Positions 1 to 64,000 of a DNA stretch of 64,000 bases are shown one piece after another. Where the stretch lies: assembly GCF_014873755.1 (NCBI RefSeq), contig NZ_JADBEG010000001.1, positions 2,482,501 through 2,546,500 of the forward strand, read 5' to 3'. Position 1 is the stretch's first letter. The number at the start of each line of letters is the position of its first letter. This DNA is from Amycolatopsis lexingtonensis. Lineage in GTDB: Bacteria; Actinomycetota; Actinomycetes; Mycobacteriales; Pseudonocardiaceae. The notes under the pieces are model-generated. The model was not told where the DNA came from. It searched no databases and worked only from the letters and a program-made list of their open reading frames with translations. A program made the translations under genes and the position numbers.

Positions 1-251
1 ATCTCCGGCCGCGCACGCCATCCCGCCCCGCCCGGGGGTCCACTGAGTGGGACAGCCTTTGTCCACAAAGGATCGACACGTTGCCTCCCCGTTCGTCACG
101 GGCCCCTCCACCGTGCCGGTGCCGCGCCCCGCCGCTCTGCTCCCCGTCTGCCTACTCGCGCCGCGTCCAGCGCGGCTCGACCGGCACTGGACAAGGTCAC
201 CAAGGGTACTCGACCGGCGACCCTCCGCGGCATCCGGCCAACCTTGAAAAC

Positions 252-265
252 TGAAACACGTTCTA
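252..265. promoter_or_regulatory. KstR-like operator upstream of the oxidoreductase
   Basis: The 14 bases TGAAACACGTTCTA fit TnnAACnnGTTnnA, the published KstR-type (TetR) consensus of mycolic actinobacteria. The site lies between TTGAAA (244-249) and TAATAC (264-269), which resemble -35 and -10 elements with a short 14-bp gap, so a bound repressor would cover the promoter. The GTG start at 279 follows about 10 bases after the -10-like element and has no Shine-Dalgarno sequence, suggesting a leaderless transcript. That a KstR/FadR-type TetR protein binds here is inference; no such regulator is in the window. Confidence 0.5.
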
Positions 266-278
266 ATACGCTCGCGTC

Positions 279-1136
279 GTGGACTACGGAATCGTGCTGT
301 TCACCAGCGACCGGGGCATCACCCCGGCGGCCGCCGCGCGCGTCGCGGAAGCCGCCGGGTTCGCCACCTTCTACGTACCCGAGCACACGCACATCCCGGT
401 GAAGCGGGAGTCCCCGCACCCGCGCACCGGCGACGCGTCCCTGCCCGACGACCGCTACAGCCGCACCCTCGACCCGTGGGTCGCGCTGGCGACGGCCGCC
501 GCGGTGACGTCGCGGATCCGGCTGTCCACCGCGGTCGCCCTCCCGGTGGAGAGCGACCCGATCACCCTGGCCAAGACGATCGCGAGCCTCGACCACCTCT
601 CCGGCGGACGGGTCACGCTCGGCACGGGCTTCGGCTGGAACGTCGACGAGCTGAACGACCACGGCGTGCCCGGCAACCGCCGCCGCACCGCGCTGCGGGA
701 GTACCTCGAGGCGATGAGTGCACTGTGGACGGAGGAAGAAGCTTCCTACGACGGGGAGTTCGTGTCGTTCGGGCCGAGCTGGGCGTGGCCGAAGCCGGTC
801 CAGCCGCACATCCCGGTGCTGCTCGGCGCGGGCCCGACGGAGAAGACGTTCCGCTGGATCGCCCGCCACGCCGACGGCTGGATCACCACGCCGGCGGACA
901 CCGACCTCGAAGGGCACGTGGCCCTGCTCCACCGGATCTGGGCCGAGGAGGGCCGCGCCGGGCGGCCGCGGATCTGCGCGCTCGGCGAACGGCCGGATCC
1001 GGAGCGCCTGGCGCACCTGGATTCGCTCGGCGTGACCGAGACGATCTTCGGGCTGCCGGACCGGGCGCCGGAAGAAGTCGAAGCGTGGGTCGGCCGCCTC
1101 GCCGGCAAACTGGGCCTGGCCGCCCCGGTGGGCTGA
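279..1136 (+). CDS. LLM-class F420-dependent oxidoreductase
   Basis: A 285-residue luciferase-like monooxygenase fold protein of the F420-type group (TIGR03619-like). The N-terminus MDYGIVLFTSDRG begins the TIM barrel. GTGFGWN at about residues 113-120 is the phosphate/cofactor-binding stretch typical of the family, and the C-terminal third ends in a barrel-closing helix. Such enzymes transfer hydride between coenzyme F420 and a small organic substrate in the cytoplasm; the substrate cannot be read here. The gene is monocistronic, with the MFS gene convergent downstream and an inverted-repeat element between them. GTG at 279 is the only sensible start, and no ribosome-binding site precedes it. 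The KstR-like operator suggests control by lipid or steroid catabolism, which is inference. Confidence 0.85.
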   Translation: MDYGIVLFTSDRGITPAAAARVAEAAGFATFYVPEHTHIPVKRESPHPRTGDASLPDDRYSRTLDPWVALATAAAVTSRIRLSTAVALPVESDPITLAKTIASLDHLSGGRVTLGTGFGWNVDELNDHGVPGNRRRTALREYLEAMSALWTEEEASYDGEFVSFGPSWAWPKPVQPHIPVLLGAGPTEKTFRWIARHADGWITTPADTDLEGHVALLHRIWAEEGRAGRPRICALGERPDPERLAHLDSLGVTETIFGLPDRAPEEVEAWVGRLAGKLGLAAPVG

Positions 1137-1201
1137 GCGCAGCCTTCGCCGCCCAGCGCACTGACACCGCCCACCGCCCCGGGCCGAAGCCGACCGCAAA
1201 G

Positions 1202-1254
1202 GTCTTGAATGAGTCATTCAGGACCCCTCAAGACCTGAATGACTCATTCAAGAC
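1202..1254. repeat. Inverted-repeat element A, copy 1
   Basis: A 53-base palindromic element whose arms GTCTTGAATGAGTCATTCAGG and their near-complement enclose a short loop. It sits between the convergent oxidoreductase and MFS genes. Two further copies lie at 52309-52367 and 60336-60388. The right arm has C where perfect pairing would ask for another base and the loop differs from the other copies. It could act as a bidirectional terminator in RNA, but the same sequence recurring at unrelated loci indicates a dispersed element. Confidence 0.8.
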
Positions 1255-1288
1255 ACCACCGGGCCTCGCGAGGCGGCCGTCGAGCGCG

Positions 1289-2674
1289 TCAGCTCTTGAC
1301 GCTCATGCCCTGACGAGCGCGCAGGTCGAGCTCGATCTGCTCCAGCGTGCGGCCCTTCGTCTCCGGGACCAGCCACTTCGTGAGCACGAACAGCACCACG
1401 TTGATACCCGCGAACAGGAACATCGAGCCGCCGATGCCGAGGGACTTCGGGTCGGAGATGATCGGGAACACCGCGCTCACGATGCCCGTCGCCGCCCAGA
1501 GGACCACGCTGCTCACGCTCATGCCCGTCGCGCGGACCTTGAGCGGGAAGACCTCGGACATCATCACCCAGACGACCGCGCCCCAGCCGAGTTCGTAGCC
1601 GACCAGGTAGAGCACCATCATCACCAGCATCAGGATGCCGCGCAGGCCGGTGTCGTGGACGTTGAGCACGATCAGCCCCGCCGCGGCGAGCGTCAGCACC
1701 ATGATCACGTTGCCGATGAGCAGCAGCGGCTTGCGGCCCCAGCGGTCCACCACGAACACGACCCACGCGGTGAACAGGAACTTCGTGACGCCGAGCAGCA
1801 CGCCGGACAGCAGCGCGGCCTGCGTGGCGAAGCCGAGCCCGATGAGCATGGTCGGGAAGTAGGCGTTGATCGCGTTGACGCCGCTGAACTGCTGGCCCAC
1901 CGCGAGCAGCAGGGCCACGAACAGCATCGGCCGCACCCAGCCGGTGAACAGGTCGCGGAAGCGCGGCTTCTCTTCGGTGTCCATCCGGATGACGTCGCGG
2001 ATGGTCGAGATCTCCTCGTCGAGGTTCACCGAGTTGCCGTGGGCGCTGGCCAGCACCCGCCGGGCCTCCTCCTCGCGGCCGTTCTTCACCAGCCAGCGCG
2101 GGGTCTCGGGCAGGAACGCCAGCCCGACGAGCAGGATCGCCGCGGGCACGATCGCGCCGGCGAACATCCAGCGCCACGCCGAAACCGGGCCGAGCCAGTA
2201 GCTCACCAGGAACGCGATCAGGATGCCGCTGACGATGAAGATCTGGTTCAGCGCGCCCATCGCGCCGCGCAGCCGGGCCGGCGCCAGTTCGGACAGGTAC
2301 GTCGGCACCGTCGACGAAGAAAGCCCGATGCCCAGCCCGATCACCAGCCGGGAAAGCACCAGCAGCGTGAACGTCGGCGAGAACGTCGCCGCCAGGGTGC
2401 CCACGATGACGATCGCCGCCGCGACCATGATCGTGCGGCGCCGGCCGAGCGCTTCGTTGGTGCGGCTGGAGAACAGCGCGCCGATGATGGCACCGACCGA
2501 CAGGCTGGCAGTGATCACGCCCTTGTCCCAGCTGGTCAGCGCCCACAGTTTCCCGATGAACGGGAGCACCCCGGAGATCACGCCGAGGTCGTAGCCGAAG
2601 AGGATGCCGCCGAGCGCACCGAAGAAGTACAAGGTGGTCCGGCTGATGTGCCGCGCCGGGGCTGTCTGCGTCAT
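1289..2674 (-). CDS. MFS sugar porter (sugar:proton symporter)
   Basis: A 461-residue, 12-helix permease of the sugar porter branch of the major facilitator superfamily. It shows GGILFGYDLGVISG in the first helix, the loop motif RRTIM after helix 2, PETPRWL after helix 6, DRWGRKPLL in the second half, and PETKGRTLEQIE at the C-terminus, all hallmarks of xylose/glucose/arabinose symporters. AGAGGCGAC precedes the ATG. It is divergent from the GH74 xyloglucanase gene, so it may import a xyloglucan-derived monosaccharide such as xylose or glucose; this is inference from position. No CebR box lies close to its start; the nearest is at 2895, about 220 bases away. Confidence 0.9.
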   Translation of the reverse strand: MTQTAPARHISRTTLYFFGALGGILFGYDLGVISGVLPFIGKLWALTSWDKGVITASLSVGAIIGALFSSRTNEALGRRRTIMVAAAIVIVGTLAATFSPTFTLLVLSRLVIGLGIGLSSSTVPTYLSELAPARLRGAMGALNQIFIVSGILIAFLVSYWLGPVSAWRWMFAGAIVPAAILLVGLAFLPETPRWLVKNGREEEARRVLASAHGNSVNLDEEISTIRDVIRMDTEEKPRFRDLFTGWVRPMLFVALLLAVGQQFSGVNAINAYFPTMLIGLGFATQAALLSGVLLGVTKFLFTAWVVFVVDRWGRKPLLLIGNVIMVLTLAAAGLIVLNVHDTGLRGILMLVMMVLYLVGYELGWGAVVWVMMSEVFPLKVRATGMSVSSVVLWAATGIVSAVFPIISDPKSLGIGGSMFLFAGINVVLFVLTKWLVPETKGRTLEQIELDLRARQGMSVKS

Positions 2675-2786
2675 TGCCGGGTCGCCTCTTTCGTAGGTCC
2701 AGTCCAGCCAGCGGGCACCACACTCACACGCCGGAAAAAGCCCGACAAGGCCGCGCGCGATAACAATTCAGTCACCTGATCGATGT

Positions 2787-2798
2787 TCACATATGTGA
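2787..2798. promoter_or_regulatory. Perfect 12-bp palindrome in the MFS-GH74 divergent region
   Basis: TCACATATGTGA lies in the 250-base divergent region, about 112 bases from the MFS start and 128 from the GH74 start. It is AT-rich compared with its surroundings, as operators often are. It is not a CRP site (the half-sites are reversed) and not a CebR box. A regulator for the MFS gene is possible; no binder can be named. Confidence 0.3.
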
Positions 2799-2894
2799 CG
2801 GCGCAAAACCGGCGTCGAATCCACTGTGGACAGTGCCGGGCGACGAAATCATCGAACGCTTTACAACGTTCAAAGCACTGGTTTACCGTCGCCC

Positions 2895-2908
2895 TGGAAG
2901 CGCTCCCA
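2895..2908. promoter_or_regulatory. CebR box upstream of GH74 gene
   Basis: TGGAAGCGCTCCCA matches the CebR operator TGGGAGCGCTCCCA at 13 of 14 positions. It lies 17 bases before the GTG at 2926, so a bound LacI-family repressor would block transcription or its start. Cellobiose-type inducers release CebR in Streptomyces. Confidence 0.8.
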
Positions 2909-2925
2909 GAGTTGTGGAGGCCGAC

Positions 2926-5640
2926 GTGAGACGACTGCTTTCCCCCAGCGCACCAAGGGCTCGCCGGCTCCTCGCGGCCGCGCTCGCCCTCCTCCTGCCC
3001 ACCGCCGTCGCGATCACCGCCGGCGCGCCGGCCGCCCCCGCGGCGCCGGCGTCCTACACCTGGCGCAACGCGGAGATCGGCGGCGGCGGGTTCGTCCCCG
3101 GCATCGTCTTCAACCAGACCGAACCCGGGCTCGTCTACGCCCGCACCGACATCGGTGGCGCGTACCGGTGGAACCCCACGACCGGCCGCTGGCTGCCGCT
3201 GCTCGACTCGGTCGGCTGGACCGACTGGGGCCACAACGGCGTCGTCAGCCTCGCCACCGACGCCGTCGACCCGAACCGCGTGTACGTCGCCGCGGGCATG
3301 TACACCAACAGCTGGGACCCGAACAACGGCGCGATCCTGCGTTCGGCCGACCGCGGCGCCACGTGGCAGGCGGCCGCGCTGCCGTTCAAGCTCGGCGGCA
3401 ACATGCCCGGGCGCGGCATGGGCGAGCGGCTCGCGATCGACCCGAACCGCGACAGCGTCCTGTACCTCGGCGCGCCCAGCGGCAACGGGCTCTGGCGCAG
3501 CACCGACTCCGGCGTCACGTGGGCGAAGGTGACCGCGTTCCCGAACCCCGGCAACTACGCGCCCGACCCGAGCGACCCGTCGGGCTACTCCAGCGACAAC
3601 GAAGGCGTCACGTGGGTGACGTTCGACCCCACGACCGGCACGCGGGGCAGCACCACGCAGACGATCTACGTCGGCGTCGCGGACAAGCAGAACACCGTCT
3701 ACCGCAGCACCGACGGCGGCACGACGTGGGCGCGGCTGGCCGGCCAGCCCACCGGGTACCTGGCGCACAAGGGTGTCCTCGACCCGGTCGGTGGCTACCT
3801 CTACCTCACGACCAGCGACACCGGCGGCCCCTACGACGGCGCGAAGGGCGACGTCTGGAAGTACGCCACGAAGACCGGCGCCTGGACGCGGATCAGCCCC
3901 ATCCCGTCCGACAGCGCGGACGACTACTTCGGCTACAGCGGCCTGACGATCGACCGGCAGCACCCGAACACGCTCATGGTCGCCACGCAGGTGTCGTGGT
4001 GGCCGGACGTGATCTTCTTCCGCAGCACCGACGGCGGCGCCACCTGGACGCGGATCTGGGACTTCTCGAGTTATCCCGACCGGACACTGCGCTACACCCA
4101 GGACATCTCTTCGGTGCCGTGGCTGACCTTCGGCGTCCAGGCCGCTCCCCCGGTGCCGTCGCCGAAGCTCGGCTGGATGACCGAGTCCGCGGAGATCGAC
4201 CCCTTCGACTCGAACCACTTCCTCTACGGCACCGGCGCGACGATCTACGGGTCGTCCGACCTCACGAAGTGGGACAGCGGCGGGAAGATCACGCTCAAGC
4301 CGGTCGTCGGCGGCCTCGAAGAGACCGCCGTGCTCGACCTGATCAGCCCGCCCTCGGGCGCTCCCCTGCTCTCCGGCCTCGGCGACATCGGCGGGTTCCG
4401 GCACGACAGCCTCGACACCGTCCCGGCCACCATGTACACCCAGCCGGTCTTCACCACGACCACCAGCCTGGACTACGCGGAGCTGAGCCCGGCGACGATC
4501 GTCCGGGCCGGCACGCTCGACCGGAGCGCCCGGCCCAACGACAACCGGATCGCGTTTTCCACCGACGGCGGCAAAAACTGGTTCCAGGGCGCGGAGCCGT
4601 CCGGCGGCGCGAGCGGCGGCACGGTCGCCGCGGCCGCCGACGGCAGCCGGTTCGTGTGGAGCCCGGACGGCACCCCGGTGAGCTATTCGGTGGGCTTCGG
4701 CTCGTCCTGGACGGCGTCCGCGGGCATCCCGGCCGGCGCGGTGGTCGAGTCCGACCGCGTCGACCCCAAGCGGTTCTACGGCTTCGCGGCCGGGAAGTTC
4801 TACGTCAGCACCGACGGCGGTGCGACCTTCACCGCGACCGCGGCCACCGGCCTGCCCACCGGCTCCGCGCACTTCAAGGCGATGCCCGGGGTGGCGGGCG
4901 ACCTGTGGCTCGCCGGCGGGTCGGGGACGGCGTACGGCCTCTGGCATTCGACCGACTCCGGAGCGTCCTTCACGAAGCTGTCCGGGGTCACCGAGGCCGA
5001 CAACATCGGGTTCGGCAAAGCCGCCAGCGGCCGGACGTATGCGACGTTATACACGATCGCGAAGATCGGCGGGGTGCGCGGGATCTTCCGGTCGGACGAC
5101 GCGGGCGCATCCTGGACGCGGATCAACGACGACCTGCACCAGTACGGCAACATCGGGGCGGCGATCACCGGGGATCCGCGGGTGTACGGCCGGGTCTACG
5201 TGGGCACGAACGGGCGCGGCGTGATCGTGGGCGACTCCGGGGGCACCGAGCCCCCGCCGACGACGACCACCACGTCCGCCCCGCCCACGACAACGACGAC
5301 GACCACGCCGCCGCCGTCAGGATTCTGCACGGCGGCCTACACGGTCACGAACCAGTGGCAGGGCGGGTTCCAGGCCTCGGTGAAGGTGGGGAACACCGGC
5401 ACCGCCGCGGTGAGCGGCTGGACGGTGGCGTGGACGTTCGCGGACGGCCAGCGGGTGACGCAGGCGTGGAACGCGACGGTCACCCAGACCGGCGCGGCGG
5501 TGTCGGCGGTGGACGCGGGCTGGAACAAGACGATCCCCGCGGGCGGCAGCGCCGAGTTCGGCTTCACCGGCAGCGCCGGCACGGCCAACACCAGGCCCGC
5601 CGCGATCTCGCTCAACGGCCGGCCCTGCACCACGTCCTGA
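2926..5640 (+). CDS. Secreted GH74 xyloglucanase with CBM2
   Basis: A 904-residue extracellular endo-xyloglucanase. A Sec signal peptide (RR near the N-terminus, Leu/Ala core, Ala-rich end at about residue 40) is followed by two seven-bladed propellers of family GH74. TDIGGAYRW at about 73-81 and GLGDIGGF at about 484-491 carry the two catalytic aspartates. Repeated STDGG/STDSG Asp-box motifs occur throughout. A Thr/Pro linker (about 773-798) leads to a C-terminal type 2 carbohydrate-binding module. An upstream in-frame ATG exists at 2833, but the GTG at 2926 begins the signal peptide and has GGAGG just before it. The CebR box directly upstream places it in the cellulose regulon. The product cleaves beta-1,4 bonds of branched glucan in plant walls. 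Confidence 0.92.
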   Translation: MRRLLSPSAPRARRLLAAALALLLPTAVAITAGAPAAPAAPASYTWRNAEIGGGGFVPGIVFNQTEPGLVYARTDIGGAYRWNPTTGRWLPLLDSVGWTDWGHNGVVSLATDAVDPNRVYVAAGMYTNSWDPNNGAILRSADRGATWQAAALPFKLGGNMPGRGMGERLAIDPNRDSVLYLGAPSGNGLWRSTDSGVTWAKVTAFPNPGNYAPDPSDPSGYSSDNEGVTWVTFDPTTGTRGSTTQTIYVGVADKQNTVYRSTDGGTTWARLAGQPTGYLAHKGVLDPVGGYLYLTTSDTGGPYDGAKGDVWKYATKTGAWTRISPIPSDSADDYFGYSGLTIDRQHPNTLMVATQVSWWPDVIFFRSTDGGATWTRIWDFSSYPDRTLRYTQDISSVPWLTFGVQAAPPVPSPKLGWMTESAEIDPFDSNHFLYGTGATIYGSSDLTKWDSGGKITLKPVVGGLEETAVLDLISPPSGAPLLSGLGDIGGFRHDSLDTVPATMYTQPVFTTTTSLDYAELSPATIVRAGTLDRSARPNDNRIAFSTDGGKNWFQGAEPSGGASGGTVAAAADGSRFVWSPDGTPVSYSVGFGSSWTASAGIPAGAVVESDRVDPKRFYGFAAGKFYVSTDGGATFTATAATGLPTGSAHFKAMPGVAGDLWLAGGSGTAYGLWHSTDSGASFTKLSGVTEADNIGFGKAASGRTYATLYTIAKIGGVRGIFRSDDAGASWTRINDDLHQYGNIGAAITGDPRVYGRVYVGTNGRGVIVGDSGGTEPPPTTTTTSAPPTTTTTTTPPPSGFCTAAYTVTNQWQGGFQASVKVGNTGTAAVSGWTVAWTFADGQRVTQAWNATVTQTGAAVSAVDAGWNKTIPAGGSAEFGFTGSAGTANTRPAAISLNGRPCTTS

Positions 5641-5656
5641 CACGCACGGGCGGGAA

Positions 5657-5693
5657 GGGGGTTTCAACCCACCCCCAGGCGGTTGAAACCCCC
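5657..5693. terminator. Strong stem-loop after GH74 gene
   Basis: A perfect 13-bp stem (GGGGGTTTCAACC paired with GGTTGAAACCCCC) with an 11-base loop, 16 bases after the stop codon. There is no long T-run, as is usual in actinobacteria. A weaker stem (TTTTCGC/GCGAAAA, 5813-5850) follows in the same gene-free gap before the convergent MDR gene. Confidence 0.65.
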
Positions 5694-5913
5694 TCCCCGC
5701 GCCCCCAGCCCGGACGCTCCGCCCGAGCAGCCGCAGCCTGCTCGGGCGATGTCCTGGTATCCACCACTCTCCCCGGTGCCGTCAGCGGCCGCCATTCCTG
5801 CCGAAACGCGACTTTTTCGCCCGAACCCACCACCGCTGACCTGCGAAAAGGAGGGCAGGGGGTACGGATATACCCAGCCGGGACGGCAAAAGTTACCCGG
5901 GGCGGCGGGCCAC

Positions 5914-6915
5914 TCAGTCGCTTTCGAGCACGACCTTGCCGATGTGGCTGCCGGACTCGAGGTGCTTGAGCGCCTCTTCGAGCTCGTCGAAGGCGAACCG
6001 GCGGTCGATCACCGGCCGGAGCCCGGAGTGCTCGATCGCCCGGTTCATCGCCTGGAACGTCTCGCGGGAGGCGTTGGTGAGCCCGCGCAGGGTCAGCTGC
6101 TTGACCAGCACGAGGATCGGGTCGGCGCCGCCCTCGTGGGTCAGGACGCCGGCGACGCTGACGTGCCCGCCGTAGCGCGCCGCGAGCATCGACTGGCCGA
6201 TCGTGCCGCCCCCGCCGACGTCGACGACGTGGTCGACACCGCCGCCGGTCAGCTCGGCCACCGCGGGACCCCACTCCGGCGTCGTCGCGTGGTTGAGCGT
6301 CTGCGCGGCGCCCAGCTCGCGGAGCCGCTCGAGCTTCTCGTCCGAACTCGACGTCGACACGACGTGGGCGCCGCCGAGCGCGGCGAACTGCAGCGCGAAC
6401 GTGGACAGGCCGCCACTGCCCAGGGTGAGCACGGTCTGGCCCGGCACGAGCCGGCCTTCCTCGACGACCGCGCGCCACGCCGTGACGCCGGCGCTGGGCA
6501 GCGTCGCGGCTTCGGCGTAGTCGAGGTGCGCCGGGACGCCGACGAGCGCGTCCTCGGCGAAGACGGCGTACTCGGTGAGCACGCCGTCGAGGGTGCCGGC
6601 CAGGTCGTCCGCCGTCTTCTCGGGCGTGCCGGGGCCGGACAGCCAGTCCGGGAAGTAGGTCGCGGCCACCCGGTCGCCGGTGGCCCAGGCGCGCACGCCG
6701 TCGCCGACCGCGACGACCTCGCCCGCGCCGTCGGACAGCGGCACGACGTCCGGCTTCACCGGCTTGGGGTAGAAACCCTTGACGATCATCAGGTCGCGGG
6801 CGTTGACCGCCCACCCGCGCAGCCGGACCAGGACCTGCCCGGGACCGGGTTCGGGAACGTCGCGCTCGCCCGAGACGAGCCCGGCGCCGGGACGGGGCAG
6901 CGAAAAGTACTTCAC
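5914..6915 (-). CDS. MDR-family NAD(P)-dependent alcohol dehydrogenase/reductase
   Basis: A 333-residue medium-chain dehydrogenase/reductase, last gene of the five-gene AfsA unit. It has the GroES-like fold at the N-terminus, with VNARDLMIVKGFYP as in zinc-free quinone-oxidoreductase-like members. The Rossmann motif GSGGLSTFALQFA lies at about residue 160, and VVDVGGGGT follows. The zinc-binding cysteines of classic alcohol dehydrogenases are absent. The GTG at 6915, preceded by GGAG, gives the normal N-terminus VKYFSLPRPG and starts 26 bases after the HAD gene stop. In butyrolactone pathways an NADPH reductase completes the signal molecule; this gene is placed to do so, but its substrate is unproven. 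Confidence 0.85.
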   Translation of the reverse strand: MKYFSLPRPGAGLVSGERDVPEPGPGQVLVRLRGWAVNARDLMIVKGFYPKPVKPDVVPLSDGAGEVVAVGDGVRAWATGDRVAATYFPDWLSGPGTPEKTADDLAGTLDGVLTEYAVFAEDALVGVPAHLDYAEAATLPSAGVTAWRAVVEEGRLVPGQTVLTLGSGGLSTFALQFAALGGAHVVSTSSSDEKLERLRELGAAQTLNHATTPEWGPAVAELTGGGVDHVVDVGGGGTIGQSMLAARYGGHVSVAGVLTHEGGADPILVLVKQLTLRGLTNASRETFQAMNRAIEHSGLRPVIDRRFAFDELEEALKHLESGSHIGKVVLESD

Positions 6916-6941
6916 GGCGGCTCCAAGGGTGCGGGGAATCC

Positions 6942-7643
6942 TCAACGAAGCCAGTGTGTCGAAGTCGCGAGCTCCGCGTCGACGATCTCCAGGAGTTCCG
7001 GGGTCAATTCGGCGAGCGACGCCGCGAAGTGGCGGACGCCGTGGCCGGCCATGAAGTCCCGCTGCCGCGCGTGGGCGGGGCTCGACGGGAACCCGATGAA
7101 CCCGGCGCCGTGCGCGCGGGCGTCCTGGGCCACCCGGCTGACGTCGTCGACGAACACGATCTCGTCGAAGCCGGCGCCGAGCACGGTCCGGGTGATGTGG
7201 GCGACGCCGGGGCGGTGCTCGTTGATGCTCACGTACGGCACCTCGGGGTCGAGCAGGTCCACGAAGTCACCGAGGTACCGGTCGAAGGTGTGCTCGCGGG
7301 TCCGCCCGCCGTAGCAGACCAGCCGCACCGGGAGCTTCGAGAGCGCTTCCAGGCACTCCCGCGCCCCTTCGGCGACGCGGATCGGGTGCTCGGCCAGGTA
7401 CTCCTGCCGCGCCGCCCACAGCTGCTTGAGCGTCTCTTCGGCCGGCTGGTCGAGGCCGCAGAGCGCGGTGACCTTTTCCGCGACGACGATGTCGCGCAAC
7501 CCGATCACGTCCCGCTCGGCCGCGGCGTCGTAGACCCCGCCGTGGCCGGTGACGAACCGGGCGATCATGGCCAGGTAGGTGTCGTCGATGAGCACGCCGT
7601 CGCAGTCGAGCGCGACGACGCGCAGCTTCGCCAGGCCGCTCAC
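6942..7643 (-). CDS. HAD-superfamily hydrolase (phosphatase-like)
   Basis: A 233-residue cytoplasmic HAD hydrolase. Motif I is LDCDGVLIDD near residue 13, with the nucleophile aspartate and a helical cap insertion. Motif II/III features include VCYGGRTRE, and VFVDDVSR supplies the metal-binding acidic pair near residue 180. GTG at 7643 overlaps the stop of the preceding gene (GTGA), which indicates translational coupling. HAD enzymes of this type dephosphorylate small metabolites. Because AfsA-type condensation yields a phosphorylated butenolide ester, a co-expressed phosphatase is a sensible partner; that link is inference. Confidence 0.8.
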   Translation of the reverse strand: MSGLAKLRVVALDCDGVLIDDTYLAMIARFVTGHGGVYDAAAERDVIGLRDIVVAEKVTALCGLDQPAEETLKQLWAARQEYLAEHPIRVAEGARECLEALSKLPVRLVCYGGRTREHTFDRYLGDFVDLLDPEVPYVSINEHRPGVAHITRTVLGAGFDEIVFVDDVSRVAQDARAHGAGFIGFPSSPAHARQRDFMAGHGVRHFAASLAELTPELLEIVDAELATSTHWLR

Positions 7644-8443
7644 CGCTGCGCGAACACTTCCCGCGCGGCGCCGATCGCGTTGAGCGCGGCCGGGAACCCG
7701 CAGTAGAACGCCAGGTGCAGGATGGTCTCCACGGCCTCCTTCTCGGTGCCGCCGACGTTGAGCAGCCCGTGGAGGTGCACCTTCAGCTGCGGCAGCGCCG
7801 TGCCGAGCGCGACGCACGCGGCGATCGTGACGAGCTCGCGGTGGCGCAGGCTCAGCCCCGGCCGGGTGTAGACCTCGCCGAAGGTGAACTCGATGATGTA
7901 GGTGGCCAGGTCGGGCGCGATGTCCGCCAGTGCGACGGCGACCTGCTCCCCTGCCTCGCCGTCGACCGCCTTCATCGCGGCCAGGCCGCGCTCGTAGCGG
8001 TCTTCGATGCCCGCCCACGCCACTTCGGCGGGCTCGGGCGCCGGCTCGTCCTCGGGGAGGCCCTCGAACGCCGCCTTGAGCGCCGTGAGCGCGTTGAGCG
8101 TGGCGGGGAACCCGGCGAACGAGCTGACGTGGATGACCGCCTCGACCAGCTGGCGGCGGGTGCAGCCGACGTTGAGCGCGGCCTTGGCGTGGAACTGCAG
8201 CTGCGAGCCCGCGTACCCGAGCGCGGTGAGCGCGGCCACGGTCGTCAGCTGCCGCTCCGGGAGCTCGAGCCCGGGCCGGTGGTAGACGTCGCCGTAGATG
8301 AACCCGACGCACCGCTCGCCGAACTCGGCCTCGCCGATGCTCTCGAACAGGTCCAGCACGGCCGGCCGGTCTGCCCCGCCGAGCTGCTGGATGAGTTTCA
8401 GGCCCTGGGCGAAGGACGCCGAACGGTCCGGCTCTTCGGACAT
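7640..8443 (-). CDS. Tandem carboxymuconolactone decarboxylase-domain protein
   Basis: A 267-residue protein made of two AhpD/CMD-like helical repeats (about residues 40-125 and 170-262). Each carries a YGDVY/FGEVYTRPGL segment, a (R)xLVTIAA-like helix, and an HxxxxLNVG stretch (AALNVGCTRRQLVEA; GLLNVGGTEKEAVET). The CxxC redox pair of AhpD is missing, so a lactone- or beta-keto-acid-handling role like the gamma-carboxymuconolactone decarboxylases fits better than peroxidase reduction. It is third in the operon, 35 bases after the afsA-like gene, with coupled overlap to the HAD gene. A lactone-acting enzyme beside an AfsA homologue is notable, but no reaction can be assigned. Confidence 0.8.
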   Translation of the reverse strand: MSEEPDRSASFAQGLKLIQQLGGADRPAVLDLFESIGEAEFGERCVGFIYGDVYHRPGLELPERQLTTVAALTALGYAGSQLQFHAKAALNVGCTRRQLVEAVIHVSSFAGFPATLNALTALKAAFEGLPEDEPAPEPAEVAWAGIEDRYERGLAAMKAVDGEAGEQVAVALADIAPDLATYIIEFTFGEVYTRPGLSLRHRELVTIAACVALGTALPQLKVHLHGLLNVGGTEKEAVETILHLAFYCGFPAALNAIGAAREVFAQR

Positions 8444-8478
8444 CGTGGTGTGGTTTCCCTTCCGGAGTGGGTTTCGGG

Positions 8479-9318
8479 TCAGCCGAGGTAGGCGCGGGTG
8501 GCCTGGTCGGCCTTGCGGCGTTCCAGGGTGTCGATGCGCCCCTGCGCGATCATCGAGTACTCGATGACGGCGGTGGCCACGGTGCGCTCGTGCTGGCGCA
8601 CCGCCGTGGTGGCGCGGAACTTCAGGTTGGTTTCGCGGCCGAGGTCGGACTCTTCGATGAGCGACTCGACCGTGGCCGGGAGCGGGAACAGGAAGTCCTG
8701 GAAGGACAGGTCGATGCGCTTCCAGACCCCGGCGTACGCGGCCGTGGCCAGGCCCGGGCGGATCGCGGTCTCGAACTGGGCGATGCAGATCTGCCGCATC
8801 GCCTCGACGATCACGATGCCCTGCACGTGCTCGCCGGTGTGGTGGTCGAGGACCAGCTCGTTGTCCCGGTGGATCCGCAGCTCGGCCCGGCAGTGCCCGG
8901 TCGACGGGCTGTGCACGCCGGCCAGCAGGACGTTCTCGGGGCGGTCCTTGTGCACGAGGACCGAGCGTTCCGGGAGGCGCCGGAACGCCGCCGGGTCCGC
9001 GAAGGTCACGGCGGCGCCGCTCTTCTCGCGGGCCGCTTCGAGCAGGTCGTGGTCGGTCGCGTCGACGCCCTGGCCGAGGTGGACGACCCAGTGGCAGCCG
9101 TCGGCTTCGGGGCCGTCGCCGGGGTCTCCGGCGGCGAGCAGCGCCAGCAGCCCGGAGACGGTGAGGACCCGGTCGCCGCGGGCGAACTGCGCGAAGCGGT
9201 CGGCGACCACCACCACGTCGCGGCGGGTGTAGCCCTCGCGCGCCCGGGTGTCCGCGGCGCCCGGGACGTCGTCCGGTGCCACCGGGGACGTCATCGCCCG
9301 GGTCGGGTCGCCCGTCAC
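8479..9318 (-). CDS. AfsA-type hotdog protein (butyrolactone synthase family)
   Basis: A 279-residue protein with two AfsA repeats. The first centres on VLVHKDRPENVLLAG (about residue 125). The second block, HTGEHVQGIVIVEAMRQ, is the signature of the A-factor synthase family, and the second hotdog domain runs on to EYSMIAQGRID. AfsA/ScbA condense a beta-ketoacyl thioester with dihydroxyacetone phosphate to start gamma-butyrolactone signal synthesis. GTG at 9318 overlaps the stop of the upstream regulator (GTGA), so translation is coupled; an internal ATG at 9294 is an alternative start, and neither has a Shine-Dalgarno sequence. No TetR-type receptor gene adjoins, unlike the classical arrangement. 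Condensing activity is inferred from family only. Confidence 0.82.
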   Translation of the reverse strand: MTGDPTRAMTSPVAPDDVPGAADTRAREGYTRRDVVVVADRFAQFARGDRVLTVSGLLALLAAGDPGDGPEADGCHWVVHLGQGVDATDHDLLEAAREKSGAAVTFADPAAFRRLPERSVLVHKDRPENVLLAGVHSPSTGHCRAELRIHRDNELVLDHHTGEHVQGIVIVEAMRQICIAQFETAIRPGLATAAYAGVWKRIDLSFQDFLFPLPATVESLIEESDLGRETNLKFRATTAVRQHERTVATAVIEYSMIAQGRIDTLERRKADQATRAYLG

Positions 9319-10760
9319 TGGCGAGCCGAAGCGTGGGCGTCCAGGACCGCCTCGGCGAGGTCGCGGGCGGTCGCCGCCGCGCGCCAGCGGGGCTCGTTCA
9401 GTTCGGTCGCCAGCACCTTCAGCATCGCGTGCACCATGTCCGGTTGCTTGCCGACGTCCGCGGAGAGCACCTGCTCCACCTGCGCGGCGGCGGCGTCGAG
9501 GTCGCCCAGCCTCAGGTGCGCGCGGCCCGTGTCGATCCGGATCATCGGGTCCATGGCCTCCCAGCGGTGTTCCCGGGGCAGCTTCTCGTAGGCCTCGCGG
9601 GCAGTCGTGTACTCGTGCAGCGCGGCGGACGCCTGCCCGACCGACAGCAGGGACGTCCCCGCCATGTAGTGCCGCCGGTCCTTCGTGATGTTGAAGAACT
9701 GGTCTTCCCCGCCCGCGCCGACGTCCGGGTCCTCGATGGCGGTCCAGCGCGCGATCGCATCCAGCACCTGCGGCTCGGCCTGCACCGACGACCAGCCGCG
9801 CGCTTCGGCGAGGATCAGCGGCGCGTCCGTGAGGCGCGCGCCGACGTGGTAGTTGAGCCCGTCGGCGGCCAGCCGCGCGGACTCGACGCCGTTGCCGGAC
9901 CAGAACGCCACCCGCGCCTGCGACGTGCGCACCCAGCGGCGGGCCAGGAGGTCGTCGGCGTACTGGGTGTAGAGCCACGCCGCGGAGTTCAGCTGGCGGG
10001 AGAGCCGGTACCGGCCGAGATCGCCCGCGATCCACGCCATCATCGCCGAGCACTTCGCCCCGACGAGCAGCAGGTCCTGCGTCTGCTTCGGCCGCTGCCT
10101 GCCCTTCAGCAGCGCCGAGGTCCGCTCGTCGATGACGGCGAGCTGGCCGAGGATCGCGTCGGGCGCGGTGCGGGTGTAGGCGCCGCCCAGGAAGTCCAGG
10201 TCGGCCCACAGGTCGTCGAGCTGGACGTCGTCGACGTTCGTCGTGGTCAGCAGAATCGCGTCATCGAGCGCACTTGCCCCGATTTCGTCGTCCGGCTGGG
10301 CTTCACCGCGCGCGGCGGCACGAGCGGGCGGCGCGGGCGCCGGCGGCACCGCGGGTTCCGCGTCGGCGTGGTACTCGGCGAGGTCCTTGGCCGGCAGCTG
10401 CTCGAGATCTCGCAGGCCCAGCAGTGATTTCCAGCTCGTGCCGTACACCCCGGCCAGCACCCGCAGGGCCGCGACGGTCGGCCGGACGCCGCGTTCGGGC
10501 CACTGCTCGTACTCCCAGATCCGGGTGCCGCGCATGCCCGCGCGGGGATCGCCGGTCGCGGCGTTGTAGCGGTGCGCCGCGACGTCGAGCGAAAGCTCGG
10601 ACGCCAGCCGCCACGCGGTGCGCGGCGGAATCCCGCACTCGACCACCAGGTTCTCCGCCACCTTCGCCGGAATCGCCTCTTCGGGGAAGCCCAAGGCGGC
10701 CAGCCGGTCGCGCAGTTGTGCACGGTACGGCTTACTCCCTGGCTTGACCTGTCGGCTCAT
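9315..10760 (-). CDS. XRE-like regulator with TPR-type sensor domain
   Basis: A 481-residue cytoplasmic regulator. Residues 1-115 hold a helix-turn-helix region of the actinobacterial XRE-related type (RTAWRLASELSLD; RGTRIWEYEQWPERG; AALRVLAGVYGTSW). An Ala/Pro linker (about 130-155) leads to an all-helical region of tetratricopeptide-like repeats (about 175-470) that ends close to the stop. Such proteins sense a ligand or partner through the TPR arm. It is the first gene of the unit with the afsA-like gene and overlaps it by 4 bases. A long inverted repeat just upstream (10780-10811) is a likely autoregulatory site. It could be the receptor for whatever the operon makes, which is inference. 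Confidence 0.8.
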   Translation of the reverse strand: MSRQVKPGSKPYRAQLRDRLAALGFPEEAIPAKVAENLVVECGIPPRTAWRLASELSLDVAAHRYNAATGDPRAGMRGTRIWEYEQWPERGVRPTVAALRVLAGVYGTSWKSLLGLRDLEQLPAKDLAEYHADAEPAVPPAPAPPARAAARGEAQPDDEIGASALDDAILLTTTNVDDVQLDDLWADLDFLGGAYTRTAPDAILGQLAVIDERTSALLKGRQRPKQTQDLLLVGAKCSAMMAWIAGDLGRYRLSRQLNSAAWLYTQYADDLLARRWVRTSQARVAFWSGNGVESARLAADGLNYHVGARLTDAPLILAEARGWSSVQAEPQVLDAIARWTAIEDPDVGAGGEDQFFNITKDRRHYMAGTSLLSVGQASAALHEYTTAREAYEKLPREHRWEAMDPMIRIDTGRAHLRLGDLDAAAAQVEQVLSADVGKQPDMVHAMLKVLATELNEPRWRAAATARDLAEAVLDAHASARQ

Positions 10761-10779
10761 CGTTCACCCAGTGCGGTTC

Positions 10780-10811
10780 GGAGTACTGGTGCACACGGAA
10801 GACAGTACCCC
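10780..10811. promoter_or_regulatory. Inverted repeat upstream of the AfsA operon
   Basis: GGAGTACTG and CAGTACCCC pair at 8 of 9 positions around a 14-base spacer; the inner GTACTG/CAGTAC arms are perfect. The site lies 20-51 bases before the ATG of the HTH/TPR regulator, where a promoter operator is expected. Arm spacing of about two helix turns suits a dimeric HTH protein. The natural candidate binder is the regulator itself. Confidence 0.5.
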
Positions 10812-10955
10812 AGCGTGACGGCGGGGGCCCAGGGCGTCACCGATGCCGGAGCTGTGAGATTTCCGAGATGTTGAGCCCGCAACAAGGGTTTGCGCACGCG
10901 GCTTCGACGCGCGCGCGGGCCGATCCGTTCCACATAGGACTCGCCAGGGGAACAA

Positions 10956-10969
10956 TGAGAGCGCTCCCA
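10956..10969. promoter_or_regulatory. CebR box, distal copy before Cip1-like gene
   Basis: TGAGAGCGCTCCCA matches the CebR consensus at 13 of 14 positions. It is about 370 bases upstream of the Cip1-like start, too far to block that start directly. It may permit looping with the proximal box, or mark a second promoter. Confidence 0.65.
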
Positions 10970-11234
10970 TCCAGCCCGCACAACGCATCCCGCGCGACCC
11001 CCGGCGCGATCTTGGACCGGATTCCCGGAATCCACCCCAACGGCGGCACCGGCGGGCTCGCGGCGGTAGCGCAGCGCGATCACCGCACCCGTTGCCCGCC
11101 AACGGGTTCGGCCGTTCAGTACGGTTCAGTGGCCGCCCGCGGGCGGGACGGCACCGGAAACCGGGCCACCGGATCGCGGCACGTCCGGGTCCCGCTTTAC
11201 AAGACCGACATCCCGGGGTTACTTTTTCGGCGGC

Positions 11235-11248
11235 TGGAAGCGCTCCCA
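11235..11248. promoter_or_regulatory. CebR box, proximal copy before Cip1-like gene
   Basis: TGGAAGCGCTCCCA, identical to the GH74 box, ends 90 bases before the ATG at 11339. The position suits repression of the downstream promoter or its 5' leader. Confidence 0.8.
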
Positions 11249-11338
11249 TGCCAGGTCGCCTCGCCAGAACGCGGCCACCACCCAGGGGCGTCGTGGTGCA
11301 GGCCACGGCGCCCCTGTCCGCGTCCCGGGAGGAACCCG

Positions 11339-12487
11339 ATGCCCCGCAGGTTCGCCGGCGCCCTCGCCGCACTCTGCCTCGCCGCGGCGGGCACCACCGC
11401 GGTCCTCGCCGCCGGGCCGGCCGCCGCCGCGCCCGCGTGCTCGGTCGCCTACCGGGTCAACCAGTGGCAGGGCGGCTACACCGCCGACCTCACCGTGACC
11501 AACGGCGCGACGGCGCTCTCCTCGTGGACCCTCACCTGGCACTACGCCGGCACCCAGGCCGTCACGTCGGCCTGGAACGCCACCGTCCGCCAGTCCGGGA
11601 CCGCCGTCACCGCGGACAGCCTGCCCTACAACGCCGCCCTGCCCGCCGGCGGTTCCGTGTCGTTCGGCCTGCAGGGCACCGGCGGCGGTGCCGATCCCAC
11701 GGACTTCGCGCTCAACGGCGTCGCGTGCGGTGACCCCGCTCCCCCGGCCACGACCACCGCGACCACACCTATCACCCTGCCGACCACCACGACGTCCACG
11801 CCCCCGCCCGCGGGCTGCGCGGACACCGCGTTCTGCGACGACTTCGAGCAGCAGACCGGCGGCACCCCGGGCGGGCGCTGGACCGTCGGCGCGGCGAACT
11901 GCCAGGGCACCGGCACGGTGACCGTCGACAGCTCGGTGGCGCACTCGGGGACCCGCTCGGTCAAGGTCACCGGCCAGGGCGGCTACTGCAACCACGCGTT
12001 CCTCGGCACCGCCGTGACCGGCTCCGGCGTGCTGTACGGGCGCTTCTGGGTGCGCCACACCACGGCGCTGCCCACCGGGCACGTCGCGTTCCTGGCGATG
12101 CGCGACAGCACCGACGGCCGGGACCTGCGGGCCGGCGGGCAGAACCGCGCGCTGCAGTGGAACCGCGAGTCCGACGACGCCACCCTGCCCGCGCAGAGCC
12201 CGGCCGGCGTCGCCCAGAGCGTCCCGCTGCCGACCGGGGCCTGGTCGTGCTTCGAGTTCCGGCTCGACGGCGCGGCCGGGCAGCTCCGGACGTGGCTGGG
12301 CGGCACCGAGGTGCCTGGGCTCGTCGTCGACGGCGTCCCGACCGCCGACGTCGACCAGCAGTGGCTCGCCCGGTCCTGGCACCCGGCCGTGACCGACCTC
12401 CGCCTCGGCTGGGAGAGCTACGCCGGCGACGCCGACACGCTGTGGTTCGACGACGTCGCCGTGGGCGGCTCGCGGATCGGCTGCTGA
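11339..12487 (+). CDS. Secreted CBM2-linked Cip1-like protein (putative polysaccharide lyase fold)
   Basis: A 382-residue secreted protein. It has a signal peptide (1 to about 32, ending in an AAAA run), an N-terminal CBM2 (about 34-130, VNQWQGGYTADLTV), a Thr/Pro linker (about 131-160), then a jelly-roll domain to the end. This domain recalls Cip1 of Trichoderma reesei: FCDDFE at its start, VDSSVAHSGTRSVKV, GGYCNHAF, NRESDDATLP, LPTGAWSCFEF and WFDDVAVGGSRIGC at its end all correspond to Cip1 segments as I remember them. Cip1 is cellulose-induced and has a lyase-like fold with reported activity on uronic-acid glucans. GGGAGG six bases before the ATG fixes the start. The two CebR boxes upstream tie it to cellulose degradation. 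The precise substrate is unknown. Confidence 0.85.
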   Translation: MPRRFAGALAALCLAAAGTTAVLAAGPAAAAPACSVAYRVNQWQGGYTADLTVTNGATALSSWTLTWHYAGTQAVTSAWNATVRQSGTAVTADSLPYNAALPAGGSVSFGLQGTGGGADPTDFALNGVACGDPAPPATTTATTPITLPTTTTSTPPPAGCADTAFCDDFEQQTGGTPGGRWTVGAANCQGTGTVTVDSSVAHSGTRSVKVTGQGGYCNHAFLGTAVTGSGVLYGRFWVRHTTALPTGHVAFLAMRDSTDGRDLRAGGQNRALQWNRESDDATLPAQSPAGVAQSVPLPTGAWSCFEFRLDGAAGQLRTWLGGTEVPGLVVDGVPTADVDQQWLARSWHPAVTDLRLGWESYAGDADTLWFDDVAVGGSRIGC

Positions 12488-12488
12488 G

Positions 12489-13484
12489 CTACCGGGCGGC
12501 GATCCGGTCGATCTCGGCCAGCTCCTCGTCGGTGAACTCCAGGTTCGCGGTGGCCGCGACGGTGTTCTCCAGCTGCGCGACGCTGCTCGCGCCGATCAGC
12601 GCGGACGTGACGCGCCCGCGGCGCAGCACCCAGGCGATGGCGAGCTGGGCCAGCGTTTGCCCGCGCCGCTCGGCGACGTCGTTCAGCGCGCGGATCTTGT
12701 CCAGCGTCTCCTCGGTGAGGCGGTCGCGGGTCAGGAACGGGCTCGCGCCCGCCGCCCGCGAGTCGGCCGGGACGCCGTCGAGGTAGCGGTCGGTCAGCAG
12801 GCCCTGGCTCAGCGGCGAGTAGGCGATCGAGCCGGTGCCGTGCGCTTCGAGGGTGTCGAGGAGGCCGTCCTCGACCCACCGGTTGAGGATCGAGTACGAC
12901 GGCTGGTGGAGCAGCAGCGGCGTGCCCAGCTCGCGCAGCACCCGGATGGCGGCCTCGGTCTGCTCGGGCGAGTAGTTGGAGATCCCCGCGTACAGCGCCT
13001 TGCCCGACCGGACGGCGGTGTCGAGGGCACCCATGGTCTCCTCGATCGGCGTCTCCGGGTCCGGGCGGTGGGAGTAGAAGACGTCGAAGTGGTCCAGTCC
13101 GGTGCGGGCGAGGCTCTGGTCCAGGCTGGCGAGCAGGTTCTTGCGCGAGCCCCATTCGCCGTAGGGGCCGTCCCACATCAGGTAGCCCGCCTTGGACGAC
13201 ACCAGGATTTCGTCGCGGTAGGGCCGGAAGTCGGCCGCGTAGTGCCGCCCGAAGTTCGCCTCGGCCGCGCCGGGCGGCGGGCCGTAGTTGTTGGCCAGGT
13301 CGAAGTGCGTCACGCCGAGGTCGAACGCCCGGCGCAGCACCGCCCGCTGGACGTCGAGGGGCTTGTCGTCCCCGAAGTTGTGCCAGAGGCCGAGCGACAC
13401 GGCGGGCAGCTTCAGCCCGCTGCGCCCGGCCCGCCGGTACGGCATTTCCGCGTACCGGTCCCCGGCGGCGGCGAAAGGCGACAT
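12489..13484 (-). CDS. Aldo/keto reductase, YghZ-like
   Basis: A 331-residue NADPH-dependent aldo/keto reductase of the potassium-channel-beta/YghZ branch. It shows YRRAGRSGLKLPAVSLGLWHNFG at the start, THFDLANNYG with the catalytic Asp and Tyr, VSSKAGYLMWDGPYG with the catalytic Lys, and a YSHRPDPETPIEE strand with the His. YghZ-type enzymes reduce L-glyceraldehyde 3-phosphate and related aldehydes. It starts 27 bases after the AGE-family gene stop with GAGGAG as ribosome-binding site, so the two are co-transcribed. Its end is 1 base from the convergent Cip1-like stop. Substrate is uncertain; a role on sugar aldehydes fits the surroundings. Confidence 0.85.
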   Translation of the reverse strand: MSPFAAAGDRYAEMPYRRAGRSGLKLPAVSLGLWHNFGDDKPLDVQRAVLRRAFDLGVTHFDLANNYGPPPGAAEANFGRHYAADFRPYRDEILVSSKAGYLMWDGPYGEWGSRKNLLASLDQSLARTGLDHFDVFYSHRPDPETPIEETMGALDTAVRSGKALYAGISNYSPEQTEAAIRVLRELGTPLLLHQPSYSILNRWVEDGLLDTLEAHGTGSIAYSPLSQGLLTDRYLDGVPADSRAAGASPFLTRDRLTEETLDKIRALNDVAERRGQTLAQLAIAWVLRRGRVTSALIGASSVAQLENTVAATANLEFTDEELAEIDRIAAR

Positions 13485-13511
13485 GGTTCTCCTCAGTCGA
13501 TCACGGAAAGT

Positions 13512-14705
13512 CTAACGACGCGGGGCGAGCGCGCCGGCGAACGACGCGGCCGGCGGCAGCGCGGGCAGCAGCGTCGCCTGGTAGGCGTGGTAGATGTCCG
13601 GCTTGCCCGCCCACACCGTCGCGGCCGGGCGGTTCTCCGGGTCGAGTTCGTGGTGCCACGAGCCGAGTTCCCGATCGGCGAAGCAGGCTTCGGCGTGGGC
13701 GCACCACTCGCGGAACCGCTCGAGGTACGCCGGCTCGCCGGTTTCCTGGTGCAGCGTCCACGCGGCGGCGATCGCCTCCGCGACGACCCAGTGCAGCCGC
13801 GTGCGCACGACCGGCGTCCCGGCGAAGTCGGTGGTGTAGACGAATCCCGGGCGCCCGTCGACGGCCCAGCCGGTCCGGGTCGCGGTCTCGAACAGCGCCG
13901 CCGCGTCGGGGACGAGCCAGTCCGGCGCTTCGGCGCCGAGCGCACACTTGAGGTGCACGGCCAGGCGCGCCCACTCGAAGAGGTGCCCGATCGTCGCGCC
14001 GAACGGGCGGAAGGGGTGCGCGGGCTCGTCCCGGTTGAACTCCAGGCGCACCCGCCAGGCCGGGTCGTAGTGCTCGGGAAGCAGCCAGCCGTGCGCGCGG
14101 GCTTCGCCGTGCACCAGGTGGTCCACAATGGACAGCGCCCGGGTGGCCCAGACCCGGTCGCCGGTGACGTCGGCGGCGGCCAGGAACGCCTCGACGGTGT
14201 GCATGTTCGCGTTGGCCCCGCGGTAGTCCTCCAGGTGCGTCCAGCCGCGGTCCCAGACGTCGGCGACGCGCCCCGGCCCCGGCTCCCAGAAGCGGCGTTC
14301 GACGACGTCGAGCGCTTCGGCCAGCAGGTCTTCCGCGCCGTCGGCTCCGGCGGCCGCCGCGCTCGACGCGGCCAGGACGACGAAGGCGTGCTCGTAGGCA
14401 CGCTTCTCTGACAACGTTGTCGTCGCGTACCAGCCGCCGTGGCCGGGGTCGCGGAGCAGACCGGTCAGGGCCTCGACGCCGTGCGCGACCTGCGCTTCGG
14501 CCGCTTCGCCCTGCAGTTGCGCCAGCGCGAAGACGTGCGTCATCCGGCAGGTGATCCAGGTTTCGACGGGCCGGTCGAGCACCGGCCGGCCGGCGTCGTC
14601 AAGCCAGGCGAACCCGCCGCCGGGGTGCGCTGCCCGCGCGGCGAAGCCGAGCAGCCGGAGGGGTTCGGCCCGCACCCAGGCGGGGACCGGAGACGGACTT
14701 TCCAC
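13512..14705 (-). CDS. AGE-family sugar isomerase (mannose/YihS-like)
   Basis: A 397-residue (alpha/alpha)6-barrel protein of the N-acylglucosamine 2-epimerase superfamily. TCRMTHVFALA (near residue 55), IGHLFEWARLAVHL (about 235) and LGSWHHELDPE (about 365) hold the conserved Arg and His residues. The ending WAGKPDIYHAYQATLLP resembles YihS/mannose isomerase rather than cellobiose 2-epimerase. The likely reaction is aldose-ketose isomerisation of mannose-type sugars in the cytoplasm. GTG at 14705 with GAAAGG upstream is preferred to the TTG at 14741. It is divergent from the LPMO gene with a CebR box between them, so it may be cellobiose-induced. The true sugar could also be a disaccharide. 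Confidence 0.82.
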   Translation of the reverse strand: MESPSPVPAWVRAEPLRLLGFAARAAHPGGGFAWLDDAGRPVLDRPVETWITCRMTHVFALAQLQGEAAEAQVAHGVEALTGLLRDPGHGGWYATTTLSEKRAYEHAFVVLAASSAAAAGADGAEDLLAEALDVVERRFWEPGPGRVADVWDRGWTHLEDYRGANANMHTVEAFLAAADVTGDRVWATRALSIVDHLVHGEARAHGWLLPEHYDPAWRVRLEFNRDEPAHPFRPFGATIGHLFEWARLAVHLKCALGAEAPDWLVPDAAALFETATRTGWAVDGRPGFVYTTDFAGTPVVRTRLHWVVAEAIAAAWTLHQETGEPAYLERFREWCAHAEACFADRELGSWHHELDPENRPAATVWAGKPDIYHAYQATLLPALPPAASFAGALAPRR

Positions 14706-14812
14706 GCTGTGCCTTTCTCGGTGATCGACGACCTCCGCCAACGTAGGCCAAGGCGGCCGCCCCGGTCACCGCGGGCTGTTCCGGAAGTGACCGCCACCGC
14801 GTAAACTGACCT

Positions 14813-14826
14813 TGAGAGCGCTCCCA
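14813..14826. promoter_or_regulatory. CebR box between AGE isomerase and LPMO genes
   Basis: TGAGAGCGCTCCCA, 13 of 14 matches, lies 36 bases before the LPMO GTG and 108 bases from the divergent isomerase start. It could repress both. Confidence 0.8.
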
Positions 14827-14861
14827 GTCTTCGACGCACGCTACCCGACGAAGGGACAGAC

Positions 14862-15923
14862 GTGACCAGGAGACGAAGTACGATCCTCGCCGCCGTCACC
14901 GTGCTGCTGGCGAGCCTGACCGCCATCCTGCTGAACACCGGGACGGCCGAGGCGCACGGCGCGATGATGAAACCGGGCAGCCGGACCTTCCTGTGCTGGC
15001 AGGACGGGCTCAGCTCGACCGGGCAGATCATCCCCCAGAACCCGGCCTGTTCGGCCGCGGTGAACACCAGCGGCGCCAACTCGCTGTACAACTGGTTCGC
15101 CGTGCTGCGCTCCGACGGCGCCGGGCGCACGCGCGGGTTCATCCCGGACGGGAAGCTGTGCTCCGGCGGCAACCCGAATTACGCCGGCTTCGACCAGGTC
15201 GGCGACTGGCCCCTGACCCACCTGACGTCCGGCGCGACGTTCGACTTCTCCTACAACGCGTGGGCCGCGCACCCCGGCTGGTTCTACACCTACGTCACGA
15301 AGGACGGCTGGAACCCGAACCAGCCGCTGACCTGGGACTCCCTGGAGGACCAGCCCTTCCTGACGATCGACCACCCGCCGGTGACCGGCCAGGTCGGCAC
15401 GGTCGACGGCCAGTACAAGTGGTCCGGCGCGCTGCCGTCGAACAAGTCCGGCCGGCACATCATCTATTCGGTCTGGAAGCGCTCCGACAGCGCCGAGACG
15501 TTCTACGGCTGCTCTGACGTCACCTTCGACGGCGGCCACGGCGAAGTCACCGGCGTGAAGGACCCGGGTACGCCGACGACGACCCCGACCACGCCGACCA
15601 GTCCCCCGCCGCCGGACGGCTCGTGCATGGCGATGTACGAGATCACCAACGCGTGGAGCGGCGGCTACCAGGCCACGGTGACGGTGATGAACCACGGCAC
15701 GACCGCGTACAACGGCTGGCAGGCGGGCTGGACACTGCCCGCGGGCCAGACGGTCGGCAGTGTCTGGAACGGCACGCTGAGCCAGTCCGGTTCGGTGGTG
15801 ACGGTCCGCAATGCCGACTGGAACGGCCGGGTGGCCCCGGACGGCCAGACCACCTTCGGCCTGGTCGTCAACGCGACGGGCAGCAACCCGGCCCAGCCTT
15901 CGCCGACCTGCCAAGGAAGCTGA
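14862..15923 (+). CDS. AA10 lytic polysaccharide monooxygenase with CBM2
   Basis: A 353-residue secreted copper monooxygenase that oxidatively cleaves crystalline polysaccharide. The signal peptide ends at AEA, leaving His32 as mature N-terminus (HGAMMKPGSRTF). The second histidine of the brace is in AWAAHPGW (about residue 137). SGATALYNW-like and CSDVTFDGGHG stretches match cellulose-active actinobacterial AA10 proteins such as ScLPMO10B rather than chitin-only ones. A Thr/Pro linker (about 233-252) joins a C-terminal CBM2 (GSCMAMYEITNAWSGGY onward). GTG with AAGGGA eight bases before it is the start. The CebR box just upstream indicates induction with the hydrolases. C1/C4 regioselectivity is inferred from the similarity and not provable here. 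Confidence 0.93.
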   Translation: MTRRRSTILAAVTVLLASLTAILLNTGTAEAHGAMMKPGSRTFLCWQDGLSSTGQIIPQNPACSAAVNTSGANSLYNWFAVLRSDGAGRTRGFIPDGKLCSGGNPNYAGFDQVGDWPLTHLTSGATFDFSYNAWAAHPGWFYTYVTKDGWNPNQPLTWDSLEDQPFLTIDHPPVTGQVGTVDGQYKWSGALPSNKSGRHIIYSVWKRSDSAETFYGCSDVTFDGGHGEVTGVKDPGTPTTTPTTPTSPPPPDGSCMAMYEITNAWSGGYQATVTVMNHGTTAYNGWQAGWTLPAGQTVGSVWNGTLSQSGSVVTVRNADWNGRVAPDGQTTFGLVVNATGSNPAQPSPTCQGS

Positions 15924-15943
15924 CCGTCCGCTGTGGACCGTTC

Positions 15944-16032
15944 AAGCGCCCCAATGTGGCGTTCGGTGCGTCTGACGCACCGAACGCCACATTGGGTGCG
16001 CTGGACGCAACCAACGCCACATTGGGGCGCTT
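15944..16032. repeat. Inverted-repeat element B, copy 1
   Basis: An 89-base nested palindrome between the convergent LPMO and LacI genes. Outer arms AAGCGCCCCAATGTGGCGTT and the matching ending AACGCCACATTGGGGCGCTT enclose an inner perfect hairpin (GGCGTTCGGTGCGTC/GACGCACCGAACGCC) plus another half-unit. A nearly identical element lies in opposite orientation at 31642-31727. The outer arm is shared with the hairpin at 46321-46358. It may terminate both genes. Confidence 0.8.
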
Positions 16033-16038
16033 GGGGGC

Positions 16039-16986
16039 TCACCCGCGGGCGGGTCCGGTGCTCCCCCGCGTCACCAGTGTCGGCCGCGGCGCGCACACGT
16101 CCGCCGCTTCCTCGCCCACCAGCAGCTCCCGCAGAACGACCGCCGCGAGGGCGCCCAGCTCCGCCAAGGGCCGCCGGACCGCCGTGAGCGCCGGGCGGAC
16201 CAGCCGGCACAGCGGCGAGTCGTCCCACGACACCACCGAAACGTCGCCCGGCACCGCCAGGCCCAGCTCACGGGCCGCGGCCAGGGCGGCGACCGCCAGC
16301 ACGTCCGTGTCGCACACCAGCGCCGTCGGCGGCCGCGGCACCGCCAGCACGCGGTGGGCCACCCCGGCACCCGCCTCCACGCTGCCCGCGTCGGCCGTGC
16401 CCACCTCCAGGAAGCCCATGCGGGCCGCCGCCGCGGTGAACGCGTCCGCGCGCGCCGCCGGGTCGGCGAACACCGCCGGGCCCGCGATCCGGACCACCCG
16501 GCGGTGCCCGAGCGCGGCCAGGTAGCCGAGCACCTCGCCGGCCGCCGCGGCGTCGTCCACCCACACCGAAGGGACGCCCGGTGGCCCGGGTGGCCCGCCC
16601 AGCCGCACCGCGGGCACGCCGGGCGCCGGGCACCGCGGGCCGGCGAGCAGCAGCCCGTCCACCCGGCGCTGCCCCAGCCCGCGGACGGGCAGCAGCAGCG
16701 ACACCGGCCCGAGCTCGCGCTCGACGCCTTCCAGCAGCGCCACCAGGAACGGCTCGACGCCGAGCACGTCCGGGGCCCGGTCCAGGACCAGGCCGATCGC
16801 CCCCGTCCGGCCGCCGGCCAGTGCCCGCGCGGTGGTGCTCGGCGACCAGCCGAGGCGGCGGGCGATCTCGGTGATCCGCTGCCGGGTCGCTTCGGAGACG
16901 CCGGGGCGGCCGTTGAGCGCGTACGAGACGGCACCCTTCGACACCCCCGCTTCCCGCGCGATGTCCGTGATCGTCGGCCGCTTCAC
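16039..16986 (-). CDS. LacI-family regulator beside orphan CebE-like gene
   Basis: A 315-residue repressor. The N-terminal HTH is TITDIAREAGVSKGAVSYALNGRPGVSE with hinge helix STTARALAGG. The sugar-binding core ends in DVSVVSWDDSPLCRLVRPALTAVRRP, as in CebR-like proteins. It is divergent from the second cebE-like gene with one CebR-type box between them. GTG at 16986 with GGAGGAG upstream gives the standard HTH start; the frame is open further upstream, but the extension is not typical. It differs clearly from the other LacI protein at 25790-26848, for example a shorter, Gly/Pro-rich core. Likely role: autoregulation and control of the adjacent binding protein. Confidence 0.85.
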   Translation of the reverse strand: MKRPTITDIAREAGVSKGAVSYALNGRPGVSEATRQRITEIARRLGWSPSTTARALAGGRTGAIGLVLDRAPDVLGVEPFLVALLEGVERELGPVSLLLPVRGLGQRRVDGLLLAGPRCPAPGVPAVRLGGPPGPPGVPSVWVDDAAAAGEVLGYLAALGHRRVVRIAGPAVFADPAARADAFTAAAARMGFLEVGTADAGSVEAGAGVAHRVLAVPRPPTALVCDTDVLAVAALAAARELGLAVPGDVSVVSWDDSPLCRLVRPALTAVRRPLAELGALAAVVLRELLVGEEAADVCAPRPTLVTRGSTGPARG

Positions 16987-17073
16987 CGCGCTCCTCCGTT
17001 CGCCCGGTGTCCGTCCGGACACCCGCCGTCGCGCACCTTGACAACCCGCCGCGGCCGGAACGAGACTCGCCCC

Positions 17074-17087
17074 CGGGAGCGCTCCCA
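17074..17087. promoter_or_regulatory. CebR-type box in the LacI/SBP divergent region
   Basis: CGGGAGCGCTCCCA, 13 of 14 matches, lies 53 bases before the SBP ATG and 88 bases before the divergent lacI-type start. It can serve either gene and could bind CebR or the local LacI protein. Confidence 0.8.
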
Positions 17088-17126
17088 ATCACGAGGGAGT
17101 GATTTGTGAACGGGGAGTGCGCGCGC

Positions 17127-18398
17127 ATGAAGCAGATCCGAAGACGGCTGGCCGCGGCCGTCGCATTTGTCTTGCTGGTCCTGACCGCGGGCTGCGGTCC
17201 GGCCACGCCCGAAAAGATCACGCTGACACTGGCGACGTTCGGGCAGTTCGGCTACGAGGACCTGATCCCCGGCTACGAATTCACCCACCCCGGGCTCACG
17301 GTGCGGCAGGTCCGCACCGAGCAGGGCGGCCCCTACCACCAGGACCTGCTGGCCAAGCTGCAGAACGGCGGGGAGCTCGCCGACATCCAGGCCGTTGAGG
17401 AGGGGCACCTCGCCGACGTGCTCGCGCAGGCGGGGAAGTTCACCGACCTGGCCAAGGCCGGCCCCGCCGACGTCCGGCCCGGCCGGTGGCTGGAGTGGAA
17501 GTACGAAGCGGGCCGCAGCAAGGACGGCAAGCTCGTCGGATACGGCACCGACATCGGCCCGCTCGCCATGTGCTACCGCAAGGACCTGCTCGAAGCGGCC
17601 GGCCTGCCGACCGATCCCGGTTCGGTGAAGACGATGTTCGCGTCCTGGGACAGCTATTTCCAGGCCGGCGAGCGGTACGTCAAGCGCTCCAAGGGCAAGG
17701 CGTGGTTCGACTCCGCGGCGCAGAACTTCAACGCCATGGTCAACCAGCTCCCGACCGGCTACCTGGACCACGACGACCACTCCACCCTGGACACGAACAC
17801 CGCGCTGCGCGACGCCTGGAACCAGGTCACCACGGCGGTGAAGCAGGGCCAGTCGGCGGGGCTCACCGCGTTCGCCGACGACGGGAACAACGGCCTGCGC
17901 ACCGGCGCCTTCGCGACGAAGGTCTGTCCTTCCTGGATGCTCGGCGTCATCGAGCAGCAAGCGGGCCTCGCCAACGCGGGCAAGTGGGCGATCACCGACG
18001 CGTTCCCGAACGGCGGCGGCAACTGGGGTGGCTCGTACCTGACCGTCCCCGCCTCGAGCCCGCACCAGAAGGAGGCCGCCGCGCTCGCCGCCTGGCTGAC
18101 CGCGCCCGAGCAGCAGCTGCACGCGTTCCGGGTGAGCGGGAACTTCCCGAGCCAGGTCGAGGCCTTCACCTCCCCCGACCTGCTGAGCGAGATGAACGGC
18201 TACTTCGGCGGCGCGCTGAGCGGCCAGGTCTTCGTCGCCCAGGCGCAGAAAGTCGGGAAACCGCAGTACAAGGGCCCTGGCGACGGCAAGATCCAGGAGA
18301 CGGTGATCGCACCCGCGCTCAAGTCCGTCGAGCAGGGCGCCGACCCGGCCGCGGTCTGGGAGCAGGTGCTGATCGGGGTGCACCGGGTCGTGCCCTGA
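17127..18398 (+). CDS. Orphan CebE-like sugar ABC substrate-binding lipoprotein
   Basis: A 423-residue extracytoplasmic solute-binding lipoprotein. The signal peptide MKQIRRRLAAAVAF ends in the lipobox LTAGC. The family 1 binding-protein core then runs closely parallel to the CebE-like protein at 27035-28339: shared segments include GKAWFDSAAQNFNAMVNQLP, GGGNWGGSYLTVP, AAWLTAPEQQ and QKPQYKGPGDG-like stretches. It presumably binds cello-oligosaccharides or another beta-glucan fragment for an ABC importer. No permease or ATPase gene follows; a GNAT gene lies downstream instead. GTG at 17106 is an alternative start, but the ATG here has GGGGAG ideally placed. A duplication of cebE with regulator is likely. 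Confidence 0.87.
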   Translation: MKQIRRRLAAAVAFVLLVLTAGCGPATPEKITLTLATFGQFGYEDLIPGYEFTHPGLTVRQVRTEQGGPYHQDLLAKLQNGGELADIQAVEEGHLADVLAQAGKFTDLAKAGPADVRPGRWLEWKYEAGRSKDGKLVGYGTDIGPLAMCYRKDLLEAAGLPTDPGSVKTMFASWDSYFQAGERYVKRSKGKAWFDSAAQNFNAMVNQLPTGYLDHDDHSTLDTNTALRDAWNQVTTAVKQGQSAGLTAFADDGNNGLRTGAFATKVCPSWMLGVIEQQAGLANAGKWAITDAFPNGGGNWGGSYLTVPASSPHQKEAAALAAWLTAPEQQLHAFRVSGNFPSQVEAFTSPDLLSEMNGYFGGALSGQVFVAQAQKVGKPQYKGPGDGKIQETVIAPALKSVEQGADPAAVWEQVLIGVHRVVP

Positions 18399-18464
18399 GG
18401 CCGGGCCGCGCGCCGCGGCGAAACCCGCTCGCGCCGGGGCCGGGCCGTTGGCAGGGTGACCGTC

Positions 18465-18983
18465 ATGACCGACCTCGCCCCGCTCCTCGGCCACCCCGTC
18501 CGCCGTCCCGGACCGGACGACCACCTGCCCGTGCTCGCCGTCCTGGACACCTGGTGGGGCGGGCTCGGTGGCGAAGAGGGCTCCCGTCAACGGGCCCTGC
18601 TCCTGCCGAAGCTCATGTTCCAGCACTTCACCCGCAGCAGCTTCCTGGTGACCGGCGACGACCGGATCGTCGCGTTCCTGATCGGGTTCCTCTCGCCGTC
18701 GCGGCCGGCCGAGAGCTACATCCACTTCGTCGGGGTCGATCCGGCCGAACGCGGGCGTGGCCTGGGCGCGGCGCTGTACGAGCGCTTCTTCGCCCACAGC
18801 CGCGAGAACGGGCGCTCGGTGGTGCGGGCGATCACGTCGCCGGTCAACAAGGGTTCGCACGCGTTCCACACCCGGATGGGGTTCGTCACCGAACCAGGAC
18901 CGAAGGAGTTCGAGGGGTTGCCGGTCCAGCCCGACTACGACGGGCCGGGCCTGGACCGGCTGAGTTTCCGCAAGGATCTCTGA
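18465..18983 (+). CDS. GNAT-family N-acetyltransferase
   Basis: A 172-residue acetyltransferase. The acetyl-CoA loop is VDPAERGRGLGAALY (near residue 93), followed by a helix and NKGSHAFHTRMGF, the usual C-terminal half of the fold. The substrate is unknown. It lies 66 bases after the orphan SBP gene and may be read from the same transcript, but no functional link is evident. ATG at 18465 with AGGGTGA upstream is preferred over GTG at 18456. Confidence 0.82.
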   Translation: MTDLAPLLGHPVRRPGPDDHLPVLAVLDTWWGGLGGEEGSRQRALLLPKLMFQHFTRSSFLVTGDDRIVAFLIGFLSPSRPAESYIHFVGVDPAERGRGLGAALYERFFAHSRENGRSVVRAITSPVNKGSHAFHTRMGFVTEPGPKEFEGLPVQPDYDGPGLDRLSFRKDL

Positions 18984-18990
18984 GTGGAGC

Positions 18991-19029
18991 CCGGGCCGGA
19001 CGGCGGCTGCGCGGCACCGCCCGGCCCGG
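18991..19029. terminator. Bidirectional stem-loop between GNAT and GH6 genes
   Basis: CCGGGCCGG pairs with CCGGCCCGG around a GC-rich 21-base loop with further internal pairing (GGCGGC/GCCGC-like). It lies exactly between two convergent stops. Confidence 0.55.
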
Positions 19030-19035
19030 AAACCG

Positions 19036-20844
19036 TTACTGCACCGGCGGGTAGGCGTTCTGGACCAGTTCCTCGAACTGGGCCTCGAACCACTTGCCGG
19101 ACAGTGGCGCGTTCGGCAGCGCACCGGTCAGGTTGCCGCCGTTGGCCTGCTGGCTGCCGTGGAAGGTCGGGTCGCACATCTGGTCGAAACCCTTGCCTTC
19201 GTCGTTCGGGATCTGCGAGCTCGCGCCGTCGGACTCACCCGGCGGCTTGATCCAGACGTAGGCGTCGAAGTGCGCCGCCGGCGAGGCCGTCGGCCGCACG
19301 CCCAGCCCGGCTCCGCTCTGGTTGCACCAGTTGCCGCGGTGCAGCCGCCGGTCGATCCGGCCGGAGTTGACGTAGCTGTCCACAGTGGACCCCGACGCGC
19401 CGCTCGGCCGGGCCGAGCCGCCCCAGCCGTTGCGGGAGGTGTCGATCAGCATGCCGATGCCGCTCGGCAGGCCCGCGGAGACGAACGCGTTGTACATCGC
19501 CGTCGCGAACGGAACCTCCGAGAAGTACGGGTTCCACTGGTAGAACGTCGCCGACTTGAGCTGCTGCCCGCCGACGGTCAGGTTCGGATCGGGCAGGTTC
19601 GGCTCGGTCAGCGGGGTGTAGTTCGCCGTGTCGCTGATGAAGCCGTCGATGCTGTTCACCCCGGCCGTCGTGCCCTGCAGCACCTGCTTGACCAGGTTCA
19701 CGAACGGGCCGAAGTTGCTGTCCCAGCCCAGCCACGCCGAGTGCGCGATGTCCAGGTAGTTGTAGACGTTGGAGATCGCGTGCAGCTTGTTCAGCGCGTA
19801 CTGGATGCCCTGGGTGTACGCCCCGGTGGACTGCGCTTCGGCGCACTTGGCCGTCGAGGTGTTGGTGATCAGGTTGGGCAGCGAGTCCGGTTCGACGACC
19901 GCGACGACCCGCAGCGGCGCGTACTTCGCGTCCGAGAGGATCGAAGCGATCGGGTCGATGTACTCGCTCTTGTAGCGGGCCAGGCCGTCCGTGCCGGCCT
20001 GCAGCTCACCGTTGGACGCCAGCGCCGCGCAGTCGCGGTTGGGCAGGTCGTAGACGACGATCTGGATCGTCACCGGCGTCCCGCCGCTCGCCTGGCTCAG
20101 CGCCGCGTCGAGGTGCCCGCGCAGGCCGCGAGCGCTCGACGTGCCCTCGATCGCCGCGATCCGGTCCAGCCACACGGCGGTGGAGGTGTTGGCGACCTTG
20201 GCCATCTGGGTGCCGAGCGTGCCGCCCTTGGCCGCGGCCGCGGCCGACACCTCCGACGACCAGTCCGGGTTGACGTACCCCTTCGCCCCGGAGTACGGGT
20301 TGTCCACGTGGGTCCCGGGCTGGGGCGTCGTGGTCGGTCCCGTCGGGGTCGTGGGCGTCGTGGGGGTGGTCGGCGTGGTCGGGGTCGTCGGCGTGGTGGA
20401 CGGGCCACCCGTGGTGCCGTCGCAGACGACGCCGTTCAGGGTGAACGTCGCGGGCACGGCGTTCGTGCCGGAGTACGAGCCGTTGAAGCCGAAGCTCGCC
20501 GTCGCGTTCGACCCGAGCGCGCCGCCCCACGAGGGGTTCTTCGCGCTCACGTGCTTGCCGCTCTGGCTGAACGTGGCGCTCCAGCCCTGCTGCACCTGCT
20601 GGTTGCCGGCGAAGTCCCACTGGACGTCCCAGCTCGTGAGGGCGTCGCCGAGGTTGGTCACCGCGAGGTTCGCGGTGAAGCCGGTGTCCCACTGGTTGAC
20701 GGTGTAGGTGACCTTGCACCCGGTGGCGGCGGTCGCCGGGCTGCCGCCGGCCACCAGCAGCCCCGCGACGACCGCGGCGGCCGTCACCGAGGAAGCCGCG
20801 GCGAGCCGCACCTTCCTCTTCGGGGACCAGAATTCACTCCTCAT
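19036..20844 (-). CDS. Secreted GH6 exocellobiohydrolase with CBM2
   Basis: A 602-residue cellobiohydrolase acting from the non-reducing end. The signal peptide (to about residue 40) precedes an N-terminal CBM2 (about 42-145), a linker built of TPT repeats (about 150-172), and a GH6 domain to the C-terminus. Motifs include YDLPNRDCAA and VVEPDSLPNL, with the conserved catalytic aspartates, and YVWIKPPGESDG, with the C-terminal base. Insertions such as GGQQLKSATFYQWNPYF agree with tunnel-forming loops of exo-enzymes like Cel6B of Thermobifida. It is third in the GH48-GH5-GH6 operon, 31 bases after the GH5 stop, and has no CebR box of its own; the box at 25376 serves it. Confidence 0.93.
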   Translation of the reverse strand: MRSEFWSPKRKVRLAAASSVTAAAVVAGLLVAGGSPATAATGCKVTYTVNQWDTGFTANLAVTNLGDALTSWDVQWDFAGNQQVQQGWSATFSQSGKHVSAKNPSWGGALGSNATASFGFNGSYSGTNAVPATFTLNGVVCDGTTGGPSTTPTTPTTPTTPTTPTTPTGPTTTPQPGTHVDNPYSGAKGYVNPDWSSEVSAAAAAKGGTLGTQMAKVANTSTAVWLDRIAAIEGTSSARGLRGHLDAALSQASGGTPVTIQIVVYDLPNRDCAALASNGELQAGTDGLARYKSEYIDPIASILSDAKYAPLRVVAVVEPDSLPNLITNTSTAKCAEAQSTGAYTQGIQYALNKLHAISNVYNYLDIAHSAWLGWDSNFGPFVNLVKQVLQGTTAGVNSIDGFISDTANYTPLTEPNLPDPNLTVGGQQLKSATFYQWNPYFSEVPFATAMYNAFVSAGLPSGIGMLIDTSRNGWGGSARPSGASGSTVDSYVNSGRIDRRLHRGNWCNQSGAGLGVRPTASPAAHFDAYVWIKPPGESDGASSQIPNDEGKGFDQMCDPTFHGSQQANGGNLTGALPNAPLSGKWFEAQFEELVQNAYPPVQ

Positions 20845-20875
20845 CGAGTGTGCTCCTTCGTGTTCGGTGGACGGG

Positions 20876-25337
<4,462 letters not shown>

Positions 25338-25375
25338 GGCTGCGGAACTCCTTTGTCCGTAGGGAGCCAGCGATC

Positions 25376-25389
25376 TGGGAGCGCTTCCA
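25376..25389. promoter_or_regulatory. CebR box upstream of the GH48-GH5-GH6 operon
   Basis: TGGGAGCGCTTCCA, 13 of 14 matches (equivalently TGGAAGCGCTCCCA on the operon strand), lies 38 bases before the GH48 ATG. It is the only box seen for this three-gene operon. Confidence 0.82.
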
Positions 25390-25789
25390 GGCGCAGACGG
25401 TAGCCAGCCGGAAACCTGGATGTAAAGAATCGAGTCAGAAGGACACCTCGCCCGCGGACGTCACTTCTGCGCACCGGGCGAACGACGGCTCACTGAACAC
25501 TCCTGAACAGCTCCACCCGAAAGTGGGTACGCCACCTGTTCGGCGTAGTGAAGTGGTGACTTGGAGTGTTGAGGAAACGCTGTTTAGCGCCGAAAGCGTA
25601 CATCTCGGCCCGCGAGGTGCCGCCCAGCGAGACCGCACGCTGGACCGGGGTGCGGGATCGTGCGCGGCCGAACGAGCGCACGGCGTGCTCCGCGTGCCGG
25701 ACCCGGCCCGCCGGGCGCGCCCGCGTTTCAGCCAGCACAGCCGCACACCCGGCGGCTCGGCAAAGGTCAAGACACCTCGGCGAGGGAGT
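25390..25789. other. Gene-free region between GH48 operon promoter and cebR end
   Basis: About 400 bases. Its 25440-25620 part is less GC-rich than its surroundings. Several open frames cross it, but none has a plausible start, codon usage or recognisable sequence. It must hold the GH48 promoter at its left and the cebR terminator at its right. Confidence 0.4.
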
Positions 25790-26848
25790 TCAGCTCGAGG
25801 CGCGCACCGCCAGCGACACCGGCAGTATCTGCTGCCGCGGCTTCAAGCTCTGGTCGTCGAGCAGCTGCAGCAGCGTCTCCACCATCGCGTGCACCTGCTC
25901 CCGCGGGTCCTGGTGCACCGACGTCAGCGGCGGGTCCATCGCCGGGGCGAGGGTGGCGTTGTCGTCGAAGCTGACCACCGCGACGTCGGCCGGGATGCGG
26001 CGGCCGGCCGCGTCCAGCGTGCGCAGGGCGCCCACCGCCATCATGTCGCTCGCCACGAACACCGCGTCGAGGTCCGCGTGGCGGGCCAGCAGCGCGGACA
26101 TCGCGTTCGCGCCGCCGGACAGCGTGAAGTCGGCCTCTTCGGCCAGGTCGGCGGGGTCGAGGCCGGCGTCGAGGAGTGTCTTGCGCCAGCCCGCGAGGCG
26201 GTCGATCGAGGCGCTCTGGTCCTGCGGGCCGGCGATCGTCCCGATCCGCCGGCGCCCGGCCGCGACCAGGTGTTCCACCGCCAGGCGCGCGCCGCCTTCG
26301 TTGTCGAAGTCGACCACGTGGACGCCGCGGCGGATGCCGGCGGCCTGGCCGCCGAAGACCACCGGGATGCGCAGCAGTCGCAGGGCCTTGGGGAGCGGGT
26401 CCGCGCGGTGCGGCGCGAACACCAGTGCGCCGTCGACGTGGCCGCCTTCGAGGAAGCGGACGGTCTTGCTCAGGTCCTCGCGCGTGTCGCTGAAGATGAG
26501 CACCATCTGGCGGCCGACGTCGGCGAGTTCGCGGTACCCCGCGCGCATGACGGACGTCCGGTACGGGTCGTCGAGGAGCCGGTTTTCCGGCTCCGAGAGC
26601 ACCACGGCGATCGCGCCGGTGCGGCGGGTGACCAGCGAGCGGGCCGCCTGGTTCGGGGAATAGCCCAGGTCACGGGCCGCGGCTTGGACCTTCTCGCGCG
26701 CCGCCGCGCTGACGTACGCGTCGTCGTTCAGCGCGCGCGACGCCGTCGACCGCGACACGCCGGCGAACGCCGCGACGTCCTCCAACGTCGGCCGCTCTTC
26801 ATCCCCTGCTCGAGGCCCCACGCCTACCGCCCTCGCTCCCGCAACCAC
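25790..26848 (-). CDS. cebR: LacI-family cellobiose regulator CebR
   Basis: A 352-residue repressor. The HTH PTLEDVAAFAGVSRSTASRALNDDAYVS (about 20-47) is followed by hinge ARSLVTRRTG and a sugar-binding core with FVASDMMAVGALRTL and VSFDDNATLAPAMDPPLTSV. It is divergent from the cebE-type gene, as in Streptomyces, where CebR binds TGGGAGCGCTCCCA and is released by cellobiose. Boxes at 26967-26980 and weaker ones at 26888 and 26997 lie between the two genes. GTG at 26848 is the longest start; a GTG nine codons later is possible, and the first 15 residues are not conserved in type. It is the most probable regulator of all boxes in the window. Confidence 0.87.
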   Translation of the reverse strand: MVAGARAVGVGPRAGDEERPTLEDVAAFAGVSRSTASRALNDDAYVSAAAREKVQAAARDLGYSPNQAARSLVTRRTGAIAVVLSEPENRLLDDPYRTSVMRAGYRELADVGRQMVLIFSDTREDLSKTVRFLEGGHVDGALVFAPHRADPLPKALRLLRIPVVFGGQAAGIRRGVHVVDFDNEGGARLAVEHLVAAGRRRIGTIAGPQDQSASIDRLAGWRKTLLDAGLDPADLAEEADFTLSGGANAMSALLARHADLDAVFVASDMMAVGALRTLDAAGRRIPADVAVVSFDDNATLAPAMDPPLTSVHQDPREQVHAMVETLLQLLDDQSLKPRQQILPVSLAVRASS

Positions 26849-26887
26849 CTGGACGTCGACAGCTTAACCGGCAAGCGTGGTCAAGTC

Positions 26888-26901
26888 CGGGAGCGCTCCT
26901 C
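26888..26901. promoter_or_regulatory. Degenerate CebR box near cebR start
   Basis: CGGGAGCGCTCCTC keeps the central GGGAGCGCTCC but loses outer bases (11 of 14). It is 40 bases before the cebR start, so it may give weaker autoregulation. Confidence 0.45.
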
Positions 26902-26966
26902 GCAGGAAACGCTCCGGTTACGACCCCTTGACACCGGTGAGACCCCCAAGCAGACTCTGCGACACC

Positions 26967-26980
26967 TGGGAGCGCTCCCA
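26967..26980. promoter_or_regulatory. Perfect CebR box before cebEFG-bglC
   Basis: TGGGAGCGCTCCCA, the exact palindrome, lies 54 bases before the cebE-type GTG. A half-degenerate neighbour TGAGAGCGCTCATT follows at 26997-27010. The tandem arrangement suggests tight control of the uptake operon. Confidence 0.88.
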
Positions 26981-27034
26981 GATCGGCTCCCAGCAGTGAG
27001 AGCGCTCATTCCCGTCAACAAGGTGGTTGGACAC

Positions 27035-28339
27035 GTGAGAACGATCCGGAACGGCCTGGTCCTGGCACTGGGCATCACGATGACGGCGCTCGGCGCCACG
27101 GCCTGTGGTGGGGGCGGTGACAGCAGCACCCCGCCCGCGGCGGGCCCGAACGAGCACGTGGACCTGACGCTGGCGACGTTCACCGAGTTCGGCTACGAGG
27201 CCCTCATCCCGGAGTACGAGCGGCTTCACCCGAACATCAAGATCACCCACCGCAAGACCGGCCAGGGCGGCCCGTACCACGAGGAGCTGGTCACCAAGCT
27301 CGCCGCCGGCTCGGGCCTCGCCGACGTCACGGCGCTCGAAGAAGGTCACCTGTCCGACTTCCTCGACAAGGGCTCGAAGTTCAACGACCTGAGCAAGATC
27401 GGCCCGGCCGACGCCTCCCCCGACCGCTGGCTGAGCTGGAAGTACGACGCCGCCAAGACCAAGGACGGCAAGCTCATCGGCTACGGCACCGACATCGGGC
27501 CGCTGGCCATGTGCTACCGCAAGGACATGTTCAAGGCCGCCGGCCTGCCGGACGACCCCGAAGCGGTCAAGCCGCTGTTCGCCACCTGGGACAGCTACTT
27601 CGCCGCGGGTGCGGACTTCGTGAAGAAGAGCAACGGCAAGGCCTGGTTCGACTCGGCCGCGCAGAACTTCAACGCCATGGTCAACCAGCTCCCCGAGGGC
27701 TACATCGGCAGCGACGACAAGCTCGCCGTCGAGAGCAACCAGGGCATCAAGGACGCCTGGACCAAGGTCACCGACGCGGTCGCCAAGGGCGAGTCGGCCA
27801 AGCTCACCGCGTTCAGCAACGAGTGGAACACCGGCTTCAAGCAGGGCGCGTTCGCCACGAAGGTGTGCCCGGCCTGGATGCTCGGCGTGATCAAGGAGCA
27901 GGCCGGCCCGGAGAACGCGAACAAGTGGGCGGTCACCGCGGCCTTCCCCGGCGGCGGCGGCAACTGGGGCGGCTCGTACCTGACCGTGCCGACGCAGTCG
28001 AAGCACCCGAAGGAGGCCGCCGAGCTCGCGGCCTGGCTGACCGCGCCGGAGCAGCAGATCAAGGCGTTCCAGGCCAAGGGCACGTTCCCGAGCCAGGTCA
28101 AGGCCCTCACCGACCCCGCGCTGCTGAACAAGACCGACGACTACTTCGGCGGCACGAAGGTCGGCGAGCTGTTCGCCGAGCAGGCCAAGAAGGTCCAGAA
28201 GCCGCAGTACAAGGGCCCGGGCGACGGCCAGATCCAGGAGAACGCGTCCAGCCCGGCACTGCAGGCCGTCGAACAGGGCAAGTCGGCGGCGGACGGCTGG
28301 AACCAGATGGTCGACGCCGCGAAGAAGATCACGCGCTGA
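27035..28339 (+). CDS. cebE: Cello-oligosaccharide ABC substrate-binding lipoprotein CebE
   Basis: A 434-residue family 1 solute-binding lipoprotein. VRTIRNGLVLALGITMTALGATAC is the signal peptide and lipobox; the lipidated Cys is at about residue 24, followed by a Gly/Ser-rich tether. The core has FTEFGYEALIPEYE, GTDIGPLAMCYRKD, FDSAAQNFNAMVNQLP and PGGGGNWGGSYLTVP. It captures cellobiose/cellotriose outside the membrane and hands them to CebF and CebG, powered by an ATPase (MsiK type) not encoded here. It is first of four genes with 4-base spacing to cebF. The GTG has AAGGTGG about ten bases upstream. Assignment to cellobiose rests on synteny with cebR, bglC and the boxes. Confidence 0.9.
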   Translation: MRTIRNGLVLALGITMTALGATACGGGGDSSTPPAAGPNEHVDLTLATFTEFGYEALIPEYERLHPNIKITHRKTGQGGPYHEELVTKLAAGSGLADVTALEEGHLSDFLDKGSKFNDLSKIGPADASPDRWLSWKYDAAKTKDGKLIGYGTDIGPLAMCYRKDMFKAAGLPDDPEAVKPLFATWDSYFAAGADFVKKSNGKAWFDSAAQNFNAMVNQLPEGYIGSDDKLAVESNQGIKDAWTKVTDAVAKGESAKLTAFSNEWNTGFKQGAFATKVCPAWMLGVIKEQAGPENANKWAVTAAFPGGGGNWGGSYLTVPTQSKHPKEAAELAAWLTAPEQQIKAFQAKGTFPSQVKALTDPALLNKTDDYFGGTKVGELFAEQAKKVQKPQYKGPGDGQIQENASSPALQAVEQGKSAADGWNQMVDAAKKITR

Positions 28340-28343
28340 GCCG

Positions 28344-29333
28344 ATGACCGTCCTCGACAAGGTCGCGCCGGAAGGGAGTAAGGCCGGGGAGCGCACGTCT
28401 CCCCGGCCCACCTTCCGTCACCGGTTGAGCCGGTGGGACGTCAAGGTCTCGCCGTACCTCTACATCGCGCCGTTCTTCATCCTCTTCGGGATCGTCGGGC
28501 TGTTCCCGCTGCTCTACACCGCCTACGTCTCGCTGTTCAAGTGGGAAGCCGGGAGCGACGACCCCGACTTCATCGGCCTCGACAACTTCAAGGAGCTCTT
28601 CGCCGACGCGCAGTTCTGGAACGCGCTGACGAACACGATCAGCATCTTCCTGCTCTCCAGCGTCCCGCAGATCATCATCGCCGTGCTGCTGGCGGCCCTG
28701 CTCGGCGCCCGGCTGCGCGGGGCCACCGGCTGGCGGGTGGGCATCCTGCTGCCGTACGCGGCCAGCCTCGTCGCCATCGGCATCATCTTCGCCAACCTGT
28801 TCGGCCCCAAGTACGGGCTGATCAACGGCGTGTTGCAGACCATCGGGCTGGACCCGGTCGATTGGCAGGCCAGCCGCTTCGGCAGCCACGTCGCGATCGC
28901 GATCATGGTCAACTGGCGCTGGACCGGCTACAACGCCCTGATCGTGCTGGCGGCCATGCAGGCCATCCCGAAGGAGCTGCACGAGGCGGCGCTGATCGAC
29001 GGCGCCGGCACGTGGCGCCGCTTCTGGAACGTCACCCTGCCACTGCTCCGGCCGACGCTGATCTTCGTCACCATCACCTCGACGATCGGCGGCCTGCAGA
29101 TCTTCACCGAGCCGAAGCTGTTCGACGCCATGCCCGGGTCGAACAACGGCGGTTCCACCAACCAGTTCCAGACCGTGACGCTGTACCTCTACCAGACGGC
29201 GTTCCAGAACGCCGATCTCGGCTACGCCTCGGCGATCGCCTGGGTGCTGTTCCTGATCATCGTGCTGATCGCGCTGGGGAACTTCTTCCTCACCGGCCGG
29301 CTCGCCCGTCCCCAGGCGGTGAAGAAGAAATGA
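28344..29333 (+). CDS. cebF: Sugar ABC transporter permease CebF
   Basis: A 329-residue, six-helix permease of the MalF type. Its cytoplasmic N-terminus is followed by YLYIAPFFILFGIVGLFPLLY, helices near 85-110, 120-140 and 170-185, the EAA loop EAALIDGAGTWRRFW (about 213-227) that docks to the ATPase, and final helices before LARPQAVKKK. It forms the heterodimeric channel with CebG. The start is 4 bases after cebE, and its stop overlaps the ATG of cebG (ATGA), indicating coupling. Confidence 0.92.
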   Translation: MTVLDKVAPEGSKAGERTSPRPTFRHRLSRWDVKVSPYLYIAPFFILFGIVGLFPLLYTAYVSLFKWEAGSDDPDFIGLDNFKELFADAQFWNALTNTISIFLLSSVPQIIIAVLLAALLGARLRGATGWRVGILLPYAASLVAIGIIFANLFGPKYGLINGVLQTIGLDPVDWQASRFGSHVAIAIMVNWRWTGYNALIVLAAMQAIPKELHEAALIDGAGTWRRFWNVTLPLLRPTLIFVTITSTIGGLQIFTEPKLFDAMPGSNNGGSTNQFQTVTLYLYQTAFQNADLGYASAIAWVLFLIIVLIALGNFFLTGRLARPQAVKKK

Positions 29334-30187
29334 CGACGCTCCAGAGTGGACTGCGGCAGAAGGTCGCCACGCTCGGCAAGCCACGCAAGGCGACCTACGT
29401 CGTGCTGGCGATCTTCGTGCTCGGTTCGCTGTTCCCGTTCTACTGGTCGTTCCTGGTGGCCAGCCGCGACAACGGGATGCTCACCGAGCGCATCCCGCCG
29501 TTCGTGCCCGGCGGCAACTTCTTCGCCAACGCCGCGCGGGTGTTCGACACCGTGCCGTTCTGGAAGGCACTGGCCAACAGCGTCATCGTGTCCGGCACGG
29601 TGACGCTGACGACGGTGCTGTTCTCGTCGCTGGCCGGGTTCGCCTTCGCCAAACTGCGGTTCCGGGGTCGCAACAAGCTGTTCGTGTTCATCGTCGTCAC
29701 GCTCGCGGTGCCCACCCAGCTCGGCATCATCCCGCTGTTCATCGCGATGTCCGAACTGGGCTGGACCGGGAGCCTGACGGCGGTGATCGTGCCCAACCTG
29801 GTCACCGCGTTCGGCGTGTTCTGGATGCGGCAGTACACAGTGGACGCACTGCCGTACGAGCTGATCGAGGCCGCGCGCGTCGACGGCTGCAGCATGATCC
29901 GGATCTTCTGGAACGTCTGCCTGCCCGCGGTCCGGCCGGCCGCGGCGATCCTGGCGATGTTCACGTTCATGATGTCGTGGAACGACTTCCTGTGGCCGCT
30001 GGTGGTCCTGGACGCGGGCAACCCGACCGTCCAGGTCGCGCTGGAGAAGCTCCAGAGCGGCTACTACGTCGACTATTCGCTGGTGCTGGCCGGCACGACC
30101 CTGGCCACCATCCCGATCCTCATCGTCTTCGTCCTCCTCGGCCGCCAGATCGTGGCCGGGATCATGCAAGGTGCCGTGAAAGGGTGA
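29330..30187 (+). CDS. cebG: Sugar ABC transporter permease CebG
   Basis: A 285-residue permease of the MalG type with six helices (YVVLAIFVLGSLFPFYWSF first). The EAA loop is EAARVDGCSMIRIFW (about 182-196), with the conserved Gly. It is the partner of CebF for cello-oligosaccharide uptake. It overlaps cebF by 4 bases and its stop is 2 bases before the bglC ATG. Confidence 0.92.
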   Translation: MTTLQSGLRQKVATLGKPRKATYVVLAIFVLGSLFPFYWSFLVASRDNGMLTERIPPFVPGGNFFANAARVFDTVPFWKALANSVIVSGTVTLTTVLFSSLAGFAFAKLRFRGRNKLFVFIVVTLAVPTQLGIIPLFIAMSELGWTGSLTAVIVPNLVTAFGVFWMRQYTVDALPYELIEAARVDGCSMIRIFWNVCLPAVRPAAAILAMFTFMMSWNDFLWPLVVLDAGNPTVQVALEKLQSGYYVDYSLVLAGTTLATIPILIVFVLLGRQIVAGIMQGAVKG

Positions 30188-30189
30188 AC

Positions 30190-31596
30190 ATGTCCGTACA
30201 TCCCGACAGCGTTCGGGCGGAGACAGCGCTGATGTTCCCGCCCGGCTTCGTCTGGGGCGCCGCCACCGCGGCGTTCCAGGTGGAAGGGGCCACCACGGCC
30301 GACGGTCGCACCGACTCGGTCTGGGACGTCTTCGCGCGCCGTCCGGGTGCGGTCGTGGGCGGCGACACCGGCGACCCGGCGGCCGACCACTACCGCCGCT
30401 ACTCCGAGGACGTCGCGCTCATGCGGCGCCTCGGGCTCGGTGCCTACCGCTTCTCGCTGGCCTGGCCGCGGGTCCGGCCGGACGGCGGCGAGCCGAACGC
30501 CGCCGGGCTCGCCTTCTACGACCGGCTGGTCGACTGCCTGCTCGAGGCGGGCGTCCAGCCGTGGGCGACGCTCTACCACTGGGACCTGCCGCAGGCCCTG
30601 GAGGAAAAGGGCGGCTGGACCTCGCGGGACACCGCGTACCGGTTCGCCGAGTACGCGGAGTCGATCGTGGAGCGCCTCGGTGACCGCGTCGCCAGCTGGT
30701 CGACGCTGAACGAGCCGTGGTGCGCGGCGATGCTGGGCTACGCGGGCGGCATCCACGCGCCCGGCCGCACCGATCACCCGGCCGCCGTCGCCGCCACCCA
30801 CCACCTGCTGCTGGGCCACGGGCTGGCGATGGACGTCATCCGCCGCCACGCGGCGGGGGTCCCGGCCGGGATCACGCTGAATCTGTACCCGGTCGCCGCG
30901 CACGACCCGGCGAACGTCGCCGACGTCGCGGCGGCCCGGCGCATCGACGGCCTGCAGAACCGGCTGTTCCTCGACCCGGTGCTGCGCGGCGGCTACCCGG
31001 ACGACCTGGTCGCCGACCTCGCGCCGTTCGGGCTGGAGTCGGTCGTGCGGGACGAAGACGCCGCCGTGATCGCCGCACACGTCGACTGGCTGGGCGTGAA
31101 CTACTACCGCGACTACCGCGTCGCGGGCCGCCCGGTACCGGGCAGCGAGCCGGCGGGCCCGGAGTGGGTCGGCGCGGGCGACGTCCACTTCGTCCCGGAC
31201 CCGGCGGCCCCGCGCACGGACTCGGGCTGGGAGGTCCAGCCGGCCGGCTTGACGGAGTCCCTACTGCAGGTGCACCGCGGCTACCGTCGGGTCCCGCTGT
31301 ACATCACGGAGAACGGCGCGGCCTACCCAGACGTCATCAGCGACGGCGGTGACATCGTCGACACCGACCGGGTCGCGTTCCTGGACTCCCACCTCCGGGC
31401 AGCGCACGACGCCCTGGCGGCGGGAGTGGACCTGCGCGGGTACTTCTACTGGTCGCTGCTGGACAACTTCGAGTGGGCCGAGGGGTACGCGAAGCGGTTC
31501 GGCCTGGTCCACGTGGATTACGAAACGCAGGTCCGGACGCTGAAGCGCAGCGCGCAGTGGTATTCCCGCGTGATCGGGATGAACGGCCTGGGCTGA
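30190..31596 (+). CDS. bglC: GH1 beta-glucosidase BglC
   Basis: A 468-residue intracellular beta-glucosidase without signal peptide. FPPGFVWGAATAAFQVEG is the GH1 start signature. TLNEPW (acid/base Glu about residue 176) and ITENGA (nucleophile Glu about 374) give a retaining mechanism. It hydrolyses imported cellobiose to glucose, so it both feeds metabolism and removes the inducer of CebR. AAAGGG precedes the ATG. It is the last gene of cebEFG-bglC. Confidence 0.94.
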   Translation: MSVHPDSVRAETALMFPPGFVWGAATAAFQVEGATTADGRTDSVWDVFARRPGAVVGGDTGDPAADHYRRYSEDVALMRRLGLGAYRFSLAWPRVRPDGGEPNAAGLAFYDRLVDCLLEAGVQPWATLYHWDLPQALEEKGGWTSRDTAYRFAEYAESIVERLGDRVASWSTLNEPWCAAMLGYAGGIHAPGRTDHPAAVAATHHLLLGHGLAMDVIRRHAAGVPAGITLNLYPVAAHDPANVADVAAARRIDGLQNRLFLDPVLRGGYPDDLVADLAPFGLESVVRDEDAAVIAAHVDWLGVNYYRDYRVAGRPVPGSEPAGPEWVGAGDVHFVPDPAAPRTDSGWEVQPAGLTESLLQVHRGYRRVPLYITENGAAYPDVISDGGDIVDTDRVAFLDSHLRAAHDALAAGVDLRGYFYWSLLDNFEWAEGYAKRFGLVHVDYETQVRTLKRSAQWYSRVIGMNGLG

Positions 31597-31641
31597 CCCG
31601 GGGATCCGTGGCGGGCACCGGCGCGGGTGCCCGCCACGAGC

Positions 31642-31727
31642 CGCCCCAATGTGGCATTGGTTGCGTCAGACGCACCCAATGTGGCGTTCGGTGCGTCTGA
31701 CGCACCGAACGCCACATTGGGGCGCTT
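31642..31727. repeat. Inverted-repeat element B, copy 2
   Basis: An 86-base nested palindrome after bglC, reading as the reverse complement of copy 1 at 15944-16032 with only a few mismatches, such as GCATTGG for GCGTTGG. It has the same outer arm and the same inner hairpin around CTGACGCA. It may end the ceb transcript. Confidence 0.8.
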
Positions 31728-31774
31728 GAGCCGAGGGCGTGCATTCCGGGACCGCCATTGCCAGACTGGCCGGT

Positions 31775-33541
31775 ATGGGACTGCGCAGCGAAGCTTGGTT
31801 CAACAACCCCGCCGACCCCGGGATGACCGCGCTCTACCTCGAGCGGTACATGAACTGGGGCCTCACCCGGGAGGAGCTGCAGTCCGGCAAGCCGATCATC
31901 GGGATCGCGCAGACCGGCTCCGACCTGTCCCCCTGCAACCGGCACCACCTGCAGCTCGCCGACCGCACCCGCGAAGGCATCCGCGAGGCGGGCGGGATCG
32001 CCATCGAGTTCCCGGTGCATCCCATCCAGGAGACCGGCAAGCGCCCGACCGCCGCCCTCGACCGGAACCTCGCCTACCTCGGACTGGTCGAGACGCTCTA
32101 CGGCTACCCCATCGACGGCGTCGTCCTGACCACCGGCTGCGACAAGACCACCCCCGCCTGCCTGATGGCAGCCGCGACCGTCGACCTCCCCGCCATCGTG
32201 CTGTCCGGCGGCCCCATGCTCAACGGCTGGCACAACGGCGAGCGCACCGGCTCCGGCACCATCATCTGGAAGGCGCGCGAACTGCTCGCGGCCGGTGAGA
32301 TCGACGACGCCGGGTTCATGGAGCTCGTCGCGTCGTCCGCGCCGTCACCCGGGCACTGCAACACCATGGGCACGGCCTCGACGATGAACGCGCTCGCCGA
32401 AGCGCTCGGGATGAGCCTGCCGGGCTGCGCGGCCATCCCGGCGCCGCACCGCGACCGGGCGCGGATGGCCTACCGCACCGGGCTGCGGATCGTCGAGATG
32501 GTGCGCGAGGACCTGAAGCCGTCCGACATCCTGACGCGCGAGGCGTTCGAGAACGCCATCGTGGTGAGCTCGGCGATCGGCGGCTCGACCAACGCGCCCA
32601 TCCACATCGGCGCGATCGCCCGGCACATCGGCGTCGACCTGCCGCTCGAGGACTGGCAGCGGCTCGGCCACGCCGTCCCGCTGCTGGTCGACCTGCAGCC
32701 CGCGGGCAAGTACCTCGGCGAGGAGTTCCACCGCGCCGGCGGCGTCCCCGCCGTCGTGCACGAGCTGATGCGGCACGACCTGATCCACGAAGAAGCCCGG
32801 ACGGTCAACGGCCGCACGCTCGGCGAGAACTGCCGCGACGCCGAAGCCGGCGACCGGGACGTCATCCGGACGTTCGACACCGCGCTGACCGCCGACGCCG
32901 GCTTCCTCGTGCTCAAGGGCAACCTCTTCGACGCGGCGATCATGAAGTCCAGCGTCATCTCGCCGGAGTTCCGGCGCCGCTACCTGGCCAGCGGGGTCTA
33001 CGAGGGCACCGCGGTCGTGTTCGACGGGCCGGAGGACTACCACGCGCGCATCGACGACCCGGACCTCGGCGTCGACGAGCACTCGCTGCTGGTCATGCGC
33101 GGGACCGGCCCGCTCGGCTACCCGGGCTCCGCGGAGGTCGTGAACATGCGGCCGCCGGCGGAGCTGATCAAGCGCGGGGTGCACGAGCTGCCGTGCCTCG
33201 GCGACGGCCGCCAGTCGGGCACGTCCGGCTCGCCGTCGATCCTCAACGCATCCCCCGAAGCCGCGGCGGGCGGCGGGCTCGCCGTGCTGCGGACCGGCGA
33301 CCGGGTGCGGATCGACCTGGCCGCGGGCACCGCCGACGTCCTGATCCCCGACGAGGAACTCGCGCTGCGCCACAAGGAGCTCGCCGAGGCGGGCGGTTAC
33401 CCGGTGCCGGAAGCGCAGACGCCGTGGCAGGAGATCCAGCGGTCGATGGTCGACCAGCTCTGCGACGGCATGGTGCTGCGCCCGGCGGTGGCGTACCAGC
33501 GGATCGCCGAGACGAAGGGCATTCCCCGCGACAACCACTGA
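31775..33541 (+). CDS. IlvD/Edd-family sugar-acid dehydratase
   Basis: A 588-residue Fe-S dehydratase. The three cysteines expected for the cluster lie in [18 protein letters not shown] and [10 protein letters not shown], and the C-terminal lid holds [14 protein letters not shown]. Its length and motifs resemble D-xylonate/L-arabinonate dehydratases (XylD-like) more than the branched-chain enzyme IlvD. It would turn an aldonic acid into its 2-keto-3-deoxy form. It stands alone after repeat B. ATG at 31775 is used; the ribosome-binding site is weak. With an LPMO making aldonic ends nearby, a role on oxidised sugars is tempting but unproved. Confidence 0.85.
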
Positions 33542-33558
33542 TTTCACCGCACCGGCCC

Positions 33559-33584
33559 GCTTTGAACGGGTCCCGAGCGGGTAT
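33559..33584 (+). promoter_or_regulatory. SigB-type promoter for DUF3040 gene
   Basis: GCTT, 16 bases, then GGGTAT fits GNNT-N14..16-GGGTA, with the -10 ending 30 bases before the ATG. Confidence 0.5.
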
Positions 33585-33614
33585 CACTCCGGTAGCCGAG
33601 GCGAGGAGGATCCC

Positions 33615-33923
33615 ATGCTTCCGGAGCGAGAACACCACGCGCTGCGCGAAATCGAAGCGGAGCTGCGCGCGAGTGACCCGGCGTTCGCCGCCGCCTTCAG
33701 CGGCCACAAGCTGCGCGGGGTCAGGCGCTGGAACCTGCTTCTGGTGCTCTGCGACGTCACCGCCGTCGTGATGCTGCTCGTCGGCCTCTTCGCCCGGGAC
33801 GCCGCGCTCGTGCTGTGGGGCACGGTGAGCTCGGGAGCGCTGGTGGCGTGGCACATCGCCCGCGCCGAAACTGCTCGCCAGGACACCGAAGACGGCGCCG
33901 CCCCGACCGCGGGCGCGCACTGA
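33615..33923 (+). CDS. DUF3040 membrane protein
   Basis: A 102-residue protein of the actinobacterial DUF3040 family. The N-terminal LPEREHHALREIEAELRASDP is its signature, followed by two hydrophobic helices (about 40-60 and 64-82) that form a hairpin in the membrane. GAGGAGG lies just before the ATG. Function is unknown; family members are often stress-regulated, and a SigB-type promoter precedes this one. Confidence 0.8.
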   Translation: MLPEREHHALREIEAELRASDPAFAAAFSGHKLRGVRRWNLLLVLCDVTAVVMLLVGLFARDAALVLWGTVSSGALVAWHIARAETARQDTEDGAAPTAGAH

Positions 33924-33942
33924 CCCGGCGCTCCACAGTGGA

Positions 33943-35064
33943 CTAGGCGTCGGCCTTCGCCGCGCCCGCGACCGCCTCGGCCATGGCGGGCACCAGCGCT
34001 TCGTCGAACACGCTGGGCACGATCCGGTCCGGCGCCAGGTCTTCTCCGACGACGTCGGCCAGCGCGTGCGCGGCGGCGAGCAGCATGTGCTCGGTCACCC
34101 GCGGCGCGCCCGAGTCGAGCAGCCCGCGGAACATCCCGGGGAACGCCAGCACGTTGTTGATCTGGTTGGGGAAGTCACTGCGCCCGGTCGCGACGATCTC
34201 GGCGTGCTGCCCGGCCGCCTCGGGATCGACTTCCGGGTCCGGATTCGCCAGCGCGAACACGATCGCGCGCTCCGCCATGGCCTCGACGTCCTCGGGCGCC
34301 AAGAGCCCGCCGGCGCTGACGCCGATGAAGACGTCCGCACCGCGCAAGGCGTCCTTCAGCGAACCGGGGGCACCACCCGTGTTCTCCGCCAGCCAGCCCT
34401 TCTCCCCCACCAGGTCCCGGTCTTCGTGCAGGACGCCTTCGCGATCGCAGACGACGATCCCGTCGGACGGGTAGCCGGCGCGCAGCAGCAGCCGGGCGAT
34501 CGCGCTGCCCGCCGCGCCGGCGCCGGAGATGACGACCGACGTCCCCGCGGGGTCGCGGCCGGTCAGCTTCAGCGCGTTGTGCAGCGCGCCGAGCACGACG
34601 ACCGCGGTGCCGTGCTGGTCGTCGTGGAAGACGGGGATGTCGAGCTCGTCGTGCAGCCGCCGCTCGACGGTGAAGCAGCGCGGCGCGGCGATGTCTTCGA
34701 GGTTGATCGCGCCGAACGACGTCGCGAGGTCCTTCACCGTGCGGACGAGGTCGTCGGGTTCGCGGCTGACCGGGCAGATCGGCCAGGCGTCGACGTCGGC
34801 GAACCGCTTGAGCAGGGCCGCCTTGCCCTCCATCACCGGCAGGGCGGCGGCCGGGCCGCGGTCGCCGAGCCCGAGCAGCGCCGAGCCGTCGGAGACGATG
34901 GCGACCGAGTTGGCCTTGACCGTCTCCCGCCCGAGCGCGGACGGGTCGTCGGCGACCCGCTTCGCCTGGTCCGCGACGCCCGGCGTGTAGTGCTCGGCCA
35001 GGTCCTCGGGGGTTTCCAGGGCGACGCGGGTCGCCACTTCCACTTTTCCTCGGCTGCGCGTCAT
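33943..35064 (-). CDS. NAD(P)-dependent malic enzyme
   Basis: A 373-residue short-form malic enzyme that decarboxylates malate to pyruvate with NAD(P) reduction. LAEHYTPGVAD opens the fold, NLEDIAAPRCF and PVFHDDQHGTAVVVLGAL supply metal-ligand acids, and VISGAGAAGSAIARLLL (about residue 180) is the dinucleotide site. It is monocistronic. A GGGTAC lies only about 10 bases before its ATG, with a GACT 16 bases further, so a SigB-type leaderless start is possible but weak. It could balance redox during stress. Confidence 0.9.
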   Translation of the reverse strand: MTRSRGKVEVATRVALETPEDLAEHYTPGVADQAKRVADDPSALGRETVKANSVAIVSDGSALLGLGDRGPAAALPVMEGKAALLKRFADVDAWPICPVSREPDDLVRTVKDLATSFGAINLEDIAAPRCFTVERRLHDELDIPVFHDDQHGTAVVVLGALHNALKLTGRDPAGTSVVISGAGAAGSAIARLLLRAGYPSDGIVVCDREGVLHEDRDLVGEKGWLAENTGGAPGSLKDALRGADVFIGVSAGGLLAPEDVEAMAERAIVFALANPDPEVDPEAAGQHAEIVATGRSDFPNQINNVLAFPGMFRGLLDSGAPRVTEHMLLAAAHALADVVGEDLAPDRIVPSVFDEALVPAMAEAVAGAAKADA

Positions 35065-35093
35065 ACCGGCCGGGTACCCGCGCGGCGCGGTGC

Positions 35094-35510
35094 TCAGTCG
35101 TAGGAGAGCGCCTCGACCAGCTCGCCCGCGCTCGGGTTCGCCAGCGCCCTGGCCACGTCGGCCTGCGCGACGATCCCGACCAGGTCGTGCCCGTCGATCA
35201 CCGGCAGCCGGCGCACTCGGTGCTCGGACATCGTGCGCAGGATCTGCTCGGCGTCGTCGTCGGCACCGATCGTCACGGCCTCGCCCTGGGCCAGCTCACC
35301 GACGTGGAGCGCGCGCGTGTCCTTGCCCTCGGCCAGCACCTTCACGACGATGTCACGGTCGGTGATCATGCCCTTCAGCCGGTTGTCCTCACCGCAGATC
35401 GGCAGGGCACCGACGCCCAGCCGGGCCATGGTGACCGCGGCGTCCTGCACGGTGTCGGACTCGCGGGCACAGGTGGCGTCCGCCGTCATGATGTCGCGTG
35501 CGGTGGTCAT
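35094..35510 (-). CDS. Two-CBS-domain protein
   Basis: A 138-residue protein made of one Bateman pair: MTTARDIMTADATCARE and a second CBS domain with LAQGEAVTIGADDDAEQILRTM, ending in LVGIVAQADVARAL. It resembles the hypoxia-response protein Hrp1 of Mycobacterium. Such modules bind adenosyl ligands and sense energy charge; the partner is unknown. AAAGGAG precedes the ATG. It lies opposite UdgX in a divergent region. Confidence 0.85.
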   Translation of the reverse strand: MTTARDIMTADATCARESDTVQDAAVTMARLGVGALPICGEDNRLKGMITDRDIVVKVLAEGKDTRALHVGELAQGEAVTIGADDDAEQILRTMSEHRVRRLPVIDGHDLVGIVAQADVARALANPSAGELVEALSYD

Positions 35511-35541
35511 CGTGAACTCCTTTCTTCCGGTTGCTGGACGG

Positions 35542-35566
35542 CTACCCGGGGTCGCCGGGTTTACTC
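35542..35566 (-). promoter_or_regulatory. SigB-type promoter for CBS-protein gene
   Basis: On the minus strand GAGT, 15 bases, GGGTAG matches the loose SigB consensus, about 32 bases before the CBS ATG. On the plus strand GTTTAC (35559-35564) with GGGAAT (35579-35584) gives a less perfect promoter for udgX. Confidence 0.4.
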
Positions 35567-35594
35567 GGCGGCCGTCCGGGGAATTTCCGGCCAC

Positions 35595-36221
35595 ATGCCG
35601 GATTCCCGCGGCGCCGAGCCGCCGGACACCACCGACTTCGACCGCCTGCGCTCGGCGGCGTCGGGGTGTCAGGGGTGCACGCTGTACCAGGACGCCACGC
35701 AGACCGTCTTCGGCGAAGGCACGGCCGGGGCGAAGGTCCTCGTCGTCGGCGAGCAGCCGGGCGACAAGGAGGACGTGGCGGGCGAGCCGTTCGTCGGCCC
35801 GGCGGGCAAGCTCCTGGACCGTGCGTTCGAGGAGGCCGGCTTCGACCGGCGGTCGCTGTACGTGACGAACGCGGTCAAGCACTTCAAGTTCAAGCGCGAG
35901 GGCAAGCGCCGCATCCACCAGAAACCGGGCCGCACGGAAGTGGTCGCGTGCCGCCCGTGGCTGCTGGCGGAGCTGCGCGCGGTGCGCCCGGAACTGGTGC
36001 TGCTGCTGGGCGCGACGGCCGCGCAGTCGGTGCTGGGCCCGAAGTTCCGGCTCACCGAGCACCGCGGCGAGCCGGTCGAGCCGCCGGAGGACCTGACGGA
36101 ACTGGTGCCGTCCGCGGTGGCGACGGTCCACCCGTCGGCGGTGCTGCGGGCCCCGGACCGGGACGAGGCGTACGCGGCTTTCGTGGCAGATCTCAAGGCG
36201 GCGGGCAAGCTGCTGGGCTGA
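35595..36221 (+). CDS. udgX: UdgX-type uracil-DNA glycosylase
   Basis: A 208-residue family 4-like uracil-DNA glycosylase. Four cysteines (CQGCTLY, and others) suit an Fe-S cluster. VVGEQPGDKEDVAGEPFVG is motif A. KRRIH at residues 104-108 is the loop unique to UdgX, whose histidine forms a covalent bond to the abasic sugar after uracil release. VHPSAVLRAP is motif B. The position of this His, 108, agrees closely with 109 in the mycobacterial enzyme and supports the ATG at 35595. It is convergent with the polymerase gene of the NHEJ operon (2-base gap), making a repair cluster. Confidence 0.92.
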   Translation: MPDSRGAEPPDTTDFDRLRSAASGCQGCTLYQDATQTVFGEGTAGAKVLVVGEQPGDKEDVAGEPFVGPAGKLLDRAFEEAGFDRRSLYVTNAVKHFKFKREGKRRIHQKPGRTEVVACRPWLLAELRAVRPELVLLLGATAAQSVLGPKFRLTEHRGEPVEPPEDLTELVPSAVATVHPSAVLRAPDRDEAYAAFVADLKAAGKLLG

Positions 36222-36223
36222 AG

Positions 36224-37087
36224 TCAGCCCAGCTTCGCCAGCGCGGCCTCGGCCGACGCCGCGTGCCCGTCCAGGTCGCGCCACGGATCGTCCTTGCGGG
36301 CCAGCCGCTGCTTCTCCTTCGCCAGGCTCCAGCCGTCCGGGTCGGCCTTGCCCAGCTCCCGCCAGTCCAACGGCGTCGCCGCCGCCGCACCTGGCCGCGC
36401 ACGCAGGGAGTACGGCGCCACGAACGTCTGCGCGTACCCGTTCCGGTTCGCGTCCAGGAAGATCCGGTCGCCGCGCTTTTCCTTGCGCTGGGCCGTGGTC
36501 AGGCGGTCCGGGTCGGCAGCCGCGACGCGGTCGGCCAGGGCCCGGGACAGGTCCAGCACGACTTCGGTGTCCGACTTCGCGTCCAAGGGTGCCAGCACGT
36601 GGAAACCACGGCCGCCGGTGGCCTGGACGAACGCCGTCAGCCCTGCGCGCTCGTATTCGTCACGGATGCGCCGGGCGGTCGCGCGCAGCTCCGCCACCGG
36701 CGTGCGGTCCGGCGGGTCGAGGTCCAGCACCAGGCGGTCGGGCCGCTCCGGAGCATCCACAGTGGACAGCCAGACGTGGAACTCCACCGTCCCCTGGTTC
36801 GCCAGGTACTCCAGCGTTTCCGCGTCGTCGCAGACCACGTAGTCGTCCGTCCCGCCGCCGCGCCGGGGGACGCGCTCGACGCGGACCGAGTCCGGGAAGT
36901 GCTCGCCCGGGTGCTTCTGGAACCAGCCCTGCTTCGCGATGCCGTCCGGGAAGCGCCGCAACGTCAGCGGGCGGCCGCGCAGGTGCGGCACCATGACGTC
37001 CGCGACGTCCCGGTAGTACCCGACGACGTCGCCCTTGGTCAGCCCGTCGTCCGGGTAGAACACCTTGTCCTCGTGGGAAATCTTCAT
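36224..37087 (-). CDS. ligD: LigD-type polymerase/primase domain protein
   Basis: A 287-residue archaeo-eukaryotic primase-like polymerase, found in other bacteria as the POL part of LigD and here as a free protein. DKVFYPDDGLTKGDVVGYY is the family start. LVLDLDPPD holds the metal-binding Asp pair, and TGGRGFHVLAPL the conserved His. It adds (ribo)nucleotides to fill gaps at broken ends before joining. The ATG overlaps the ligase stop (ATGA). It is third gene of Ku-ligase-polymerase. Confidence 0.9.
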   Translation of the reverse strand: MKISHEDKVFYPDDGLTKGDVVGYYRDVADVMVPHLRGRPLTLRRFPDGIAKQGWFQKHPGEHFPDSVRVERVPRRGGGTDDYVVCDDAETLEYLANQGTVEFHVWLSTVDAPERPDRLVLDLDPPDRTPVAELRATARRIRDEYERAGLTAFVQATGGRGFHVLAPLDAKSDTEVVLDLSRALADRVAAADPDRLTTAQRKEKRGDRIFLDANRNGYAQTFVAPYSLRARPGAAAATPLDWRELGKADPDGWSLAKEKQRLARKDDPWRDLDGHAASAEAALAKLG

Positions 37088-38028
37088 GCCCGCTCCCGTA
37101 CGACGTCCGCGGCCTTCTTGTCCTCGCGCAGCCCGGCGAACCGCGGGTGCCGCAGCCGCCCGTCGCGCGTCCATTCGGAGAAGCCGATCTGCGCCACCAG
37201 CTCCGGCCGGACCCAGTGCGCGCCGCGCTCCCCCACCGGGCCGTGGAACGGCGAGCTCGGCGTCTCCAGGTCCTTCAGCCGCGCGTGCAACGACGCCAGC
37301 AGCCGCTCGTCGAAGCCGGTGCCGACCTTGCCCGCGTACTTCAGGCCGCCGTCTTCGTGGTAGCCGAGCAGGAGCGCGCCGAAGCCGTGCCGGGCGCCTC
37401 GGGGATCGGTGAAGCCGCCGATGACGAGTTCCTGACCCTGCGCGCACTTGAACTTCAGCCAGTCGGGTGACCGCCCGTGGTGGTACGGCGCGTCGGCCCG
37501 CTTGGCGATGACGCCTTCCCAGCCCCGCCGGCAGGCTTCCTCGAAGAACTTCTCGCCCTCGGTGTTGCGGTGCGCCGACAGCCGCAACGGGTCACCGAAG
37601 TCGAACGCGTCCCGCAGCAGCGCCTTCCGCTGCCGCAGCGGCAGGCCGGTCGTGTCCTGGTCGTCGAAGTACAGCAGGTCGAACAGGTAGTAGTAGACGC
37701 GCACGCCGGTCGCGCGGGCGCGGACCGGGTCGCTCACGTGGATCCGCGGCTGGAGCGCGGCGAAGCTCGTGTTCGCCCCGTCGAACGCCACGATCTCGCC
37801 GTCGGCGACGAACCGCGGGCCGCCCCGCGCCGCGAGGCCGTCGACGATCTCGGGGTAGGCGGCGTCCATCACCTTGCGGTTGCGGGAGTACAGCGTCGGC
37901 GCACCGGAGTCGCGGACGCAGATCGCGCGGACGCCGTCCAGCTTGCGCTCGAAGATCCACTCTTCGCCGGAGAACCGGCGGTCGGTGAGCGTGGCCAGGG
38001 TGGGCTCGCGCCAGCCGGGTCCGGTCAC
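37084..38028 (-). CDS. ligD: ATP-dependent DNA ligase (LigD ligase part)
   Basis: A 314-residue ligase. FERKLDGVRA (near residue 33) holds the adenylated lysine (motif I), FVADGEIVAFDG is motif III, EGVIAKRAD motif IV and WLKFKCAQ motif V. The OB domain follows, to REDKKAADVVRERA. It seals double-strand breaks with Ku. GTG at 38028 overlaps the Ku stop by 4 bases, and the end overlaps the polymerase ATG, so all three genes are coupled. No phosphoesterase domain is present. Confidence 0.92.
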   Translation of the reverse strand: MTGPGWREPTLATLTDRRFSGEEWIFERKLDGVRAICVRDSGAPTLYSRNRKVMDAAYPEIVDGLAARGGPRFVADGEIVAFDGANTSFAALQPRIHVSDPVRARATGVRVYYYLFDLLYFDDQDTTGLPLRQRKALLRDAFDFGDPLRLSAHRNTEGEKFFEEACRRGWEGVIAKRADAPYHHGRSPDWLKFKCAQGQELVIGGFTDPRGARHGFGALLLGYHEDGGLKYAGKVGTGFDERLLASLHARLKDLETPSSPFHGPVGERGAHWVRPELVAQIGFSEWTRDGRLRHPRFAGLREDKKAADVVRERA

Positions 38029-38942
38029 GAGGCCTTCAGCGCCTTCTCCAGCTCGGCGCGCGTCATCTTCGACCGGCCCTTGACGCCCTGCTCGCGGGCG
38101 AGCTTGTCCAGGTCCGCTTTGGACAGTTCGCCGAGGTCCCGCTTGGCCGGCTTCTTGGCGCCGCCCTTGCGGTTCTTCACGCTGCGCGAGAGCGCCTCGA
38201 AGAGGTCGACGACGTCGGCCGAGGGCTCCGGCTCCTCTTCGTGCGTGATCTCCTTGCCCGCTTTCTTGGCCTTGATCAGCTCTTCGACGCGCTTCGAGTA
38301 CTCGTCGCGGTAGTCCTCGGGCCGCCACGGCGCGGTCATCTCGTCGACCAGCGCGAGCGCCATGTCGAGCTCCTTCGGCCGCGGCTTCGGCAGCTCGGGC
38401 AGCTTGCCCATGACGTCCTTCGGCTTCCGCAGGTCCGCGACGAAGTGCAGGGTGTTGAGCACCATGACGCCCTCGCCGGCACGGACCGCCGCGAGGTATT
38501 CCTTGCCGCGCAGCACGAACTTCGCGACGCCGGCCTTTTCGCTGCGGTCCATCGCCTGCAGCAGCAGGCCGTACGCCTTGGCGAAATCTTCCTTCGCCGG
38601 CTTGAGCCAGTACGTCTTGTCGAAGAACCAGGGGTCGATGTCGTCGAGCTCGACGAACTGCTCGATGTCGATCCGGCGGGACCGCTCGGGCGCGATCTCG
38701 TCCAGCTCGTCCGGCTCGACGAGCACGTGGTCGCCGCCGCCGAGGTCGTAGCCCTTGACGATCTCGTCCTGGCCGACCTCGTCACCGGTCCGTTCGTTGA
38801 CGCGGCGGTTGCGGATCCGGTCCGACGTGCCGCGTTCGAACTGGTGGAAGTGGATCGTGTGGTCCGCCACCGCGGGGTACAGCTCCACGGGGACCGTCAC
38901 CAGCCCCAGGCTCAGCGCGCCGCTCCACACCGGTCTCGCCAT
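38025..38942 (-). CDS. ku: Ku homologue, NHEJ end-binding protein
   Basis: A 305-residue bacterial Ku. MARPVWSGALSLGLVTVPVELY is the typical start and the ring-forming core runs to about residue 215. A lysine-rich linker then leads to a SAP/Rho-N-like C-terminus (LSKADLDKLAREQGVKGR onward) found in long actinobacterial Ku forms. As a homodimer it threads on DNA ends and recruits the ligase. GAGGAGG precedes the ATG. A strong SigB-type promoter lies 22 bases upstream, which would tie break repair to stress or stationary phase. It shares its C-terminal motif with the basic protein at 41650. Confidence 0.95.
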   Translation of the reverse strand: MARPVWSGALSLGLVTVPVELYPAVADHTIHFHQFERGTSDRIRNRRVNERTGDEVGQDEIVKGYDLGGGDHVLVEPDELDEIAPERSRRIDIEQFVELDDIDPWFFDKTYWLKPAKEDFAKAYGLLLQAMDRSEKAGVAKFVLRGKEYLAAVRAGEGVMVLNTLHFVADLRKPKDVMGKLPELPKPRPKELDMALALVDEMTAPWRPEDYRDEYSKRVEELIKAKKAGKEITHEEEPEPSADVVDLFEALSRSVKNRKGGAKKPAKRDLGELSKADLDKLAREQGVKGRSKMTRAELEKALKAS

Positions 38943-38964
38943 CTCGACCTCCTCACCGGCAGCG

Positions 38965-38990
38965 ATACCCGTGCGGCGGTCTCCCGAAAC
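38965..38990 (-). promoter_or_regulatory. SigB-type promoter for ku-ligD operon
   Basis: GTTT, 16 bases, GGGTAT on the minus strand, with the -10 ending 22 bases before the Ku ATG. It is a full match to GNNT-N14..16-GGGTA(C/T). Confidence 0.7.
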
Positions 38991-39006
38991 TCAGCGTGAC
39001 GGGGGG

Positions 39007-39201
39007 TCAGGCCACTTCGCTGGCGCGGCCACCGCGGTGCAGGCCGAGCATCTCCAGCAGCCGGGCGCAGTCCTCGGGGTCCTTGGCCTGGGCCGCGACG
39101 GCCAGCGCCGCCTTGTGCCGGGTGCGTTCCTGCGCCGGGGAGTCACCACCCTCCAGCAGCAGGTCCGCCACCGGTCGCAGGTCGTTCCGCTTGTCTCGCA
39201 T
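39007..39201 (-). CDS. Small hypothetical protein
   Basis: A 64-residue charged, helical protein (MRDKRNDLRPVADLLLEGG onward). GGGGAGCGGAG precedes the ATG and a SigB-type promoter lies upstream. There is no family I can name. Its Leu/Ala-rich helix ACARLLEMLGL-like end suggests a small cytoplasmic partner protein. Confidence 0.6.
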   Translation of the reverse strand: MRDKRNDLRPVADLLLEGGDSPAQERTRHKAALAVAAQAKDPEDCARLLEMLGLHRGGRASEVA

Positions 39202-39245
39202 CTCCGCTCCCCTCCGGGCATCCGCCTGTGCGTCTCGCCGGCCGG

Positions 39246-39269
39246 TTACCCCGGATCACTTCCTGAAAC
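39246..39269 (-). promoter_or_regulatory. SigB-type promoter for the 64-residue protein
   Basis: GTTT, 14 bases, GGGTAA on the minus strand, 45 bases before the ATG. Confidence 0.6.
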
Positions 39270-39389
39270 ACAGGAGGCACCCGACGGGGCTCTGGAGACG
39301 CCGAACATTAGGCCGAACGAGTGAATTCGCCCGGTACGCGCCCTGGAGACGGCAAGGTAGATGAGACCCACGTCACACCAGGAGGCCGG

Positions 39390-39599
39390 ATGGGCACCCA
39401 GATCCGCATCAGCCGCGAAGGCGGCTCACTCCCCTGCGAGGTCTGCGGCTTCCCGACGATGCACGTGGCGCAGGTCGTCGCGGACGACGGGACGGTGCTC
39501 GGCCGCACCCTGGTGTGCACGACCTGCCAGCTCGGCCGGCTCCGCCAGGAACCGGCCGCGGAGCCGGACTCGCCGCCGGACGAGGTCACGACGGGCTGA
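39390..39599 (+). CDS. Small zinc-ribbon-like protein
   Basis: A 69-residue protein with two CxxC pairs (CEVCGFPT and CTTCQLGR) spaced 24 residues apart, as in a zinc ribbon. GGAGG lies five bases before the ATG at 39390. A longer frame starts upstream but is not needed. The acidic tail EPDSPPDEV is likely disordered. Its role is unknown; it is a convergent neighbour of the GAF-ANTAR gene. Confidence 0.7.
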   Translation: MGTQIRISREGGSLPCEVCGFPTMHVAQVVADDGTVLGRTLVCTTCQLGRLRQEPAAEPDSPPDEVTTG

Positions 39600-39616
39600 G
39601 AAGGGACGGGCACGGC

Positions 39617-40348
39617 TCACGCCGTCGTCGTCACCACCGCCGCCACGAAGTCCGCCGCCACCTCGTGCAGCTTGCGGTTGCCGTCCTGCGACCGCTTCAC
39701 GAGCCGCTGGAACGCCTCCTCCGCCGTGATCCGGTGCGCCGCCATCAGGATCCCCTTGGCCTGGTCGATCACCGCGCGCGTCTCCAGCGCCCGGTTGAGC
39801 TGGTCCACCAGCTCGCGAGCCGCGAAGTACCGCCGCGCGCTGCGCAGGCCGAACACCACGGTCGCCGTGTACAGCTCCAGGATCTTCGTGCCCAGCTCGC
39901 TGAAACCGTGCTCGCCGAACCCGAAGAGGTTGACCGCGCCGGACATGTCCTCGTCCACCGTCAGCGGGGCCGCCAGGAAACTGGCCACCCCCAGCTGCTC
40001 GGCCGCCGTCACGAACTGCGGCCAGATGTCCCCCACCGCACCGACGCCGACCCGGACCGGCTGGCCGGTCTCGGCGGCACGCAGGCACGGGCCGTCGCCG
40101 ATGCGGTACTGCTCGCGGTCGAAGTTGACCGCTCGCTGGTCGGTGCTGGCGACCGTTTCCGGAACGCCTTCGCGCACGAGGGTGATGCTCGCCATGTCGG
40201 CTCCCGGCACCACGTGCACCACGTGGTCGCACACCGCCTGCAGCATCTGGCCGAGGTCCAGCTCGGTGTCCAGCATCGCGGTCAGCGACTCCATCGCGAC
40301 CGTGACTTCGTCCAGCCGTGCGGTGAGCTGCTCGTGGCCGCCCGTCAT
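39617..40348 (-). CDS. GAF-ANTAR RNA-binding antiterminator
   Basis: A 243-residue protein. A GAF sensor (about 20-165, with YRIGDGPCLRAAETGQPVRV) is followed by an ANTAR domain (about 175-235) with AVIDQAKGILMAAHRITAEEAFQRLV. ANTAR binds paired RNA hairpins and lets polymerase pass terminators. A GDGPCL-type GAF may sense a small ligand or redox state. A similar protein lies at 45522-46322. AAGGGG lies before the ATG. No target hairpin pair was recognised. Confidence 0.88.
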   Translation of the reverse strand: MTGGHEQLTARLDEVTVAMESLTAMLDTELDLGQMLQAVCDHVVHVVPGADMASITLVREGVPETVASTDQRAVNFDREQYRIGDGPCLRAAETGQPVRVGVGAVGDIWPQFVTAAEQLGVASFLAAPLTVDEDMSGAVNLFGFGEHGFSELGTKILELYTATVVFGLRSARRYFAARELVDQLNRALETRAVIDQAKGILMAAHRITAEEAFQRLVKRSQDGNRKLHEVAADFVAAVVTTTA

Positions 40349-40569
40349 CCTGGTGACGCCCCTTCATCCTTTGCTCAGGGCGCTTGAAGACCAGGGAGGA
40401 CCCGGGCGCGCGCCACTAGTGGGCCGCTAGCGCTTTAACGGGTCCGGGCGCGAGATTACTGCATCGCGATCGGCGCGGGCACGAGCGGTCACCAGCGCGG
40501 CGCGCCACGCGTCCGTTCGGAGCAACGACGGTCGCGGGCCTGTCCGAAGTGGACTTCCCCCCGGCGCGG

Positions 40570-41532
40570 TCAGCCGCGCAGAGCCGGGAGCAGTTCCTTC
40601 TCGGCGAAGTCGAGGAAGCCCTCCTGCTGGTCGCCGCCGATCTGGACGAGCGCGACGTCGGTGAAGCCCGCCTTCTCGAACTCGCGGACACCTTCGACGA
40701 TCGGCTCCACGTCCGGGCCGCAGGCGATCGAGCCGGCGACGTCCTCCTCGCGGATGAACTGCGTCGCCCCGGCGAACCCGGCCGGGCCCGGCAGCTCGGC
40801 GTTGACCTTCCAGCCGCCGGCGAACCAGCGGAACTGCTCGTGCGCGCGCTTCACCGCGGCGTCGCGGTCGGGACCCCACGAGACCGGCAGCTGCGCGATC
40901 TTGCGCGTGGGCGGCCCGAGCCGGGTCGCGTCCCACTCCTGGGCGAGCTCCACCTTCGGCTCGACGGCGATCATCGCGTCGGCGACCGGGGCGAACCGCC
41001 GCACCGACTGCGAGCCGGAGACGGCGACGGCGACCGGCGTCCGCTTCTCCGGCAGGTCCCACAGCTTCGCGGAGTCGACGCGGAAGTGCTTGCCCTCGTA
41101 GTCGAAGTACCCGCCGTCGAACAGGCCGCCGATGATCTGCACGGCCTCGGCCAGCATGTCGTGGCGGACGTTGGCCGGCGGCCAGCCGCGGCCCACGACG
41201 TGCTCGTTGAGGTTCTCGCCCGCGCCGAGCCCCAGGGTGAACCGGCCGGCCGAGAGCGCCTGCACGGTCGCGGCCTTCTGCGCCACCACGGCCGGGTGGT
41301 ACCGCATGATCGGGCAGGTCACGTACGTCATCAGCTCGACGCGCTCGGTGCTCTGGGTGACCGCGCCCAGCACGCTCCAGGCGTAGGGCGCGTGCCCCTG
41401 CTCCGCCAGCCACGGCGAGTAGTGGTCGCTCATCACCTCGAAGTCGAAGCCGGCCGCTTCCGCACCGGCGGCGAACCGGACCAGTTCGTTCGGCCCGGTC
41501 TGCTCGGTCATCAGGGTGTAGCCGATCCGCAT
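40570..41532 (-). CDS. F420-dependent oxidoreductase, G6PDH-like
   Basis: A 320-residue luciferase-like oxidoreductase of the TIGR03557 (F420 G6PDH-related) group: MRIGYTLMTEQTGPNELVRFA, MSDHYSPW, LGLGAGENLNEHVVG and GIACGPD-like ending. It uses cofactor F420 to act on an unknown substrate. GAGGAGG precedes the ATG. It is divergent from the 41650 gene, with promoters for both of SigB type, GATT-N16-GGGTAC for this one (41560-41585). Confidence 0.88.
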   Translation of the reverse strand: MRIGYTLMTEQTGPNELVRFAAGAEAAGFDFEVMSDHYSPWLAEQGHAPYAWSVLGAVTQSTERVELMTYVTCPIMRYHPAVVAQKAATVQALSAGRFTLGLGAGENLNEHVVGRGWPPANVRHDMLAEAVQIIGGLFDGGYFDYEGKHFRVDSAKLWDLPEKRTPVAVAVSGSQSVRRFAPVADAMIAVEPKVELAQEWDATRLGPPTRKIAQLPVSWGPDRDAAVKRAHEQFRWFAGGWKVNAELPGPAGFAGATQFIREEDVAGSIACGPDVEPIVEGVREFEKAGFTDVALVQIGGDQQEGFLDFAEKELLPALRG

Positions 41533-41559
41533 CGGCGCCTCCTCTCGTCAGCCCGTCGC

Positions 41560-41585
41560 GTACCCGGGTGATGCGGTGGGTAATC
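41560..41585 (-). promoter_or_regulatory. SigB-type promoter for F420 oxidoreductase
   Basis: GATT, 16 bases, GGGTAC on the minus strand, 27 bases before the ATG. Confidence 0.5.
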
Positions 41586-41598
41586 ACCCGGCAACGAC

Positions 41599-41623
41599 GT
41601 TTACCGGGTGATCAACCGGGTAT
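41599..41623 (+). promoter_or_regulatory. SigB-type promoter for the 41650 gene
   Basis: GTTT, 15 bases, GGGTAT, 26 bases before the ATG. It is one of the clearest matches in the window. Confidence 0.7.
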
Positions 41624-41649
41624 CCGCCTGCGGGAAGAAGGGAGCAGCC

Positions 41650-41979
41650 ATGCCTCAGTCGTGGAGCGGCAAGCGCGAACGCCAGTACGAGCACATCAAG
41701 GACTCGGCCGAAGACCGCGGCGCGAGCACCGGGCGGGCCAAGGAGATCGCGGCCCGGACCGTGAACAAGAACCGCGCGCAGTCGGGTGAGTCGCGGCAGG
41801 CGAGCAAGACGTCGGTCAAGGACAAGTCCCCGCAGCAGCGCGGCGGCGAGCGGTCGGGCAACCGCAAGGGCCCGGGCGGGCCGACCAAGGACCAGCTCTA
41901 CAACGAAGCCAAGAAGAAGAACATCGACGGCCGTTCGAAGATGACCAAGAAGGAACTCGAACGGGCGCTGGGCCGGTGA
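41650..41979 (+). CDS. Basic plasmid-stabilisation-like protein
   Basis: A 109-residue very Lys/Arg-rich protein of the family usually named plasmid stabilisation protein (PQSWSGKRERQYEHIKDSA start). The last 35 residues (TKDQLYNEAKKKNIDGRSKMT onward) are a Rho-N/SAP-like helical pair also found at the end of Ku in this window. It is probably a DNA- or RNA-binding stress protein; toxin-antitoxin function is not supported. GAAGGGAG precedes the ATG. It ends 4 bases into the next gene's GTG, hence it may be co-transcribed with the rsbW-like and sigma genes. Confidence 0.82.
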   Translation: MPQSWSGKRERQYEHIKDSAEDRGASTGRAKEIAARTVNKNRAQSGESRQASKTSVKDKSPQQRGGERSGNRKGPGGPTKDQLYNEAKKKNIDGRSKMTKKELERALGR

Positions 41980-42497
41980 CATCGGTCCCCTTGAACGACC
42001 CCGAACCCCCAGTGTCAGCATTCCCCCAGATGGGTAGTACCTCCGGCATGGAAGAAATACCAAGTGGTGGCTCGCTCGGCGGCAAACCGACCGTCGAGGA
42101 GATGCTCGACGAGCTCGTCGAGCTACGGCTCCCCGCCATGGCGGAGCAGATTCCCCTGGTCCGCATGCTCACGCACGGCGTGGTCTCGCGCGCGGACTTC
42201 GGGCTGGACGCCATCGCCGACGCGAAGATGGCCGTCGACGAAGCCTGCGCGCAGCTCGTCCAGCTCGCCGAGCTGGGGTCGCAGCTGCACTGCCGCTTCC
42301 GGCTCGCCGTCGACGGGCTGCACGTCGTCGTCTCGACCCGCTCGACCGATCCCCGCCCGCCGAGCGACCGCACGTTCGGCTGGCACGTGCTGACCACGCT
42401 GAGCCGGTCGGTGACCGCGCACTGCGACGTCCTTCCCGGTGGAGGCGCGGGCATCGTCACGATCGAGCTGGTGCTCAACCCGGGAACGAGCGCGTGA
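41976..42497 (+). CDS. RsbW-like anti-sigma/ATPase protein
   Basis: A 173-residue protein with a GHKL-type histidine-kinase-like ATPase fold resembling SpoIIAB/RsbW. DAIADAKMAVDEACAQLV (about residues 75-92) contains the N-box-like Glu/Asn region, and the rest is a beta-rich lobe ending in IVTIELVLNP. It would hold the sigma factor encoded next, which overlaps it by 4 bases, and release it through a phosphorylated-antagonist switch. The GTG at 41976 overlaps the previous stop, but an ATG at 42048 lies 11 bases after a SigB-type promoter (42012-42037), so the protein may begin there. Confidence 0.8.
   Translation: MTSVPLNDPEPPVSAFPQMGSTSGMEEIPSGGSLGGKPTVEEMLDELVELRLPAMAEQIPLVRMLTHGVVSRADFGLDAIADAKMAVDEACAQLVQLAELGSQLHCRFRLAVDGLHVVVSTRSTDPRPPSDRTFGWHVLTTLSRSVTAHCDVLPGGGAGIVTIELVLNPGTSA
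42012..42037 (+). promoter_or_regulatory. SigB-type promoter within the start of the rsbW-like gene
   Basis: GTGT, 16 bases, GGGTAG. It would give an autoregulated transcript for ATG 42048 and the sigma factor. It is in the reading frame of the GTG 41976 start, which casts doubt on that start. Confidence 0.45.
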
Positions 42498-43285
42498 GCG
42501 GCGAGCGCAAAACCGTCCTCCACCGCCCGGACGAGTACGCCCACTGCGAACCGTTGTTCGAAGAGCTGGGCGAACTCGACGCCGACGACCCGCGGCGCGA
42601 TGCCGTCCGGAGCAAGCTGGTCACCGAGCTGCTGCCGCTGGCCGAGCACATCGCGACGCGGTTCTCCGGCCGCGGCGAGCCGCGTGAGGACCTGGTCCAG
42701 GTGGCGCGGATCGGCCTGATCAACGCCGTCGACCGGTTCGACCCCAGCCGGGGCCACGACTTCCTGTCGTTCGCGGTGCCGACGATCATGGGCGAGGTCC
42801 GGCGGCACTTCCGGGACACCGGCTGGTCCGTGCGCGTCCCGCGCCGGCTCAAGGAGCTGCACCTGTCGCTGAGCCAGGGCTCGGCGACGCTTTCGCAGCG
42901 CCTGGGCCGCGCCCCGACGCCGACCGAGCTGGCCGAGCACCTGAACCTGGACGTCGACGAAGTCCGCGAAGGCCTGATGGCGGGCAACGCCTACCAGGCG
43001 CTGTCGGTCGACAAGCCCGTGCACGACGACGCCGAGGCGCTGTCGCTGGCGGACACGATGGGCGAGCCGGACCACGAGATGGCCATGGTGGAGAACCACG
43101 AGGCCCTCCAGCCGCTGCTGCAGGAACTGCCCAAGCGCGAGCGCGCGATCCTGGTGATGCGGTTCTTCGGCGGACTGACCCAGACCCAGATCGCCGACCG
43201 CGTCGGCATCTCCCAGATGCACGTTTCGCGGCTGCTGTCGCAGACCCTCGAGCAGCTGCGCGGCAAGCTGACCGGCGAAGGCTAG
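42494..43285 (+). CDS. SigB/SigF-type stress sigma factor
   Basis: A 263-residue group 3 sigma factor. Region 2 holds LVQVARIGLINAVDRFDP and FLSFAVPTIMGEVRRHFRD (the -10 reading part). Region 3 has LHLSLSQGSATLSQRLGR. Region 4 carries LPKRERAILVMRFFGG and GISQMHVSRLLSQTLEQLR for the -35. It resembles SigB/SigF of Streptomyces and Mycobacterium, held by the RsbW-like partner. GTG at 42494 overlaps that gene's stop. The surrounding GNNT-N14..16-GGGTA promoters are its likely targets. Confidence 0.92.
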   Translation: MSGERKTVLHRPDEYAHCEPLFEELGELDADDPRRDAVRSKLVTELLPLAEHIATRFSGRGEPREDLVQVARIGLINAVDRFDPSRGHDFLSFAVPTIMGEVRRHFRDTGWSVRVPRRLKELHLSLSQGSATLSQRLGRAPTPTELAEHLNLDVDEVREGLMAGNAYQALSVDKPVHDDAEALSLADTMGEPDHEMAMVENHEALQPLLQELPKRERAILVMRFFGGLTQTQIADRVGISQMHVSRLLSQTLEQLRGKLTGEG

Positions 43286-43288
43286 GCG

Positions 43289-43315
43289 GCGGCCGGCCCG
43301 GACCGGGCCGGCCGC
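43289..43315. terminator. Bidirectional hairpin between sigma and CHAD genes
   Basis: A perfect 13-bp arm (GCGGCCGGCCCGG/CCGGGCCGGCCGC) with a one-base centre, so a few pairs must open to form a loop. It is located between convergent stops. Confidence 0.6.
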
Positions 43316-43319
43316 GACG

Positions 43320-44816
43320 TCACCCCTTCCGCAGCCGCCGCCACTCTTTCGCGAACTGCTTCCGCAGCCGCTCCGCCCGCTCGGCGTCCCGGGCGTGCAG
43401 CATCCCGAACGTGAAGGTGTTCTGCCCTTCGCCGTGCCCGGCGATGGCGAGGTGGCGCAGGACTTCCCGGCCGACCACGGTGTCCTGGTGCGCGCCGAGC
43501 GTCTGCTGGACCGCCTTGACGTTCTTGCGCCACTTCCGCACCTTCTTGCCGGACACCGGCTTCACGGTGTCGGCGGCGTACCGGGCCCGCTTCGCCTTCT
43601 TCCGGACGTCGTGCAGCGCGTGCTCCAGCTCCTCGCCGGACAGGCCGTGCGTCGCCGCCTCGGCGCGGGTCAGCTTCCGCGCCGCCTTTCCCAGCGGCTT
43701 GCGCAACCCGGCCTTCGCCGGCTTGCCCGCCTTCGCGGTCGACGGCGGGTCCGTCACCACCTCGTCCAGCGCCCGGAGCAGCGCGAGGTAGCGCTTGCCG
43801 GTCAGCGCGGTCAGCGCGCGTGTGCGCCCTTCCTCCGCCTCGCGGGCGAAGTAGCGGGTGAGGAACTGGCGCAACGGCCCGAACACCAGCTCCGGCGGCA
43901 GCTCGTCGAGCTGCGCGCGCAGCCGCTCTTCGCTGACTTCGGCGTCCCTCGCCGGGGCCAGCTGGCGGCCGAGCCACTGCAGCTCGGCCGCCAGGCCGTC
44001 GGTCCGCTCCTTGTCGAGTACTGACCCGAACGTGCGAAGCGTGCTCCGCAGCTTCCGGGCCGCGACGCGCATCTGGTGCACGGAGTCGTCGACGCCGAGC
44101 CGCACGCCCACGTCCGCCCGGCGCAGCCCGGCCGCGTGCTCGCGCAGCGACGCCACCACGACGTCCCCCGCCGACGGCTTCTTGCCGAAGCGCGGCGGCG
44201 CCGGGACGCGGTCGCCGACGAGGCGGCGGAGTTTCGAGGACCACGGCGAAGCCGAAGCGCCGGCGTCGGCCAGCGCGCGGTCGAACTCCTCGAGCAGGCC
44301 CGGTTCGGTGTCCGGGTCGAGTTCCAGCTCCAGCTCGCGCCACTCGTCGAGCCGCGCAGCCTCCCCGCCCGCTTCGCCGGTGACGTGGTCGTCGGTGAGG
44401 GTCGCGATCGTGCGGCCGTCGGCGGCCGCCAGCCGGTGGGCGAACCGGTCGGTGCGCAGGTGCGCGATCGGCACCAGCTTCTCCCCCAGCGTGTACGCGC
44501 GCACCAGGCGCCGGAACCGGCCCGGCACCTTGTGGACGTCCCCGCCCAGCGGGAGCTGGATCTCCTGCCGCTCATCGGCCGACACCGGCAGCTTGAGGTG
44601 CCAGCCCGCGTCGTGCCCGCCGACGCGACGCCGCAGCGTGATGCCGGCCGCCGCGAGCCGGAAGGTCTCGGTGTCGTAGTAGGACGCGTCGAGGACCTGC
44701 TCGACGGGATCGTCCTGGGCCGCGACGCCCGCCACGCCGATCAGCCGGGGCACGCCGCTGCCCGCCGCGACCTCGTACTTGCGTTCGCGTTCGATCACCG
44801 ACGACGGCGCTGCCAT
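43320..44816 (-). CDS. CYTH-CHAD domain protein
   Basis: A 498-residue protein. The N-terminal CYTH domain (about 8-205) shows the ERERK triphosphate-tunnel motif and further Arg/Glu strands. The C-terminal CHAD domain (about 215-498) has VHQMRVAARKLRSTLR and a second Arg-rich helical repeat with LHDVRKKAKRARYAAD. CYTH enzymes act on triphosphates and CHAD binds polyphosphate granules, so it probably handles polyphosphate in the cytoplasm. ATG at 44816 with AGGAG nine bases ahead is preferred to 44822. It is divergent from the hemerythrin gene; both have SigB-like promoters. Confidence 0.9.
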   Translation of the reverse strand: MAAPSSVIERERKYEVAAGSGVPRLIGVAGVAAQDDPVEQVLDASYYDTETFRLAAAGITLRRRVGGHDAGWHLKLPVSADERQEIQLPLGGDVHKVPGRFRRLVRAYTLGEKLVPIAHLRTDRFAHRLAAADGRTIATLTDDHVTGEAGGEAARLDEWRELELELDPDTEPGLLEEFDRALADAGASASPWSSKLRRLVGDRVPAPPRFGKKPSAGDVVVASLREHAAGLRRADVGVRLGVDDSVHQMRVAARKLRSTLRTFGSVLDKERTDGLAAELQWLGRQLAPARDAEVSEERLRAQLDELPPELVFGPLRQFLTRYFAREAEEGRTRALTALTGKRYLALLRALDEVVTDPPSTAKAGKPAKAGLRKPLGKAARKLTRAEAATHGLSGEELEHALHDVRKKAKRARYAADTVKPVSGKKVRKWRKNVKAVQQTLGAHQDTVVGREVLRHLAIAGHGEGQNTFTFGMLHARDAERAERLRKQFAKEWRRLRKG

Positions 44817-44852
44817 GGTCATCCTCTCCTGGGGGCCGGTTCTCCTCCTGGC

Positions 44853-44878
44853 ATACCCGGCGCGCTGCCCGCCGACAC
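44853..44878 (-). promoter_or_regulatory. SigB-type promoter for CYTH-CHAD gene
   Basis: GTGT, 16 bases, GGGTAT on the minus strand, 36 bases before the ATG. Confidence 0.5.
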
Positions 44879-44880
44879 GG

Positions 44881-44905
44881 GATTCGGCGCGCGAGCAGCG
44901 GGTAT
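44881..44905 (+). promoter_or_regulatory. SigB-type promoter for hemerythrin gene
   Basis: GATT, 15 bases, GGGTAT, 36 bases before the ATG. It is back to back with the CYTH-CHAD promoter, two bases apart. Confidence 0.5.
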
Positions 44906-44941
44906 CCGACCCGGAAACCCGAGCCCGGACCAGGAGCGTGC

Positions 44942-45484
44942 ATGAACGGCAGCCAGCCCGCAACCGACCTGACGATCGTCCTCGCCGGTGACCACCGGGA
45001 GCTGGACCGGCTCTGCACCGAGCTCGAACTCGGCCAGGGCAGCCCGGAGAACCGCAAGGACCTCTCGGACCACCTGATCGCGGAGCTGGTCCGGCACGCC
45101 GTCGCCGAAGAACCCTTTCTCGACGGCGAAGGCGACCTCGCCGAAGCGGACCGGCTGATGCGGCAGCTGGAGGGCGCGGGTCCGCAGGAAACCCGGTTCG
45201 AGCGGCTGCTGGGCGGGCTCATCCGGACCGTGCGGCGGCACGTCCGCGACGAAGGGCCGGCGGCGGTGACCGAGGTGCGCCGCCGCTGTTCCCCCGAACG
45301 GCGGACCGAGCTGGGCCGTGCGGTCCTCGAAACCCGGGAAGCCGCCGCGACCCTGCCCCACCCCGACCTGGCCGACCGGGTGCCACCGGCCGAGCGGCTG
45401 TGGCCGGGCCCCGGGTTCGTCGACCGCGCCAGAAACGCACTGCTGCGGCCCGGGCAGGGCGAGAACGCACCGGCATCGGGTTGA
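44942..45484 (+). CDS. Hemerythrin-like domain protein
   Basis: A 180-residue four-helix protein. AGDHRELDRL, RHAVAEEPFL and RRHVRDEGPA contain the His/Glu iron ligands in hemerythrin order. It binds a di-iron centre and may sense or store O2 or NO, or reduce peroxide. The C-terminal 40 residues (WPGPGFVDRARNALL) are an amphipathic tail. CAGGAG precedes the ATG. Confidence 0.85.
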   Translation: MNGSQPATDLTIVLAGDHRELDRLCTELELGQGSPENRKDLSDHLIAELVRHAVAEEPFLDGEGDLAEADRLMRQLEGAGPQETRFERLLGGLIRTVRRHVRDEGPAAVTEVRRRCSPERRTELGRAVLETREAAATLPHPDLADRVPPAERLWPGPGFVDRARNALLRPGQGENAPASG

Positions 45485-45521
45485 ATGGGGTCCGTCACCA
45501 CCACGGACACAGCGAGGACCG

Positions 45522-46322
45522 ATGAGCGTCAGTGAAGGCGAGTGGGCCCGGGACCGGGCCTGGTTCGGACAGGACGGCGCGCCGGCGCCGGGCCCCCTGG
45601 CGGGGCAGTTCGCCGACCTGACGCGGACGCTGCTCGACGCGACGCCGACGGTCGGCGGCGTGCTCAAGCTCGTCGTCGGCGCCGCGGTCGCGATCGTCCC
45701 GGACGCCCACCTGGTCAGCGTCACCCTGCGCGGCCCCGACGGCCGGTTCCACACGCCGGTCGAGACCGACCCCGTCGCCCTCGAGCTCGACCAGCTGCAG
45801 TACGACCACGGCGAAGGGCCGTGCGTGGAATCGGCCCGCCCGGACGGCCCGGCCGTCGGCTGGTCCCAGGACGTGGGCCGCGACCCCCGCTGGCCGTCGT
45901 TCGGCCCGGCCACCGCCCGGCACGGCTACCACTCGGTGCTGGCGACGGCGCTGCTCCCCGACGCCCGCCCGCCGCGCCTTTCGGGAGCGCTCAACATCTA
46001 TTCGCGGACCCCGGGGGCGTTCGACAGCCGGGCCATCGACATCGCGCTCCTGCTGGCCACCCACGCGTCCCTCGCGCTCGCCCACACCGAAGCACTCGCC
46101 GCGGCCGAGCTGGAGACCGAAAACCTGCGCCGCGCGATCAACAGCCGGGACGTGATCGGCCAGGCGAAGGGAATCCTGATGCAGCGCCGCGGCATCACCG
46201 CCGACGAAGCCTTCGACGTGCTGCGGCGCGCGTCCCAGGACCTCAACGTGAAGCTCGCCGAGCTGGCGCACACCCTCGCCACCCGGCACACCGAGATCGA
46301 CATCCCGGCCCGCGAGCGGTGA
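45522..46322 (+). CDS. GAF-ANTAR protein 2
   Basis: A 266-residue GAF-ANTAR protein, similar in plan to 39617-40348. The GAF region is about 40-190 (LQYDHGEGPCVESARPDGPAVG). The ANTAR region is about 205-260 (DVIGQAKGILMQRRGITADEAFDVL). GCGAGGAC precedes the ATG. It is likely an RNA-level antiterminator responding to a ligand. It is followed directly by a terminator hairpin that starts in its stop codon. Confidence 0.87.
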   Translation: MSVSEGEWARDRAWFGQDGAPAPGPLAGQFADLTRTLLDATPTVGGVLKLVVGAAVAIVPDAHLVSVTLRGPDGRFHTPVETDPVALELDQLQYDHGEGPCVESARPDGPAVGWSQDVGRDPRWPSFGPATARHGYHSVLATALLPDARPPRLSGALNIYSRTPGAFDSRAIDIALLLATHASLALAHTEALAAAELETENLRRAINSRDVIGQAKGILMQRRGITADEAFDVLRRASQDLNVKLAELAHTLATRHTEIDIPARER

Positions 46323-46358
46323 AAGCGCCCCAAGGTGGCCTTGCCTTGGGGCGCTTTC
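46321..46358. terminator. Strong bidirectional terminator
   Basis: A 15-bp perfect stem (GAAAGCGCCCCAAGG with CCTTGGGGCGCTTTC) and 8-base loop between convergent stops, overlapping the GAF-ANTAR stop. The outer part AAGCGCCCCAA equals the outer arm of repeat B. Confidence 0.75.
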
Positions 46359-46364
46359 GACGGG

Positions 46365-46829
46365 CTACTGGGCCGAGTACGGCGAGCGGTTCTCCAGCGA
46401 CGGGCTGACGTCCGGGTACCGGCCGTCCTGGCCCGGCACCGGCGTCACGGTCGGGGTCTGCGGCTCCACCCGCTGCGGACGGCTCCCGCGCTGGACGACC
46501 GCCTCGACTTCCTGCTCGCCGCGGATGCGGGCCAGCACGCCGAGGGTGATCGCGTGGGCGATCGCGAGGATCAGGAGCAGGACGCCGAGCCGGCCGACGA
46601 CGCCCGGCAGGTCGCTGTCGCCCATGTCGATGGTCGAGATCAGCGCCAGCACACCCAGCGTCGCCAGGTGGAACAACACCGTGACCAGGCGGGTCATCGA
46701 AGCGCCCGCCGCGGGATCGCCGTAGGAGTTCTCCAGGTACCGCCGTCCGCTGCGGTAGATGATCTGCCCGTCGATGAGGACCAGCGCGATGCCGATCGCG
46801 AGGAACGACAGATACGCGTTCGTGGTCAT
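46365..46829 (-). CDS. Small integral membrane protein
   Basis: A 154-residue protein with three likely membrane helices (about 5-25, 45-65, 75-100) and a Pro-rich cytoplasmic tail. There is no recognised family. The first helix (FLAIGIALVLIDGQIIY) suggests inner-membrane topology with the long tail outside the fold. It has a SigB-type promoter; function unknown. Confidence 0.7.
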   Translation of the reverse strand: MTTNAYLSFLAIGIALVLIDGQIIYRSGRRYLENSYGDPAAGASMTRLVTVLFHLATLGVLALISTIDMGDSDLPGVVGRLGVLLLILAIAHAITLGVLARIRGEQEVEAVVQRGSRPQRVEPQTPTVTPVPGQDGRYPDVSPSLENRSPYSAQ

Positions 46830-46865
46830 GCCGGACGCTCCTTCCAGGGGGACCTTGCCGGAGGA

Positions 46866-46891
46866 ATACCCTCGGCGTCGCTCAGGGAAAC
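46866..46891 (-). promoter_or_regulatory. SigB-type promoter for the membrane protein gene
   Basis: GTTT, 16 bases, GGGTAT on the minus strand, 36 bases before the ATG. Confidence 0.65.
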
Positions 46892-46898
46892 GCCGAGG

Positions 46899-47735
46899 TC
46901 ACCCCGTGAAGGCGTCCGGATCCGGCCCCGTGCGGCGGCCGGCGTCGAGCTTGCCGATCGCCGTCATGTCCTCGTCGTCGAGTTCGAAGCCGAACACGTC
47001 GATGTTCTGCCGGATCCGGTCCGGGGACGACGACTTGGGGAACACGATGTTCCCGAGCTGGAGGTGCCAGCGCAGCACGACCTGCGCGGCCGTCCGCCCG
47101 TGCTTGCCCGCCAGCTCGGCGAGCACCGGGTCGTCGAGCACTTCGGCTTGCGCGAGCGGGCTCCAAGCCTCGGTCGCGATGCCGTGTTCCCGGTGGTAGG
47201 CGCGCAACTCGCTCTGCTGCAGCGCGGGATGCAGCTCGATCTGGTTGACCGCGGGCACCGTCTCGGTTTCTTCGGCGAGCCGGTCGAGGTGCCCTGGCTG
47301 GAAGTTCGACACGCCGATCGCGCGCGCCTTGCCCGCGCGCAGGATTTCCTCGAAACCCTGCCACGTGCGGACGTAGTTTTCCTTGTGCGGCAACGGCCAG
47401 TGGATCAGGTACAGGTCGACGTGGTCGAAGCCGAGCCGGCGCAGGCTCCCTTCCAGCGCGGTGATCGCGTTGTCGTGGCCGTGCGCGTCGTTCGCCAGTT
47501 TCGTGGTGACGAACACGTCTTCGCGCTTCAGGCCCGATTCCGCGATCCCGGCGCCGACACCCGCTTCGTTCCGGTACATCTGCGCGGTGTCGATGTGGCG
47601 GTAGCCGGCTTCGAGGGCCGTCCGCACCGCCTGCGCGGTTTCGTCCGGCGGGATCTGGAAGACGCCGAACCCGAATTGCGGGATCCGCACGCCGTTGTTC
47701 AATTCGACAGTGGGAACTTCGGCGGTGGTGGTCAT
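46899..47735 (-). CDS. Aldo/keto reductase, 2,5-diketogluconate reductase-like
   Basis: A 278-residue reductase of the AKR5 group: VELNNGVRIPQFGFGVFQI, GYRHIDTAQMYRNEAGVG (Asp, Tyr), VTTKLAN (Lys), LIHWPLP (His) and FPKSSSPDRIRQN near the NADPH site. It reduces aldehydes or ketones generated by oxidative stress or sugar acids. It has a SigB-type promoter just before the ATG. The membrane protein gene lies 69 bases downstream of it. Confidence 0.9.
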   Translation of the reverse strand: MTTTAEVPTVELNNGVRIPQFGFGVFQIPPDETAQAVRTALEAGYRHIDTAQMYRNEAGVGAGIAESGLKREDVFVTTKLANDAHGHDNAITALEGSLRRLGFDHVDLYLIHWPLPHKENYVRTWQGFEEILRAGKARAIGVSNFQPGHLDRLAEETETVPAVNQIELHPALQQSELRAYHREHGIATEAWSPLAQAEVLDDPVLAELAGKHGRTAAQVVLRWHLQLGNIVFPKSSSPDRIRQNIDVFGFELDDEDMTAIGKLDAGRRTGPDPDAFTG

Positions 47736-47744
47736 GAGTGCGGC

Positions 47745-47770
47745 CTACCCGTGGCCTCCGGACGCGAAAC
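47745..47770 (-). promoter_or_regulatory. SigB-type promoter for aldo/keto reductase
   Basis: GTTT, 16 bases, GGGTAG on the minus strand, 9 bases before the ATG, so the message would be almost leaderless. Confidence 0.55.
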
Positions 47771-47802
47771 ACGGCGGGGCGGTCTGCCACCGCCCCGCCG
47801 TG
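47770..47802. terminator. Terminator after SRPBCC gene
   Basis: Perfect 14-bp stem (CACGGCGGGGCGGT/ACCGCCCCGCCGTG) with a 5-base loop, followed on the minus strand by TTT. It lies 18 bases after the SRPBCC stop and touches the -35 of the next promoter. Confidence 0.7.
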
Positions 47803-47820
47803 CGTTTCACCCTGATCGGG

Positions 47821-48282
47821 TTAGGAGCCCGGGCGGTCCACGTCGCCGCGCCAGCCGCCGGTCTCCCGGCCGCGCTGCTCGATGAACTCCTTGAACCGCT
47901 TCAGGTCGCCCTTCACCCGGCGATCGAGCACACCCAGCTTGTCGGCGACGTTCTCGGCGAAGCCCTCCGGGTCGATGTCCATCTGCGCGGTGACTCGCGT
48001 GTGCGAGTCGTCGAGCCGGTGGAAGGTGATGACGCCGGCGTGGTCCGGCCCGGAGTCGGACGTCCACGCGACCCGCTCGTCGGGGTGCTGCTCGGTGATC
48101 GTCGCGTCGAATTCGCGCGTCACGCCACCGAACTTCGTCACCCAGTGGGTGTGCGTGGCGTCGACCTGGCGGATCTGTTCGACGCCTTCCATGAACCGCG
48201 GGAACTCCTCGAACTGCGTCCACTGGTTGTAGGCGGTGGAAACGGGGACTTCCACGTCCACGATTTCGGTGATCGTGCTCAT
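47821..48282 (-). CDS. SRPBCC-family (polyketide cyclase-like) protein
   Basis: A 153-residue protein with a START/SRPBCC fold: MSTITEIVDVEVPVSTAYNQW, WTQFEEFPRFMEGVEQIRQ, and the long C-terminal helix FAENVADKLGVLDRRVKGDLK. It probably binds hydrophobic ligands; despite family names, no polyketide role is implied. AGGAGGAG precedes the ATG, and a SigB-type promoter lies upstream. Confidence 0.85.
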   Translation of the reverse strand: MSTITEIVDVEVPVSTAYNQWTQFEEFPRFMEGVEQIRQVDATHTHWVTKFGGVTREFDATITEQHPDERVAWTSDSGPDHAGVITFHRLDDSHTRVTAQMDIDPEGFAENVADKLGVLDRRVKGDLKRFKEFIEQRGRETGGWRGDVDRPGS

Positions 48283-48315
48283 GCACTCCTCCTGGTCGGT
48301 GGTGGAATTCCCCGG

Positions 48316-48340
48316 CTACCCGGTGGTCGGGGAGTCAAAC
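48316..48340 (-). promoter_or_regulatory. SigB-type promoter for SRPBCC gene
   Basis: GTTT, 15 bases, GGGTAG on the minus strand, 33 bases before the ATG. Confidence 0.65.
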
Positions 48341-48347
48341 GCGCCGT

Positions 48348-48372
48348 GATTGACCCGCCGCGCGCCGGGTAC
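48348..48372 (+). promoter_or_regulatory. SigB-type promoter for the holin/DUF3618/DUF4235 operon
   Basis: GATT, 15 bases, GGGTAC, 27 bases before the GTG at 48400. It lies back to back with the SRPBCC promoter. Confidence 0.5.
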
Positions 48373-48399
48373 CCGGCGGCCAGGTGAAGGAGGTGTTCC

Positions 48400-48813
48400 G
48401 TGATCGAAGAAGTGAACGAGAAACCGGCGGCGGACCGTTCCGTCGGCGAACTGGTGACGGACCTGACCGACGAGGTCAAACGGCTGGTCCGCGACGAGAT
48501 GCGGCTCGCGGTCTTCGAACTGCAGCGCAAGGGCAAGAAGATGGGCTTCGGCGCCGGGTTGTTCGGCGCGGCGGGCCTGTTCGCGTTGTTCGGCGCCGGC
48601 ACACTGGTCGCGGCCGCGGTGCTGGCGCTGGCGCTGGTCCTCCCCGGCTGGCTCGCGGCGGTGATCGTCGCCGTCGCGCTGTTCCTGATCGCAGGGATCG
48701 CGGCGCTGGCAGGCAAGAAGGAAGTGACCCAGGCGGTGCCGCCGGTGCCCGAAGAAGCGATCACCGGCGTCCGCGAAGACGTGGACACCGTGAAGCAGGG
48801 AGTGCGGACATGA
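48400..48813 (+). CDS. Phage-holin-superfamily-like membrane protein
   Basis: A 137-residue protein with a long amphipathic N-terminal helix (ELVTDLTDEVKRLVRDEMRLA) and two membrane helices (about 51-78 and 82-104), matching the Phage_holin_3_6 (DUF1469) group. It is a chromosomal envelope stress protein and not a lysis holin. GTG at 48400 is preceded by AGGAGG. It is first of three coupled genes; the next ATG overlaps its stop. Confidence 0.85.
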   Translation: MIEEVNEKPAADRSVGELVTDLTDEVKRLVRDEMRLAVFELQRKGKKMGFGAGLFGAAGLFALFGAGTLVAAAVLALALVLPGWLAAVIVAVALFLIAGIAALAGKKEVTQAVPPVPEEAITGVREDVDTVKQGVRT

Positions 48814-49118
48814 GCGGTGAGTTCCCGAAGAACGCCGAGGAGGCGCGGCTCGACCGGGACACCACCCGGGAAGAGCTGACCGAAACGCTGGAGGCGCTCG
48901 GGCAGAAGCTCGACGTGAAGAGCCGGGTCAAGGAAAACGTCGACGAGAAGCTCGACGTGGCCACCGCGAAGGTCGCCGACGTGACGAACGAGCCGACCGC
49001 GGTCAAGTTCCGCCAGGGCGCCGACGCCGTCCGGGCCAACCCGGTGCCGGTGTTCGCCGGCGTCCTCGGCCTGCTGATCGTGATCCGCCTGATCCTGCGA
49101 CGGAGGAACGACTCGTGA
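48810..49118 (+). CDS. DUF3618 protein
   Basis: A 102-residue protein. EEARLDRDTTREELTETLEALGQKLD is the DUF3618 signature, followed by a helical stretch and a single membrane helix near 82-98 (PVFAGVLGLLIVIRLIL) with an Arg-rich end. It is overlapped at both ends (ATGA and GTGA). Function is unknown; the family typically accompanies holin-like and DUF4235 genes. Confidence 0.85.
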   Translation: MSGEFPKNAEEARLDRDTTREELTETLEALGQKLDVKSRVKENVDEKLDVATAKVADVTNEPTAVKFRQGADAVRANPVPVFAGVLGLLIVIRLILRRRNDS

Positions 49119-49378
49119 ACAAGGTGTTGTACAAGCCGCTGAGCTGGGTGATCGGCGCCCTCGGCGGTGTCCTCGCCGGCCAGGCGTTCAAGCAGGTCTG
49201 GAAGCGAGTGGCCGGTGAGGAAGACGCGCCCGACGCCACCGACCGCGACTACACCTGGCAGCAGGTGATCATCGCGGCGGCGGTGCAGGGCGCGATCTTC
49301 GCCGCCGTCAAGGCGGCCACGGAACGAGCGGGTGCCGTCGGCTACCGCAAGGCGACCGGCGACTGGCCGGACGACTGA
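49115..49378 (+). CDS. DUF4235 membrane protein
   Basis: An 87-residue protein with two helices (LSWVIGALGGVLAGQAF; IIAAAVQGAIFAAVKAAT) and the DUF4235 ending AVGYRKATGDWP. GTG at 49115 overlaps the DUF3618 stop. The three-gene operon is probably one membrane complex or envelope-maintenance module induced by stress. Confidence 0.83.
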   Translation: MNKVLYKPLSWVIGALGGVLAGQAFKQVWKRVAGEEDAPDATDRDYTWQQVIIAAAVQGAIFAAVKAATERAGAVGYRKATGDWPDD

Positions 49379-49407
49379 GCCGGGCCGATCACTCCACAGT
49401 GGACGGA

Positions 49408-49440
49408 GGGAGGCGTGACCGCCGGGCGGTCACGCCTCCC
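49408..49440. terminator. Hairpin between DUF4235 and STAS genes
   Basis: GGGAGGCGTGACCGCC pairs with GGCGGTCACGCCTCCC almost without a loop, so central pairs must open. It overlaps the last codons and stop of the STAS gene and would end transcription from both sides. Confidence 0.6.
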
Positions 49441-49798
49441 CGCCGGGCTCGGCGGTGAGGCCGACGAGTGCGGCTCCCACGCGCGGGTGAATCTTCAGCA
49501 CCAGGTCGGCGCCGGTCGCCTCGAGCGAGCGCGTCACCGCGTGGCCGCTCACGACGACGGCGAGGTCGGTGCGGTCGTGCGCCCCCAGCAGCGACCGGAC
49601 GCCGGCGCAGCTGAGGAAAGCCACCCTGGTCAGGTCCGCGACGACCCGCTCGCCGGTGGCCAGGGCGTCGTCGAGCGTGCCGACAGTGGCGGCGTCGATG
49701 TCGCCCACCAGGGTGACGACGCGGACACCGCCCGGACGCTCCGTGGTCGTGGCGGTCAGACCGTCGGGTTCGAAAATGGTTCGGAAGATGTCGTGCAT
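49430..49798 (-). CDS. STAS-domain anti-sigma factor antagonist
   Basis: A 122-residue STAS protein. VVTLVGDIDAATVGTLDDAL opens the fold and VADLTRVAFLSCAGVRSLLGA contains the phosphorylation region; the usual Asp-Ser pair reads LSCAG, with Ser preceding Cys. It is likely an RsbV/SpoIIAA-like antagonist that could free the SigB-type factor from RsbW. GAAAGGGAG precedes the ATG at 49798, and the longer upstream frame is not needed. It lies 7 kb from the sigma gene, so pairing is inference. Confidence 0.82.
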   Translation of the reverse strand: MHDIFRTIFEPDGLTATTTERPGGVRVVTLVGDIDAATVGTLDDALATGERVVADLTRVAFLSCAGVRSLLGAHDRTDLAVVVSGHAVTRSLEATGADLVLKIHPRVGAALVGLTAEPGGEA

Positions 49799-49902
49799 GG
49801 CGCTCCCTTTCACAGCCTGCAGGGGCGCTGACCGGAGCACGTGTCTGAACAACAGCCAACACCCTGACCGTACGCCACTGGGCCGAGAGGTCAACCCCGC
49901 CC

Positions 49903-49927
49903 GTTTCCCGGCTCCGACCTCGGGTAA
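49903..49927 (+). promoter_or_regulatory. SigB-type promoter for NDH-like gene
   Basis: GTTT, 15 bases, GGGTAA, 37 bases before the ATG. Confidence 0.65.
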
Positions 49928-49964
49928 CCGGCAGAAGACGAGTTCCGGCCGAGAAAGGGGATCC

Positions 49965-51266
49965 ATGCGTGTCGTGATCGTCGGTGGCGGTTTCGCCGGG
50001 TACAACGCGGCGAAACACCTCAGGAAAGAAGCAGGCGAAGACGCCGAAATCGTCGTGCTGAACCCGACGGACTACTTCCTGTACCTGCCTTTGCTGCCGG
50101 AGGTGGCGGCCGGGATCCTCGACCCGCGGCGGATCGCGGTGTCGATCCCCGACACCCTGCCCGGCGTGCGCCTCGTGCTGGGGACCGCGACCGACGTCGA
50201 CTTCGACGGCCGCACGGTGGCCTACACCGACCCGGAGGACCAGGAGCACCGGATCCGCTACGACCGGCTGGTGCTGGCCGCGGGCAGCGTCAACAAGCTG
50301 TTGCCGATCCCCGGCGTCACCGAGTACGCGCACGGCTTCCGCGGCATTCCGGAAGCGCTGTACCTGCGCGACCACATCACGCGGCAGATCGAACTGGCCG
50401 CCGCGGCGGACGACCCGGCCGAACGCGACGCGCGCTGCACGTTCGTGGTGGTCGGCGCGGGCTACACCGGCACCGAAGTGGCCGCGCAGGGCCCCGCGTT
50501 CACCGCCGCGCTCGCCGCGCGCCACCCCGAGCTCGCCGGGCAGCCCATCCGCTGGCAGCTGCTGGACGTGGCCGACCGCGTGCTGCCGGAACTGGACCCG
50601 CGGCTCGGGCGGACCGCCGACGCGGTGCTGCGCTCGCGCGGCGTCGAAGTGCTGATGAAGACGTCGGTGGATCACGCCGACGCCAAGGGCGTGACCCTGA
50701 CGAACGGCGACTCGGTGCCCACCCGGACCCTGGTGTGGTGCGTCGGCGTGCGGCCGGACCCGCTGGTCGCCGAGATCGGTCTCGAGACCGCGAAGGGCAG
50801 GCTGGTGGTCACCGAGCGGCTGAACGTGCCGGGCCGCGACGACGTCTTCGCCTGCGGCGACGCGGCCGCCGTCCCCGACCTCACCCGCCCCGGCCAGTAC
50901 ACCGCGATGACCGCGCAGCACGCCGAGCGGCAGGGCAAGCTGGCCGGGCGCAACGTCGCGGCGTCGCTCGGCTACGGCCGCCCCGGCACCTACCGGCACC
51001 ACGACCTCGGCTTCGTCGTCGACCTCGGCGCCGGCGCGGCCGCGGCGAACCCGTTGCACATCCCGCTTTCCGGCCTCCCGGCGAAGGCGGTCACGCGCGG
51101 CTACCACCTGATGGCGATGCCGGGGAACCGCGTGCGCACGGCCACCGACTGGTTCCTGGAGCGGCTGTCCGGCCGCCAGACCGTCCAATTGGGACTGGTC
51201 CGGTCGGGGTCCGTGCCGCTCGACACGGCCTCGCCGGAAGTCCCCCACCGTGGAAAGGATTCCTGA
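49965..51266 (+). CDS. NDH-2-like NAD(P)/FAD oxidoreductase
   Basis: A 433-residue flavoprotein. The first Rossmann motif is VGGGFAGYNAAKHLR and the second VVGAGYTGTEVAAQ (about residue 162). FACGDAAAVPD (about 285) is the FAD end motif, and a C-terminal membrane-associating helix (about 385-405) follows. It resembles type II NADH dehydrogenases, which pass electrons to quinone without pumping. GAGAAAGGGG precedes the ATG. It is coupled to the next gene (TGATG). Confidence 0.88.
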   Translation: MRVVIVGGGFAGYNAAKHLRKEAGEDAEIVVLNPTDYFLYLPLLPEVAAGILDPRRIAVSIPDTLPGVRLVLGTATDVDFDGRTVAYTDPEDQEHRIRYDRLVLAAGSVNKLLPIPGVTEYAHGFRGIPEALYLRDHITRQIELAAAADDPAERDARCTFVVVGAGYTGTEVAAQGPAFTAALAARHPELAGQPIRWQLLDVADRVLPELDPRLGRTADAVLRSRGVEVLMKTSVDHADAKGVTLTNGDSVPTRTLVWCVGVRPDPLVAEIGLETAKGRLVVTERLNVPGRDDVFACGDAAAVPDLTRPGQYTAMTAQHAERQGKLAGRNVAASLGYGRPGTYRHHDLGFVVDLGAGAAAANPLHIPLSGLPAKAVTRGYHLMAMPGNRVRTATDWFLERLSGRQTVQLGLVRSGSVPLDTASPEVPHRGKDS

Positions 51267-51814
51267 TGGCCGCCGAACCCCTGCGCTCCGAAGGCCCGCC
51301 CGTCGTGACGGCCGGCGACCCGGCCGGTCCCAAGGTGATCGTCCTCGACCCCGCGGGCGCGGGCAAGCACGACGAGCTGCCGGGCAGCTGGCGGCCCCTG
51401 GCAGAAAAGCGCGCGGTTTTCTGGTGCCGCCTCCCGGCGGGCGGCGCCCTCACCGAAGCCGACGACCTCCTCGGCGACGCGGGCCCCGCCGACCCGGAGA
51501 TCACGGTGGTGGCGAGCGGCCCGTTCGCGACGGAAGCGCTCCAGCTGGTCGAGCGCCACCCGGGCGCGGCGGCCCGGCTGCTGCTGGTCGACCCGGCGTC
51601 GGACGCGTTCCTCCCGGCCGGCGACGCGCGGGAGGCGAACGAAGCATGGCTGACCGAGCACGACGACGTCATCGCGAAGCTGCGGGAGGCCGGCACGGTG
51701 GTGCGGGTGGTGGCGTCGAGCAGCGACAGCCCGGAAGACCGGGTGCCCCCGCCGTTGCCGCTGGGTCACCCGGAAGTGGTCGCGGCGGTCCGGATGGCCC
51801 TCGGCGACCGCTAG
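51266..51814 (+). CDS. Hypothetical alpha/beta-hydrolase-like protein
   Basis: A 182-residue protein without clear family. PKVIVLDPAG, WRPLAEKRAVFWCRLP, ITVVASGPFATEALQLVERHP and RLLLVDPAS follow the order of strands and nucleophile elbow in a short alpha/beta hydrolase, with Ser in ASGPFA. The usual GxSxG is not intact and the catalytic His is not obvious. Its ATG overlaps the NDH stop, so both are made together, perhaps as a helper of that enzyme. Confidence 0.65.
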   Translation: MAAEPLRSEGPPVVTAGDPAGPKVIVLDPAGAGKHDELPGSWRPLAEKRAVFWCRLPAGGALTEADDLLGDAGPADPEITVVASGPFATEALQLVERHPGAAARLLLVDPASDAFLPAGDAREANEAWLTEHDDVIAKLREAGTVVRVVASSSDSPEDRVPPPLPLGHPEVVAAVRMALGDR

Positions 51815-51818
51815 GCCG

Positions 51819-52253
51819 TCAGTCGAGGCAGAACTCGTTGCCCTCGACGTCCTGCATCACGATGCACGACTCGTTGTATTCATCGGCGTACAAGGTCTGG
51901 AAGTGGCTCGCGCCGAGCGCGATCAGCCGGTCGCGCTCGGCCTCCAGCGCGGCGAGCCGCTCGGCGCCCTTCAGCCCGGTGCCGACCCGCACGTCGAGGT
52001 GCACCCGGTTCTTGACGACCTTGCCTTCGGGAACGCGCTGGAAGAACAGCCGCGGGCCCGCGCCCGTCGGATCGGCACAGGCGAACGCGGCGCCCTGACG
52101 CTCGGCCGGCAGCGACCGGTCGAAGTCGGCCCAGGTGGCGAACCCCGGCGGCGCCGGCGGGACCACGTACCCCAGCACCTCGCACCAGAACCGGGCGACG
52201 CGCTCGGGTTCCGCGCAGTCGAAAGTGATTTGCACCTGCCTGATCGTCCCCAT
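51819..52253 (-). CDS. VOC-family (glyoxalase-like) protein
   Basis: A 144-residue protein with the two-repeat beta-alpha-beta-beta-beta fold: IRQVQITFDCAEPERVARFWCEVLGY starts the first, NRVHLDVRVG the second, and ENEF(C)LD-like VEGNEFCLD ends it with the metal-binding Glu. It is possibly a ring-cleaving or resistance protein; no substrate is visible. It is convergent with the previous gene, 4 bases apart, and is followed upstream by repeat A copy 2. Confidence 0.8.
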   Translation of the reverse strand: MGTIRQVQITFDCAEPERVARFWCEVLGYVVPPAPPGFATWADFDRSLPAERQGAAFACADPTGAGPRLFFQRVPEGKVVKNRVHLDVRVGTGLKGAERLAALEAERDRLIALGASHFQTLYADEYNESCIVMQDVEGNEFCLD

Positions 52254-52308
52254 CCGCCCACCCTAACTTCGGCGTCCACGGCTTTTGCCGAAGGGGCCCG
52301 GCTCCGCC

Positions 52309-52367
52309 AACGTCTTGAATGAGTCATTCAGGACCTCCGAAGACCTGAATGACTCATTCAAGACGTT
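52309..52367. repeat. Inverted-repeat element A, copy 2
   Basis: A 59-base element in which AACGTCTTGAATGAGTCATT and AATGACTCATTCAAGACGTT form outer arms around GGACCTCCGAAGACC. It lies between the VOC start and the LysR stop. It has the same orientation as copy 1 and is nearly the reverse complement of copy 3. Confidence 0.85.
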
Positions 52368-52378
52368 GGGCGAGCCGG

Positions 52379-53269
52379 TCATGACTGCTCCGCCGCACCG
52401 CGGGCCAACGCCACGAACCCCCGCACGACCGGGGAAACCGCGCCCGCGCGCCAAGCCAGGCCCAGGTCGATCCGCGGTACCGGATCTTCCAGCCGCCGCA
52501 GCACCACCCCGCGGCGACGCAACCCGCGCGCGCGGTGTTCGGGGACCGCCGCGATGCCCGCGCCCTCCGCGACCGCGCGCATCAGCTGCTCGTCCTCCGG
52601 CTCCTCGCGCACGATCCGCGGGACCCCACCCGGCCACACCTGCGCGCTGATCGCGTCGTACTGGCCCGGGCCGTTCTCACGCGGCCAGAACACCACCGGC
52701 TCCGCCGCGATCCACGCCCGGCGCAGCCGGCTCCGGCGTCGGGCCAGCGCGTGCCCCGACGGCAGCGCGATCAGCACCTCCTCCGAGCCGACCACCGCGA
52801 CCTCCAGACCCGGGGCGTCCACCGGCGGCCGCACGAAGCCCAGGTCGATCTCGCCCGCGAGGAGCCGGGCCAGGTTGAAGCTCGTCCAGCCGGTCTCCAG
52901 CGCCAGGGAAACCTCCGGGTACCGCGCGCGGTACGCCGCCACCAGGTCGCCGGCCAGGGGGCCCGGGGCCGAGCGGGTGTACGCGATCCGCAGGCGCCCG
53001 GTGTCGCCGCGGCCGGTCGCCGTGATCACGCCGCGGGCGTGGTCCAGGCGGTCGAGCAGGTCGCGGGCCTCCGCCGCGGCGACGCGACCCGCCTCCGTCA
53101 GCGCGAAGCGGGGGCCCGTGCGGTCGAGCAGCGCGACGCCCAGCTCCGCTTCGAACGCGCGGATCTGCTGGCTCAGCGACGGCTGCGACACGAACAGCCG
53201 GGCCGCCGCGCGGGTGAAGTGCATCTCCTCGGCGAGCACGGCGAAGTAGTGCCATCGGCGCAGGTCCAC
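52379..53269 (-). CDS. LysR-family regulator
   Basis: A 296-residue LTTR. The HTH is HYFAVLAEEMHFTRAAARLF and SQPSLSQQIRAFEAELGVALL, followed by a linker helix and an effector domain (GRLRIAYTRSAPG; FVRPPVDAPGLEV). It is divergent from the PLP decarboxylase gene with the palindrome ATAGG-N5-CCTAT between them. GTG at 53269 gives the usual start VDLRRWHYF. It likely controls its divergent neighbour in response to the substrate. Confidence 0.9.
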   Translation of the reverse strand: MDLRRWHYFAVLAEEMHFTRAAARLFVSQPSLSQQIRAFEAELGVALLDRTGPRFALTEAGRVAAAEARDLLDRLDHARGVITATGRGDTGRLRIAYTRSAPGPLAGDLVAAYRARYPEVSLALETGWTSFNLARLLAGEIDLGFVRPPVDAPGLEVAVVGSEEVLIALPSGHALARRRSRLRRAWIAAEPVVFWPRENGPGQYDAISAQVWPGGVPRIVREEPEDEQLMRAVAEGAGIAAVPEHRARGLRRRGVVLRRLEDPVPRIDLGLAWRAGAVSPVVRGFVALARGAAEQS

Positions 53270-53278
53270 CCAGCCACT

Positions 53279-53293
53279 ATAGGACCGGCCTAT
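53279..53293. promoter_or_regulatory. LTTR-type palindrome
   Basis: ATAGGACCGGCCTAT, an inverted repeat with 5-bp arms that fits the T-N11-A LysR box. It begins 10 bases before the lysR-type start and ends 58 bases before the decarboxylase start, which implies autoregulation. Confidence 0.6.
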
Positions 53294-53350
53294 GACACCA
53301 GAAGGATGAAGTCTTGGACCCGCCCGGCCCGCACACGCTGTCCTGGAAGC

Positions 53351-54643
53351 GTGAACCGCACCGAACGCAAGCTCCGCGCCCTCGCCGCCGGCCACCACCT
53401 CGTCGACCCGCTGGCCGGGTTCGTCGACCTCGCCGGGATCCGCGAAGCCGTCGAAGACCTGACGAAGGCCTTCGCGCCACTGGGCCGCGTCCAGCACACG
53501 GTCGCCGTCAAGGCGTGCGGCCTCGCGCCGCTGCTTCGCTACCTCGGCGACCTCGGGGTCGACGCCGAGGTCGCGAGCCCGGGCGAGACCGCCGTCGCCG
53601 AAGCGGCCGGGGTCCGCGGCCCGCGGCTGGTCCTCGACTCCCCCGCCAAGACCACCGCCGAGCTCGCGCACGCCCTCGCCGAAGGCACCGCGATCAACGC
53701 GGACAACTTCCAGGAGCTGGCCCGGCTCGACGACCTCGTCGGGCCGAGCCCGCGCTCGGTGCTCGGCCTGCGGGTCAACCCCCAGGTCGGGGCGGGGCGG
53801 ATCGGCGACACCAGCACCGCGACCACGACGTCGAAGTTCGGAGTTCCCCTGCGGGACGACCGGAACCTCGTGAAAGCGGCGTTCGCGCGGCGCCCGTGGC
53901 TGACGCGGCTGCACGTCCACGTCGGCTCGCAGGGCTGCCCGCCCGAGCTGATGGCCGAGGGCGTGGCGGCCGTCCACGCGCTCGCCGAGGAAATCAACGC
54001 CGAAGCCGGGTACCGGCAGGTCACCAGCCTCGACCTCGGCGGCGGCCTCCCGGTGGACTTCACCTCCGACGAGCCCGGGTTCACCTACGCCGACTACGTC
54101 GCGACGCTGCTGGCGAAAGTCCCCGCCCTCGCCGACGGGCACTACGGCTTCGTCACCGAGTTCGGCCGGTCCCTGCTGGCGAAGAGCGGGTTCCTCGTGA
54201 GCGGCGTCGAGTACACGAAGGTCGCGGGCGGCCAGCCCATCGCCGTGACGCACGCGGGTGCGCACGTGGCGGCCCGCACGGTGCTCCAGCCGGAGCACTG
54301 GCCACTGCGGCTGAGCGCGCTCCACGCCGACGGCACGCCCAAGACCGGGCCCGAGGTGCCGCAGGACGTCGCCGGTCCGCTGTGCTTCGCCGGCGACCTC
54401 CTGGCGAAGGAACGCCCGCTGCCGCTGCTGGAGCCCGGCGACCTGGTCGTCGCCCACGACACCGGCGCGTACTACTTCGGCGCGCACTACGCCTACAACA
54501 CGCTCCCCCGCCCGGCCGTGCACGGCTTCACCGTGTCCGAACACGGCGACGTCCGGTTCACGCCGATCCGCCGCGCGCAGACCGTGGCCGAGCTGGTCGC
54601 GGACGCCGGCGGCGAACTCGTCGGAGCGCTCCCGGCAGCGTGA
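53351..54643 (+). CDS. PLP-dependent amino-acid decarboxylase, LysA-like
   Basis: A 430-residue fold III PLP enzyme of the ornithine/diaminopimelate decarboxylase family. HTVAVKACGLAPLL holds the PLP lysine (about residue 55), LRVNPQVGAG and HVHVGSQG follow, then LDLGGGLPVDF, TEFGRSLLAKSG, and GAYYFGAHY near the end. It acts on an amino acid; unlike LysA the VxANx motif region and tail differ, so diaminopimelate is not certain. GTG at 53351 is chosen; an ATG at 53306 in frame is possible. It is divergent from LysR and upstream of the GT39 gene by 41 bases. Confidence 0.85.
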   Translation: MNRTERKLRALAAGHHLVDPLAGFVDLAGIREAVEDLTKAFAPLGRVQHTVAVKACGLAPLLRYLGDLGVDAEVASPGETAVAEAAGVRGPRLVLDSPAKTTAELAHALAEGTAINADNFQELARLDDLVGPSPRSVLGLRVNPQVGAGRIGDTSTATTTSKFGVPLRDDRNLVKAAFARRPWLTRLHVHVGSQGCPPELMAEGVAAVHALAEEINAEAGYRQVTSLDLGGGLPVDFTSDEPGFTYADYVATLLAKVPALADGHYGFVTEFGRSLLAKSGFLVSGVEYTKVAGGQPIAVTHAGAHVAARTVLQPEHWPLRLSALHADGTPKTGPEVPQDVAGPLCFAGDLLAKERPLPLLEPGDLVVAHDTGAYYFGAHYAYNTLPRPAVHGFTVSEHGDVRFTPIRRAQTVAELVADAGGELVGALPAA

Positions 54644-54684
54644 GCGACGGCGTACGATCCCCGGCACGCTGAGGGGAGACTGTC

Positions 54685-56178
54685 ATGGGGGTCAGTCGCG
54701 AGCTGCCGCGGTTCGCCGCGCTGCCGGTGGGGATCGTCGTCGCCGTCCAGGCGGCCGTGCTGACCGCACTGTCCGGCCGGTACGGCTTCCACCGCGACGA
54801 GCTGTACTTCGTCGCGTCGGGCCACCGCCCGGACTGGGGCTACGTCGACAACCCGCCGCTCACGCCGTGGCTCGCCCGCGCGTCGACGGCGGTGTTCGGC
54901 GAAACCCCGACCGGTCTCCGGGTCGTCGCGACCTTGCTGGGCATGGCGACCGTCGTGGTCGTGGCGCTGATCGCCCGCGAATTCGGCGGCGGCCGCGGTG
55001 TCCAGCTGTTCACCGCGCTCGCGACGGCGTTGTCCTCGTACGTCCTGGTCGTGTCGCACATGCTGGCCACCAACTCGGCGGACCTGCTGCTGTGGTCGCT
55101 GATCACGCTGTCCGGGCTGAAGCTGCTGCGTACCGGCGACGGCCGCTGGTGGCTCGCGGTCGGCGCCGCCGCCGGGCTCGGCCTGGCGAACAAGTGGCTG
55201 GTGCTGCTCCTGCTGTCCGGGCTCGGCATCGGCGTCGCCGTTTCCGGGCCACGCCCGGTGTTCCGGACCTGGTGGCTCGCGGCCGGGATCGTGATCGCCG
55301 TCGTGCTCGCCGCGCCGGTCGTGGCCTGGCAGGCGGCGCACGGCTGGCCGATGCTCACCGTCGCCGGCGGGATCAGCGAGGACGACGGCGGCGAGAACCG
55401 CGCGCTCTTCGTGCCGATGCAGCTGGTCCTGCTCTCACCCGTGCTGGTGCCGGTCTGGATCGCCGGGCTCGTGCGGCCGTGGCGCGAGCCGGGGCTGCGC
55501 TGGGCGCGCGCCCTCGCGATCGCCTACCCCGTGGTCTGCCTCGAACTGCTGGCGGTGGGCGGGAAGCCGTACTACGCGATCCCGTTGCTGCTGCCGCTGG
55601 TGGCGCTCGGCGCGGAACCCGTGCTGCGGTGGCTGGGCCGGGGCCGGGCGACCCGGCGCGTGCTCACCGGCGCGGGCACCGCGGTGTGCGTGGTGGTGTC
55701 CGTCCTCATCGGACTCCCCGTGGTACCGCCGACCGCGTTGAACGGCGTCCTGCTGGCCATGAACAAGGAACCCGGCGAGCAGGTCGGCTGGCCGGACTTC
55801 GCGGGCAGCGTGGCGGGCGCCTGGCAGCGGATCCCGGCCACCGAACGGGACACCGCCGTGATCCTCGCGGGCAACTACGGCGAAGCCGGGGCGATCGAGC
55901 GCTACGGCCCGGAGCTCGGGCTGCCGCGGCCGTACTCCGCGCACATGTCCTACGCGGACTGGGGCCCACCGCCGGACCGGCTGGTCGGGCCAGTGCTGCT
56001 GATCGGGCGGATCGACCGCGACTCGCCCGCGGCCAAGCTGATCACCGGCTGCCGGGCGGTCGCGAAACACCACAACGCCGACGGCGTCGACAACGACGAG
56101 GAAGGTGTCGTGCTCTCGCTGTGCGCGCTGACCCGGCCCTGGTCGGCGGCGTGGCCGCAACTACGGCACTACTACTGA
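54685..56178 (+). CDS. GT39/ArnT-like membrane glycosyltransferase
   Basis: A 497-residue polytopic protein with about ten helices. [16 protein letters not shown] (about 34-49) and [10 protein letters not shown] are the first-loop acidic motifs of the GT39/PMT-like fold (glycosyltransferase family 39, dolichyl/polyprenyl-phosphate sugars). It transfers a sugar to an envelope acceptor outside the membrane. GAGGGGAG precedes the ATG. It could be co-transcribed with the decarboxylase. Confidence 0.87.
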
Positions 56179-56211
56179 ACGATTCGTCCGGTTCGCGCTA
56201 CGCTCGGGCCC

Positions 56212-57396
56212 ATGGTGGCGAGGCGCACGGCGGTGGCCGTGGTGGGGGCGGGCCCGGCCGGACTCACGGTGGCGAACCTGCTGCGGCGCGCGGGCATCGC
56301 CTGCGTGCTGCTGGAGAAGGAAAGCCGGGCGTTCGTCGAACAGCGGCCGCGGGCCGGGTTCATCGAGGAGTGGGCAGTTCGCGGGCTGGAGCAGCGCGGG
56401 CTGGGCGAGCAGCTCGTCGCGAAGGCGCCCCGGCACGCGGAGTTCGAGTTCCGCTTCGCCGGGAAGCGGCACCCTTTCCGCTACGGCGACGTCACCGGGC
56501 AGCGGCATTTCGTGTACCCGCAACAGCTCCTGGTGACCGACCTGCTCGCCCAGTACACCGACGCGGGCGGGGACGCGGTCTTCGAGGTCTCGGACGTCGA
56601 GCTGCACAACCTGGCCTCGGACTCCCCCGCCGTCACGTTCCGGGACGCCGCGGGCGAGCACCGGATCGACTGCGACTTCGTCGCCGGCTGCGACGGCGCG
56701 CGTGGCGTCTCCCAGGGGTACCTGCCGGCGGAATCGACGGTGAAAGCCCACCACGACTACGGAATCGGCTGGCTGGCGCTGCTCGCCGAGGCGCCGCCGT
56801 CCGCCGACGGCGTGCTGTTCGGCATCCACCCGCGCGGCTTCGGCGCGCACATGGCCCGCACGCCCGACGTCACCCGGTTCTACCTGCAGACGGCGGCCGG
56901 CGAGACCGAGGCGGACTGGCCCGACGAGCGCGTCTGGCAGGAGCTGCAGGCACGGCTGGCGGTGCCGGACGGCCCGATCACCGAGGGACGGCTGATCGAG
57001 AAGCGCGTCCTCGACATGCACAACTACGTCGTCGAACCGATGGCGCACGGCCGCCTGTACCTGGCGGGCGAGTCGGCGCACCTGGTCGCGCCGATCGCGG
57101 CCAAGGGCATGAACCTGGCCCTGCACGACGCTTTCCTGCTCGCGGAGGCCTTCGAGGCGCACTACGCGGGCGATCCTTCGCGGCTGGCCGGGTACTCCGC
57201 CGCGTGCCTGCCACTGGTGTGGCAGTACCAGGAGTTCTCCCTGTGGCTGTCGGACATCTTCCACCACACCGCGGCCACGGCGGAGAACCCGTTCCTGGCG
57301 CGCATCGCGGAGGCCCGGATGCGCCGCCTGCTGGGTTCGCCCGCCGCGGCCGCGGCGTTCGCGGAGCTCTACATCGGCAAGGACGCCGACTTCTAG
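56212..57396 (+). CDS. pobA: 4-Hydroxybenzoate 3-monooxygenase
   Basis: A 394-residue FAD hydroxylase converting 4-hydroxybenzoate to protocatechuate. VVGAGPAGLTVANLLRRAG is the dinucleotide motif, CDGARGV the DG motif, YLAGESAHLVAPIAAKGMN the FAD ribityl site. PRAGFIEEWAVRGLEQ and FVYPQQLLVTD match PobA. No pca genes are nearby. It overlaps the convergent GH29 stop by 4 bases. The start ATG is weakly preceded by a ribosome-binding site. Confidence 0.92.
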   Translation: MVARRTAVAVVGAGPAGLTVANLLRRAGIACVLLEKESRAFVEQRPRAGFIEEWAVRGLEQRGLGEQLVAKAPRHAEFEFRFAGKRHPFRYGDVTGQRHFVYPQQLLVTDLLAQYTDAGGDAVFEVSDVELHNLASDSPAVTFRDAAGEHRIDCDFVAGCDGARGVSQGYLPAESTVKAHHDYGIGWLALLAEAPPSADGVLFGIHPRGFGAHMARTPDVTRFYLQTAAGETEADWPDERVWQELQARLAVPDGPITEGRLIEKRVLDMHNYVVEPMAHGRLYLAGESAHLVAPIAAKGMNLALHDAFLLAEAFEAHYAGDPSRLAGYSAACLPLVWQYQEFSLWLSDIFHHTAATAENPFLARIAEARMRRLLGSPAAAAAFAELYIGKDADF

Positions 57397-59741
57397 CTCC
57401 AGGCGATCTTGAACACCCAGGTGAAGCGGCCGGCTTGCCGCGCCGCGGCCGGGACGTCGATCACCAGCGAGCCGTTTTCCACCGTCCAGTGCAGGTTCCC
57501 GCGGTAGCCGAGCAGGGTCACCCGGTCGCCGGCGCGGATCGGCACCGGTGCGTCGACGACCAGCCTGCTGCCCGGGGCGGCCAGCGAATGGACGTAGAAC
57601 GCTTCGTTCTGCTTGACCGTGAACCGCAGGTCGCCGAGCTGTGCCATGCGTGACCAGTACGTCGTGCCGTAGATGGCCTCGCCGTTGACTTTCAGCCACG
57701 CGCCGGCGTCGCGCAGGTGGCGCTGCATGACGTCCGGGATGGTGCCGTCGAAGTCCGGGCCGATGTCGAGCAGGAAGTTGCCGTTCTTCGAGACGATGTC
57801 GACGAGCGTGCGGACGACCTCCTCCGCCGTCATGTACCGGTCGTCCGGGGTGGCGCGGTTGTACCCGTAGGAGAACGGGTCGAGGCCGCGGCTCGCTTCC
57901 CACTTCGCCACCACGGTGTTCGGGTACGTCGTGTACTCCGGCGTCGTGAAGTCGTGGTCCGGGATGCCGCCGCGGTCGTTGTAGGTGACGTCCTTGGGGC
58001 GCTTGCGGTTCTTCGCGCGGTTGAAGTACTCGGTGAGCACGGTCCGGCTGTCGTTGACGCCGCCGATGTCGAACCACAGCACGTCCGGGTCGAACTCCGA
58101 GATCAGCTCGAGCACCTGCGGCGCCTGGTAGTCGCGGACGAAGTCCTTGCCCGCGGTGTACCCGGTGTAGGGCAGCGCCGCGCCGGTGTACGGGTTGCGC
58201 GGCGCGTGGCCCATCCACGGGTTGTCCGGGTTGAACCATTCGGGCAGCGAGAAGTAGAGGCCGTTGCGCAACTGCGGGGTGTACTTGCGGGACGCCTTGA
58301 ACAGTTCGTCGATGATGTTCCGCTTCGGGCCGAGCTTGACGGAGTTGCGGTCGCTGACCTCGGTGTCCCACAACGCGAAGCCGTCGTGGTGCTTGGACGT
58401 CAGGACGTAGTACTCGGCGCCGGCGTCCGCGATCAGGTTCAGCCAGGTGCGCGGGTCGAACTTCGCCGCGGTGAACATCGGGATGAAGTCGTCGTAGGTG
58501 AAGTTTTCGCCGTACTTCTCGCGGTGGTAGGCGTAGGTGGCGCCGTTCGGGTCCTGCTGGTTCTGCCAGTACCACTCGGCGTACTGCTGCCCGACCGGCG
58601 CCCACGCGGGTACGGCGTAGACACCCCAGTGGATGAAGATGCCGAACTTGCTGTCGTTGAACCAATAGGGCGCGCGATGCGTCGAGAGCGACGCGTCGGT
58701 CGGGCGGAAGTCCGGGACGCCGAGGGTGATCGGCACCTGCTGCGTGGCGAGCGTGCCGCGGCCGGCCGTGACGCGGATCTGGCCGTTCGTGGTGGTCCCT
58801 GGCGGCACGGAGGCGTTCGGCGCGAGGCCGAGCCGCACGGTGGCCTGCTCCCCCGGCGCCAGCGCGCGGATGGCGGCCGGCACGGTGGTCCGGCCGCCGG
58901 GGACGTCGACGGTGACGGTGACCCGGTCGCGGGCCCCGAGCCACACGGTGCCGGCGTTGACGATCGTCGCCTCGGCGGCTTGCGGGCCGCCGTCGGTGAG
59001 CAGGTTCGCGGTCGACCGGCCGTCGAGCACGAGCGCCGAGCGGCCCACGGCGACCGGCTGCAGGGTGAGCGCGAAGACGTGCAGGCTGGCGACGTTCGGC
59101 GCGGGGTTCGCGGTCGTCGGCAGGGTCACGGCGACGGCTTCGCGGGCGGGGTCGACCCAGACCTGGCCGGTGGCGAGCGAGACGGGGTTGTTGTCGACGA
59201 CGCCGCCGGGTGCGTAGCGGAACGGCGAGACGAGGGCGCCGGTGCCGGTGTACCAGTCGGGACCGGAGAGCGAGCCGGTGCTGGTGGTGCCGTCGGCGTA
59301 GTGCACGGTCGCGGTGCCGCCGGTGGTTCCGTAGCTGGCCGCGACCAGGAAGTACGCGACGAAGTAGCGCCCCTTCGGCAGGTCGATCCGCTGCCCGGTG
59401 GCGGCGATGTTGTTCTTCGCGCCGGCGGCCGCGGAGCCGAGCGTGAACGGCACCCCGCCGACGGTGGTGGTCTGCCCGGCGGGCAGGTGCTCGGCCGGGA
59501 AGGTGTACCCGGACCCGTCGAAGTCCCCACCGGTGGCCGACGCGCTGTCGATGCCGTCGTTGGTGAACCAGCTGTCGAGCGCGACGGGAACAGGTGCCGG
59601 CGGCGGGACGATCGGCGTGCCCGGGCCATCGGCCGCGGCGTCGACGGGGCTCGCGCCGGCCGGACTCAGGCCGGCGGCGCTCAGTGCCACGGCGCCACCC
59701 AGGGCGATGCCGAGGGCGTGGCGGCGGGGGAAGGTCGTCAT
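57393..59741 (-). CDS. Secreted GH29 alpha-L-fucosidase
   Basis: A 782-residue protein. A Tat-like leader (RRHALGIALGGAVALSAAG) leads into about 300 residues of beta-sandwich and Ig-like modules (about 50-335). A GH29 barrel follows (about 345-700; KFGIFIHWGVYAVPAW, EYYVLTSKHHDGFALW, VLWFDIGG with the nucleophile Asp), then a C-terminal beta domain. It removes alpha-linked L-fucose from glycans; plant xyloglucan carries such fucose, which would fit the GH74 enzyme, but the genes are far apart. GAGG precedes the ATG. Confidence 0.9.
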   Translation of the reverse strand: MTTFPRRHALGIALGGAVALSAAGLSPAGASPVDAAADGPGTPIVPPPAPVPVALDSWFTNDGIDSASATGGDFDGSGYTFPAEHLPAGQTTTVGGVPFTLGSAAAGAKNNIAATGQRIDLPKGRYFVAYFLVAASYGTTGGTATVHYADGTTSTGSLSGPDWYTGTGALVSPFRYAPGGVVDNNPVSLATGQVWVDPAREAVAVTLPTTANPAPNVASLHVFALTLQPVAVGRSALVLDGRSTANLLTDGGPQAAEATIVNAGTVWLGARDRVTVTVDVPGGRTTVPAAIRALAPGEQATVRLGLAPNASVPPGTTTNGQIRVTAGRGTLATQQVPITLGVPDFRPTDASLSTHRAPYWFNDSKFGIFIHWGVYAVPAWAPVGQQYAEWYWQNQQDPNGATYAYHREKYGENFTYDDFIPMFTAAKFDPRTWLNLIADAGAEYYVLTSKHHDGFALWDTEVSDRNSVKLGPKRNIIDELFKASRKYTPQLRNGLYFSLPEWFNPDNPWMGHAPRNPYTGAALPYTGYTAGKDFVRDYQAPQVLELISEFDPDVLWFDIGGVNDSRTVLTEYFNRAKNRKRPKDVTYNDRGGIPDHDFTTPEYTTYPNTVVAKWEASRGLDPFSYGYNRATPDDRYMTAEEVVRTLVDIVSKNGNFLLDIGPDFDGTIPDVMQRHLRDAGAWLKVNGEAIYGTTYWSRMAQLGDLRFTVKQNEAFYVHSLAAPGSRLVVDAPVPIRAGDRVTLLGYRGNLHWTVENGSLVIDVPAAARQAGRFTWVFKIAWS

Positions 59742-59973
59742 TGAACCTCCAGGGATCGGATGACTACGGCGGAATGACGACAGAGTTCGCCCCTAATCGG
59801 CCCATCTGTCGTTGGTGGAGGTGATTCATCCGATGACTGACCCTGCTCGTTGGGCCTCTCGGTGTCAAGAGGCGATCGATCTGAACCTCGGTGGTGACCG
59901 GTGCGTAGTCCTCAGTGACGAGCTGCAGCACTCGACACCCGCGCCAGACCAGCCGCGACGAAGGGCCAGACCG

Positions 59974-60237
59974 ATGTCCACCTACCCGAACGCGCTGAGC
60001 CGCCGCGCGATCGCCATGCTCAAGGCGATCGCGGCGGGCCGCGCCGAGCTCCGCTGCAGCTGCGAACCCGACCTCCGCGTGGACGGGCTGCCGTGCTGCG
60101 ACCAGACCACCGCCCACGACTTGGCCCGCGCCGGGTTGGTCCGGGCGATCGGGAAGCCGTCGCCGGGTCAGTGGGCGCCGGCGGAATTGACCGACGCCGG
60201 GCACCGCGCCCTGGGCAGTTTTCCTGCCGCCGCTTGA
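59974..60237 (+). CDS. Hypothetical small protein
   Basis: An 87-residue basic protein starting MSTYPNALSRRAIAMLKA, with CSCEPDLRVDG and CCDQTTAHDL cysteines that could bind zinc, and a winged-helix-like ending (ARAGLVRAIG, LTDAGHRALG). AAGGG about ten bases ahead supports this ATG over starts at 59812 and 59833. No partner or family is named. It is followed by a terminator. Confidence 0.65.
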   Translation: MSTYPNALSRRAIAMLKAIAAGRAELRCSCEPDLRVDGLPCCDQTTAHDLARAGLVRAIGKPSPGQWAPAELTDAGHRALGSFPAAA

Positions 60238-60263
60238 GTTTTTCTCTTCCGCACGTTGTTCGT

Positions 60264-60291
60264 GAAGGCCGCCTTCCTGAAGGCGGCCTTC
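60264..60291. terminator. Terminator hairpin
   Basis: GAAGGCCGCCTT and AAGGCGGCCTTC form a 12-bp stem with a 4-base loop, followed by GCGGCTTTT. It lies 27 bases after the stop of the small hypothetical gene. Confidence 0.7.
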
Positions 60292-60335
60292 GCGGCTTTT
60301 CGGCGTGCCCAGGGCGGCGCGGGCGGTGCGGTGGT

Positions 60336-60388
60336 GTCTTGAATGACTCATTCAGGTCTTCGGAGGTCCTGAATGACTCATTCAAGAC
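60336..60388. repeat. Inverted-repeat element A, copy 3
   Basis: GTCTTGAATGACTCATTCAGG and CCTGAATGACTCATTCAAGAC enclose TCTTCGGAGGT. It is the reverse complement of copy 2 with one mismatch (GAC for GAG), so it is inverted relative to the other two. It sits after a terminator in a long gene-free stretch. Confidence 0.85.
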
Positions 60389-60728
60389 GTTTGCCGAGCG
60401 GGTCGGGCAGCGAGTCGGCCAGGCAAACCGGGCGAGCATGAGAAATCGCGGAGCGCACTGAACCCCATCGGGCCGCGGGCCGTGCTCTGGTTGAGGGCGT
60501 CTCGCACCGCCCTCCGGGGTTGCCACGATGCAACGATCCGGGCCAGCCTCCGCCCGGTCGGGACCGGGTGCCCCGGCGAGCGGCCGTCGCGGCAACGGCC
60601 ACCTCGCGCGGGTCCGTCCGGCATCCCCAGAATCCCGGACGGGCCCGCCCCTCGCTGTCCGGGATCTTGTCCGTTCGCTCACCTGATCAGCGGTCCCTGG
60701 GTCGGCGCAATGGGGACACCGTGGGTAC
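60389..60728. other. Gene-free region before SGNH gene
   Basis: About 340 bases after repeat A with no credible gene. The rightmost 60 bases must hold the SGNH promoter; nothing distinctive was seen. Confidence 0.4.
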
Positions 60729-61949
60729 ATGCGACGCTTTCTGGCCGTGAGCGCGGCGATCCTGGCGGGGTTCGGTCTCCTCACGACGGCCGGGAGCGCG
60801 AATCCGGAAAGCGCTCTCCCGAACCTCGCTCAACACTCCGTCGGCGGCTGGGTCGGGACCTGGGCCGCGGCTCCCGCGTCCGCCGTGGCGAACACCCCCG
60901 ACGGCTATCCCGGCTTCTCGATCCGCAACGTCGTGCACACCAGCGCCGGCGGCGGACGGGCGCGCGTCCACCTCTCCAACGCCTTCGGGGCCGCTCCCCT
61001 CACCTTCGGGCACGTCACCCTCGCGGTGCAAAGCGACGGGCCGGACGCCGTTCCGGGGACCCTGCGGGAGCTCACCTTCGGCGGGGCTCCCGGCGTCGTC
61101 GTGCCCGCCGGGGCCGAGGCGCTCAGCGACCCCGCCGAACTGCGCGTGCCCGCCGACGCCAACCTGCTCGTGACGACCTACGTGCCGACCAAGTCCGGGC
61201 CGGTGACCTACCACCCGGCCGCCGCGCAGACGTCGTACTTCACCCGGGCCGGCGACTTCGCCGCCAGCGAGTCCGGTGTGCCCTACACCGAGCAGACTTC
61301 CGTGTGGCACTACGTTTCCGGCGTCGACGTCCAGGGCGGCGCCGAGGCCTCGATCGTGGCGCTGGGCGATTCGATCACCGACGGCGTCGGCTCGCAGACC
61401 GGGGCGAACCACCGGTGGCCGGACTACCTCGCCGACCGGCTGCACGGCCGGTTCGGGGTGCTGAACGCCGGCATCAGCGCCAACCGGCTGCTGCTCGACG
61501 TGCCCGGGTCCGGCGCGGGCCAGAACGCGCTGTCCCGGTTCGACCGCGACGTCCTGAGCGTCGGAGGGGTGCGGACGCTCATCGTGCTCGAAGGCATCAA
61601 CGATATCCAGCAGACCCCGCACCAGACCGACCCGGACGCGATCACGTCGGCCTACCGCCAGCTGGTGGCGCAGGCGCACGCGCGCGGCATCCGGGTCGTC
61701 GGCGCCACGCTCACGCCGTTCAAGGGCTGGCGCGTCTACGACGAAACGCTCGAAGCGACCCGCCAGGCGGTGAACGCGTTCATCCGCACCGGCGGGGTCT
61801 TCGACGCCGTCGCCGACTTCGACGCGGCGGTGCGCGACCCCGCCGATCCGCTCACCCTGCTGCCGGCCTACGACTCCGGCGACCACCTCCACCCCGGCGA
61901 CGCGGGCTACGAGCGGATGGCCGCCGCCGTCCGCCTAGACCGGCTGTGA
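60729..61949 (+). CDS. Secreted SGNH/GDSL-type hydrolase
   Basis: A 406-residue secreted esterase-like protein. A signal peptide (FLAVSAAILAGFGLLTTAGSA) is followed by an N-terminal beta domain (about 35-190) and an SGNH domain: LGDSITDGVG (nucleophile Ser), ISANRLL (oxyanion Gly/Asn region), EGINDI (Asn) and SGDHLHPGDAGY (Asp, His). It probably hydrolyses acetyl or fatty esters, perhaps on wall polysaccharides. It overlaps the convergent MFS stop by 15 bases. Confidence 0.88.
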   Translation: MRRFLAVSAAILAGFGLLTTAGSANPESALPNLAQHSVGGWVGTWAAAPASAVANTPDGYPGFSIRNVVHTSAGGGRARVHLSNAFGAAPLTFGHVTLAVQSDGPDAVPGTLRELTFGGAPGVVVPAGAEALSDPAELRVPADANLLVTTYVPTKSGPVTYHPAAAQTSYFTRAGDFAASESGVPYTEQTSVWHYVSGVDVQGGAEASIVALGDSITDGVGSQTGANHRWPDYLADRLHGRFGVLNAGISANRLLLDVPGSGAGQNALSRFDRDVLSVGGVRTLIVLEGINDIQQTPHQTDPDAITSAYRQLVAQAHARGIRVVGATLTPFKGWRVYDETLEATRQAVNAFIRTGGVFDAVADFDAAVRDPADPLTLLPAYDSGDHLHPGDAGYERMAAAVRLDRL

Positions 61950-63212
61950 GCGCGGGATGAACAGCACCGCGACCAGGCTCAGCACCGCCACCGCCACCAG
62001 GTAGAGCGACACCGAAAGCGAAGTCCCGGTGGCGGTCTGCAGCGCCGTCGCGATCAACGGCGCGAAGCCGCCGCCCAGCACCGCGCCGACCGCGTACGAG
62101 AACGACGCCCCGCTGTAGCGGTAGTGCGGGTCGAACAGCTCCGCGAACAACGCCGACTGTGGCCCGTACGTCGCGCCGAGGCCGATGTTCAGCACCACCA
62201 CCGCCACCAGCAGCCACCCCGTCGCGCGTGTGTCCACCAGCAGGAAGAACGGGATCGGCCAGAGCACCAGCAGCACCGATCCGGCCAGGTAGACCGGTTT
62301 TCGGCCGACGCGGTCCGACCACGCCGCCGTGACGAGGATGCTCACCAGCCACGTCACGCTGCCGACGATCACCACGACCAGCAGCGTGGTCCGGTCGATC
62401 TTCAGCACCGAAGTGCCGTAGGACAGCAGGTACGCCAGGAAGATGTAGCCGATCGCGGTGTTCGCGATGAAGCTGCCGGACGCCACGAGCAGTGCCCGCG
62501 GCCGCTCGCGCAGCACGTCGACCATCGGACGGCTGCTGCGGGCTTCCTCGTCCCGCAACCGCGTGAAGACCGGGCTTTCCTCGATCCGCAGCCGGATCAC
62601 CAGGCCGACGCCGACCAGCACGATGCTCGCCAGGAACGGCACCCGCCAGCCCCACGACGCGAACTGCGCGTCGGTCAGGGACCGGCCGAGGACGAAGAAC
62701 ATCAGCTGCGCCAGGATGAGGCCGGCCGGGACGCCGATCTGCGAGAAGGCGCCGTAGCGGCCGCGGTGCCCCTCCGGCGCGTGCTCGACCGCCATCAGCG
62801 CCGCCCCGCCCCATTCGCCGCCCGCGCTCAGCCCCTGCAGGAGCCGCAGTATCAGCAGCAGGATGGGCGCCCAGACCCCGATCGCGGAGTACGTCGGCAG
62901 CAGCCCGACGCCGACCGTGGCCACGCCCATCAGGAGCAGCGACAGCACCAGCATCGCCTTGCGCCCGACCCGGTCGCCGAAGTGGCCCCAGAGGATCCCG
63001 CCGACCGGGCGGGCGAGGAAGCCGACCCCGAGCGTCGCGAACGCGGCGAGGGTGCCGGAAGCGGGTGACAGCGTCGTGAAGAACAGCTTGCCGAACACGA
63101 GCGCCGTCGCCGTGCTGTAGATGAAGTAGTCGTACCACTCGATCGTGGTCCCCACCGCGCTCGCCACGGCGACCCGGCGCAGCTGCCGGGCCGCGACCGC
63201 GGGGGTGCTCAC
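61935..63212 (-). CDS. MHS-family metabolite:proton symporter
   Basis: A 425-residue MFS permease of the MHS branch (12 helices): VGTTIEWYDYFIYSTATAL, LARPVGGILWGHFGDRVGRK, RLLQGLSAGGEWGGA, IEESPVF and the second-half DRVGRKPV motif. The family moves citrate, ketoglutarate, shikimate or related acids. GTG at 63212 overlaps the acetyltransferase stop, so it is translated with that gene. Confidence 0.9.
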   Translation of the reverse strand: MSTPAVAARQLRRVAVASAVGTTIEWYDYFIYSTATALVFGKLFFTTLSPASGTLAAFATLGVGFLARPVGGILWGHFGDRVGRKAMLVLSLLLMGVATVGVGLLPTYSAIGVWAPILLLILRLLQGLSAGGEWGGAALMAVEHAPEGHRGRYGAFSQIGVPAGLILAQLMFFVLGRSLTDAQFASWGWRVPFLASIVLVGVGLVIRLRIEESPVFTRLRDEEARSSRPMVDVLRERPRALLVASGSFIANTAIGYIFLAYLLSYGTSVLKIDRTTLLVVVIVGSVTWLVSILVTAAWSDRVGRKPVYLAGSVLLVLWPIPFFLLVDTRATGWLLVAVVVLNIGLGATYGPQSALFAELFDPHYRYSGASFSYAVGAVLGGGFAPLIATALQTATGTSLSVSLYLVAVAVLSLVAVLFIPRSQPV

Positions 63213-63751
63213 GACCCGGCGAGTGCGGCCGTCGGGACCAGGTCCTCGGCGAGCAGGTCCATCAGCAGCCCGTCGTGCCAGCTGCCGTCGGGCCCGCGCT
63301 CGTAGGAGCGCATCCGGCCGACCGGCCGGAAGCCGAGGGACTGGTAGAGCTTGATCGCGGCTTCGTTGTCCGCCGCTGGGTCGATCACCACCCGGTGGTG
63401 CCCGCGCACGGTGAACAGGTGCTCGGCCAGCGTCCGGATGGCGTCCGAACCCAGGCCGCGGCCCTGCCACGCGGGGTGCACGGCGATGTCGATGCCGGCG
63501 TGGCGGTACTGCGGATCGGCTTCCTCGAAAGCGAGTTCGATGCCCACGACGACGTCGTCGTGTTCGATGGCGTAGGTCGTGGTGCCCTCGTCCGGGTCCA
63601 GCAAGTAGGACACCTGGGCGGCCACCGGCTCCTCGGCGTCGGCCCACCAGCGGGCGACTTCGGGGTGCGACAGGATCTCCTCGAACCGGGCGGCGTCCGG
63701 GGCGGCGGCGGGCCGCAGCCGGACACGGCTACCGGTGATCAGGCCGGTCAT
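63209..63751 (-). CDS. AAC(6')-like GNAT acetyltransferase
   Basis: A 180-residue acetyltransferase similar in layout to aminoglycoside 6'-N-acetyltransferases and ribosomal-protein acetylases: VRLRPAAAPDAARFEEIL, HPEVARWW, GIDIAVHPAWQGRGLGSDAIRTL (acetyl-CoA loop) and YQSLGFRPVGRMRSYE. Substrate is unknown. ATG at 63751 gives the family start; the frame is open upstream. It is coupled to the MHS transporter. Confidence 0.85.
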   Translation of the reverse strand: MTGLITGSRVRLRPAAAPDAARFEEILSHPEVARWWADAEEPVAAQVSYLLDPDEGTTTYAIEHDDVVVGIELAFEEADPQYRHAGIDIAVHPAWQGRGLGSDAIRTLAEHLFTVRGHHRVVIDPAADNEAAIKLYQSLGFRPVGRMRSYERGPDGSWHDGLLMDLLAEDLVPTAALAGS

Positions 63752-63801
63752 CGGCCCAGTGTCGTCGCCCGGCGGGCCGGTGTCGAGCCCCGAACGGGGC
63801 A

Positions 63802-63827
63802 GGTCAGCCGTCCGTTCGCGGCTGACC
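63802..63827. terminator. Terminator hairpin for the right-edge gene
   Basis: GGTCAGCCG/CGGCTGACC, a 9-bp stem with an 8-base loop, 10 bases after the stop of the truncated gene on the minus strand. A smaller GCCCC/GGGGC stem (63788-63801) adjoins it. Confidence 0.5.
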
Positions 63828-63836
63828 CGGCCGGCG

Positions 63837-64000
63837 TCACCAGGGGTTGTTGTCGTCCTCGTCCGGATCGGGACGCCGCCGCGGGGGCGGGGAGGCCTGC
63901 GGAGCCGACGGCGACGGCGGGACCGCCGCACCGCCGGACGGGGCCGGCGGGACCGGGGGCGGCGAGGCCGGTGGCTGCTGCTCCTCCGGCTCGTCCGGGT
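63837..64000 (-). CDS. Partial gene: proline-rich C-terminus
   Basis: The last 53 codons of a minus-strand gene that continues past the window edge. The sequence is Pro/Ala/Ser/Gln-rich and ends in an acidic tail DPDEDDNNPW. Such tails are typical of disordered ends of membrane or secreted proteins; the family cannot be told from this part. Confidence 0.6.
   Translation of the reverse strand, partial: PDEPEEQQPPASPPPVPPAPSGGAAVPPSPSAPQASPPPRRRPDPDEDDNNPW

What the first reader, a model, noticed from the sequence alone, without database searches (positions are those of the whole stretch)
5914..10811. AfsA-type synthase operon paired with an HTH/TPR regulator, a HAD phosphatase, a reductase and a lactone-decarboxylase-like protein
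Five minus-strand genes are tightly spaced or overlapping (GTGA overlaps at 9315-9318 and 7640-7643; gaps of 35 and 26 bases). Established knowledge: AfsA-family enzymes start gamma-butyrolactone signals, which then need dephosphorylation and reduction. This unit supplies an AfsA-like protein, a HAD hydrolase and an MDR reductase, with a CMD-domain protein that could act on the lactone. What is missing is the usual TetR receptor; in its place is an XRE-like TPR regulator translationally coupled to the synthase. Inference: a self-contained signal synthesis and sensing system of a new type.
Basis: partly seen in the sequence, partly recalled or inferred. Interest (0 to 1): 0.78.

Follow-up and report, generated by a model that had tools for sequence, protein, structure and literature searches.

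The report
AfsA signal operon with TPR regulator
A conserved set of genes in soil actinobacteria looks able to make a hormone-like lactone signal, but carries an unusual kind of gene switch where the usual receptor gene would be expected.

Summary
Five minus-strand genes (5914-10760, Amycolatopsis) form a tight operon: XRE-like/TPR regulator, AfsA-like hotdog enzyme, double-CMD protein, HAD phosphatase, Cys-free MDR reductase. In 60 Amycolatopsis genomes the regulator, AfsA-like and HAD orthologues occur in the same 18. The set recurs, diverged, in Planosporangium, Streptomyces and a Micromonospora-type genome, the last without CMD.

The HAD family lies beside an ScbR receptor gene in 13 of 13 Streptomyces plasmid loci viewed, and beside ScbA/BarX in 12 of 13; by gene order it includes SrrP. 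The synthase is atypical: one hotdog, matching the C-terminal AfsA repeat, behind an unassigned ~110-residue region.

No ScbR gene was found near any of the 18 operons, against 17 of 25 two-hotdog loci. In 9 of 18 genomes the operon AfsA is the only one and no ScbR passed the cut-off. In 2 of 3 other-genus loci a SARP activator gene lies just downstream.

Best reading: a butenolide/butyrolactone-type signal operon regulated by a co-inherited TPR protein. That the TPR protein senses the product is inference. New variant of a known kind.

The parts
9315..10760 (-). XRE-like HTH/TPR regulator, 481 aa; distant relative of the NsdA-type family
   Evidence: NF053720 NsdA family 53.1 bits, cut-off 75; TPR_16 under cut-off; orthologues in the same 18 of 60 Amycolatopsis genomes as the synthase
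8479..9318 (-). AfsA-like enzyme, 279 aa (GTG start overlapping the regulator stop): unassigned N-terminal region of ~110 residues plus one AfsA hotdog
   Evidence: PF03756 at residues 121-254; profile aligns only with the C-terminal repeat of two-hotdog AfsA; D158, H159, H164, G167, E172, R175, Q176 invariant in 22 subfamily members and aligned with the two-hotdog set
7640..8443 (-). double carboxymuconolactone-decarboxylase-like (CMD) protein, 267 aa
   Evidence: PF02627, two stretches; TIGR02425 PcaC 124.9 bits, under its cut-off of 155.7; closest solved structure by sequence 4g9q
6942..7643 (-). HAD phosphatase of the family found beside ScbA/ScbR genes on Streptomyces plasmids, 233 aa, with DxD (D13, D15) and DD (D166, D167)
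5914..6915 (-). MDR-superfamily reductase, 333 aa, no cysteine in the translation and so no Cys zinc ligands
10761..10811 (-). upstream region: candidate promoter/operator with GTACTG...CAGTAC arms and a block conserved up to the start codon
   Evidence: Alignment of 16 upstream regions; one exact copy in the genome and two 3-mismatch sites, none in the reversed control

Best explanation
The operon is a self-contained AfsA-type signal unit. The single-hotdog AfsA-like enzyme condenses dihydroxyacetone phosphate with a 3-ketoacyl thioester to give a phosphorylated butenolide. The HAD enzyme removes the phosphate. The Cys-free MDR enzyme reduces the ring double bond or the side chain, and the CMD protein is an optional tailoring or turnover enzyme. 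The XRE-like/TPR protein, whose gene overlaps the synthase gene by four bases, regulates the operon and most likely senses the product. Shown here: genes, order, conservation, co-inheritance, AfsA signature residues, phosphatase family association, absence of a nearby ScbR gene. Inferred: every catalytic step, export, autoregulation and ligand sensing.
For: (1) TPR, AfsA-like and HAD orthologues occupy the identical 18 of 60 Amycolatopsis genomes. (2) Across 24 distinct loci, TPR, AfsA-like and HAD lie together in 24 of 24, CMD in 23 of 24, MDR in 16 of 16 where the fetched flank reaches it. (3) Relatives of the HAD on Streptomyces plasmids lie within 6 kb of ScbR in 13 of 13 viewed records and of an annotated ScbA/BarX in 12 of 13 (13 of the 19 records found). 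One has the srr gene order, where PMC7564063 names srrP a phosphatase gene. (4) The hotdog keeps the D-H/H/G/E-R-Q signature of the AfsA C-terminal repeat. (5) An AfsA-like PKS domain was shown in vitro to condense 3-ketothioesters with DHAP, and SabP and SabD are described there as required for SAB biosynthesis (PMC7756379, passages). (6) 0 of 18 operon loci have an ScbR gene within 5 kb, against 17 of 25 two-hotdog loci; 9 of 18 operon genomes have no other AfsA-domain locus and no ScbR over cut-off. (7) A SARP-type activator gene (BTAD) lies directly downstream of the operon in L064, and 1.5 kb downstream in L038, followed there by ketosynthase and ACP genes. (8) dN/dS below 0.6 in all five genes.
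Against: The synthase lacks the first AfsA repeat and fails the ScbA/BarX equivalog model (26.5 of 200 bits). No structure could be predicted. Many sister enzymes sit in what look like FabH-type metabolite clusters rather than dedicated signal loci. I know of no ligand for the TPR family, and its candidate operator occurs exactly only at its own operon in this genome, so no downstream regulon is visible. 8 of 18 operon genomes, the window's own among them, carry an ScbR gene elsewhere. Among the ten window neighbours checked there is no SARP or polyketide gene. No product is known.
Confidence: 0.5

Rival explanations
1. The operon makes an AfsA-type butenolide, furan or lipid that is an end product (a small secondary metabolite), and the TPR protein is a pathway-specific regulator answering to growth state or another ligand.
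For: 20 of 25 loci of more distant single-hotdog relatives lie within 8 kb of a second HAD type and 12 of 25 of FabH, as in biosynthetic clusters (the query genes come from one of these loci). The regulator's nearest named relatives, NsdA-type (below cut-off), have no ligand that I know of (recalled).
Against: No relatives of the sister clusters' FabH, ACP, second HAD or TetR were found in 16 operon loci (window 1-20000 and 15 loci; L038 has an unrelated polyketide set downstream). The operon's HAD is of the type found beside signal receptors.
Confidence: 0.3
2. The product is a signal, but its receptor is an ordinary TetR/ScbR protein encoded elsewhere, and the TPR protein only fine-tunes the operon.
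For: The window's genome has one ScbR-family gene over cut-off at G000:C1:2340851, about 150 kb from the operon; 8 of 18 operon genomes have at least one.
Against: 10 of 18 operon genomes have no ScbR over cut-off, 9 of them with no other AfsA locus. The ScbR scan scored only 44 candidates per genome, so misses are possible.
Confidence: 0.12
3. The hotdog protein is a thioesterase or dehydratase-like enzyme of an unrelated catabolic operon, with CMD and MDR degrading a lactone.
For: Weak FabA-like matches (PF07977) in 3 of 22 members; CMD proteins act on lactones in aromatic catabolism (general knowledge).
Against: All 22 members match the AfsA family, the signature residues are retained, and the HAD family association is with AfsA/ScbR loci.
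Confidence: 0.06

Closest known systems
Gamma-butyrolactone / butenolide signal systems of Streptomyces (AfsA-ArpA, ScbA-ScbR, SrrX-SrrA)
   Same: AfsA-domain synthase, phosphatase of the plasmid SrrP-like family, a reductase, and a regulator gene beside the synthase
   Different: One hotdog instead of two; HTH/TPR regulator instead of TetR; an MDR reductase, where PMC5735094 describes GblC, the short-chain dehydrogenase GblD and the epimerase-like GblE (the protein family of GblC was not checked); CMD protein added; all genes in one directional operon with overlaps
SRB system of S. rochei (srrX, srrO, srrP, srrG, srrA)
   Same: HAD relative of SrrP by gene order on pSGRIFU1 (45% identity over 95%)
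   Different: The operon has no P450, no SrrG-type dehydrogenase and no SrrA receptor gene
PKS-appended AfsA-like domain (PBS) of gladiostatin/gladiofungin
   Same: AfsA-like domain condensing 3-ketothioester with DHAP, with phosphatase genes in the cluster (PMC7756379, PMC7756420; passages read)
   Different: Part of a modular PKS; the product is described there as an antifungal or cytotoxic compound
Single-hotdog AfsA-like proteins of Nocardia, Streptomyces, Amycolatopsis and Micromonosporaceae (clades II and III here)
   Same: Similar architecture, 24-44% identity
   Different: 0 of 27 loci have the TPR regulator or the SrrP-like HAD (25, L096 and L097); many have another HAD type, some FabH or a TetR gene
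NsdA-type HTH/TPR regulators
   Same: Near full-length profile match at 53.1 bits
   Different: Below the curated cut-off of 75; located in an AfsA operon

Membership tests
AfsA/ScbA GBL synthases | PF03756 AfsA hotdog over cut-off | tested here: met
   65.2 bits, cut-off 24
AfsA/ScbA GBL synthases | Two AfsA repeats | tested here: not met
   One stretch, residues 121-254; only the C-terminal repeat aligns
AfsA/ScbA GBL synthases | NCBIfam ScbA/BarX equivalog cut-off | tested here: not met
   26.5 bits, cut-off 200
AfsA/ScbA GBL synthases | Conserved E-x-x-R-Q signature of the hotdog | tested here: met
   E172, R175, Q176 invariant in 22 subfamily members and aligned with the two-hotdog set; the catalytic role of E/R in ScbA is recalled
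AfsA/ScbA GBL synthases | DHAP + 3-ketoacyl thioester condensation | not testable with these tools
   Needs enzyme assay
GBL signal system | TetR-family ScbR/ArpA receptor gene beside the synthase | tested here: not met
   0 of 18 operon loci within 5 kb; 17 of 25 two-hotdog loci
GBL signal system | Extracellular lactone acting at low concentration | not testable with these tools
   No metabolite data
SrrP-like HAD phosphatases | Sequence relation and HAD catalytic motifs | tested here: met
   34-45% identity over 95-99% to 19 plasmid records; D13-x-D15 and D166-D167 present
NsdA-family regulators | NF053720 cut-off of 75 bits | tested here: not met
   53.1 bits
4-carboxymuconolactone decarboxylase PcaC | TIGR02425 cut-off of 155.7 bits | tested here: not met
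   124.9 bits
RRNPP peptide-sensing regulators | HTH plus TPR receptor with a cognate peptide gene | not tested
   Only weak HTH and TPR matches were obtained; no peptide gene was sought

The most novel reading that the evidence does not exclude
The first AfsA-type lactone signalling circuit whose receptor is not a TetR repressor but an XRE-like/TPR protein, fed by a new single-hotdog class of synthase, co-inherited as one operon across part of Amycolatopsis and sporadically in Micromonosporaceae and Streptomyces, there sometimes beside SARP and polyketide genes.
Probability: 0.38. Interest if true: 0.82.

Novelty: new variant of a known kind. Interest (0 to 1): 0.62.

Why it matters
Butyrolactone signals control antibiotic production, and the known receptors are TetR-family proteins (PMC5735094, PMC4748050, passages read). 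A conserved operon that keeps the AfsA gene set but carries a different regulator class would widen what counts as such a system. It would also give a testable candidate in a genus where A. mediterranei was reported to make IM-2-type autoregulator activity (Choi et al. 2003, as described in PMC4748050 and PMC5735094). The subfamily also offers a compact one-hotdog enzyme for studying AfsA chemistry.

Tried and rejected
Regulon search: the upstream motif occurs exactly once in the genome, with two 3-mismatch sites, so no regulon is claimed. Paralogues of the TPR protein (28-31% identity by blastp, 6 loci) show no AfsA-like gene among the neighbours printed, about 10 kb. Six TetR genes near more distant enzymes match the ScbR model only at 35-47 bits, cut-off 150, so I do not call those loci GBL-receptor pairs. 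A link to the rifamycin/ansamycin producers that appear among carriers was considered and not pursued; the window neighbours are mostly cellulose-degradation and sugar genes. Contig-length matching of AfsA and TPR clusters gave 38 of 63 on contigs of 4 kb or more; the other 25 are uninformative because clusters are represented by one contig and both searches were capped. Structure-based work was not possible.

Literature: no paper pairing AfsA with NsdA or CMD for such an operon (2 and 1 papers, seen as listings only); searches listed none that describes it, judged by title and start of abstract; (BprA) returned none. One search listed 20 of 49. Subscription papers are not covered, so absence from print is not claimed more widely. 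PMC13367870 (alkyloxazole, passages) proved unrelated.

Full report
What is there. The window lies in a 10.74 Mb single-contig genome (G000:C1:2482501-2546500). The genus Amycolatopsis follows from the relatives: the 12 named loci with 73% or more identity to the synthase are all Amycolatopsis. On the minus strand, five genes run from 10760 to 5914: a 481-aa XRE-like/TPR regulator, a 279-aa AfsA-like protein, a 267-aa double-CMD protein, a 233-aa HAD protein and a 333-aa MDR reductase. The MDR translation has no cysteine, so Cys zinc ligands are absent. This fits the quinone-oxidoreductase/enoyl-reductase side of the family; its best NCBIfam match is quinone_pig3, 153.8 bits, under its cut-off of 296.8.

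Conservation. In 60 Amycolatopsis genomes the AfsA-like protein at about 70% identity or more is in 18; five further genomes have only weaker relatives, so that 23 of 60 match at E 0.001. The regulator orthologue (83% or more) and the HAD orthologue (85% or more) are in exactly the same 18. The remaining hits are regulator paralogues at 31-34% (one in a genome without the operon), one regulator fragment at a contig end in an operon genome, and a second HAD at 43% in G027. G154 shares its family with the Planosporangium genome (G792; its locus is identical DNA to L038), and its regulator looks nearly the same as that of Micromonospora rifamycinica. CMD is present in 23 of 24 (absent from the L064 operon), and MDR in the 16 of 16 whose flank reaches it. 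Identities outside the genus are 52-73%. In 11 of the 12 named Amycolatopsis loci flanking genes of the window are found; L033 is too short to tell. So the operon is inherited at a fixed site in this group. Elsewhere it is rare in the samples: 1 of 393 other genomes of the class sample had a match above 50% identity (six candidates scored per genome), and 2 of 300 in the family of G154. dN/dS is 0.12-0.58 over seven comparisons; the synthase has the highest dN in 7 of 7, though not always the highest ratio.

The synthase. PF03756 matches once, at residues 121-254. Profile comparison with nine two-hotdog proteins aligns it only to their C-terminal repeat (probability 97.9). The signature residues of that repeat (D-H, H, G, E-x-x-R-Q) are invariant in 22 subfamily members. 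The first ~110 residues have no consistent Pfam match. The database search found 125 relatives among the 8000 candidates scored, 120 listed: a close clade (47% or more; species names from Amycolatopsis, Streptomyces, Micromonospora, Krasilnikovia, Dactylosporangium, Planosporangium), a second group at about 37-43% (Nocardia, Rhodococcus, Streptomyces), and a third at about 31-36%.

Sister clusters. I looked at 27 loci of more distant single-hotdog relatives. None has the TPR regulator or the SrrP-like HAD. In the 25 tabulated, within 8 kb, 20 have another HAD type, 12 a FabH, 8 a relative of one TetR gene and 4 a CMD protein (38-55% identical to the window's). The query genes for these counts came from one of the loci (L067), and several loci are close relatives of each other. 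L096 and L097 gave no AfsA match at the setting and were judged. So, in what I sampled, the architecture with TPR regulator and SrrP-like HAD belongs to the close clade alone.

The phosphatase. Searching plasmids with the HAD protein gave 19 records, all Streptomyces. I viewed 13, leaving out six whose identity and E-value equal, or nearly equal, those of a viewed one. An ScbR gene lies within 6 kb in 13 of 13 and an annotated ScbA/BarX gene in 12 of 13. On pSGRIFU1 the order is synthase, P450, HAD, ScbR, SDR, which is the order srrX (orf85), srrO, srrP, srrA, srrG given in PMC7564063 (passages read). So the window's HAD is a relative of SrrP by synteny, 45% identical to its pSGRIFU1 counterpart. 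A two-hotdog AfsA cluster in an Amycolatopsis (L044) also has this HAD type directly behind the synthase (42%). [quoted passage not shown] This is the basis for the proposed first two steps.

The receptor question. Of 47 AfsA-domain loci in the 60 genomes, 25 have two hotdogs, and 17 of these have an ScbR gene over cut-off within 5 kb. Of the 18 operon loci none has; nor have the four other single-hotdog loci. The Fisher test (p about 3e-6) treats related genomes as independent and is only a guide. In 12 of 18 operon genomes the operon enzyme is the only AfsA-domain locus, and in 9 of these no ScbR over cut-off was found. The scan scored 44 TetR candidates per genome, so a miss is possible. 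The window's own genome is not among the nine: it has one ScbR gene about 150 kb away.

Neighbours that point to signalling. In L064 the gene directly downstream of the MDR gene, on the same strand, encodes a SARP-type activator (BTAD plus Trans_reg_C). In L038 such a gene lies 1.5 kb downstream of the MDR gene and is followed by two ketosynthases, an ACP and an acetyl-CoA carboxylase-like gene. L039 has a LysR regulator, an FAD monooxygenase and an MFS transporter instead, and the ten window neighbours checked include no SARP. Butyrolactone receptors often act through SARP genes (SrrA to SrrY, PMC7564063), so this fits a signal role in 2 of 3 loci outside the genus, without proving it.

The regulator and its site. 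In the listing the regulator family drops from 58% to 30% identity with nothing between; with the paralogues (31-34%) it is still a well-bounded family. Its match to the NsdA family model is below cut-off. Upstream of the operon the right arm GTACTCCG is kept in 12 of 13 Amycolatopsis; the left arm alternates between GTACTG (8) and TAGGGT/TAGTGT (5), as a -10 element would. The full motif occurs once in the genome, with two 3-mismatch sites. Local autoregulation is therefore the modest reading, and no regulon can be named.

Mechanism and confidence (my estimates). Chemistry of AfsA type with dedicated dephosphorylation: about 0.75. Product acts as a signal: about 0.65. TPR protein is the sensor: about 0.4. 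The combined statement is given 0.5 because it allows the regulator to act without proven ligand binding.

Known or new. Where sources name them, the proteins are called AfsA-related hotdog protein or A-factor biosynthesis protein, and hypothetical protein or XRE family regulator. In the searches made I saw no paper describing this operon. IM-2-type activity reported for A. mediterranei (described in PMC4748050 and PMC5735094; passages read) makes a link attractive. An orthologue of the regulator is listed for an A. mediterranei record (P0152); whether the strain of the 2003 report has the operon was not tested.

Noticed in passing
L118, L119, L120, L121, L122, L137, L139 (HAD genes): In the Streptomyces plasmid SrrP-like HAD proteins aligned, the first Asp of the DxD motif is Asn in 7 of 8 members with a complete start (L138 keeps Asp; L135 is annotated too short), while the operon type keeps DxD. 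Their catalytic nucleophile is puzzling.
   Followed up: partly
L038:14835-20337 and L064:5672-6538: SARP-type activator genes beside the operon in Planosporangium (followed by two ketosynthases, ACP and an acetyl-CoA carboxylase-like gene) and in the Micromonospora-type genome.
   Followed up: partly
L042, L043, L067, L069, L071, L096, L150-L153, L165, L168: A recurring actinobacterial gene set around single-hotdog AfsA-like enzymes with a TTQGP-motif protein, often an LLVTE-motif protein (the L067 copies have no Pfam match), and in many of them FabH and a second HAD type. Product unknown to me.
   Followed up: partly
   Followed up: partly
L123-L128: Paralogous HTH/TPR regulators at about 30% identity, without AfsA-like genes among the neighbours printed.
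   Followed up: partly
window 2914-5640, 10955-12487, 14862-15923: The operon sits among proteins with cellulose-binding domains: CBM2 with BNR repeats, Cip1-like with CBM2, LPMO with CBM2.
   Followed up: no
P0145: A regulator 84% identical to the window's is filed under Streptomyces sp. MN03-5084-2B, perhaps a misnamed Amycolatopsis.
   Followed up: no
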